A DNA stretch of 24,834 nucleotides from IMG/VR virus record IMGVR_UViG_3300046740_000326, positions 1-24,834 of that record, one strand, 5' to 3'. Shown here one piece after another: positions 1 through 24,834 of the stretch. Each line of letters begins with the position of its first letter. Positions within the stretch are counted from its first letter, which is position 1. The DNA is from a virus. A program made the translations under genes and the position numbers. Under the pieces are notes generated by a model, which saw only the letters and a program-made list of their open reading frames with translations, searched no databases and was not told the origin of the DNA.

Positions 1-1
1 A

Positions 2-319
2 CTCGACGTTCTCGGCATCTCGGCGGTCGGACAGACGGTCGACGCCGACACCGCCAAGATCATTGACGATGATATCGACACGGTGCTCAAAAGCCTTGCC
101 GCCCGCGAGCTCGTCTACGTCCCAAACCCGGACGCCGTTCCTGACGAGATATTCATCCAGGTCGCCATCCTGGTGGCGGACTCGAATAAGCAGAATTTCG
201 GGCTGCAACAGGACGAGCTCGACAAGCTCTCGGCCTCGGTGATGACGGCCGAAAGCCAGATCCGCGAGATCGTGCGCGGCCGGCCGACATATGAACGGCT
301 GCGGAACGAGTATTATTGA
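2..319 (+). CDS. P22 gp4-like tail accessory factor, C-terminal part
   Basis: The frame is open to the left window edge, so only the last 105 residues are present. They are helical and acidic, with a stretch around AVGQTVDADTAKIIDDDID and a charged C-terminus ending RPTYERLRNEYY. The gene directly precedes a P22 gp10-like gene, and in P22-type phages gp4 precedes gp10; gp4 is the head-completion factor that binds the portal after DNA packaging. The assignment rests on that gene order plus general character, not on a diagnostic motif. Its TGA overlaps the next ATG (TGATG), indicating translational coupling. It could be another head-tail connector. Confidence 0.6.
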   Translation, partial: LDVLGISAVGQTVDADTAKIIDDDIDTVLKSLAARELVYVPNPDAVPDEIFIQVAILVADSNKQNFGLQQDELDKLSASVMTAESQIREIVRGRPTYERLRNEYY

Positions 320-1755
320 TGCCGACACCCAAGATCCCGTTTCCGACTTCGACCGCGCCCGGCGGCCATCCGGTCGAGGGCGCCGGCCGGCTGATCAATT
401 GCGCGGCCGAGCCGATCGTCGACGGGCGCTCTGTAAGACACCGGCAGCCGGGGCTGTTGACGTTCGCGACCACCGCGCATGCAGGCTATCGGGGTGGTCT
501 GCTGGTCAACAACAACCTGTTCGCGGCGTTCAACGGCGTGCTGGTCAAGGTCGATGGCGCTGGCGTCGTGGCCGATCTTGGCACGCTCGCGGGCACCCAA
601 AAAGTACAGATGGCGCGCAACAATCTTGTTCCAACGTGCCAGGTGGCGATCGTCACCGAGAACGGCGCATTCCTTACGACTGCAGCGGGCGCAGCTCCTA
701 TAGCCTGGCCGGACGCCGATCTGCCGTTTGCCAATTCGGTGTGTTTCCAGGACGGGTATTTTTTCTTCGGCATCGGCGACCGGCGCGTGTTCGCAACCGG
801 CATCAATGCCTCGAGCGTCGATCCGCTGTGCTTCATCACAGCAGAAAGCAAGAGCCAGGACGCGCTGATCCGCGTCATCGCCCACAAGGGCTTGCTGTTC
901 ATTTTCACGACTGCGGGGTGCGAGGTCTGGTCGGACACCGCAAATCCTCCTCCGGGCTTTCCCTATTCCCGCCTTGCCGTTCTCGACCGCGGCCTGATCG
1001 CGCCCACCGCAATCGCCGGCTGGGAGGAAGGTTTCGGAAACCTGCTTTGGGTCGGTGATGACTGCGGGGTCTACCGGCTCGGTAACGGCCTCCAGCCCGA
1101 CAAGGTGTCGCCACCGGACCTTGATCGCCTGCTGCAAACCCAGGCCAAGGCCGACCCGACACAACTGGAGGCCGGCTGTTACGCGCACGAGGGAAAGTCG
1201 TTCTGGACCATCTCGGGACCCGGCTTTACCTGGGAGTTTAGCCTCGGATCGCAGAAGTGGAACGAGCGCATGAGCACGCTCGCCGGCCTGTTCACCCGAT
1301 GGCGCGGCATCGGCGGCACGCTGGCGTTCAACAAGTGGCTTTTGGGCGACACCCAGAGCGGCAAGATCGGCGCGATCGACGGCGCCACCTACACCGAATA
1401 TGGAGCTCAACAAATCTGCCGGATCGAGAGCGGCTTGGTCGCGGACTTCCCAGTACGGACCAGGGTGGCGCGGGTAGATTTCGAGTTCCAGGCGGGCGTC
1501 GGCATAGCGACTGGGCTCGATCCGATCCAGGTCGATCCGACCGTCGAGATCTCCTGGTCGGACGACGGCGGCACGAAATGGTCGGTCCCGATCATGCGCA
1601 AGCTCGGCCGGCAGGCCGACGGGCGGCACGCCTGCTACGCCACCTCGCTCGGCACGGCCACCCGCCACGGCCGGCGCTGGCGGCTCGACATCGCCGACCC
1701 GGTCTACATCGGCCACCTCGGGGGAACACAGTCGACCACCGTGAGGGCGCCGTAA
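319..1755 (+). CDS. P22 gp10-like packaged-DNA stabilisation protein (tail hub)
   Basis: The 478-aa product closely matches the usual ~470 aa of P22 gp10, the tail factor that plugs the portal after packaging and links gp4 to the needle. It is beta-rich with repeated propeller-like blades, for example the stretches around GLLVNNNLFAAFNG, CFQDGYFFFG and HKGLLFIFTTAGCEVWSD, and begins with a Pro-rich segment as gp10-type proteins do. A TTG three bases upstream is in frame, but the ATG overlapping the previous stop is the natural start. The TAA stop overlaps the next gene's ATG (TAATG). The long open frame on the opposite strand is a GC-rich shadow. Confidence 0.85.
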   Translation: MPTPKIPFPTSTAPGGHPVEGAGRLINCAAEPIVDGRSVRHRQPGLLTFATTAHAGYRGGLLVNNNLFAAFNGVLVKVDGAGVVADLGTLAGTQKVQMARNNLVPTCQVAIVTENGAFLTTAAGAAPIAWPDADLPFANSVCFQDGYFFFGIGDRRVFATGINASSVDPLCFITAESKSQDALIRVIAHKGLLFIFTTAGCEVWSDTANPPPGFPYSRLAVLDRGLIAPTAIAGWEEGFGNLLWVGDDCGVYRLGNGLQPDKVSPPDLDRLLQTQAKADPTQLEAGCYAHEGKSFWTISGPGFTWEFSLGSQKWNERMSTLAGLFTRWRGIGGTLAFNKWLLGDTQSGKIGAIDGATYTEYGAQQICRIESGLVADFPVRTRVARVDFEFQAGVGIATGLDPIQVDPTVEISWSDDGGTKWSVPIMRKLGRQADGRHACYATSLGTATRHGRRWRLDIADPVYIGHLGGTQSTTVRAP

Positions 1756-2003
1756 TGGCAATGACCAAGCCTACGCCCCTCCCGCAGCAGCCGCACGTGC
1801 CATTGGTCACGGTCGATCTTGAGGGCGGCATGGTTGCCGTGCCGAGGCCATGGATCCAGTGGCTTGCCTCGGTCGATGCCATAGCGCGGCTCGTCGCGAC
1901 CGCAAATGTAGCTGCCGCCAATGACGCCGCGGCGGCGGCCGCAGGTATCCCGGTTGGGGGCCTATACCGGGTAGGCAACGCCGTGCAGATCAGGGTAACC
2001 TGA
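1755..2003 (+). CDS. small phage tail-region protein, unknown function
   Basis: 82 aa. The N-terminus is Pro-rich, followed by a segment VPRPWIQWLASVDAIARL, an Ala-rich helix, and a C-terminal beta piece GGLYRVGNAVQIRVT. A Trp-containing 'W..W' helix followed by an Ala run and a short beta hairpin is a pattern I associate with small proteins encoded beside podovirus tail genes, but I cannot name the function. The gene starts inside the stop of the gp10-like gene and ends 13 bases before the next gene, so it belongs to the same late transcript. Confidence 0.6.
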   Translation: MAMTKPTPLPQQPHVPLVTVDLEGGMVAVPRPWIQWLASVDAIARLVATANVAAANDAAAAAAGIPVGGLYRVGNAVQIRVT

Positions 2004-2016
2004 GAGGTATCAGGAT

Positions 2017-2676
2017 ATGGGCTTGTTCGACCTGTTTTCTTCTGACGATGCGGTAAAGGCCGCACAGGCACAGCAGACCGCGCTGCAGACGGCGCAGGCG
2101 CAGGCACAGCCGTTGCTCCAGCAGGGGCTGCAGCAGGGCACGCAGTCGTACACGCAGGGCGTTGCGCCCTTTTTACAGAACCTGCAGGGCACGCAGGCGG
2201 GGCAGACGGCCTATGAGAACGCACTCGGCGTCAACGGGCCGCAAGGCAATGCGCAGGCTGTCCAGAACTTCCAGGGCAGCCCCGGCTATCAGTATCAGCT
2301 CGACCAGGCGACGCAGAACTACATGCGCAATCAGGCGTCGACCGGCGCGCTTGGCTCGGGCAATACGGCGGCAGGGATCACTGGCCTCGCCTCGAACCTC
2401 GCAAACCAAAATTGGCAGCAGTACGTCGGCAACCTCCAGCCATTCATCGGCGCCTCGACGGCGAACGCCGGCGGTGCGCTGCAGGGCTATTCCGGGCTCG
2501 CCAATCTGCAGAACCAGAACCTCGGCCAGCAGGCGAGTATGCTGTACGGAACGAACGTCGGCGTCGGCAACGCGCAGGCCGCGGCGGCCATGGCGCCGTA
2601 CCAAGCGTCGCAGAACCTGTGGAATTTCGGGCTCAACGCCGCAAAGACGATAGGGCAGGCTGCGGCCGCGTTTTAG
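2017..2676 (+). CDS. DNA transfer/ejection protein (gp7 / p32-like)
   Basis: 219 aa, rich in Gln, Ala, Asn and Gly, predicted helical. The central block (residues ~88-135: SPGYQYQLDQATQNYMRN, then ASTGALGSGNTAAGI and LANQNWQQYVGNL) is the recognisable signature of phage 'DNA transfer protein p32'-type ejection proteins, which leave the virion with the DNA and help build a conduit across the envelope. P22 has three ejection proteins (gp7, gp20, gp16); the genes after this one would fill the other roles. GAGAGG lies just upstream of the ATG as ribosome binding site. The C-terminus ends in an Ala-rich helix. Confidence 0.72.
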   Translation: MGLFDLFSSDDAVKAAQAQQTALQTAQAQAQPLLQQGLQQGTQSYTQGVAPFLQNLQGTQAGQTAYENALGVNGPQGNAQAVQNFQGSPGYQYQLDQATQNYMRNQASTGALGSGNTAAGITGLASNLANQNWQQYVGNLQPFIGASTANAGGALQGYSGLANLQNQNLGQQASMLYGTNVGVGNAQAAAAMAPYQASQNLWNFGLNAAKTIGQAAAAF

Positions 2677-2688
2677 AGGTCAGAAAAA

Positions 2689-3030
2689 ATGCCAGCATGG
2701 GATATAGCTCCAACAACAAATCTCGCGGCGCCAACTGCGGACTTCTCAGCGCTCGGCGAGATCATTCCTGCGTATAAACAGGCGGCGCAGCAGAAGAAAA
2801 AGCCGCAGCCTGCTCAGCAGCAACCGCAGTCGCCTTATGTCGGGGCTACCGGGCCGCAGTTGCCGATCAATCCGGCGACTGGGAAACCCGACTATACGGC
2901 GGCGCCAATGGGCTTTTTCCAGGCAGGCAACTTTCCTGGATTGGCGAGCATGGCGGGGAGCGGGCTTACAGCATTCGGCAATTCAGTCGGCAATTTCCTG
3001 CTTCCCAGCGGCATCGGCAGTCCGACATAG
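2689..3030 (+). CDS. small protein sharing its N-terminus with the next ejection protein
   Basis: 113 aa. The first ~35 residues match the N-terminus of the following 594-aa protein: both start MPAWD and both carry a block of the form ADFS-x-LGEIIPAY-x-QA. The remainder differs: a Lys/Gln/Pro-rich linker, then a Gly/Asn-rich C-terminus with LASMAGSGLTAFGNSVGNFLL, which could be a membrane-active helix. GAGG 9 bases upstream serves as ribosome binding site. Likely a partial duplicate of the next gene, or a second virion-internal protein sharing its loading or assembly tag. Function unknown. Confidence 0.6.
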   Translation: MPAWDIAPTTNLAAPTADFSALGEIIPAYKQAAQQKKKPQPAQQQPQSPYVGATGPQLPINPATGKPDYTAAPMGFFQAGNFPGLASMAGSGLTAFGNSVGNFLLPSGIGSPT

Positions 3031-3042
3031 GGTGAAATCAAA

Positions 3043-4827
3043 ATGCCAGCGTGGGACAATGTAAGCTTGCCGCCGCCGCCGAGCCTGGTGCCGCCGAAGG
3101 CTGACTTTTCGACGCTCGGCGAGATCATCCCGGCGTACCGCCAGGCGCAGCAGCAGGCCCGCCAAGTCGCGATCCAGGATGCATTCAAGGGCGGGCTGCC
3201 GAGGACTGATCCCAACGATCCGAACAGTCCTGTTGATTACAAGGCCATGGCGCAAACGTACGCGCGCCTAGGTGCGACCGATCAAGCAATAAATATGATG
3301 AAGCTCGATCGACTTTCGCATCCATCGCAGCAGGCTACAGACCCGAACACCCCTGAAGGACAGGCGGAACTCTTGCGGCAACAGGGAGGAGCCGCGCCGC
3401 AGTCGGGGGCAGCGCAGCCCGCAATGCCGACAGCAACGCCGCCGCGGCAAACCGCATCGCCGACCGGCTACAGTGGCGGCGATAATGGGCAGAACACGGT
3501 TGCGAGTTTTGTCACTGACGCACTCGGAAACGTCCCGATACTGGGGCGGGCGATTGTCAATGTAGCGCGATCTCTCGGCGTCGACCCGAACCAGCCGCTC
3601 ACTCCTGAGCAACAGCAGAAGCTCGCGCCGGTGATATCGCGGCTCACCGGCGCCCAGCCGCAGCCGCAGGGACCACAACAAGGACCGATGCAGCCGCAGC
3701 CGGTCGAGGAACAGACCGCGCAGGGAGGGCCGGGAGGACCGGGAGGACTATTGCTGCCGCAAGCGAGGGCGCCGCAGGCTCAGGCGCCGCAGCCACAGCA
3801 ACAGGCGCCGCAGGCTCAGGCGCAACCACAGCAGCAGGCGCCCCTGACACAGTTACAGTCGTGGCAGGGGCCGACGCCTGCCGACGCGGAGATGCCGGAT
3901 AATCTAAGGGGCCGCGTCTCTCCGCAATCGTACCGCGACTATCTCCTCCAGCAAGCCAACATACAGCGGAAATACGCGCAGCAGGAAAACAAGGATGCGG
4001 CTGTCGTAGGCGAGAAGTTTGATACGGGGCCGGCGCTCGCGAAGGCGGCGCAGTGGGAAGCGCAAGCGAAGCAGATCACCGAGGCGCTGGCGCCGACCGA
4101 ACTGCAGAAAAATGTTATCACTGGTGCGGCCACAAGAGACAGATTGGACAAACTCGCTCAGGAAAACGGTGAAAAGCAATTCCAGGGAATTCAGGCGCAG
4201 GCCACTCAATACAAGAAGGATCAAAAAGATTATCTCGGTCTCTCCAAAAACATTCTGAATGATCCAAAAATGTATACCGGCATCGGTGCCGATAGGGTGC
4301 TCGATTGGAACCGGATCAAGGCAACCTTTGGCGACACGAAGGGCGCCGCGCTGCAAGAGTTGCTGCAAAAGGTGACGGCTACGTCTGCGCTGGCGCAGGT
4401 CAATTTGCAGCGTGATCAGATGCAAGAGGCGGCCGGCCCTGGTGGTGGCCGCATTTTCTCACAGCAAGTTGAACTTGTTAATAAGTCAATACCACAGCTT
4501 GGGGGTACGCTGCAGGGCAATAGGGCGCTCGTTGAAATTCAATCCCGCATGGGCGAGCGTTTGGTCGACATTCACAATTTGGCGATCGATTATCGCAGGA
4601 CGCATGGATATCTCGATGACGGGTTTCAGAAACAGGTCTCCGACTATCTTGACGGGCATCCGTTGCTGAACAAGCTGGAGATGGCAAATCCGGCACTCCT
4701 CGGCGTGCCCACATCGCCCTATAGCGATCCGGGGCAGATGTCGGCATGGGCGCAGCAAATGGGCCTGCCGCCCAAGGCTGCGGTGCGAACACCGGGCGGC
4801 AAGATCGTCCACGTTCAGCCGAGGTAG
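3043..4827 (+). CDS. putative ejection/internal virion protein (gp20-like position)
   Basis: 594 aa. After the shared MPAWD/LGEIIPAY leader (residues 1-35) come a helical segment, a low-complexity tract of Pro, Gln, Ala and Gly (residues ~200-275, with repeats of the type APQAQAPQPQQ), and a long helical C-terminal half (~300-570) with many Gln and Lys. Position, composition and size fit a podovirus ejection protein carried in the head and released with the DNA. No enzymatic motif is visible. It sits 12 bases after the 113-aa relative and 3 bases before the next large gene. The functional call comes mainly from context. Confidence 0.6.
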   Translation: MPAWDNVSLPPPPSLVPPKADFSTLGEIIPAYRQAQQQARQVAIQDAFKGGLPRTDPNDPNSPVDYKAMAQTYARLGATDQAINMMKLDRLSHPSQQATDPNTPEGQAELLRQQGGAAPQSGAAQPAMPTATPPRQTASPTGYSGGDNGQNTVASFVTDALGNVPILGRAIVNVARSLGVDPNQPLTPEQQQKLAPVISRLTGAQPQPQGPQQGPMQPQPVEEQTAQGGPGGPGGLLLPQARAPQAQAPQPQQQAPQAQAQPQQQAPLTQLQSWQGPTPADAEMPDNLRGRVSPQSYRDYLLQQANIQRKYAQQENKDAAVVGEKFDTGPALAKAAQWEAQAKQITEALAPTELQKNVITGAATRDRLDKLAQENGEKQFQGIQAQATQYKKDQKDYLGLSKNILNDPKMYTGIGADRVLDWNRIKATFGDTKGAALQELLQKVTATSALAQVNLQRDQMQEAAGPGGGRIFSQQVELVNKSIPQLGGTLQGNRALVEIQSRMGERLVDIHNLAIDYRRTHGYLDDGFQKQVSDYLDGHPLLNKLEMANPALLGVPTSPYSDPGQMSAWAQQMGLPPKAAVRTPGGKIVHVQPR

Positions 4828-4830
4828 CAG

Positions 4831-7305
4831 ATGGCTGAACCCGCGCAAATTGGCTATTTCGTACAGGATGATCCCGCCGCGGTTAATCCGACGCAGGTCG
4901 CTGCGTTTCTCGACCAGCCTGATCGTGATATTTCATATCCCGGCGGTCATCCGCGTATCACGGTGCGCCCCCCAGCTCGGCCCGCAAAGCCATCAGAGAA
5001 ACCGCCCGCACGATCAACGACGCCGGCGCCTGGCGGCGGCGGGGTGCGCTCAGTTGAGGACTTACCGGAGTATGTCGATCCGAGCGTTCCCCCAGCGGCG
5101 GCAGCAGCACCAGGGCAAAAGGCTCCATCGGTCGAGGACTTGCCCGACTACGTCGACACCAGCGTGCCGATGCAGCCTGAGCGCGAGGTTGGCTTTGGGC
5201 AGGCGGCGGCTGCTGGCGCGCGCGCTGGTGTAGTCCCTGGCTTCGAGCCGGCGGTTCAGGGCCTCAAGGCGGCCGGACAGGCGCCAGGTGGTGGTCTCAT
5301 TGACCAGATCGCCGGAGGCATTGCTCGCGGCGCTGACATCACAAATCCGGTACGGCCAATTGCGGACCTGCTCGGGCTTCCACAGGACCATGAGATCGTC
5401 CAAGGCATCGCGCGGCTCGTCATGGACAAGATCCAGGGCACCTCGCAAGCGACGGGCGCCTATACCCAGGGACGCGATACGGCACAGGAGACGCAGGATC
5501 TCGCGGCCAAGCAGCATCCATGGGCATATTATCCTTCCATGGTTGCCGGCAGTCTGGCATTGCCGGTGCCGGCCCTGAAGGGCGGCGCGGCGGCCGTAGA
5601 CGCGTTGCGCGCGGCGCATGCCGTAGAGGCTGCCAGGGCGGCGGGGGCAGCTCCTGGCGCCGTTCACTTCCTAGCGGAGCAGGCGGCGCAGGCGGCGAGC
5701 AAGGCTAGAGCGGTACAGATTGGCCAAACAGCCGCGACCGGTGCGACCTTGGGCGGCGTCCAGGGTGTCGGCGAAGGCGTGAGCCGCGGCGAAAGCCTGC
5801 CGGAGATCGCCGCCGGCGGCGCAAAAGGTGCCATTGTCGGCGGCGTTGTCGGCGGCGGCGTTGGTGCGGTCCTGCCACGGGTAGCGCCGCGGGCGCCTGC
5901 GGTTCTGTCGGAAGGCCAACGGGCAGCGCAGACTGCGGCAGACCTCAAAGGTTCGATCCCGCGCGGGCTCGCCTCTGACAAAGGATGGCTCCAGACATTC
6001 ACCGCCGGCATGAAATCGTTCCCGTTATTTGGGTCTCGCATCTCCCACCAGGTTGGGGATGTCCAGGAGCGGGCCGGCAATCGTCTGCACGAAATTGCAA
6101 CGGACCTGACGGGCGGCTCGACCAACCGGGCCGCGGCCGGCGAGGCTGTCCGAAAAGGAGCCGATACTGCCAGCGAGAACGTCACGAAGATAATTCGGCA
6201 GTCCTACAAAAACGTGTTCAATAAGGTCGACCAGACTACACAGTTTCCGATGCCGCGCACGCAGGCGGCGCTGCGCCAGATCAAGGCCGAGCGCGTGGAG
6301 AAGGGCTGGGAAGATCCGGGACTTGGACTGAAGCAGTGGGAAAACGTTTCGGAGGGAGCAACGGTCAAGGGCGCTCAGGGCGCCCGCAGCGAGGCGAGCT
6401 CGAAAGGCGGCGGCATAAATCCGCATCCGGGATTCGATGCGGGGCATTATAATCTTCTCACTAAGGCGATGACGGATGACTTGCGTGCGAATGTCTACGC
6501 TGCCGCGCATGGCGATGCCGCGGCAAAGCAAGCGGCCTTAGACGCTTTTGATCGAGCGGACCGGCTATTCGGCCCGTTCTCTGAATTTAACAGGTTCTTG
6601 CGCGACATCGCCGAGGACAACGGCGAGAGCGCAATTGCGCGGCTGATGAGCAAAGCGCAGGAAAAAACCGGAGACCTGACGCTTCTCGCACAATTGCGCG
6701 CGACGATGCCACCGGAGGCATTCAATCAAATCGGCGGTCAGGTGCTGCATGAACTCGGCAACCAGCAAGGACAGTTCAGTCTCGCCAAATTTGTCACCGA
6801 ATACGATAAACTGTCGCCGAAGGCGCGTGACCTATTGTTCTCACCGCAGCATCGCCAGGACATCGACAACATCTTCCAGATGGGATCGCACATCAAAGGT
6901 GCGCTCAAGACGGCAAACACATCGCACACGGCGGCACCGCTGATCCTGCTGGACCTCGCACGCGATGCGGTAATGACAGGCGCGGGAGTTGCCGTGGGCG
7001 CAATTTCGGGGGCCGGGGTTGCGGCTAGTGCGGCGGCCGCCGCGCCTGGTGTCGTCTTCGCGCACTGGGTATCCGGTCCGGCGACGGCGCGCGCGGTCAG
7101 CAATTGGACGACCGCCTATCGTGCCGCAACGCTAGGTGTGCCGACGCCAGCCCGAATAGCTGCCTTCAAAATCGCGACCCGCAATCTCGCGCACAATCTC
7201 AATATCCCGGTCGAAGATGTCACGCGGACGATCCAACAGCATCTGCCCGCCGCGGCGCAGCCAAGCCAAGACAACGAACGCCCAAAAGTACCAGGGCCAC
7301 GGTAG
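4831..7305 (+). CDS. large internal virion / ejection protein (gp16-like position)
   Basis: 824 aa, Ala/Gly-rich. The disordered N-terminus contains a duplicated motif SVEDLP-x-YVD-x-SVP (residues ~71-86 and ~98-114). Two glycine-zipper hydrophobic stretches follow, around residues 330-350 (GAIVGGVVGGGVGAVL) and 705-750 (AVMTGAGVAVGAISGAGVA), which could insert into a membrane. The middle (~400-690) is helical and charged. Third and largest of the presumed ejection proteins, it fits the role of the membrane-crossing component of the ejectosome. No lytic transglycosylase motif (E-S/T-x-x-N) was recognised. Confidence 0.6.
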   Translation: MAEPAQIGYFVQDDPAAVNPTQVAAFLDQPDRDISYPGGHPRITVRPPARPAKPSEKPPARSTTPAPGGGGVRSVEDLPEYVDPSVPPAAAAAPGQKAPSVEDLPDYVDTSVPMQPEREVGFGQAAAAGARAGVVPGFEPAVQGLKAAGQAPGGGLIDQIAGGIARGADITNPVRPIADLLGLPQDHEIVQGIARLVMDKIQGTSQATGAYTQGRDTAQETQDLAAKQHPWAYYPSMVAGSLALPVPALKGGAAAVDALRAAHAVEAARAAGAAPGAVHFLAEQAAQAASKARAVQIGQTAATGATLGGVQGVGEGVSRGESLPEIAAGGAKGAIVGGVVGGGVGAVLPRVAPRAPAVLSEGQRAAQTAADLKGSIPRGLASDKGWLQTFTAGMKSFPLFGSRISHQVGDVQERAGNRLHEIATDLTGGSTNRAAAGEAVRKGADTASENVTKIIRQSYKNVFNKVDQTTQFPMPRTQAALRQIKAERVEKGWEDPGLGLKQWENVSEGATVKGAQGARSEASSKGGGINPHPGFDAGHYNLLTKAMTDDLRANVYAAAHGDAAAKQAALDAFDRADRLFGPFSEFNRFLRDIAEDNGESAIARLMSKAQEKTGDLTLLAQLRATMPPEAFNQIGGQVLHELGNQQGQFSLAKFVTEYDKLSPKARDLLFSPQHRQDIDNIFQMGSHIKGALKTANTSHTAAPLILLDLARDAVMTGAGVAVGAISGAGVAASAAAAAPGVVFAHWVSGPATARAVSNWTTAYRAATLGVPTPARIAAFKIATRNLAHNLNIPVEDVTRTIQQHLPAAAQPSQDNERPKVPGPR

Positions 7306-7340
7306 CAATGTCCACACGAGGACACAGAGAAGCATAAACA

Positions 7341-8318
7341 ATGGCCGGCACCCTCCCAGGCATTCCGCTGTCGCAGCAGTTCAGCGCGATCGGCCAACCT
7401 CTGGCCGGCTGCCTGCTGTACATCTATGCCGCGAATACCACCACGCCGCAAGACAGTTTCCTCGACCAGGGGCTGCTGATCAAGAACCCATGGCCGCTGG
7501 CGGGCGACAACAGCGGCCGGGTGCCCATGTTCTACCTCGCCGACGGCTCGGTGCATGTGCGGCTGACCGACAGCAGCGGCGTTGTTCAATTTGATTACCC
7601 ATCAATGCTCGTTATCGGCCCGTCGACGGGCGGCGGCGGTGGCGGCGGAAGCGTTGACCCGACGACCATCTTCCAGACCGGCGACGTTATCTGGCTCGAT
7701 CAGGATGGGACGCGCACCGGGTGGGTGCGGGACAACGGTAGGACCATCGGCAACGCGGTGAGCGGCGCCTCGGAACGGGCAAACGCCGACACGCAAGCAC
7801 TCTTTGTATTTCTGTGGGCCACCTACACGAACGTGCTCTGTCCGGTCGTCGGCGGCCGCGGCGCGAATGGGCTCGCTGATTTTACCGCCGGCAAGCAGAT
7901 CACGCTGCCTGACAAGCGCGGCTATTGCCCGGCCGGCAATACCGCAATGGGCAATGCCGACTCGGCAGGGCTCGCTAGCGTGCCGTTTTTCGTCGGCGGG
8001 CCTACGGTTGCGGGATCTTTAGGCGGTGAAGGTACGCATCTGCTCTCACTCGGCGAAGCGCCAATCGGACAGATCACGTTCAATGATACATCTCACGCGC
8101 ACAACTTCGATACAGGGACACATGGGACAAACCTGTCCAGCGTGTCGCTGGTGTTCAACACTGGCGGCAGTCTTATTGGCGTTGGTGGCTCGGCAGTTGG
8201 CGATACTACGTCCATCCATGCGTCATCAACCGGAGGGTCAATCACCGACCATGCCGGCGGCCACTCGCACAATAACACAGGGTTTATCGTCATCGGCTCG
8301 TTCTTCAGGAAATTGTGA
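7341..8318 (+). CDS. tail fibre with collar-type C-terminal domain
   Basis: 325 aa. Residues ~1-90 form a virion-attachment module (GQPLAGCLLYIYAANTTTPQ, then a DGSVHVRLTDSSGVVQFDY block, as in N-termini of several fibre/spike proteins). A seven-Gly hinge at ~97-103 leads to a region with GWVRDNGRTIGNAVSGASER and LPDKRGYCPAGN, typical of phage tail-collar domains, and a His-rich C-terminus with HSHNNTGFIVIGSFFRKL. Such proteins form trimeric receptor-binding fibres. It lies 35 bases after the ejection gene. Confidence 0.8.
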   Translation: MAGTLPGIPLSQQFSAIGQPLAGCLLYIYAANTTTPQDSFLDQGLLIKNPWPLAGDNSGRVPMFYLADGSVHVRLTDSSGVVQFDYPSMLVIGPSTGGGGGGGSVDPTTIFQTGDVIWLDQDGTRTGWVRDNGRTIGNAVSGASERANADTQALFVFLWATYTNVLCPVVGGRGANGLADFTAGKQITLPDKRGYCPAGNTAMGNADSAGLASVPFFVGGPTVAGSLGGEGTHLLSLGEAPIGQITFNDTSHAHNFDTGTHGTNLSSVSLVFNTGGSLIGVGGSAVGDTTSIHASSTGGSITDHAGGHSHNNTGFIVIGSFFRKL

Positions 8319-8320
8319 CC

Positions 8321-8731
8321 ATGTGGGCAAACCCGATCCTATTTCCCCAAGTCACCAACCGCGAAAGCTGGGCGCCAATCATTGAACTGCGCGACGACGA
8401 CACCGGCGCCCCGATCGACCTGTCGGGGCTGACCTCGATCCAGCTCGAGATACGCATCATCGGCCGCGGCGTCGGGCATTTCTCGACGCCGATGGCGCCC
8501 TGGTACGACGACCCGCCCGATGCTTTCCCGGTGTTGACGGCTTCGCTTGGCAACGGGATCACGATCTTGGACGTTGGCTATTTTCAGGTTGTGATCCCGG
8601 AGGCGCGAATGCGCACGCTCAAGGCTGGAACATATCGCGTCGGATGCGTTGCGGCTGATGGATCGGAACAGGGCACGCGCCAGATCTTCATCGCGCATCT
8701 GCCGGTGATCGACGGCGGCGTAACGTACTAA
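8321..8731 (+). CDS. tail-associated protein with BppU-like Ig fold
   Basis: 136 aa from the ATG. An in-frame GTG two codons upstream overlaps the fibre stop as GTGA; AGGA lies 10 bases before the ATG but only 4 before the GTG, so the ATG is preferred. The strand-rich sequence (APIIELRDDDTGAPIDLSGL, IQLEIRI, GYFQVVIPEARMRTLKAGTY, GCVAADGSEQGTRQIF) resembles the N-terminal domain of baseplate/fibre proteins of the BppU type, in which a first beta-sandwich links fibre and tail. Probably an adaptor between tail and fibres. The fold call is by eye. Confidence 0.6.
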   Translation: MWANPILFPQVTNRESWAPIIELRDDDTGAPIDLSGLTSIQLEIRIIGRGVGHFSTPMAPWYDDPPDAFPVLTASLGNGITILDVGYFQVVIPEARMRTLKAGTYRVGCVAADGSEQGTRQIFIAHLPVIDGGVTY

Positions 8732-8742
8732 AGGAGGCAGCA
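8731..8742 (+). promoter_or_regulatory. strong Shine-Dalgarno of the 187-aa tail protein
   Basis: AAAGGAGG followed by CAGCA and ATG is a near-perfect anti-16S match at good spacing. It is the strongest ribosome binding site in the tail block and fixes the start at 8743. Confidence 0.75.
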
Positions 8743-9306
8743 ATGCTGCCATTTGCCTATAGGGTCAACGTCTCTGCAACCTTCCCGGCCCAGGTGGTTG
8801 GCACCGAGGGCGTCGAGGTATCTAAGGCCAACGGCATCTACACGATCGGCTCGGCTTATGAGACACTAGCGGCGCTCGGCTCGATTCCGATACCCGATGA
8901 AAAGATGGTCAAGATCTGGGATCGCATCACCGGCATTTATAACTCTATGCCGTTGTCGATCATTGTGGACAGCGGCGGCGGGGGAGGCGGCGGAAGTTTT
9001 AGTTACAATATTGTTCCCGTAACGGTCGGAAATTATCTTGTATCACCCGTTGACGATCTTGTCATCGTTGCAAAATCGGTCGGGAGCGCGACGACAGTAA
9101 CAATGCCGGCCTCCGCACTGCGCACGCGCGGTCCGGTCCAAATCAAGGATGGCAAGGGTGACGCGGACACGAATAATATCACCGTGCTGTTCAACGGAAC
9201 GGAGAAAGCCGACAATTTCACTTCGATCATCATTCGCTCGAAATATGGTTCCGTAGCCTTCGCGCCCAACCCGGCCGGCGGGTGGGTCGTTCTTCTCTAT
9301 GGGTAA
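8743..9306 (+). CDS. modular tail/fibre protein with poly-Gly hinge
   Basis: 187 aa. The first ~75 residues (VNVSATFPAQVVGTEGVEV, then a helical segment ending KIWDRITGIYNSMP) lead to a hinge of seven Gly plus Ser, the same linker as in the fibre upstream. The C-terminal domain has a repeat-like beta pattern (VDDLVIVAKSVGSATTVTMP, IKDGKGDADTNNITVLFNG, and a terminal GGWVVLLYG) seen in fibre and spike proteins, where such blocks end 'N..GGW'. Likely a virion fibre component. The exact role and receptor are unknown. Confidence 0.65.
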   Translation: MLPFAYRVNVSATFPAQVVGTEGVEVSKANGIYTIGSAYETLAALGSIPIPDEKMVKIWDRITGIYNSMPLSIIVDSGGGGGGGSFSYNIVPVTVGNYLVSPVDDLVIVAKSVGSATTVTMPASALRTRGPVQIKDGKGDADTNNITVLFNGTEKADNFTSIIIRSKYGSVAFAPNPAGGWVVLLYG

Positions 9307-9310
9307 CAAC

Positions 9311-10738
9311 ATGAAACGTATCCTGTTCGCATCCGCCGCCGCCGTTCTGCTCTCGACGCAGGCGTTTGCTCAGACGCAGTTCCCGGCAAGCACCCTGTGG
9401 GGAAATGTCACGGCAAGCACCGGACTGCCGACTACGGTTGCAATTCCAAATTGTCCGTCCGGCGCGTTGAATTTCACATCTGGAACGGGCTTAGGGTGCG
9501 GCGTTATCAGCGGAGGAGGAAGCATCACGCTTCCCCACACGCATCTGTTGGTCGGCAACGGAAGCAATGTTGCGGCGGACTTTGGCTCGTTTGCGACAAT
9601 TTCCGATGTTGGAAACATGACCCTCAATCCAACAGTAAACAACGGTGGATTGCTAATCAATCAAAGTGGTACGGGATATGCCCTGGCGACAAGCCAAACT
9701 ATCACTGGTTCGCTGACGGGAAGCCAGTATTTCTCCAACATCATCAATATCCCGAGTGACAACGCCGATGCTAGTGGCAACATCAACCAAACGATGTATG
9801 GAATGCTCATGCAGTATAACATGGGCGGCGCAGCCATGCGCGGGTCACGCGGCGGCATCGGCGTCATAATGCAGCTTCTATCTCAACCCGGAACACAAAG
9901 CCCTGATTGGGCCTATGTCGCGATGGTTCCTCAAGTTCGCGCTGCGGCATCGTCTGGAGGAACAAATACGACCACCAACCCCATCGGCGGCGTCTGGGGC
10001 ATAAATCCTGATGCGATATTGGCGAACGGGGCGACAAATTATGTTCAGGTAACGGGTATGGAAGTCAATGTAGGGATCGAGACTGGTGCATCGGCAAAGG
10101 GGCGCCAGGCCATACTTATTGCGGAGAATGGTGCCGCGACTGTTCAAGGTACGCTCACGGACGCGGCTATTGCCATGAGCAGCCAATTCGGGGCTGTTGG
10201 CTGGCGGAACGGTATTCTGTTTGACGCGGGGTGGGCACAGGCGCCGATCAAGTCAAACGGGACGGCTATCGCGACGGCCGGTGCGCAGACGATGGCGAAT
10301 TTTATCGATGCGTCAAGTGCGACGATCACCGGAGCCTTTCTCAAATCAGCCGGATTTGTCGTGAACGGATTAGGCGTGGCATCGGTAAACGGCATGCACA
10401 CTATTGCATCAGTAAGCCCGACGTGTTCGGCGACAGGGATCGGTTCCGGTGGAACTTGCACTTTCAATACAATCGGATCGACTACGTTTGCCGGACAAAT
10501 TATATTAACCATTGGGTCCGGGGCGGCCGCGACCGGACTTGTTACGATCACTCCAACAGTTACCGGTAATACGACTTGCGTTGCAAATCCTACCAACAAT
10601 AGCGGCATCTGGAATTTATCGGCGACAACATGGATGAGTGGAGTTGGCCCAACTCCGGTGATAGGTTGGTCGAATTCCGGGACGGCTTTAACTGCTGGAT
10701 TACTTTACCTGATCGCCTACATCTGCGTGGGATTTTAA
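9311..10738 (+). CDS. secreted-type tail spike/fibre protein with Sec signal peptide
   Basis: 475 aa from the ATG at 9311; an earlier in-frame ATG at 9299 would add four residues before the signal. The N-terminus (MKR, hydrophobic core, STQAFA-QTQ) is a textbook Sec signal with AXA cleavage site. The mature part starts with a WGNVTAS block and CPSGALNFTSGTGLGCG, followed by a long Ser/Thr/Asn/Gly-rich beta region and a C-terminus with several Cys and a hydrophobic end. I associate WGN-type N-termini with rhizobial phage tail proteins. A signal peptide on a presumed virion protein is unusual. Receptor binding is inferred from position. Confidence 0.62.
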   Translation: MKRILFASAAAVLLSTQAFAQTQFPASTLWGNVTASTGLPTTVAIPNCPSGALNFTSGTGLGCGVISGGGSITLPHTHLLVGNGSNVAADFGSFATISDVGNMTLNPTVNNGGLLINQSGTGYALATSQTITGSLTGSQYFSNIINIPSDNADASGNINQTMYGMLMQYNMGGAAMRGSRGGIGVIMQLLSQPGTQSPDWAYVAMVPQVRAAASSGGTNTTTNPIGGVWGINPDAILANGATNYVQVTGMEVNVGIETGASAKGRQAILIAENGAATVQGTLTDAAIAMSSQFGAVGWRNGILFDAGWAQAPIKSNGTAIATAGAQTMANFIDASSATITGAFLKSAGFVVNGLGVASVNGMHTIASVSPTCSATGIGSGGTCTFNTIGSTTFAGQIILTIGSGAAATGLVTITPTVTGNTTCVANPTNNSGIWNLSATTWMSGVGPTPVIGWSNSGTALTAGLLYLIAYICVGF

Positions 10739-10739
10739 C

Positions 10740-11135
10740 ATGAAATACCTGATCGTTCTGCTCATGCTCGCTTCTTCGGCATCGGCCGCGGACTTCTCAG
10801 CCAATATCCTCGACCTCAACGGCCAGCCGTTTGCGGACGATTTCAAGTGTCCGGCGGATGCAACGGGAAAACGTCCATGCCAGGACTACGCGACGCTTGG
10901 AGTGATAGCCACGCGGGCGCTACTGGCAACGCTGCCGGACGAGCAGAACTTGAGCGGCGAGGAGAAGTTCAAGCGGTTCGCGCTGGCGATGAAGATCAAG
11001 GACGGCGGCAACGTAGCACTGAACGCCGAGGATATCGCGCTACTCAAGAAATTGGTGGGGAAAGTCTACAGTCCGCTGATCGTGGGGCGGGCGTTCCCGC
11101 TGCTCGACCCGGCCGAGAAGGTGACCGTCAAATGA
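10740..11135 (+). CDS. small exported protein of unknown function
   Basis: 131 aa beginning with a Sec signal peptide (MKYLIVLLMLASSASA, cut before ADFS). The mature protein has two Cys (DFKCPADATGKRPCQD) that could form a disulphide, then a helical region (SGEEKFKRFALAMKIKDGG, LNAEDIALLKKLVGK). The gene starts one base after the stop of the secreted-type spike gene and its TGA overlaps the endolysin ATG, so it is tied to both tail and lysis. It may act in the periplasm during lysis or exclusion, but no family is recognised. Confidence 0.65.
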   Translation: MKYLIVLLMLASSASAADFSANILDLNGQPFADDFKCPADATGKRPCQDYATLGVIATRALLATLPDEQNLSGEEKFKRFALAMKIKDGGNVALNAEDIALLKKLVGKVYSPLIVGRAFPLLDPAEKVTVK

Positions 11136-12088
11136 CCCTCCCCCGTCCGACGCTGCGCCAGGGCGACAGCGGCCCCGCCGTGGCCTACATGCAGACGCTT
11201 CTCCCGCATGGGCACGACGGAGATTTTGGACCGATCACCGACGAAGAGGTTCGCTCGTTCCAGAGGTCGCGCGGGCTTCCGGTTACCGGCATCGTCGACG
11301 CGGCAACTTGGGAGTCGCTTGAAGCGCACGAGGGGCCGGTGGCCCCCGAGCTCCCGTCCTCTGACATGGCCGCGATCATGTTGATTGCCAGTTCCTCGGC
11401 CATTTCCGGTTATAGTTGGCACGATCGCGGCGCGGCTCCGACCGGCTACATCCAGGGCATGGCCCTGAGTTTCGCGCAGAGCTACCTTCGGCTCCTCGCC
11501 AACCACCCCGCAGTGGTCGAAATGTCCAAGGCCAACACCCACGACGACGAGATCGACGCGATCAGTTGGTTCAATTCGAACTACGCTGCGATCGACATGC
11601 GCAATGAGATCGCCGGCCCAACTGTGTTGCGGCATCTGTATGTGATGCTCCTAGGCCTCGGGATGCGAGAGAGCAGCGGGCGGCACTGCGAGGGACGGGA
11701 TCAGTCGGCCTCCAATACGTCGAGCGACACTGCGGAGGCCGGTCTATTCCAGACCAGCTACAACGCTCACAACAGCACGCCTCTGTTCGATGTGATCATG
11801 ACCGAGTTCGAGAGCAACGAGGCGCTCGGTTTCGGCGAGGTGTTCGCCCGCGAGGTCAGTTGCTCGGCGTCGAGCTGGGAGAACTACGGCAGCGGGCGCG
11901 GCGAGGAGTTCCAGCGGCTGTGCAAGAACGTGCCAGCGTTTGCGGTCGAGAGCTGCGCGCTGGTGCTGCGGAATCTGCGGCAGCACTACGGCCCAGTGAA
12001 CCGCAAGGAGCTTGAGTTGAAGACCGATGCTGACGATATGTTCCGCGCCGTCCAGACCTACGTCGACCAACAGGCACCGGAAGCGTGA
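11132..12088 (+). CDS. endolysin: peptidoglycan-binding domain plus lytic domain
   Basis: 318 aa. Residues ~7-63 form a PG_binding_1 domain (LRQGDSGPAVAYMQ, GDFGPITDEEVRSFQ, GIVDAATWESL). The C-terminal domain carries E180 in GMRESSGR and GLFQTSY (204-210), the arrangement of lysozyme-like/lytic transglycosylase folds, where the Glu is catalytic. It cleaves the host wall at the end of infection. No signal peptide is visible, so a holin or SAR-independent release is needed. The start overlaps the previous stop (ATGA); an upstream extension of the open frame is rejected because it lies inside the previous gene. Confidence 0.82.
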   Translation: MTLPRPTLRQGDSGPAVAYMQTLLPHGHDGDFGPITDEEVRSFQRSRGLPVTGIVDAATWESLEAHEGPVAPELPSSDMAAIMLIASSSAISGYSWHDRGAAPTGYIQGMALSFAQSYLRLLANHPAVVEMSKANTHDDEIDAISWFNSNYAAIDMRNEIAGPTVLRHLYVMLLGLGMRESSGRHCEGRDQSASNTSSDTAEAGLFQTSYNAHNSTPLFDVIMTEFESNEALGFGEVFAREVSCSASSWENYGSGRGEEFQRLCKNVPAFAVESCALVLRNLRQHYGPVNRKELELKTDADDMFRAVQTYVDQQAPEA

Positions 12089-12357
12089 TCGACAAAGTCC
12101 AATCGTGGATTTCACAGAACCACTTTTTGGTGGCGCAGGCAATTGCGAGTGCAGCGGCTGTAATCAGTCTCGTGATTTACATGACCAACCTCGAGAGCAG
12201 ACTGTCAACGCTCGAAATCCGGGGTTCCCCACACCTATCCGAAATCAATAATCGCCTCACAGTGCTCGAGAGTACCACCAAGGATAACAAAGAACGCCTA
12301 CAAAAAGTCACCGACGTGATGACGCGGGAACTGCACATCGGCCCAACACGTCCTTGA
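12085..12357 (+). CDS. membrane-anchored coiled-coil protein, candidate i-spanin or holin partner
   Basis: 90 aa with GTG start overlapping the endolysin stop (GTGA). One transmembrane helix at ~15-33 (VAQAIASAAAVISLVIYM) is followed by a coiled coil (LESRLSTLEIRG, EINNRLTVLESTTKDNKERLQKVTDVM). A single N-terminal anchor with a periplasmic coiled coil fits an Rz-like inner-membrane spanin; an accessory holin is equally possible. No nested Rz1-type lipoprotein frame was seen. Confidence 0.6.
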   Translation: MIDKVQSWISQNHFLVAQAIASAAAVISLVIYMTNLESRLSTLEIRGSPHLSEINNRLTVLESTTKDNKERLQKVTDVMTRELHIGPTRP

Positions 12358-12369
12358 GGGAGCAACGCC

Positions 12370-12591
12370 ATGGTCAGCATTGCAATTTCCGTGTTATGGT
12401 TCCTCATTGGCCTCATCGTCCTCTGCGGGATCATCTACTTGGCAATTTGGGTCATTGAGAGCTTCGTCTGGCCAATCCCGGAGCAGGTTAAAAAGGGCGT
12501 TTGGGTCATCGTGTTGCTGCTGGCTCTGATCGCCCTGTTGACTGTCCTCGTCGGTGGTGGAGGCGGGCTTCACCTCCCCTCCCTCCGATAG
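12370..12591 (+). CDS. small two-helix membrane protein, holin candidate
   Basis: 73 aa with two transmembrane helices, ~3-30 (ISVLWFLIGLIVLCGIIYLAIWVI) and ~43-62 (VWVIVLLLALIALLTVLV), joined by a short loop with PEQVKKG, and a Gly-rich tail. It directly follows the endolysin and coiled-coil genes, the usual place for a holin. GGGAG lies 8 bases before the ATG. It is the last gene of the rightward late block, facing the leftward small-gene cluster with only 21 bases between. Confidence 0.65.
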   Translation: MVSIAISVLWFLIGLIVLCGIIYLAIWVIESFVWPIPEQVKKGVWVIVLLLALIALLTVLVGGGGGLHLPSLR

Positions 12592-12612
12592 CGAGGTAGA
12601 ACGACTGCAGCC

Positions 12613-12828
12613 CTATCCGCCGGGCCCGCCGCCGATCTGCTCGCCGTGCTGATCCTCCACGGCGGCGACGGCGGCGTCGATCTGTTGCGAGATCGAAAAA
12701 CCGCAGACGACATATTCACGGGCAAGTTTAAGCGTCGCGAGCAGTTCGTCCCGCTGGGCGCGGAGGCTGGCGATCTCGGCCACTGCCGAGCACGCACCGG
12801 GCGTCGGACATCCACGCGGCTCACTCAC
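12613..12828 (-). CDS. small coiled-coil phage protein
   Basis: 71 aa, GTG start overlapping the previous gene's stop (GTGA) with GGAG five bases upstream. The core IASLRAQRDELLATLKLAREY is a helical heptad pattern, followed by QQIDAAVAAVEDQHGE; the C-terminus is Gly-rich. The layout (short leader, RAQRDELLA helix, then AAVAAVE helix) recurs in the gene just upstream and in the gene at 16178-16360, so these look like one family. Function unknown. The alternative frame at 12570-12824 is rejected because it overlaps the holin gene. Confidence 0.6.
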   Translation of the reverse strand: MSEPRGCPTPGACSAVAEIASLRAQRDELLATLKLAREYVVCGFSISQQIDAAVAAVEDQHGEQIGGGPGG

Positions 12829-13130
12829 GACTTCTCCTCCACAGCGGCGATGGCGGCGCGGGCATTCTCCAGCAGTAAGTCTAGATGCTCGCCGGATGCA
12901 TCGTATTCAGCACTGCATACCATTGCTTCCAGCGCCGCGAGCAGTTGGTCCCGCTGGGCGATTATACCAGCACAGCCGTCGCGCAGGTAAAGTCCGTGAT
13001 AGTCTAGGCCCTTCTCGTCAGCGACCTTGGCAGCAATCTCTTCATCATTGTAGAGTATCCAATTGCCCTTGTGCGTTTGGATTGCGAATGCCAATGGCCG
13101 CTTCACAGGCCACTTCGCTTGCTCAGTCAC
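12825..13130 (-). CDS. small phage protein with C-terminal coiled coil
   Basis: 101 aa from a GTG that overlaps the preceding gene's stop by 8 bases; a longer frame upstream runs through the previous gene and is not used. The N-terminal half has a compact module (RPLAFAIQTHKGNWILYNDEEIAAKVADEKG) and the C-terminal half a helix pair (IIAQRDQLLAALEAMV, LLLENARAAIAAVEE) closely like the neighbour at 12613-12828. Unknown function; possibly a small regulatory or host-takeover protein. Confidence 0.6.
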   Translation of the reverse strand: MTEQAKWPVKRPLAFAIQTHKGNWILYNDEEIAAKVADEKGLDYHGLYLRDGCAGIIAQRDQLLAALEAMVCSAEYDASGEHLDLLLENARAAIAAVEEKS

Positions 13131-13296
13131 GGCGATCCTCCACAGCGGCGAGGCGAACCTTATCATAGAGCCGCAAAATTTCCTTCCGAGCACGCCGGAG
13201 CAGATCGGCAGTGCGCGGGGCGGTGCCGGAACGCTTCCACGACTCTGCAACTCGATCTAACTCTGTGACGATGTTGCTCATCTGAGCTGCGCTCAT
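13123..13296 (-). CDS. small basic helical protein
   Basis: 57 aa, starting at the ATG overlapping the zinc-ribbon gene's stop (ATGA). A strong GAGGAG six bases upstream selects this start over the ATGs further up. The sequence is helical and Arg-rich (NIVTELDRVAESWKRSG, LLRRARKEILRLYDKVRLAAVEDRRD), so nucleic acid or protein binding is possible. No family is recognised. It is part of a chain of overlapping small leftward genes. Confidence 0.62.
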   Translation of the reverse strand: MSAAQMSNIVTELDRVAESWKRSGTAPRTADLLRRARKEILRLYDKVRLAAVEDRRD

Positions 13297-13490
13297 CGCC
13301 CGCTCCTCACGCATCGAAAACACGTCCATTCCGAGACTTCCGGGCCTTTGTGACTGTCCGGCTCAAAATAGAAAAGCGCCGATCCGTCCTGCATCGAGTC
13401 ATAGGAGACGAACTGGCCGCAGGAGACGCATTTGGTCGGTGGCAAGAATGACCACGGATCTCGATTAGATGTTTGCGGATCTGCGCTCAT
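13293..13490 (-). CDS. small zinc-ribbon-like protein
   Basis: 65 aa. Two CxxC pairs, C21/C24 (KCVSCGQF) and C57/C60 (WTCFRC), spaced as in a zinc ribbon, with an aromatic segment between. ATG preceded by GGGAG seven bases upstream; the ATG overlaps the stop of the 40-aa membrane protein and the TGA overlaps the next start. A structural zinc is likely; DNA or protein binding is inferred only. Earlier in-frame starts would lie within the 40-aa gene. Confidence 0.65.
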   Translation of the reverse strand: MSADPQTSNRDPWSFLPPTKCVSCGQFVSYDSMQDGSALFYFEPDSHKGPEVSEWTCFRCVRSGR

Positions 13491-13609
13491 GGCGCGGCTC
13501 CCATCGCACATCGGTCAGCCTGCGTCGGGCCGGTGCAGCGCGGCCCGTGCCACAGCATGTAGCCGGCGAGCAGCACGGCCGCCACGATCATGGCTTGACG
13601 CAGCGCCAT
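13487..13609 (-). CDS. 40-aa single-pass membrane protein
   Basis: A short gene reading from the ATG at 13609 to a TGA that overlaps the next ATG (ATGA). Residues ~6-20 form one hydrophobic helix (AMIVAAVLLAGYMLW), followed by a Cys-containing tail HGPRCTGPTQADRC. GAGG lies 9 bases upstream of the start. It fits between two longer genes, overlapping the 135-aa gene by 22 bases. Its membrane helix and coupled ends make it likely to be translated. Function unknown. Confidence 0.55.
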   Translation of the reverse strand: MALRQAMIVAAVLLAGYMLWHGPRCTGPTQADRCAMGAAP

Positions 13610-13995
13610 CGCTCCCACCCTCCGCGGCCACGATAGTACTCCCTCCGCATCCCATGGGCCGCGCAGATGTCGCGCTCGACCCGGCGCGGCGGCTTGGCGG
13701 CGGGCTCTGGCGGCGGCAGGACGAGCTCGGGCGGCGGGACCGGAGCCGGTATCAGAGGCGGCGCGACGTATTGAGGCGGTGGCGGCGGCGGCGCTGGCGG
13801 CAACGGGATCATGCGGACGGGCCGCGGCCCCGGCACCAGCCTGTCAGCCTTCGCCGCGACCGTATCGCGCTGACTCGCAAATATCGCCGCCGCCATGACC
13901 AGCGTGCCCACAGCCAAGCCGCCGGCAACAATCAGCGTGATGAGCTTCGCGGTCAGGCTCGGGCCGATCGGGGTATTTCGGGGAAACGTTGCCAT
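13588..13995 (-). CDS. membrane-anchored Pro-rich protein
   Basis: 135 aa. One transmembrane helix at ~15-40 (LTAKLITLIVAGGLAVGTLVM) after a short N-terminus, then a Pro-rich linker (~60-105) and a C-terminal module with two Cys (DICAAHGMRREYYRGRG, WERWRCVKP). The last part looks like small rhizobial proteins of the 'C..HG..R.....W.C' type. The gene is the first of the leftward cluster beside the presumed attP, so it is a candidate lysogenic-conversion or superinfection gene. Ribosome binding site weak. Function unknown. Confidence 0.6.
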   Translation of the reverse strand: MATFPRNTPIGPSLTAKLITLIVAGGLAVGTLVMAAAIFASQRDTVAAKADRLVPGPRPVRMIPLPPAPPPPPPQYVAPPLIPAPVPPPELVLPPPEPAAKPPRRVERDICAAHGMRREYYRGRGGWERWRCVKP

Positions 13996-14079
13996 ATTAC
14001 TGCTTTTGAATATGACAGTTATATCAATGTCTTATGAGGTATTCTGACATAACATGGTGGTATGGCAACACGCATTGTT
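13988..14079. other. candidate attP region beside integrase 3' end
   Basis: This gap is AT-rich against very GC-rich neighbours and lies directly after the integrase stop, where lambda- and P22-type phages carry attP. Two perfect 9-base arms, GTTGCCATA (13988-13996) and TATGGCAAC (14061-14069), are inverted to each other, and the related words TGACAGTTAT and TGACATAACA lie between, as arm- or core-type sites might. No host attachment gene is visible for comparison, so the core cannot be defined here. Confidence 0.45.
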
Positions 14080-15075
14080 TCAGTCCTTTACGCCATGGTT
14101 TTTGTTGGACACACCAAAGTTACGTTCCGCGAACGTTTCCAGGTGCAGAACGGCCGCCAAGGCGTTCTCCCGCTGGACCGAGAACCGGCAATATTTGGCC
14201 ACCATCTCGATCGACATGCCGACCATGTCGGCGATCTGGGACTCGGTCGCTCCTGCCCTGCGGAGCCTCACACATGCGGTCCCGCGCAGTCCGTGGATCA
14301 CGAGGCCCTTGTCCTTGAGGGGCGCCCAGGCGGGGTCTAGGACGAGGTTATCAATGCGCAGCGGGGCGAGCTCGGCAATGTTGTCCCGCGCGTAGGTCCA
14401 GGCATTCGAGAGTGACTTCCGGCTCCAGGGGCGCCCGTCCTGTTTCACGAGAAACGGGCCCGGCCGGCGCTCCCAGGTCGCCATCCGCGCCGCGAGCTCG
14501 GCGGTGATCGGCACCCAAATGCGTTTCTTGGTTTTCTGCTGGGTGACGTTGACGCCCTGGACGCCCTTGTAGATCTCGATATCGGTCGGGCTGATGCGGA
14601 CCAGATCTGACCCGCGCTGGCCCGTATTGGCCGCCAAGGTGATGGCGCGGGCCAGGTCGGGCGGCGCGAACCGCTCGCCCAGCGCCACCTGGTCGTCAGT
14701 CCACGGGACATGGCCGCCGTCCGAGTGGCCGATCTCGACACCCGTGGTGATGGACCTCGGCAGCAGATCGCGCACCACCGCCCATTTTTCCAGTTGCTTG
14801 AGGGCGCCCATGGCAGACCGCTGCTTGCCCGGCAGCCCGTCCATCCCGTCCATGTAGGCCTGGACGAGCGACGGGCGCATCTCCTGCAGGGAAATGGCAC
14901 CGAGGCAGTCCGGGCGCATGGCGCGCACGAGCTCGCGCCCCCACGACTCCTTGGTGGACAGGGAATAGCCGCGCGACCACTTCGGGTTGGCCGGCGACAT
15001 GAACAGCCGGACCAGCGCCGCGAAGCAGTCCTCAGTGACCCTGCCGGCCTTCGGTCGCTGCCCTTCGGGAGCCAT
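14080..15075 (-). CDS. int: tyrosine-type site-specific recombinase (integrase)
   Basis: 331 aa from the ATG at 15075, chosen because GAGG sits 7 bases upstream; longer frames overlap the excisionase further. A SAM-like core-binding domain (~1-120) is followed by the catalytic domain: Arg in TGQRGSDLVRI (~153), Lys in QQKTKKRIWVP (~178), HGLRG (~260-264) and the nucleophile Tyr in VAKYCRF (~296). Where most family members have GH before the Tyr, this one reads VGMS, so the second His/Trp position is Met. It would integrate and, with Xis, excise the phage. Overlaps xis by 44 bases. Confidence 0.9.
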   Translation of the reverse strand: MAPEGQRPKAGRVTEDCFAALVRLFMSPANPKWSRGYSLSTKESWGRELVRAMRPDCLGAISLQEMRPSLVQAYMDGMDGLPGKQRSAMGALKQLEKWAVVRDLLPRSITTGVEIGHSDGGHVPWTDDQVALGERFAPPDLARAITLAANTGQRGSDLVRISPTDIEIYKGVQGVNVTQQKTKKRIWVPITAELAARMATWERRPGPFLVKQDGRPWSRKSLSNAWTYARDNIAELAPLRIDNLVLDPAWAPLKDKGLVIHGLRGTACVRLRRAGATESQIADMVGMSIEMVAKYCRFSVQRENALAAVLHLETFAERNFGVSNKNHGVKD

Positions 15076-15292
15076 TTCTGATCCTCTCGACCAAGCTGTC
15101 CGGGCTGCTGTCCGCGCTCCCGACACTAAGCCGTTCGTCTACCTCTGACCATTTCCACATGAGTTTTCCACCGCGCTTGCGGGGAGGGGGTAGGATCCCC
15201 TGGGCAACCCAGGTGTCGATCGTCGTATCTCCGGCGCAGATGCACTTCGCCAGCGTGGCTTTGTCGACCCAGGGCGGGGGCCAGTCGCTCAT
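15032..15292 (-). CDS. excisionase / small winged-helix DNA-binding protein
   Basis: 86 aa. Residues ~8-55 (VDKATLAKCICAGDTTIDTWV, GILPPPRKRGGKLMWKWSEVDERL) match the MerR-like/AlpA winged-helix of phage excisionases, with a helix-turn-helix followed by the 'LP.P...GG...W.WS.V' wing. It lies immediately upstream of int and overlaps it, the classic xis-int arrangement, so it probably steers integrase toward excision. Its ATG overlaps the stop of the previous gene. Confidence 0.78.
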   Translation of the reverse strand: MSDWPPPWVDKATLAKCICAGDTTIDTWVAQGILPPPRKRGGKLMWKWSEVDERLSVGSADSSPDSLVERIRNGSRRAATEGRQGH

Positions 15293-15687
15293 TTTCGGCG
15301 CTCCCGCGCTGCGAAGACCAACTCTCTCATGGCCGGCAGGTCACCCGACTTGGCGAACAGCGCGACCGCAACGCCGACCGGGTCGAGGTCGAGACCGCGC
15401 CAGAATGTGACCTCGCCGATCGCATGTTGCCGCTCATGACACGTCCGGCATAATGGCAGCGCCCAACGGTCGCCACTCTTAAGGCCGGTCCCGGCGCCTG
15501 TGCCGATGCGCAGATGCGCAGCCTCACCGGCCGGATCAGCATCACACGAAATGCACGGCAGCCTGCGGACCAGCGCGAGGTGCCCCGCGGCGAGCTCGCG
15601 CTTGGGCCGGCGCCCACGCTTGCTCTCGCGCAGCGTTTTGAGCAATGAACCGACTGGCGAGATCGCAGATATGCGGCCGGCGCTCAT
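15289..15687 (-). CDS. HNH/DUF968-like nuclease-type protein
   Basis: 132 aa. Basic N-terminus (ESKRGRRPKRELAAGH), then C45-x2-C48 (CISCD), H58 in EAAHLRIG, the block GLKSGDRWALPLC and C80-x2-C83-H84-x3-H88 (CRTCHERQH). This Cys/His plan with 'AAH....G.....D....LC..CH...H' is that of phage DUF968/HNH-family proteins, thought to cleave DNA branches or assist recombination. Start and stop overlap the neighbouring genes (ATGA at both ends). The family call is good; the activity is inferred. Confidence 0.72.
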   Translation of the reverse strand: MSAGRISAISPVGSLLKTLRESKRGRRPKRELAAGHLALVRRLPCISCDADPAGEAAHLRIGTGAGTGLKSGDRWALPLCRTCHERQHAIGEVTFWRGLDLDPVGVAVALFAKSGDLPAMRELVFAARERRK

Positions 15688-16160
15688 GCTCGTTGCTCCT
15701 GTAGCGCGTGAGGTCCGTCTACCATCCCGATCAGCTCCTTCCGCACTTCCTCGGGCGTGCTGCCATCGGGCATCCAGCGTTCGCTGATAACTTGGACCGC
15801 GTCATCAAAAAACAGGTTGAATTCGGTTTGAGACATCGCCGCAAACGAAGTCGACTGCGGCACATAACAAACCTTGCCGTTGCTCGCGTCAACAAATGTG
15901 TCAACCCTGCCGGTTGCGAGCTTTAGTGCGACGTGTATTTTTTCGCGCGGCACGCCTGCAAACATTGGGCAATGCATCGAAATGAACTCTATCGCAGCCC
16001 AATATAACCTATGGTGCCGCGGGTTTCTCCGCTGTATCACCTCGCAGCCAACGTCGCGGCCGTCCTTCAGCTTGTGCAACAGGTCGGCGCCCTCGTCGTC
16101 GACCGACACGAGGCAAGGTCGCCCGGCAATGTTGGTTTTCCGCAGGACGACTTCGGTCAT
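15684..16160 (-). CDS. DUF1367-like phage protein
   Basis: 158 aa. The block VIQRRNPRHHRLYWAAIEFI and the later MSQTEFNLFFDDAVQVI are the features I associate with DUF1367, a phage early-region family of unproven function, often beside recombination genes as here. GGAGG sits 8 bases before the ATG. The C-terminus is acidic and helical. Coupled to the downstream HNH/DUF968-like gene by ATGA overlap. Confidence 0.68.
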   Translation of the reverse strand: MTEVVLRKTNIAGRPCLVSVDDEGADLLHKLKDGRDVGCEVIQRRNPRHHRLYWAAIEFISMHCPMFAGVPREKIHVALKLATGRVDTFVDASNGKVCYVPQSTSFAAMSQTEFNLFFDDAVQVISERWMPDGSTPEEVRKELIGMVDGPHALQEQRA

Positions 16161-16177
16161 TTTACGTGCCTCCAGCC

Positions 16178-16360
16178 TTACTCATTGGCCCTGAGCCGGG
16201 CGATGACGGCGCAAGCCTTGATTTCCAGCCCAAGCTCCGTGCCTTCATCTACGCGGGAAGCGATATCTTCAAGCGCCGCGAGCAGCTCGGCGTTGACCGT
16301 GCGTAGGCGCAGCACCTCTGCCTCCAGTTGGCGCAGGACGAGCGTGTCGGCAACCAGCAC
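16178..16360 (-). CDS. small coiled-coil phage protein
   Basis: 60 aa from a GTG with GGAG six bases upstream. The frame stays open further upstream to a TTG at 16444, but that extension has no clear ribosome binding site and would run through a palindrome, so the shorter start is preferred. The helix LVLRQLEAEVLRLRTVNAELLAALEDIASRV is a coiled coil, related in layout to the genes at 12613-12828 and 12825-13130. Function unknown. Confidence 0.55.
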   Translation of the reverse strand: MLVADTLVLRQLEAEVLRLRTVNAELLAALEDIASRVDEGTELGLEIKACAVIARLRANE

Positions 16361-16379
16361 CGCATTCTCCAAATATGGT

Positions 16380-16433
16380 CCCCGAGGCCCTGGCGGTTGC
16401 GGGCGGGGAGCCCTGAGCTCCAGAGCCTCGGGG
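16380..16433. repeat. 14-bp inverted repeat, palindrome unit 1
   Basis: CCCCGAGGCCCTGG (16380-16393) is the inverse of CCAGAGCCTCGGGG (16420-16433) with one mismatch and a 26-base loop. The loop itself holds GGAGC/GCTCC. It is the first of two related palindromes downstream of the PEP-CTERM gene. Confidence 0.65.
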
Positions 16434-16488
16434 TTGCCGTTCAAACGGGAGCACGGGGCACCGTGGCCGCCTGAACAACGGGAACGGT

Positions 16489-16538
16489 GAGGCCCCGGCA
16501 GCAGGGCAACAGGGAGCCGCCGGAGCCTCGTGGCGGCT
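16489..16538. repeat. inverted repeat, palindrome unit 2, overlapping hairpin
   Basis: GAGGCCCCGGC (16489-16499) pairs with GCCGGAGCCTC (16519-16529) with one mismatch. An alternative 7-bp stem AGCCGCC/GGCGGCT (16515-16521 and 16532-16538) overlaps it, and a 5-bp stem AGGCG/CGCCT follows at 16540-16557. No T-run follows on either strand, so a standard intrinsic terminator is not clear, but transcription termination after the PEP-CTERM gene is plausible. Confidence 0.6.
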
Positions 16539-16571
16539 TAGGCGGGATGAGTCGCCTGAGCCGTTTTGGGA

Positions 16572-17336
16572 TTAGGCCTTGAGCGCGCGCCGACGCCGCT
16601 GGAACGCCCAGAGGCCCGCACACGCCGCGAACAGCCCAGGTAACCCGGCACCAGCAACCGGGCCGGGTACGGCCGCCGCTGATTGCGCGAAGAAGACAAA
16701 ACTGTCCGCTCCGTCGTTGGACGACATGCAGGTCCCACTCCCGAAGGTCTGGCCTTCAGCAGTAGTACCGCAGCCAAGGATGGCGTTGAGCCCGACCGTG
16801 AAGTTAGCCGAACCAGCCAATCCCAGGATGGTGTTGAACTCGGCCCTCTGTTGAGCGTCGAGCTCGAAGTCGAAAACGGCGTTGCCGTTTCCCTGTTGGA
16901 TGGCGAGAATGGCCGCGCTGAAGTCGATCGAAGACGCCAGCGCGAACGAGCCCACCGCATTGCCCGCGGTGTCCCAGATGGTGAGCCGCATGGCGTCGAG
17001 CGTGATGCCGGAGTTGCCGGTCTGGTTCGAGTTGAACCCGATGCCGACGTTAGCTCCCGAGTTCCAGCCCAACGCTCCGATGGTGGGAGTACCGCCCTTG
17101 TCAGCCCCGGCGATGGCCTCGTCCTGCAAGGCGTTGCCGAACAGGTGGGCGCCGAACTCGATGCCGTTGTTCTGCAAAGTCAAGGCCCGGTGGACGTTAC
17201 CGAACCCTGACGCACCAACGTCGACAAACGCGCCGAGGATGTCGCCTGCGCCGAAAAGGACGATGTCGGCTTGGGCAGGTGCGGTGAAGACAAGCGCCGT
17301 CGCGCTCGCCAGGGCCGCCAGTGTGAGACGTTTCAT
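16572..17336 (-). CDS. PEP-CTERM-type exported surface protein (moron)
   Basis: 254 aa. A Sec signal peptide (~1-23, ending APAQA-DIV) leads to a Gly/Asn-rich beta domain with repeated hydrophobic strands and two Cys (LGCGTTAEG, GTCMSS). The C-terminus has the three-part sorting tail: VPGPVAGAGLPG, a hydrophobic helix and a basic end QRRRRALKA. In PEP-CTERM proteins that tail is recognised by host exosortase and the protein goes to the surface or extracellular matrix. AAGGA lies 8 bases upstream. Only 30 bases separate it from the preceding gene, so it may share the left-operon transcript. Function unproven; its place in a phage is odd. Confidence 0.78.
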   Translation of the reverse strand: MKRLTLAALASATALVFTAPAQADIVLFGAGDILGAFVDVGASGFGNVHRALTLQNNGIEFGAHLFGNALQDEAIAGADKGGTPTIGALGWNSGANVGIGFNSNQTGNSGITLDAMRLTIWDTAGNAVGSFALASSIDFSAAILAIQQGNGNAVFDFELDAQQRAEFNTILGLAGSANFTVGLNAILGCGTTAEGQTFGSGTCMSSNDGADSFVFFAQSAAAVPGPVAGAGLPGLFAACAGLWAFQRRRRALKA

Positions 17337-17366
17337 TTCGGATATCCTTGTTTGAAGGTGAAAGGC

Positions 17367-17576
17367 TCATTCCCCGTGCCGTGCTATTTCATGCCGCCCC
17401 CCTTTCGTTTCCCGCTCCCGCCGGTCGATCCAGGTCGCCAGCGTGTCGCGCGTCGTGTGCGCGGGTTCGTAACTTGCGGCCCAGCCGCCGCGGCGTGTGG
17501 CCTCCATCCATTTGGCGTGCTCGGCGCGCAGCTCGGCTAGCGTCATCGCGCTGTATGGCTTGCAAATGACGATCAT
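17367..17576 (-). CDS. small phage protein, unknown
   Basis: 69 aa from the ATG that overlaps the YqaJ exonuclease stop (ATGA); longer open-frame starts lie inside that gene. Sequence: a short beta start (MIVICKPYSA), a helical charged middle (LAELRAEHAKWMEATRRGG) and a helix TRDTLATWIDRRERET. The position next to recombination genes suggests an accessory role but no motif supports it. Confidence 0.6.
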   Translation of the reverse strand: MIVICKPYSAMTLAELRAEHAKWMEATRRGGWAASYEPAHTTRDTLATWIDRRERETKGGRHEIARHGE

Positions 17577-18205
17577 GCGGCCTTCCAGAACGGATAGAGC
17601 CGGGTCAGGTCGTCCATCTTGCGGTCGAGCTCGCCCAAAAACTCGACCACGTCGCGTTCTAAGCTGGCGATCTGCACGTCGTCGCGCGTCACGCGCTTGA
17701 CGAACAGCCGCATGTTTTCCGGCATGCGCGGATCGAACGACACCCAGTCGCACCATTGCCGCCGCCCGGTGCAGGCCATCTGCCATTGCATTTGCAGCAC
17801 GTATTTTGCCGGCATGGGACTGCCGAGCAGCGTATCAATGTGAGTGGCCGTGTTCGGGCACTTGATCTCGACGAGGCCATCTGCGCCGACGAGCCCATCA
17901 GGACTGGCGCCGGTCATCTCGATTACCGGATGATCGATGAAGCCGCTCGGCTCGACCGTGACATCGGTGTGCCATTCATAGGCTGCGCGTGCTTGCGGCT
18001 CGGTGTCGGTGCCCCATTGCATGGCCGCGTTTGTGTAGCTATCGCCCGGCACGCCGGTCAGCCGCTCGGCGACAAGCTGCGCCATGTAGTTGGCGCGCGA
18101 GGCGCCCCAGCCGCTCTTGGTCTTCGCGAGCGCGTCGGCCAGGCGCGAGGCTGTCAACTTGCCCAGCCGCTGCGCGTGCCAAGCACTTGTCCCCTGCTCG
18201 ATCAT
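17573..18205 (-). CDS. YqaJ-type viral recombinase / lambda-exonuclease-like nuclease
   Basis: 210 aa, the usual size for the family. GTSAWHAQRLGKLTASR at the start, then the PD-(D/E)XK core: SPDG (101-104, D103) and EIKCPN (E113, K115), followed by KYVLQMQWQMACTGR, the Gln-containing helix of lambda-exonuclease relatives. It resects double-stranded ends 5'-3' and hands the 3' strand to the annealing protein encoded just upstream (ERF), together making a phage recombination pair. ATGA overlap with the ERF gene. Confidence 0.9.
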   Translation of the reverse strand: MIEQGTSAWHAQRLGKLTASRLADALAKTKSGWGASRANYMAQLVAERLTGVPGDSYTNAAMQWGTDTEPQARAAYEWHTDVTVEPSGFIDHPVIEMTGASPDGLVGADGLVEIKCPNTATHIDTLLGSPMPAKYVLQMQWQMACTGRRQWCDWVSFDPRMPENMRLFVKRVTRDDVQIASLERDVVEFLGELDRKMDDLTRLYPFWKAA

Positions 18206-18921
18206 TTCTTCATCTTTCTGCTGAGTTGCGCGAGGGCCTCGCCGTATTTTGCGGCGCGTATATCAGCGAGGCTCCCAACGCCCATGAGGGCGCAGAACCG
18301 CGCGATGTCGACGCCGGTGTTGGTGCAGATCACGTTCAGGTCGGCCAACTGCTCGGCGGTGATCGGTCCGCCCTTTCCGGTGGCGTCGTCGTCTACCGCG
18401 GCCGCTAACCCGAGGGCTGCTTTCAAGGAATACCGCTGGAGATACGAGAGTGCGGACCCTACGGCTTGCACCGCGTTTTTCGAGCCTGAGGTGTCTGGCG
18501 CAGACGAGAGAGTGTTTTCCTCGCTGTGGCCGTCGCGATGGCTGATGATGCACGTGACGCTCACACGCTTATCGTCCACGTGCGTGCGGAATCGGTACGA
18601 TAGGCCATGCGCGGAAAGCTCGTCGCCAATCGCCTCGGCGATGGCGGCGAGGTCTTCGTACCAATAGGTGGTGCGCCCGGTCCCCGCATCCATCTTGCGG
18701 TTCTTAACGATCACCGGGAAATTGCAGTCGGCGATCGCGGTTTCAAACGCACGGCGGGCTTGTCTGGCCTCCCAACGCTCAACGAGGTCCATAAGTTTGG
18801 CGGCGAGTTCGGTGTCACCGCGCGCGACGGCCATGCCGAGCATCGCTTGTGGCGTGATCGGCGAGGTGACTGCGCCGCCGGTCACTGGCGGAAGGGCCAT
18901 GATATTGGTTTCGTCGGTCAT
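18202..18921 (-). CDS. erf: ERF-family single-strand annealing protein
   Basis: 239 aa. The ERF core is seen as FETAIADCNFPVIVKNRKMD, RTTYWYEDLAAIAEAI, LSAHGLSYRFRT, VSVTCIISHRDGHSEENTL and SALSYLQRYSLKAALGLA, followed by the common 'DDDATGKGG' linker and a C-terminal helical tail. It anneals complementary single strands, and in P22 helps circularise the genome. The start is taken at the second ATG (18921), because it overlaps the stop of the 27-aa gene and has GGGAG about 10 bases upstream; the ATG at 18930 has almost no spacing. Confidence 0.9.
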   Translation of the reverse strand: MTDETNIMALPPVTGGAVTSPITPQAMLGMAVARGDTELAAKLMDLVERWEARQARRAFETAIADCNFPVIVKNRKMDAGTGRTTYWYEDLAAIAEAIGDELSAHGLSYRFRTHVDDKRVSVTCIISHRDGHSEENTLSSAPDTSGSKNAVQAVGSALSYLQRYSLKAALGLAAAVDDDATGKGGPITAEQLADLNVICTNTGVDIARFCALMGVGSLADIRAAKYGEALAQLSRKMKK

Positions 18922-19001
18922 TGCGGCCATTCTCCCGTGATCACGCGGACCATCAGCATTACGAAAACGAAAAAGAGGAACATCGCGAGCAGGATACTCA
19001 T
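18918..19001 (-). CDS. 27-aa single-pass membrane protein
   Basis: A tiny gene, almost entirely one transmembrane helix (MSILLAMFLFFVFVMLMVRV) with a short tail. Its ATG overlaps the stop of the 31-aa gene (ATGA), its TGA overlaps the ERF start, and AGGTG sits five bases upstream. The gap between HNH and ERF genes would otherwise be empty. Function unknown; possibly toxic or regulatory to the host membrane. Confidence 0.6.
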   Translation of the reverse strand: MSILLAMFLFFVFVMLMVRVITGEWPQ

Positions 19002-19093
19002 GCGAGCACCTGGACCAGCACCATCAGCGCGCCGACAAACATGACCAGCGCGAATATCGCGAGCAGGTCGGAAGCTTCACGATCGAGCGACAC
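18998..19093 (-). CDS. 31-aa single-pass membrane protein
   Basis: GTG start preceded by GGAG at 8 bases; a short charged N-terminus (SLDREASD) then one hydrophobic helix (LLAIFALVMFVGALMVLVQV). The stop overlaps the start of the 27-aa gene. The pair of coupled tiny membrane proteins sits between the tandem-repeat array and ERF. Confidence 0.55.
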   Translation of the reverse strand: MSLDREASDLLAIFALVMFVGALMVLVQVLA

Positions 19094-19108
19094 GGTAGTT
19101 TCTCCGGG

Positions 19109-19148
19109 TGTCAGGGTTTGTCGGGATTTGTCGCGATTTGTCGGCATT
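19109..19148. repeat. four tandem 10-bp repeats (consensus TGTCGGGATT)
   Basis: The units TGTCAGGGTT, TGTCGGGATT, TGTCGCGATT and TGTCGGCATT follow each other with exact 10-base period, about one helical turn, between the HNH gene stop and the 31-aa gene. The last unit runs into the HNH stop codon. The phasing would let a protein bind on one face of the DNA; on the transcript the complementary strand would read GACAAAUCCC-like repeats. Confidence 0.8.
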
Positions 19149-19665
19149 ATTCGGCGGTGAAGGTGGGATCGGAAACTTTGAGGCCGCGCGCGTAGCGGCG
19201 TGAATTTCGTGCTTGCTGCTGGGGCGTCGCCCAGCGAACATTTCCGGGTTCGTAGTGTCCGCCATTATCGATACGATCGACGGAATGGCGCAACGGCCTA
19301 GGTCCGATGTGAGCCAAGAACGCCGCAAAATTCTTGCGCCATTCCGGATGAATGCGGACACCTCGTGCGCCCCATCCGGAATAATCCTTCGATGATGGGT
19401 TTTCGCATCGTTGGATCATTGCGCACCAGCTGCGATATTCTGGAGTTCCAAACATCCCATGTTTGGTGGATGCCGCCTTAGTCTTTCTAATGCGTTCGCA
19501 TCGGCAAGATATTGTGTTTCCCGCGCGCAGATTGCCGGTAGTAACGGTCGTCTTTCGACCGCAATCGCATTGGCATTCCCAAGCGGCGTGAGCACCACGT
19601 TTCCCGGCCCTTTCAAGGACTGTCAAAAGGCCAAACCGCTCGCCGATCAGATCTGGAACCTTCAC
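19147..19665 (-). CDS. HNH homing-type endonuclease with captured C-terminal tail
   Basis: 172 aa, GTG start with GGAG 8 bases upstream, three bases after the previous stop. The N-terminal zinc-binding module has LIGERFGLLTVLERAG and Cys31/33/35 with Cys54/56 (WECQCDCG, ISCRC). Then come YRSWCAMIQRCENP, GWGARGVRIHPEWR and SVDRIDNGGHYEPGNVRWATP (128-148), which is the HNH/AP2-associated core of free-standing phage homing endonucleases. Such proteins cut DNA lacking the gene and spread it. Its last 15 residues, YARGLKVSDPTFTAE, resemble the end of the upstream protein and are not part of the usual HNH fold. Confidence 0.8.
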   Translation of the reverse strand: MKVPDLIGERFGLLTVLERAGKRGAHAAWECQCDCGRKTTVTTGNLRAGNTISCRCERIRKTKAASTKHGMFGTPEYRSWCAMIQRCENPSSKDYSGWGARGVRIHPEWRKNFAAFLAHIGPRPLRHSVDRIDNGGHYEPGNVRWATPQQQARNSRRYARGLKVSDPTFTAE

Positions 19666-19668
19666 GGG

Positions 19669-20007
19669 TCATTCTCCGGCGGAAAAAGATTTGTCAACGA
19701 CCCTGAGGCCACGCGTATATTCAGTCGAAGCATTGGCCTCGATGAAGTCGAGCAACGCGTCGGGGATCATGTCGCTTGCATCGAGCAGGTTCGCCACTTT
19801 GATCGCGATGTCCTCGGTCACGTCCCGCGACCAACCCTCAACCGGGTTGAAGGCAAACACCTTCATGACGCGCGTCAGGTTTCCGTTGATGATGTCGTCG
19901 ATCGTGGCCGCGCGGCTGCAGCTATCCTCAAGCGAGCGTTCGGCGAAGTAGCCGGCCGTCTCTTGGTGGGCGCAGAGGATCGCGTAGTGGGTCAGGTCAG
20001 AGGTCAT
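19669..20007 (-). CDS. small early protein, unknown
   Basis: 112 aa from an ATG with GAGG seven bases upstream, overlapping the methyltransferase stop. Helical and acidic (YFAERSLEDSCSRAATIDDII, VTEDIAIKVANLLDASDMIPDALLDFIE). The tail (YTRGLRVVDKSFSAGE) reappears at the end of the downstream HNH protein. The start word MTSDLTH is shared with the 72-aa gene at 20551. Function unknown. Confidence 0.65.
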   Translation of the reverse strand: MTSDLTHYAILCAHQETAGYFAERSLEDSCSRAATIDDIINGNLTRVMKVFAFNPVEGWSRDVTEDIAIKVANLLDASDMIPDALLDFIEANASTEYTRGLRVVDKSFSAGE

Positions 20008-20558
20008 GGGTTTACCTCGAAGAATGCTTGAGCGAAGCCCATCGGCGTTTCGCTGCGTTGTGCTTGGCGGGTTGGTGACGGAGAAAGCCTGTGCATCTTG
20101 CTGCCCTCGACGGCCTCGACCTTGGCCTTCATTGGCGGATTGAACCGGCCCCAAAGCAGGGTTTTTTTGGTATAAGGATCGCCATAGTCAGCGGGATCGA
20201 AGTCCATGATGGGCTCGCCCAGCCAGTGCCGAAGGCGACCGATCGGGTTCTCGATCACCCACCATTGCGGGCGGTGAACCATGATGATGCGGCAGCAGGC
20301 ATCGACCAGCGCAAGCCCCTCAAGGAGTTTCCGTTCGCCCTTGCCCTCCCACCAGCGCGCGCCCGAACTGGCAAACTCGGTGCAAGGAGGCGCGGCGAGC
20401 ACGCCGCGCACCGGATAGGGCAGTGCGCAAAACAGCCGCACATCCTCGCCATGCTGCAAGTCAACTTGCCGCACGTCATATCCGGCATCGCGATAAGGAC
20501 GCGACCAGTTGCCGGTAAAGTCGCAAAGGGAAAGCACGGTCAGCATCCCATCAGCCAT
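20004..20558 (-). CDS. DNA cytosine C5-methyltransferase-like protein
   Basis: 184 aa. Motif-I-like LSLCDFTGNWSRPYRDAGYDV near the start, the motif IV loop AAPPCTEFA with the likely catalytic C59, and WVIENP (motif VI, E103), followed by KKTLLWGRF. Late conserved motifs and a target-recognition domain are short or absent, so this is a reduced enzyme of a kind found in phages, possibly protecting phage DNA from restriction. Whether it is active is open. The ATG overlaps the previous stop. Confidence 0.72.
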   Translation of the reverse strand: MADGMLTVLSLCDFTGNWSRPYRDAGYDVRQVDLQHGEDVRLFCALPYPVRGVLAAPPCTEFASSGARWWEGKGERKLLEGLALVDACCRIIMVHRPQWWVIENPIGRLRHWLGEPIMDFDPADYGDPYTKKTLLWGRFNPPMKAKVEAVEGSKMHRLSPSPTRQAQRSETPMGFAQAFFEVNP

Positions 20559-20769
20559 TGTCGATCACGCGGAAGCGCGTCTCGTGGACGCAGAGGCGTC
20601 CGCCATCAGAGAATTTGACGATGTGCCAGCCCGGCCTCTTGTCGCCGCTCACGGTGGTCCAGCGGGCGATAGTCGCCATTTCGGGCTTCACTCCGAAGTC
20701 TTCGCCGCCGAAGAGTTCGATCCGCGTTCCGGCGGCGAGGTCGATCGGGTGGGTGAGGTCGGAGGTCAT
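20551..20769 (-). CDS. small beta-rich early protein, unknown
   Basis: 72 aa, chosen start ATG overlapping the stop of the 59-aa gene. Leader MTSDLTHPIDL, then beta-like strands (GTRIELFGGEDFG, EMATIARWTTV, PGWHIVKFSDGGRLCVHETRFRVID). It looks like a small phage SH3/beta-barrel protein, with the leader shared with neighbours. No family is recognised. Confidence 0.6.
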   Translation of the reverse strand: MTSDLTHPIDLAAGTRIELFGGEDFGVKPEMATIARWTTVSGDKRPGWHIVKFSDGGRLCVHETRFRVIDNG

Positions 20770-20945
20770 GCTGGCCTCCGGACCGCGTGCAGCGAGCACT
20801 TGTGCGGCAGCAAGCCCATGGGAATGTCGCAATGGAAGTGGCAACAGCAGCGATCCTCGACGGGACCGGCGCAGCATCCGCAGCCGGGCTGGAAACCGCG
20901 CTGTCCGGGGTTCAGGCCGATCGGGTGGGTGGGGGCGTGGGCCAT
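20766..20945 (-). CDS. Cys/His-rich small early protein
   Basis: 59 aa, first gene behind the leftward promoter, with GGAG six bases before the ATG. Eight Cys and several His in compact groups (PGCGCCAG, RCCCHFHC, LPHKCSLH), so it probably binds one or two zinc ions. First-expressed small zinc proteins in phages may act on host transcription, but that is inference. The TGA overlaps the next ATG. Confidence 0.62.
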   Translation of the reverse strand: MAHAPTHPIGLNPGQRGFQPGCGCCAGPVEDRCCCHFHCDIPMGLLPHKCSLHAVRRPA

Positions 20946-20969
20946 GTGGTGCTCCGTTGTTGTGGGAGC

Positions 20970-20997
20970 ACTATACACGGTTCGTGTAGACCGTCAA
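20970..20997 (-). promoter_or_regulatory. leftward early promoter (PL-like) with operator in the spacer
   Basis: Read leftward: TTGACG (20997-20992), 16-base spacer, TATAGT (20975-20970). Start of transcription would be near 20963, leaving ~18 bases of leader with GGAG before the ATG at 20945. The dyad TACACG-GTT-CGTGTA (20974-20988) covers spacer and -10, so a bound repressor would block the promoter. Confidence 0.75.
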
Positions 20998-21005
20998 GCG
21001 CAATA

Positions 21006-21021
21006 TACACAAATTATGTGT
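21006..21021. promoter_or_regulatory. operator-like dyad ACACA-AATTA-TGTGT
   Basis: Perfect 5-base arms beside the leftward promoter. With its left flank it reads TACAC-N7-GTGT, comparable to TACAC-N7-GTATA at 21683-21699 beside the Cro-like gene, suggesting one regulator may bind both sites. Confidence 0.5.
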
Positions 21022-21099
21022 TCACGGAAAGTTTACCAATCGGGGCCGTTTTTGTTCCAATCAACATCTGGTGGGTGGACGTATGATCTTTCGCCGGCA

Positions 21100-21115
21100 A
21101 CACAGTCCAATGTGT
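21100..21115. promoter_or_regulatory. dyad ACACA-N6-TGTGT before the 66-aa gene
   Basis: Inverted arms directly upstream of AGGAGTAGGA, the ribosome binding site of the gene at 21128. Could be an operator of the same family or an RNA stem affecting translation. Confidence 0.4.
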
Positions 21116-21127
21116 CAGGAGTAGGAA

Positions 21128-21328
21128 ATGCGAAAGAGTGGCGCCAAAAACCACAAGCGGTTGTATCAATTGCGGCGCATCGCCATACAACTTGCCGATC
21201 AGTTGCCCGAAGATCGCGACGAGGCACGGCTCGTCCTACTGTTCACCCGGCAGGTGTTCGAGGACTTCCTGACAAAAGGGGAATTTGCCACCGCGGAAAA
21301 CGCGGTCGGGCTAGCGGTCGTAAAGTAA
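21128..21328 (+). CDS. small basic protein in the immunity region
   Basis: 66 aa, ATG after a strong AGGAGTAGGA. Basic N-terminus (MRKSGAKNHKRLYQLRRIAIQL) then an acidic helix (LPEDRDEARLVLLFTRQVFEDFL). It faces the repressor gene with a single base between the two stop codons, and is expressed rightward from the intergenic region. It may be a small regulator, but no family is recognised. Confidence 0.6.
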   Translation: MRKSGAKNHKRLYQLRRIAIQLADQLPEDRDEARLVLLFTRQVFEDFLTKGEFATAENAVGLAVVK

Positions 21329-21329
21329 G

Positions 21330-21620
21330 CTATTCAGGCTGCTTGAGAATTTGCGTTATAACGTCGTCAATATCGCGCGGTAACCGGCTCATATCACCGA
21401 AGCGAATGAAGGCGTAATCGACCCTGGTCCGGTGCATGATCTTCTCGGTCATGGTCCGCGACGGAACTAATTTTTTTTGCTTGTAGTTGTTCCATTGGTT
21501 GTAATTTATGTCGCACCACGCGCAAAACGCGCGCTCGCTGCGGCCGCTCCACTCAACGAGCGCGAGAAGTCTGCGCCATAGCTGTTCGCTGCTGTAGGGG
21601 TCCGCATTTGACGTAGGCAT
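21330..21620 (-). CDS. XRE-family repressor (CI-like)
   Basis: 96 aa from the ATG at 21620. A helix-turn-helix spans ~28-66 (RAFCAWCDINYNQWNNYKQKKLVPSRTMTEKI), followed by VDYAFIRFGDMSRLP, the usual 'tgv..dWI..GD...LP' end of phage XRE regulators. There is no LexA-type peptidase domain, so RecA-driven self-cleavage is not expected. Divergent from the Cro-like gene with operator-like dyads between. No clear ribosome binding site, so it may be leaderless. Likely holds lysogeny, though its role against the Cro-like gene is inferred. Confidence 0.68.
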   Translation of the reverse strand: MPTSNADPYSSEQLWRRLLALVEWSGRSERAFCAWCDINYNQWNNYKQKKLVPSRTMTEKIMHRTRVDYAFIRFGDMSRLPRDIDDVITQILKQPE

Positions 21621-21629
21621 AGGTAAGAT

Positions 21630-21648
21630 TGTCCCAAATCCGGGGACA
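21630..21648. promoter_or_regulatory. operator-like dyad TGTCCC-N7-GGGACA
   Basis: Perfect 6-base arms just before the repressor start, in the divergent region. Differs in sequence from the ACAC-type dyads, so it may bind a second regulator or autoregulate the repressor gene. Confidence 0.5.
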
Positions 21649-21667
21649 TCTTCCCACACGCTACTCG

Positions 21668-21699
21668 TGGACACTGGACACATACACCGACTATGTATA
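21668..21699 (+). promoter_or_regulatory. putative rightward promoter and operator (PR-like)
   Basis: TGGACA (21668-21673), 18-base spacer and TATGTA (21692-21697) form a plausible promoter; TGGACAC is tandemly repeated (21668-21681). The dyad-like TACAC-N7-GTATA overlaps the -10. Transcription would start only a few bases before the ATG at 21710, so the message may be leaderless. Confidence 0.45.
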
Positions 21700-21709
21700 C
21701 AGTGGCGGC

Positions 21710-21934
21710 ATGTCCGACGCAACCCTCCGCACCGCAACCGCTGTCATCGAGGTTCTGGGTGGCCCCTCGGTGCTGGCGAGGCGCCTGAAGCGCACGCCTC
21801 AACAGGTCTGCAATTGGAAGTCCGAGGGGACGTTTCCCGACTGGACGTACCCAATCCTGACCGCGGATCTCGAAGAAAAGGGCCACACGGCGCCGCGCAA
21901 GCTTTGGCGGCGCTTGGCAAAATTTGCGTCCTAG
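21710..21934 (+). CDS. Cro/YdaS-like helix-turn-helix regulator
   Basis: 74 aa. HTH at ~17-45 (GGPSVLARRLKRTPQQVCNWKSEG), the typical Cro/YdaS 'lGG...lA..l......V..W...g..P' pattern, then LEEKGHTAPRKLWRRL. First gene of the right operon, divergent from the repressor. It probably binds the operators of the immunity region and favours lytic growth. No Shine-Dalgarno is seen before the ATG. Confidence 0.78.
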   Translation: MSDATLRTATAVIEVLGGPSVLARRLKRTPQQVCNWKSEGTFPDWTYPILTADLEEKGHTAPRKLWRRLAKFAS

Positions 21935-21959
21935 GTTTCGCACTCTTGAGAGGCGAGGA

Positions 21960-22940
21960 ATGCCGCAAGGACGAATCGTCAAACTGGAACAATTCACGCG
22001 CCGCGAATGGGCGAAGCGGCTCAACGAACAGTGGGAGCATCTGCGCGAGAGCACCGTGCATGGGTTCATTCAATTGGGCCGCGAATTGAAAAATGCCAAG
22101 GCTCAGCTTGAGCATGGGCAGTGGCAAACGCTAGTGGAAAAGGATCTGAAGTTTCATCCGCGCGTTGCGCGAACATTCATGCAGATTGCAACCTGGGCTA
22201 AGCAAAACGGAGTCAATGACTCCGTTTTGCGGCTCTTGCCGCCCGACTACAACACCATCGATAAAATCACCCGGTTAGACGCGCTGACATTTGAGCGGCT
22301 GACAACGGATGGCACGATCTGCCCGTCGTTGCAGCGCAACGAGGTTGCGAAAATTTTGCGCCAGCAGCGCGTCGGTGCTGACGAAGAGCGCGTGCTCGAT
22401 CTCGTGCCGCGCGCTGGCAAATTCCGCACCATCGTCCTCGATCCCGCATGGGAATACGACTGGCTATCAATCGCCGGCCGCGCCAAGCCGGGTTATGCGA
22501 TGCAGAGTATCGAGAACCTGCGCGAGCTTGACGTGCGGGCATGGGCCGACGAGGAGGAGGGCTGTCACCTTTATTGCTGGACGACGAACAATTTCAGTGG
22601 TGAGGCGCACAAACTGGTGGAGCATTGGGGTTTCCAGCATCGCACGATCCTGACGTGGATCAAGCCGCCGCCATTTGGGCTCGGCTCCTACTTCCGCAAT
22701 TCGACCGAACAATGCCTATTTGCCACGCTGGGTGACACTACGACGCGCCCGGCCGCTTCGAGCATTTCCACCCACTTTGAAGCACCGCGTGGCGAGCACA
22801 GCGAGAAGCCCGAGAGATTCTACGAGATCGTGCGCGCGGCGAGTTACCCGCCGTACGGCGAAGGGAACCAGCGCGAACCGCGCGAGGACTTCACAAACCT
22901 TTTCTGTTCCGCCACCGAGCTTGAGGAGGCGGTGGAATGA
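21960..22940 (+). CDS. MT-A70-type adenine-N6 DNA methyltransferase with DUF3102-like N-terminus
   Basis: 326 aa from the ATG following GAGAGGCGAGGA; an earlier in-frame ATG at 21924 overlaps the Cro-like gene. Residues ~25-135 form a helical DUF3102-like module (GFIQLGRELKNAKAQLEHGQW, FHPRVARTFMQIATWA). The MT-A70 domain follows: IVLDPAWEY (D161-W164; DPAW in place of the usual DPPW), YCWTTNN, LTWIKPPP and HSEKPERFYEIV (~282-293). It methylates adenine-N6 using S-adenosylmethionine; the target is unknown. It is not a CcrM homologue by this layout. A perfect palindrome lies in codons ~81-91. ATGA overlap with the next gene. Confidence 0.85.
   Translation: MPQGRIVKLEQFTRREWAKRLNEQWEHLRESTVHGFIQLGRELKNAKAQLEHGQWQTLVEKDLKFHPRVARTFMQIATWAKQNGVNDSVLRLLPPDYNTIDKITRLDALTFERLTTDGTICPSLQRNEVAKILRQQRVGADEERVLDLVPRAGKFRTIVLDPAWEYDWLSIAGRAKPGYAMQSIENLRELDVRAWADEEEGCHLYCWTTNNFSGEAHKLVEHWGFQHRTILTWIKPPPFGLGSYFRNSTEQCLFATLGDTTTRPAASSISTHFEAPRGEHSEKPERFYEIVRAASYPPYGEGNQREPREDFTNLFCSATELEEAVE
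22202..22230. repeat. perfect palindrome, 13-bp arms, inside methyltransferase gene
   Basis: GCAAAACGGAGTC (22202-22214), loop AAT, GACTCCGTTTTGC (22218-22230). Both arms carry a GANTC site (GAGTC, GACTC). The transcript would form a long stable hairpin with a 3-base loop inside the coding region. No T-run follows the stem. Confidence 0.85.
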
Positions 22941-23479
22941 ACGTATTTCAGCGCGACGATCAGTGGCAGCGCGGAATGCGAGACAAAATACTTGCGCCGT
23001 CATTCTATCGTGAATACGCGGCGGATGGCCGTTATGTGTTCATTGACAAGGGCCGGCTTGCTGACGAACTGCAAAGGCGCTGGGCCACTGATACTGTGTT
23101 GCAGGGTAGGGATGGACGGACGATTTGTGTTGAGGAAAAGATTGTGCGATGGCCCAAGAAAGATCGGCCACATCCTGCTTTTGCGCTGGAAACAATAAGC
23201 TGCACCGTTCCGGGCCGCGAAAAAGACGGCTGGATGTTCTACGGAAAAGCCGACTATCTCCTTTACTGCTTTTCCGACAAGGCTGAGCGCGTGCTTAATT
23301 GCTACCTGATCGACTTTCCAAAATTGCAGGATTGGTTTTGGCCGCGTGAAGATAACTGGCCGGTCACTATTTCAGAACAGATCAACCGGACTCTTTGTCG
23401 TCTGGTTCCTATTTTGGAGGTCGAGGCTAACGTGCCGTGTTGGCAGGTACTTGCCGCGGCTGAAGAGATGCCGTTCTAG
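22937..23479 (+). CDS. PD-(D/E)XK-like nuclease, unknown target
   Basis: 180 aa. D52 in WATDTVLQGRDG and E66-x-K68 in ICVEEKIVRW fit a PD-(D/E)XK active site, followed by FALETISCTV, EKDGWMFYGKADYLLYCF and a C-terminal helix. The 'ADYLLYCF' strand is common in restriction-type folds. Its ATG overlaps the methyltransferase stop (ATGA), so the two are co-translated. It could degrade host or competing DNA, or act in replication. Fold assignment by eye. Confidence 0.6.
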   Translation: MNVFQRDDQWQRGMRDKILAPSFYREYAADGRYVFIDKGRLADELQRRWATDTVLQGRDGRTICVEEKIVRWPKKDRPHPAFALETISCTVPGREKDGWMFYGKADYLLYCFSDKAERVLNCYLIDFPKLQDWFWPREDNWPVTISEQINRTLCRLVPILEVEANVPCWQVLAAAEEMPF

Positions 23480-23495
23480 CTGGGAAGGCATGACC

Positions 23496-23777
23496 ATGGA
23501 TATGTCTGAATACGCCAGATCGCCCAAACGAGATGACGAGCGCAATGCGAGACGTTGGCGTGGTTCTCTTTTTGATAACTTGCGTTCACCGATCATGTGG
23601 AAGGACAAGTATTACGAAACATTGAAGCCACCAAATTCGGTGACGTTTCCCATTTGCTGCGGATGCGGGCACGTCGTATGGGAGTGGCCGCATTTCCAAG
23701 AGCCGGTGCCTGACGGCGCCGTTTGCGAGAAATGTTTTGAGGAGGACAAAGAGACAGAAGAGCGGGATGCGCCATGA
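23496..23777 (+). CDS. small zinc-ribbon protein
   Basis: 93 aa from the ATG at 23496, which has GGAAGG seven bases upstream; ATGs at 23490 and 23502 are alternatives. Basic N-terminus (RSPKRDDERNARRWRGSL), then CCGCGHVVWEW and CEKCFEEDKE, two CxxC pairs suggesting one bound zinc, and an acidic C-terminus. Unknown function. Its TGA overlaps the DnaA-like gene's ATG. Confidence 0.62.
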   Translation: MDMSEYARSPKRDDERNARRWRGSLFDNLRSPIMWKDKYYETLKPPNSVTFPICCGCGHVVWEWPHFQEPVPDGAVCEKCFEEDKETEERDAP

Positions 23778-24100
23778 TCTCCAGTGTTTGCAGCGTCAAG
23801 CAGATCAAACACTTGGTGTGTTTGGAGTTTGGTTTACTTGAGGTTGATCTGGAGTCGGATCGGCGACAGCGACATATCGCGATCGCGCGAATGATCGGAA
23901 TGGCACTCGCCCGGCGGTTAACGAAACTGTCGTTCACCCAGATCGGTCGCCGGTTTGGCAACCGTGACCACACGACAGTGCTCTACGCTTGTAAAAGGGT
24001 TGGTCCCCATATGGAGGCCGCGGCGCAGAGGCTGCCCGACGGAGCGACGGCCGAGGAGTGGGTCAAGACCATGCAGTCTGTGATGGGGCTCGGGCGGTGA
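23774..24100 (+). CDS. stand-alone DnaA domain IV (DNA-binding) protein
   Basis: 108 aa. Residues ~38-75 (IARMIGMALARRLTKLSFTQIG, FGNRDHTTVLYACKRV) carry the DnaA box-recognition signature 'GRDHTTVLHA', with R-to-N change in the first position (GNRDHTTV). No AAA+ ATPase domain is present (a full DnaA is ~450-500 aa), so it can bind DnaA boxes but not assemble on its own. It may act at the phage origin or compete with host DnaA. Coupled to neighbours by ATGA/GTGA. Confidence 0.82.
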   Translation: MISSVCSVKQIKHLVCLEFGLLEVDLESDRRQRHIAIARMIGMALARRLTKLSFTQIGRRFGNRDHTTVLYACKRVGPHMEAAAQRLPDGATAEEWVKTMQSVMGLGR

Positions 24101-24543
24101 AATGGTCCGAGCAGCCCGAGGCGGTCGAGACGCTGCGCAAGCTGGCGGGGCGCGGCTGGCCGGCGTCCGATATCGGGATCGAGCTCGGCTGCACCAAGAA
24201 CGCGATCATCGGCGCGGCGCGGCGCAACGGTATCCCGCTGAAGCAAGCCCGGCATGGCCCGCCAAAGCCCAGAAACGCACCAAGGACGCGCCGAAAAATG
24301 CCCGCTGTCCCACAGCCCCCCACCGCGGAATACGTCCCACAGCGCGCCCCTGAGCCGCCGTGGCCATGCTCGCTGTTCGAGCTGACAGACTTTTCGTGTC
24401 GGTGGCCGATCGGCGACGTCGGCACGCCTGAATTTTATTTCTGCGGCGCACACGAGGCGGATGTCTACCGCGGCCGCCCATACTGTCGTGAGCACGCACG
24501 CCTTGCCTTTCACGGGTTCGGCCGGCGCGAGGTGAACGCATGA
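24097..24543 (+). CDS. gcrA: GcrA-family cell-cycle regulator
   Basis: 148 aa from a GTG overlapping the previous stop (GTGA). N-terminal HTH (~8-48: EAVETLRKLAGRGWPASDI, IELGCTKNAIIGAARRNGIPL) as in GcrA, a Pro-rich linker and a C-terminal domain (~88-140) with CSLFELTDFSCRWPIGD, EFYFCGA and GRPYCREHARLAF, the Cys/His plan of GcrA. In Caulobacter GcrA binds sigma70-RNA polymerase and promoters with methylated GANTC. A phage copy could redirect host or phage transcription. An upstream ATG in frame lies inside the DnaA-like gene and is rejected. Confidence 0.85.
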   Translation: MKWSEQPEAVETLRKLAGRGWPASDIGIELGCTKNAIIGAARRNGIPLKQARHGPPKPRNAPRTRRKMPAVPQPPTAEYVPQRAPEPPWPCSLFELTDFSCRWPIGDVGTPEFYFCGAHEADVYRGRPYCREHARLAFHGFGRREVNA

Positions 24544-24834
24544 GCTGGGCGTGGATGCCGTGGCATATCGGTGACTACCGGCGCGACACCGGGCACCTCA
24601 ACACGCTTGAGCACGGCGCCTATTTGCTGCTGATCGCCCATTATTGGCAAACCGGCCCGATCCCTGACGATGATGCCTTGCTGGCCAAAATTACCCTCAT
24701 GTCGCGGTTCCGCTGGAAGCAGATAAGGCCGACGATGGAGCGGTTTTTTGTCGTGTCGGTGCTAGCCACTAGCATGAACGAGGAAGCAAATGCCAAGCAA
24801 TTGCTAAGCAAATGCTGGTTCCATAAGCGCATTG
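24540..24834 (+). CDS. DUF1376-family protein, N-terminal part
   Basis: Open at the right window edge; 98 residues visible. MSWAWMPWHIGDYRRDT, LNTLEHGAYLLLIAHYWQTG and PDDDALLAKITLMSRFRWKQIRPTMERFF are the DUF1376 signature; such proteins are common in phage replication regions. Normally 'FF' is followed within a few residues by 'W.HKRID'; here ~20 extra residues (from SVLATSMNEEANAKQLL) come before WFHKRI. The ATG overlaps the gcrA stop. Confidence 0.78.
   Translation, partial: MSWAWMPWHIGDYRRDTGHLNTLEHGAYLLLIAHYWQTGPIPDDDALLAKITLMSRFRWKQIRPTMERFFVVSVLATSMNEEANAKQLLSKCWFHKRI
24759..24816. repeat. repeat-rich in-frame insertion within the DUF1376 gene
   Basis: The extra segment holds GCTAG-CCA-CTAGC (24761-24773), two copies of AAGCAAATGC (24784-24793 and 24806-24815) and the perfect palindrome AGCAATTGCT (24796-24805) between them. 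It keeps the frame and is more AT-rich than its flanks. Confidence 0.5.

Follow-up and report, generated by a model that had tools for sequence, protein, structure and literature searches.

An HNH endonuclease gene in a virus record probably entered the 3' end of a neighboring gene that encodes a 112-aa protein, brought a replacement for that end, and became fused to the native end that it displaced. The window analyzed here is the whole 24,834-nt stretch of DNA (positions 1 to 24,834 of the IMG/VR record IMGVR_UViG_3300046740_000326). At the sequence level, several observations support this reading: the tail is duplicated, HNH relatives lack it, the second copy is followed by the native flank, relatives show the site both occupied and empty, and other genes display the same anatomy. 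The coordinates and frames that the initial annotation gave for the 112-aa gene (20007-19669) and the HNH gene (19665-19147), both on the minus strand, were confirmed. The features are listed below, with C-terminal sequences given up to the stop codon here and throughout.

19669-20007, minus strand: 112-aa gene (the presumed invaded gene), an ORF that ends EYTRGLRVVDKSFSAGE and has close relatives in loci L080-L086.
19669..19728, minus strand: probable replacement 3' end STEYTRGLRVVDKSFSAGE of the 112-aa gene (upstream copy, with YTRGLRVVDKSFSAGE); identity to orthologues falls at residues 93-102.
19147-19665, minus strand: HNH endonuclease gene, an ORF with a GTG start that ends RYARGLKVSDPTFTAE.
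19195..19665, minus strand: HNH endonuclease proper (residues 1-157), a zinc-ribbon-like N-terminal part and the HNH core, matching phrog_374.
19147..19194, minus strand: putative native 3' end of the 112-aa gene, displaced and joined in frame to HNH, YARGLKVSDPTFTAE; assigned from its similarity to the neighbor and orthologues and its place on the native-flank side.
19109..19148, minus strand: 10-bp unit (TGTCGGGATT) in four imperfect copies between the HNH stop and the native flank, found by Tandem Repeats Finder.
19091..19116, minus strand: native flank CCCTGACACCCGGAGAAACTACCGTG (TGACAMCCGGAGA flank), which contains the next gene's ribosome-binding site and GTG start and lies directly 3' of the 112-aa gene in HNH-free relatives.
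18998..19093, minus strand: small ORF VSLDREASDLLAIFALVMFVGALMVLVQVLA, the conserved next gene, with the same ORF start in L082 and L084.

The window HNH protein matches phrog_374 (E 6e-59, residues 2-160) and phrog_3377 (E 4e-33), and the HSVDRID...GNVRW...QQARN motif identifies an HNH-type nuclease domain. Relatives of the protein occur at 79 viral loci, and most of the full-length matches stop at residues 154-157, as expected from the proposal in the initial annotation that HNH homologues would end before residue ~157. Some relatives terminate at ~157 (e.g., L011, ...QQQARNQRSRR), and others carry a different helix-turn-helix-like part beyond this point. Since the relatives mostly match residues 1-157 only, residues 158-172 of the window protein are regarded as an appendage.

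This appendage resembles the C-terminus of the 112-aa protein, the stop codon of which lies three bases before the HNH start. The two tails, aligned as YTRGLRVVDKSFSA(G)E and YARGLKVSDPTFTA-E, share 9 identical and 3 similar residues, just as had been claimed, and 25 of 42 nucleotides (60%). Local alignment of both whole proteins gives a score of 50, which is reached by none of 3000 shuffles (fitted P ~2e-4) in a test that ignores the location of both matches at the extreme C-terminus. Among 2537 ORF tails from the window and the fetched contigs, the neighbor ranks first against the HNH tail (score 46), followed by its orthologues in L084, L083, and L082 (31-32), which are level with a few unrelated tails (30-31). 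The top rank of the neighbor, with its orthologues next, indicates that the HNH tail belongs to the neighbor's family. The match covers only 15-16 residues, as could be the case for two short C-termini that resemble each other by chance, but the shuffles and the ranking make a coincidence extremely improbable, and the flanks and the independent cases described below also speak against it.

The 112-aa protein has no match in Pfam or PHROG, and a tblastn search of the phage collection with it returned zero matches. Its seven close relatives (L080-L086) are 65-78% identical. Among 297 genomes of the bacterial family to which a Pseudolabrys genome belongs (Xanthobacteraceae), 61 contain distant relatives of the 112-aa protein; these are too distant to place the tail and were rejected as a tail reference.

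The 3' ends of the close relatives should be noted, since the initial annotation proposed them as the place where the insertion could be checked. L080, L081, L085, and L086 have no HNH gene. Their 112-aa genes end EYAKGLRAAAE or EYAKGLRAAE at a stop codon of their own, which runs straight into CCCTGACAACCGGAGAAACTACCGTG, the sequence found 3' of the HNH gene in the window. The flank in these empty relatives reads TAACCCTGACAACCGGAGA(A/C)ACTACCGTG or CCCTGACAACCGGAGA(A/C)ACTACCGTG and comprises a ribosome-binding site and the start of the next gene. The four copies of the 10-bp unit at 19109-19148 were not seen in the sequences of the HNH-free relatives.

At the site that is occupied in the window, L084 has a different HNH gene. 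Its product matches the PHROG 374 / 3377 families and is 59% identical to the window protein over the HNH core only, with different accessory parts. The 112-aa gene of L084 ends YARGLRVE and the HNH gene starts seven bases on; the HNH gene ends ...KRSRAAE, followed by TAACCCTGACAACCGGAGAAACTACCGTG, which corresponds to the native 112-aa gene end and flank. This junction refutes a chance resemblance in practice. The site is therefore known in occupied (the window and L084) and empty (L080, L081, L085, and L086) alleles. Judging from these sequences, two different HNH genes at one site that appear to have displaced native ends as their C-termini and stop codons are hard to explain except by insertion near the 3' end with a new end supplied to the invaded gene. 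In L082 (positions 2392-2565), and also in L083, a small gene (MNIGDRITTLYEHSATGTIVRP...) lies between the 112-aa gene and the TGACAACCGGAG flank, indicating that the site accepts several kinds of insert.

Elsewhere in the window, a 254-aa protein (16572-17336, minus strand) begins like a signal peptide, and its C-terminal VPGP...GLPGLFAACAGLWAFQRRRRALKA segment is similar to a PEP-CTERM sorting tail. The protein is almost identical at L084:7352-8116 and, as predicted from its sequence, would be an unusual secreted protein for a phage.

The origin of each copy was considered from the identity to the orthologues. The nucleotide identity of the 112-aa gene to L080, L082, and L085 is 0.76-0.79 over codons 4-92 versus 0.53-0.57 over codons 93-102, a drop that rests on 30 bases. 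The drop has P values of 0.0015-0.005 against L080 and L082 (binomial, gene-wide identity), but is not significant against L084 (P 0.16). L080, L082, and L085 are alike among themselves at codons 93-102 (23-30 of 30). When only the first six codons of the tail are compared, the HNH copy matches L084 better than the upstream copy does (15/18 versus 12/18), but it is not closer than the upstream copy to the other orthologues. The side on which the flank lies and the identity drop modestly favor the upstream copy as the newcomer and the HNH copy as the native end.

An extension present in the two tails of the window, V-x-D-x-(S/T)-F-(S/T)-A, is seen in no relative. Such an extension is what would be left if the tail had been duplicated in place when the HNH gene was inserted, by a long target-site or tandem duplication with no foreign end, and had diverged later. 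However, the two tails are only 60% identical in DNA, versus 70-79% for the rest of the gene to other phages, and the two ends in L084 differ in sequence and length. A displaced tail at a topoisomerase gene, described below, is also far closer to other phages than to its neighbor. Duplication in place is thus improbable, and the supply of a foreign end is preferred.

The tails of all HNH-free relatives of the 112-aa gene fall ~6-9 residues short of the two in the window; consequently, no known empty allele has the last six to nine residues of either window copy. A search of viral contigs with a DNA pattern for DPTFTAE followed by a stop codon gave no match, i.e., no empty allele with the exact long tail of the window was found there. 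The model in the initial annotation, in which the inserted gene brought a replacement end and became fused to the displaced tail, appears partly supported by these sequences: the outcomes of the two checks proposed with it, L084, and the other genes described below are in its favor, while the ends of the long tails have no counterpart in empty alleles.

Around the HNH start, the region GCCGGAGAATGACCCGTG (19663-19680) is similar to CCGGAGAAACTACCGTG (19091-19107), the native region in which the next gene starts. From this similarity, the left copy looks as if the flank had once been included. One idea is that GGAGAATGACCCGTG of the left copy might have arisen from the native GGAGAAACTACCGTG start region through an internal deletion.

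We surveyed 161 non-redundant nuclease loci by comparing the tail of the upstream gene with the nuclease end and the sequence following it, with mismatched pairs as the null. A second survey covered both flanks of 170 loci in all six frames, and cases were kept after inspection. In L046 (the same element is found in L050, L129, and L130), the gene for the large subunit of DNA topoisomerase II (phrog_543) ends FIMEKVDFTKIRE and is followed by a nuclease gene, which ends FILKKVDFSKVRE; the gene for the next topoisomerase subunit begins immediately. A tail of this kind is present in 80 of 80 related topoisomerase genes. The DNA of the displaced copy is identical at 36 of 39 positions to the native tails of L150 and L144, and at 35 of 39 to the tail of L148, whose core gene is the closest, versus 29 of 39 to the adjoining upstream copy. 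The difference between 36/39 and 29/39 indicates that the downstream copy is native and the upstream copy is foreign. This polarity is clear both at the topoisomerase gene and in L084.

In L133, the nuclease is 74% identical to that of L046, and its tail has decayed (FLYETIDYTELVLISEEINE), whereas the topoisomerase tail is conserved. Such decay is as expected for a useless remnant. This observation bears on whether the tail was gained from the neighbor by gene conversion and kept for a selected function of the nuclease (e.g., stability, DNA contact, or interaction). The tail is in frame in the window, L084, L046, and L264, consistent with such a function. The decay in L133, however, argues against it, as do the location of the tail beyond the nuclease stop in L069 and the lack of any such tail in most HNH relatives, and we consider a selected function very unlikely.

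The same arrangement was found at other genes. In L264, a P22-type portal gene ends RPENPAAGINTGIEGGE and overlaps the HNH start, and the HNH gene ends RPSNPAVGMNAGIEGGEPALQ. Phage AP1, which has no HNH gene there, is an empty relative of L264: its portal gene ends SPAAGVNEGIETLRPDGVQ, and the flank that follows is similar. In L069, an RNA-binding protein (phrog_850) is encoded by a gene with the end MFDKLNEPRYNCIH, and MDKLNEERYACIK after the stop of a partly broken nuclease gene represents an unfused displaced tail. The nuclease of L069 (4985-5906) is readable only through in-frame TGA and TAG codons, which may mean that the gene has decayed or that the phage recodes stop codons. Two loci show the arrangement at a 5' end. 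In L004, a gene for a tail assembly chaperone on the opposite strand begins MGLSREQILAQKELRVERV, and the nuclease separates it from its old start, MSLTREHILAQKELRTETV; in L292, a remnant MTETINGIPQPVNVGEKYVKATWFTTAGSGTT precedes the nuclease and a complete uncharacterized gene (MTEIINGIPQPVDTSEVYIKATYFETVASGVTSGTITK...) follows it.

The arrangement is uncommon, amounting to a few per cent of the surveyed loci. It was found in none of 34 nuclease ORFs from cultured phages and 783 bacterial genomes, which likewise indicates that it is not frequent. Several candidates were rejected: the high scores of L055 and L070/L071 came only from a repeated zinc-ribbon domain that belongs to the nuclease itself, and the matches at several GC-rich loci were due to chance and lay in non-coding frames.

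Displaced topoisomerase tails are also found after inserts that contain no nuclease, namely a 148-aa gene (L140), a glycosyltransferase-8 gene (L168; Pfam PF01501), and a 39-aa zinc-ribbon-like ORF (L182). These tails match those of other phages at 25/27, 26/27, and 27/27 positions, respectively, versus 20/27, 17/27, and 24/27 for the adjoining tail. These three loci show that the nuclease need not be the cause and that any gene can ride a cassette insertion by recombination within a gene end. The nuclease itself could then be a passenger: homologous recombination between phages in a conserved gene end would insert the cassette, make the upstream gene a hybrid, and displace the old tail. On the other hand, two different HNH genes lie at nearly one point in the window and L084, scar-bearing nuclease loci are found at several different genes, and the three cargo loci could be former nuclease sites. 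A passenger role is unlikely on balance, though it deserves more weight than any of the alternatives above, and insertion driven by the nuclease is preferred.

In the proposed mechanism, a free-standing HNH endonuclease gene would enter the last codons of the 112-aa gene, and the incoming DNA would bring its own version of the gene end (STEYTRGLRVVDKSFSAGE) directly before the HNH start, so that the invaded gene would stay complete. The resident end would be pushed downstream and, because the junction is in frame, would become the C-terminus and stop codon of the nuclease. The nuclease would cut the empty site, and repair from the donor phage would copy in the new tail by asymmetric co-conversion. 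The recoded tail would shield the occupied allele from its own nuclease; the DNA identity between paired ends (60-74%) is consistent with such protective recoding. We infer that repair of a nuclease-driven break or nick is the likeliest engine where the nuclease is present. Free-standing endonucleases of phages might use gene ends, 3' or 5', as a general route of entry into conserved, and even essential, coding sequence that is free of introns and inteins, with a recoded end that repairs the gene and resists cutting and an old end left as a fossil behind the nuclease or fused to it; we regard the chances of this generalization as evenly balanced.

Free-standing homing endonucleases are generally described as confined to intergenic sites, since gene breakage would otherwise result (PMC13405050). 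A carried replacement end would lift this limit. Because the scar turns up in several unrelated viruses, it may reflect a general means by which these genes invade functional genes and leave them intact. End replacement would also account for unusual C-terminal extensions and for hybrid ends of phage genes, and the scar provides a readable record of past insertions, their polarity, and their target sites.

The Mob and Seg endonucleases of T4-like phages are similar in that their genes (HNH in the case of Mob) lie among phage genes without an intron or intein and home with co-conversion of the flanks; a difference is that they are described as located between genes or as splitting genes (PMC2988022). 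Under the terms searched, the text of that review and of a 2023 study of phage homing endonucleases (PMC10448857) contained no passage on duplicated or replaced gene ends and on replaced gene ends, respectively. No description of the arrangement in phages was found in the literature search, the partial coverage of which makes this weak evidence of absence. The window protein matches the HNH proteins of PHROG 374 / 3377, but lacks the C-terminal helix-turn-helix-like part of many relatives and has the displaced tail instead.

The closest parallel is provided by the mobile ORFs (mORFs) of fungal mitochondria, in which LAGLIDADG or GIY-YIG nucleases are located at the 3' end of atp6, atp9, cox2, and nad3 (PMC3630166). 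Insertion of a mORF gives the gene a foreign C-terminal end and leaves the native end downstream; Allomyces atp6 was the first case, and Glomus atp6, atp9, cox2, and nad3 are also reported (PMC3630166). In the window, L046, and L264, as in the Allomyces and Glomus mORFs, an endonuclease ORF sits at a gene's 3' end, and the C-terminal coding end occurs a second time behind it. The logic is therefore known, and the phage HNH elements appear to represent a version of mORF-like end replacement, in which the displaced end is often fused in frame, that has apparently not been described previously. They differ from mORFs in being HNH genes in a virus record rather than mitochondrial LAGLIDADG or GIY-YIG genes, and in the 5'-end versions seen in L004 and L292. 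In addition, the displaced end of the mORF-bearing atp6 is reported not to be expressed (PMC3630166), whereas that in the window is fused in frame to HNH.

Follow-up and report, generated by a model that had tools for sequence, protein, structure and literature searches.

GcrA proteins encoded by phages have been on record since 2012, and the papers found still give them only a proposed role. The GcrA of Caulobacter phage phiCbK was suggested to alter the replicative state of the host (PMC3556154), and the same host-directed proposal was published for Agrobacterium phage Atu_ph08 (PMC6630229). Stand-alone DnaA domains are also already known in phages, where the gene (dnaA_C) adjoins DUF1376 (ppBeUSDA76-2) or a primase (AmM-1). 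The window analyzed here, a viral contig from IMG/VR of 24.8 kb (24,834 nucleotides) from which part of the phage genome is missing, carries among its early genes cut-down or altered versions of two host cell-cycle regulators: the part of DnaA that binds DNA, and a protein resembling GcrA. The dnaA_C-gcrA pairing and the accompanying methylase/nuclease cassette appear to be new in the sources searched.

Organization of the operon

The preliminary description placed an adenine methyltransferase, a nuclease, a zinc protein, a DnaA domain IV and GcrA in one coupled operon spanning 21960-24543. These boundaries are exactly the start of the MT-A70 gene and the stop of gcrA, and the coordinates, Pfam matches and stop/start overlaps bear the assignment out. 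Downstream of a repressor/cro pair, the genes follow in the order MT-A70, nuclease-like, zinc-ribbon, DnaA domain IV, GcrA and DUF1376 (Table 1). Four-base overlaps, read from the sequence, join MT-A70 to the nuclease-like gene, the zinc-ribbon gene to dnaA_C, dnaA_C to gcrA and gcrA to DUF1376. All five genes tested against homologs have dN/dS below 1, with gcrA the weakest (~0.5). The zinc-ribbon-like protein matches no family in Pfam; its L004 homolog also adjoins dnaA_C.

Table 1 Features of the early region of the window
Feature	Position	Strand	Basis or remark
Repressor-like HTH protein	21330..21620	-	Divergent from operon; PHROG phrog_147 transcriptional regulator, E 6e-4; 93% identity in L005
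Candidate operon promoter TGGACA-17-TACAGT	21675..21703	+	Consensus match only, at chance level (1 found, 1.4 expected)
Cro/YdaS-like HTH protein, gene 1 of the rightward operon	21710..21934	+	Pfam YdaS_toxin 22 bits, carph-isopro domain 35 bits, both below cut-off
MT-A70 adenine methyltransferase with N-terminal DUF3102; motif DPAW	21960..22940	+	PF05063, PF11300; PADLOC
Perfect 14-bp inverted repeat with 1-nt centre, within the MT-A70 gene	22202..22230		Dyad in homologs too
PD-(D/E)XK-like (nuclease-like) protein	22937..23479	+	Always immediately 3' of MT-A70 of the window type; fold search
Small Cys-rich (zinc-ribbon-like) protein	23496..23777	+	Homolog in L004, 66% identity
Stand-alone DnaA domain IV, 108 aa, without AAA+	23774..24100	+	PF08299 86.4 bits; 1J1V alignment
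GcrA-family protein with HTH (N-terminal) and sigma70-interacting domain (C-terminal)	24097..24543	+	PF07750 86.4 bits; 7YE1/5YIX alignments
DUF1376/primosomal (replisome-organizer-type) protein, truncated by contig end	24540..24833	+	PF07120 73.7 bits; PHROG primosomal protein, E 6e-20

A stand-alone DnaA domain paired with GcrA

The DnaA-like protein matches the Pfam family Bac_DnaA_C (cut-off 31.5 bits) over residues 9-76. Domain IV is its sole match in Pfam and NCBIfam, and the AAA+ ATPase domain III was found in neither. In the alignment to E. coli domain IV (1J1V, E 4e-13), the residues equivalent to R399, D433, H434, T435 and T436 (E. coli numbering) are retained; the roles of R399 and T435 in DnaA are described in PMC5742627. 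The sequence thus upholds a DnaA-like protein without ATPase in which most predicted box-contact residues are kept. The R399 equivalent is Lys in L002-L005. In L006 and L007, DHTT becomes DHWT, with Trp in place of T435; conservation of box recognition therefore does not extend to the whole family. The 24.8 kb of this partly missing genome contain no site within one mismatch of the consensus DnaA box TTATCCACA.

The GcrA match (cut-off 26.9 bits) covers residues 1-142 of 148. The sigma70-interacting C-terminal motif is present (C-x-W-P-x-G-D, F-C-G, Y-C-x-x-H; 5YIX aligned at 8e-8), and the sigma-binding half keeps 12 of the 14 positions that are nearly invariant in cellular GcrA. In the DNA-binding half, only 10 of 17 such positions are kept. 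Where cellular GcrA has the DNA-reading helix NAVIGKVHRLGL, the window protein has NAIIGAARRNGI, with the nearly invariant K40, H42 and L44 of the recognition helix changed to A, R and N. The protein scores 62.6 bits with the NCBIfam equivalog model of the host cell-cycle orthologue, below its cut-off of 280, and its structure model (mean pLDDT 61) is of insufficient quality for fold comparison. The phage has fewer GANTC sites than expected (19, against 51-103) and none close to the likely operon promoter; their clustering within the operon is weak (6/19, p=0.025) and was not used as evidence. The proposed steering of GcrA-sigma70 promoters is weakened at GANTC, since the helix has changed and the sites are depleted. 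GANTC promoter steering cannot be assumed for a GcrA that lacks the cellular DNA-reading helix. The combination of a kept sigma-binding half and a changed helix predicts retargeting of GcrA, which is directly testable.

The genes dnaA_C and gcrA form a real pair. Both occur in all seven nearest phages, and they lie close together in the window, L002-L007 and L188. In four further lineages (L011, L014, L030 and L031) dnaA_C is located on the same strand at most 0.8 kb upstream of gcrA (chance P ~1e-5), so that the adjacency recurs in five lineages and the linkage is conserved in related phages. L009 and L010 were dropped as additional pairs, as their GcrA-like genes fall below the Pfam cut-off and lack the sigma-binding half. 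A second, GcrA-led sample (L214-L228) has dnaA_C beside gcrA at none of its 15 loci; the pair is therefore not general to phage GcrA. Nor was dnaA_C found next to cellular gcrA at any of the 30 best loci from 385 alphaproteobacterial genomes, and the pairing was thus not copied from the chromosome. A pattern scan for GcrA revealed no prophage relatives in bacterial genomes, the top identity among the 385 being 46%. DUF1376 lies directly 3' in most members of the window's lineage and is followed by the terminase in L002, L004 and L007. The order and content of this early-operon slot vary strongly among close phages. Relative to L002, dS is 0.18 for gcrA and 1.1 for dnaA_C, indicating that gcrA was exchanged separately.

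The methylase and its nuclease-like neighbor

The methylase matches MT-A70 (PF05063) with 53.5 bits (cut-off 23.9) and carries an N-terminal DUF3102 (PF11300, 31.6 bits). The CcrM-type N6_N4_Mtase fold (PF01555) is absent in the Pfam search, in agreement with the initial assignment as MT-A70 and not CcrM. The active-site motif DPAW recurs in L198, L201 and L203, while L206, L208 and L210 have DPPW. At the position of the perfect dyad within the gene, homologs hold a dyad with a diverged sequence, and no comparable dyad was found in alphaproteobacterial DUF3102 genes, which were present in only three genomes.

Most phages with dnaA_C-gcrA lack this enzyme or have a replacement. A unit of three genes was rejected, as MT-A70 occurs in L005 and L188 and not in L002, L003, L004, L006 or L007; the enzymes of L005 and L188 are distant from that of the window (26-28% identity). 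Enrichment of adenine methylases near gcrA is not significant (7/20, compared with 7/32 near dnaA_C without gcrA, p=0.24). With its own nuclease-like partner, and missing or distant in most relatives, MT-A70 loses the place suggested for it as third member of a DnaA/GcrA/CcrM-like circuit.

The nuclease-like gene lies directly 3' of the window-type MT-A70 in all six phage lineages found. The protein has no family match in Pfam, PHROG or NCBIfam. In a Foldseek search of the PDB with its AlphaFold model (pLDDT 85), PD-(D/E)XK restriction enzymes rank first, the scores being weak (best E 2.5e-3 and TM 0.26-0.38), and D52, E66 and K68 are invariant in 10 homologs. The same slot in L005 holds a different MT-A70 and a Pfam PD-(D/E)XK nuclease (PF20472, 111 bits). 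On the best reading, the two genes are a predicted exchangeable cassette resembling restriction-modification and do not substitute for CcrM. If active, the cassette would represent an MT-A70-based restriction-modification system carried by a phage.

Possible roles and relation to known systems

We favor, with a probability of about 0.5, an early replication and transcription module of DnaA_C, GcrA and DUF1376 joined by the exchangeable MT-A70/nuclease cassette. The binding, enzymatic and physiological steps that follow are inferred from the gene content, coupling, conservation of both pairs and residues kept or lost, which were directly observed. The genes would make up the early, rightward operon of a temperate phage that infects an alphaproteobacterium. 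DnaA_C may bind DnaA-box-like DNA beside the DUF1376 primosomal protein, either marking the phage origin or competing with host DnaA. GcrA would bind host sigma70 and redirect RNA polymerase to promoters that its diverged DNA-reading helix selects; these would most likely belong to phage or replication genes. The cassette, probably inserted between cro and dnaA_C, could serve superinfection exclusion or attack unmethylated DNA while protecting its own. Counting against this reading are the absence of a consensus DnaA box from the window, the DHWT of L006 and L007, the GcrA-led sample without the pair and the weak structural scores behind the nuclease assignment.

The slot could instead have gathered separate accessory genes by chance, without joint function. 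Its variability between close phages, the separate exchange of gcrA and the frequency of adenine methylases near dnaA_C even without gcrA (7/32) agree with this, but the recurrence of the dnaA_C-gcrA adjacency in five lineages and the constant MT-A70/nuclease pairing make it rather doubtful. Takeover of the host cell cycle, suggested in the preliminary description and already proposed in print for the GcrA of phiCbK (PMC3556154) and Atu_ph08 (PMC6630229), would have DnaA_C act as a decoy on host DnaA boxes that stops initiation, GcrA activate host S-phase promoters and the methylase alter methylation-dependent control. A decoy would look like a domain IV without ATPase, and most box residues as well as the sigma-binding half of GcrA are retained. 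We consider takeover unlikely, however, as MT-A70 is unlinked to dnaA_C-gcrA in most relatives, the recognition helix has diverged, and the genes lie within a replication module with DUF1376, as phage functions would.

MT-A70 families include RNA enzymes, and methylation of RNA instead of DNA would concern the methylase alone and is compatible with every other reading. A precedent is the MT-A70 protein of prophage phiPA8, which reportedly prefers 16S rRNA when its partner PNB-2 is bound (PMC10810198). The top PADLOC match, a Type II DNA methyltransferase (E 1e-32), and the constant nuclease-like neighbor, which suggests DNA protection, render an RNA substrate quite improbable. Most remote is a phage-owned copy of the methylation-read-out circuit of the host, in which the methylase would mark phage DNA, a retargeted GcrA with retained sigma70 contact and an altered helix activate promoters that carry the mark, DnaA_C tie the switch to replication and the fused DUF3102 read the MT-A70 dyad, which varies in sequence among phages at a constant position.

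The module with its cassette, our preferred reading, poses the question whether alphaproteobacterial viruses use host cell-cycle regulators to time their own replication or to hold the host replicative. The paired arrangement in several unrelated phages makes viral use of such regulators testable, and a small temperate phage with gcrA fixed beside a DnaA box-binding domain in a replication operon is a tractable system.

The DnaA_C protein has the box-reading helix in common with E. coli domain IV (1J1V) and the stand-alone proteins of AmM-1, RHph_N28_2 and ppBeUSDA76-2; in the window protein, DHTT and the equivalent of R399 are present. Unlike E. coli DnaA, it has no domains I-III, and Phe-Thr replaces a Leu-Pro pair that in E. 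coli is linked to Hda binding. GcrA of Caulobacter crescentus (PDB 7YE1, 5YIX, 5YIU) has the same two-part layout and CxWPxGD/FCG/YCxxH motif, whereas its recognition-helix K, H and L are A, R and N in the window. The phiCbK protein (gp222) and its relatives are likewise phage-encoded PF07750 members, with 31-32% identity (tblastn); phiCbK is large (205 kb), while the window derives from a small temperate phage, and the phage records hit with dnaA_C as query do not include phiCbK. CcrM and other PF01555 adenine methylases share the predicted chemistry with the window enzyme, which belongs to another family and is fused to DUF3102. Type II restriction-modification systems with a PD-(D/E)XK nuclease show the same order of methylase and nuclease-like genes as the six lineages; the fold match of the nuclease-like protein is weak.

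Layout of the window and its terminal operon

The left part of the 24.8-kb IMG/VR viral contig is a long rightward block, taken for late genes. At the other end, the operon encodes an MT-A70 methyltransferase bearing DUF3102 at its N-terminus, an unknown protein, a small Cys-rich protein, a 108-residue DnaA domain IV, GcrA and DUF1376. The genes that the preliminary description had reported were all found where it placed them, confirming the observation. At four of the five gene junctions from 22937 to 24543, the stop codon of one gene overlaps the start codon of the next. Each of the five genes compared with homologues has a dN/dS ratio below 1 (MT-A70, about 0.12-0.18; nuclease-like gene, 0.11; zinc gene, 0.23; dnaA_C, 0.1-0.3; gcrA, 0.4-0.5).

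Features of the window and of compared loci (L-numbers)
Locus	Feature	Coordinates	Strand	Remark
Window	Tyrosine integrase	14080-15126	-
Window	Secreted-looking protein	16572-17336	-	no Pfam match
Window	YqaJ-type exonuclease and Erf-type recombination gene	17573-18930	-	read by eye from translations
Window	Second DNA methyltransferase-like gene	20004-20558	-	PHROG phrog_757, E 4e-44; strand opposite to operon
Window	Repressor/cro pair	near 21.3-21.9 kb		divergent
Window	Operon	runs to contig end	rightward
Window	Dyad in MT-A70 gene	22202-22230		14 bp, perfect, 1-nt centre
L198	Dyad	5236-5260		12 bp, perfect, matching place, different sequence
L200	Dyad	5216-5244		14 bp, perfect, matching place, different sequence
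L203	Dyad	5176-5195		10 bp, perfect, matching place, different sequence
L228	Dyad in MT-A70 gene	4308-4331		12 bp, perfect
L005	MT-A70, then PDDEXK_11 nuclease	4110-5658		before dnaA_C-gcrA
L009, L010	Short GcrA-like gene right after dnaA_C	L010 6306-6701
L196	GcrA, N6_N4_Mtase (PF01555), dnaA_C	3161-5246
L260	DUF3102 gene	991-1761		alphaproteobacterial genome
L262	DUF3102 gene	1312-2028		alphaproteobacterial genome

The C-terminus of the secreted-looking protein, VPGPVAGAGLPGLFAACAGLWAFQRRRR, is similar to a PEP-CTERM-type sorting signal, which is unexpected for a phage.

A Hyphomicrobiales host is probable, judging from two matches: among the phages in INPHARED, the exonuclease of Sinorhizobium phage phiLM21 is the nearest DNA, and DnaA_C is matched best by Bradyrhizobium phage ppBeUSDA76-2. 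GANTC is depleted in the window (19 sites, versus 51 expected at maximal order or 103 at first order) and likewise in many related loci, which fits a CcrM-bearing host. The 24.8-kb window contains no consensus DnaA box.

The dnaA_C-gcrA pair

In all six of the closest gcrA-bearing phages (L002-L007; GcrA identity 62-87%), dnaA_C lies 0-1.7 kb upstream of gcrA. A seventh phage, L188, has the order dnaA_C, MT-A70, gcrA. We also searched the first 44 contigs of a DnaA-domain-led sample of 63 phage loci with the Pfam GcrA model. Nine gave matches above the cut-off, and in four of these (L011, L014, L030, L031) gcrA follows dnaA_C on the same strand within 0.8 kb, compared to 0.18 cases expected under random placement (P about 1e-5, taking contigs as independent and ignoring early-gene clustering). 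A GcrA-led sample of another branch (L214-L228) contains dnaA_C in 0 of 15 loci, and none of the 30 best gcrA loci out of 385 alphaproteobacterial genomes has dnaA_C, MT-A70 or DUF1376 within 1.5 kb. The pair is thus recurrent and specific to phages, while being neither universal nor a copied chromosomal arrangement. Between the window and L002, dS is 0.18 for gcrA and 1.1 for dnaA_C, indicating that the exchange of gcrA is the more recent one.

Variants of this arrangement were also observed. The GcrA-like protein of phage loci L009 and L010 consists of the N-terminal HTH only, without the sigma-interacting half. The two loci have dnaA_C and this short gene in common, followed by unrelated methylases, N6_N4 in one and MT-A70 in the other. 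L196 combines GcrA and dnaA_C with a CcrM-family methylase.

Aligned with E. coli DnaA (1J1V; numbering counted back from the DHTT motif), the window protein keeps R399 and D433-H434-T435-T436. R399 reads the minor groove, and the R399A and T435M variants are defective in box binding (PMC5742627); the Leu-Pro pair of E. coli DnaA, connected with Hda binding in the same paper, is replaced by Phe-Thr in the window. R399 is a lysine in L002-L005 and the motif reads DHWT in L006 and L007, indicating that recognition has drifted among the relatives. GcrA keeps 12 of 14 nearly invariant cellular positions in its sigma-interacting half and 10 of 17 in its DNA-binding half, with most of the changes concentrated in the recognition helix (compared with cellular GcrA: K40A, H42R, L44N). 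The cellular GcrA complexes were reportedly solved by Wu et al. in 2018.

The MT-A70 gene and its nuclease-like neighbour

Searches that used either the MT-A70 protein or the product of the next gene as query placed this neighbour gene immediately 3' of MT-A70 in all six window-type lineages (L198, L200, L203, L206, L208, L209). The neighbour protein has no match in Pfam, PHROG, NCBIfam or PADLOC. Residues D52, E66 and K68 are invariant across 10 homologues, and the AlphaFold model (pLDDT 85, pTM 0.83) has the restriction endonucleases Eco15I and NhoI as its top PDB matches (E 2.5e-3 to 3e-2, TM 0.26-0.34). The top viral-model match is a phage protein labelled 'NO VEIN C-terminal domain' (E 8e-7). 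The protein is quite likely PD-(D/E)XK-like.

Six of eight lineages (L198, L200, L204, L206, L207, L208; all Pfam calls above cut-off, with L201 used in place of L200 and only a gene fragment present where the L206 contig starts) have a GcrA-family gene close upstream of the MT-A70-neighbour pair or of a neighbour that lacks MT-A70, versus about 8 of 63 dnaA_C loci as counted by hand from the GcrA search tables (p=0.0005). As L204 and L207 are kin, the independent cases are nearer 5/7. None of these GcrA-bearing loci contains dnaA_C. The window therefore joins two associations that have gcrA in common, one with dnaA_C and one with MT-A70 and its neighbour.

From the gcrA side, methylases are not enriched (7/20 versus 7/32, a hand count within 3 kb that excludes L031 and includes the weak case L033). 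The slot between cro and gcrA varies within the window's lineage: it is empty in L003, holds a radical-SAM-like protein and others in L004, and an HTH gene with another gene in L002. The slot of L005 carries a different MT-A70 gene followed by a Pfam PDDEXK_11 (PD-(D/E)XK) gene, by its predicted domains a parallel methylase-nuclease pair. Of the three-gene linkage proposed earlier, the dnaA_C-gcrA part is upheld by L002-L007, L188 and the four further contigs, while the methylase part is not.

The MT-A70 gene of the window contains a perfect inverted repeat, and across the five MT-A70 genes with dyads in the table the arms are 10-14 bp and the centres 0-1 nt. When four of these genes, including those of the window and L203, were shuffled synonymously, the longest dyad was 10 bp in the window gene and 9 bp in the rest, so that the 10-bp dyad of L203 is only just longer than those of its shuffles; 1.5 Mb of phage loci contain only 11 distinct dyads of at least 11 bp, of which three lie in MT-A70 genes (L198, L200, L228), and these comparisons are descriptive and unplanned, as the dyad was noticed after looking. 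The conserved position combined with a changing sequence points to selection on nucleic-acid symmetry, in DNA or RNA.

The L260 and L262 genes directly follow genes that look ParA-like by eye, which suggests that DUF3102 may bind DNA in the manner of ParB. In L206, the protein of this MT-A70 type shows a weak match to ParB_N in place of DUF3102.

Function and known systems

The operon most likely serves as a phage replication/transcription module accompanied by a separate methylase-nuclease cassette. The preliminary description had proposed that the operon may rewire the host cell cycle; this interpretation is partly supported, in that dnaA_C and gcrA are linked, and the methylase drops out as a linked member. 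Host rewiring may occur, and it has been put forward in print for phage GcrA: the protein is present in phiCbK-like phages, where it was suggested to alter the host replicative state (PMC3556154), a proposal also made for Agrobacterium phage Atu_ph08 (PMC6630229). DNA marking by the window MT-A70 should not be assumed, because one phage MT-A70 protein that carried a DNA methylase annotation preferred 16S rRNA (PMC10810198).

We found no open-licence paper on the dnaA_C-gcrA or MT-A70-nuclease pairs. GcrA and DnaA are among the cargo of phiLM21-like prophages (PMC12429752), and in alphaproteobacterial phage genomes GcrA, DnaA and SciP sites lack positional bias, unlike CtrA sites (PMC9437464). 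The arrangement is real, recurrent and testable, and its component families are known.
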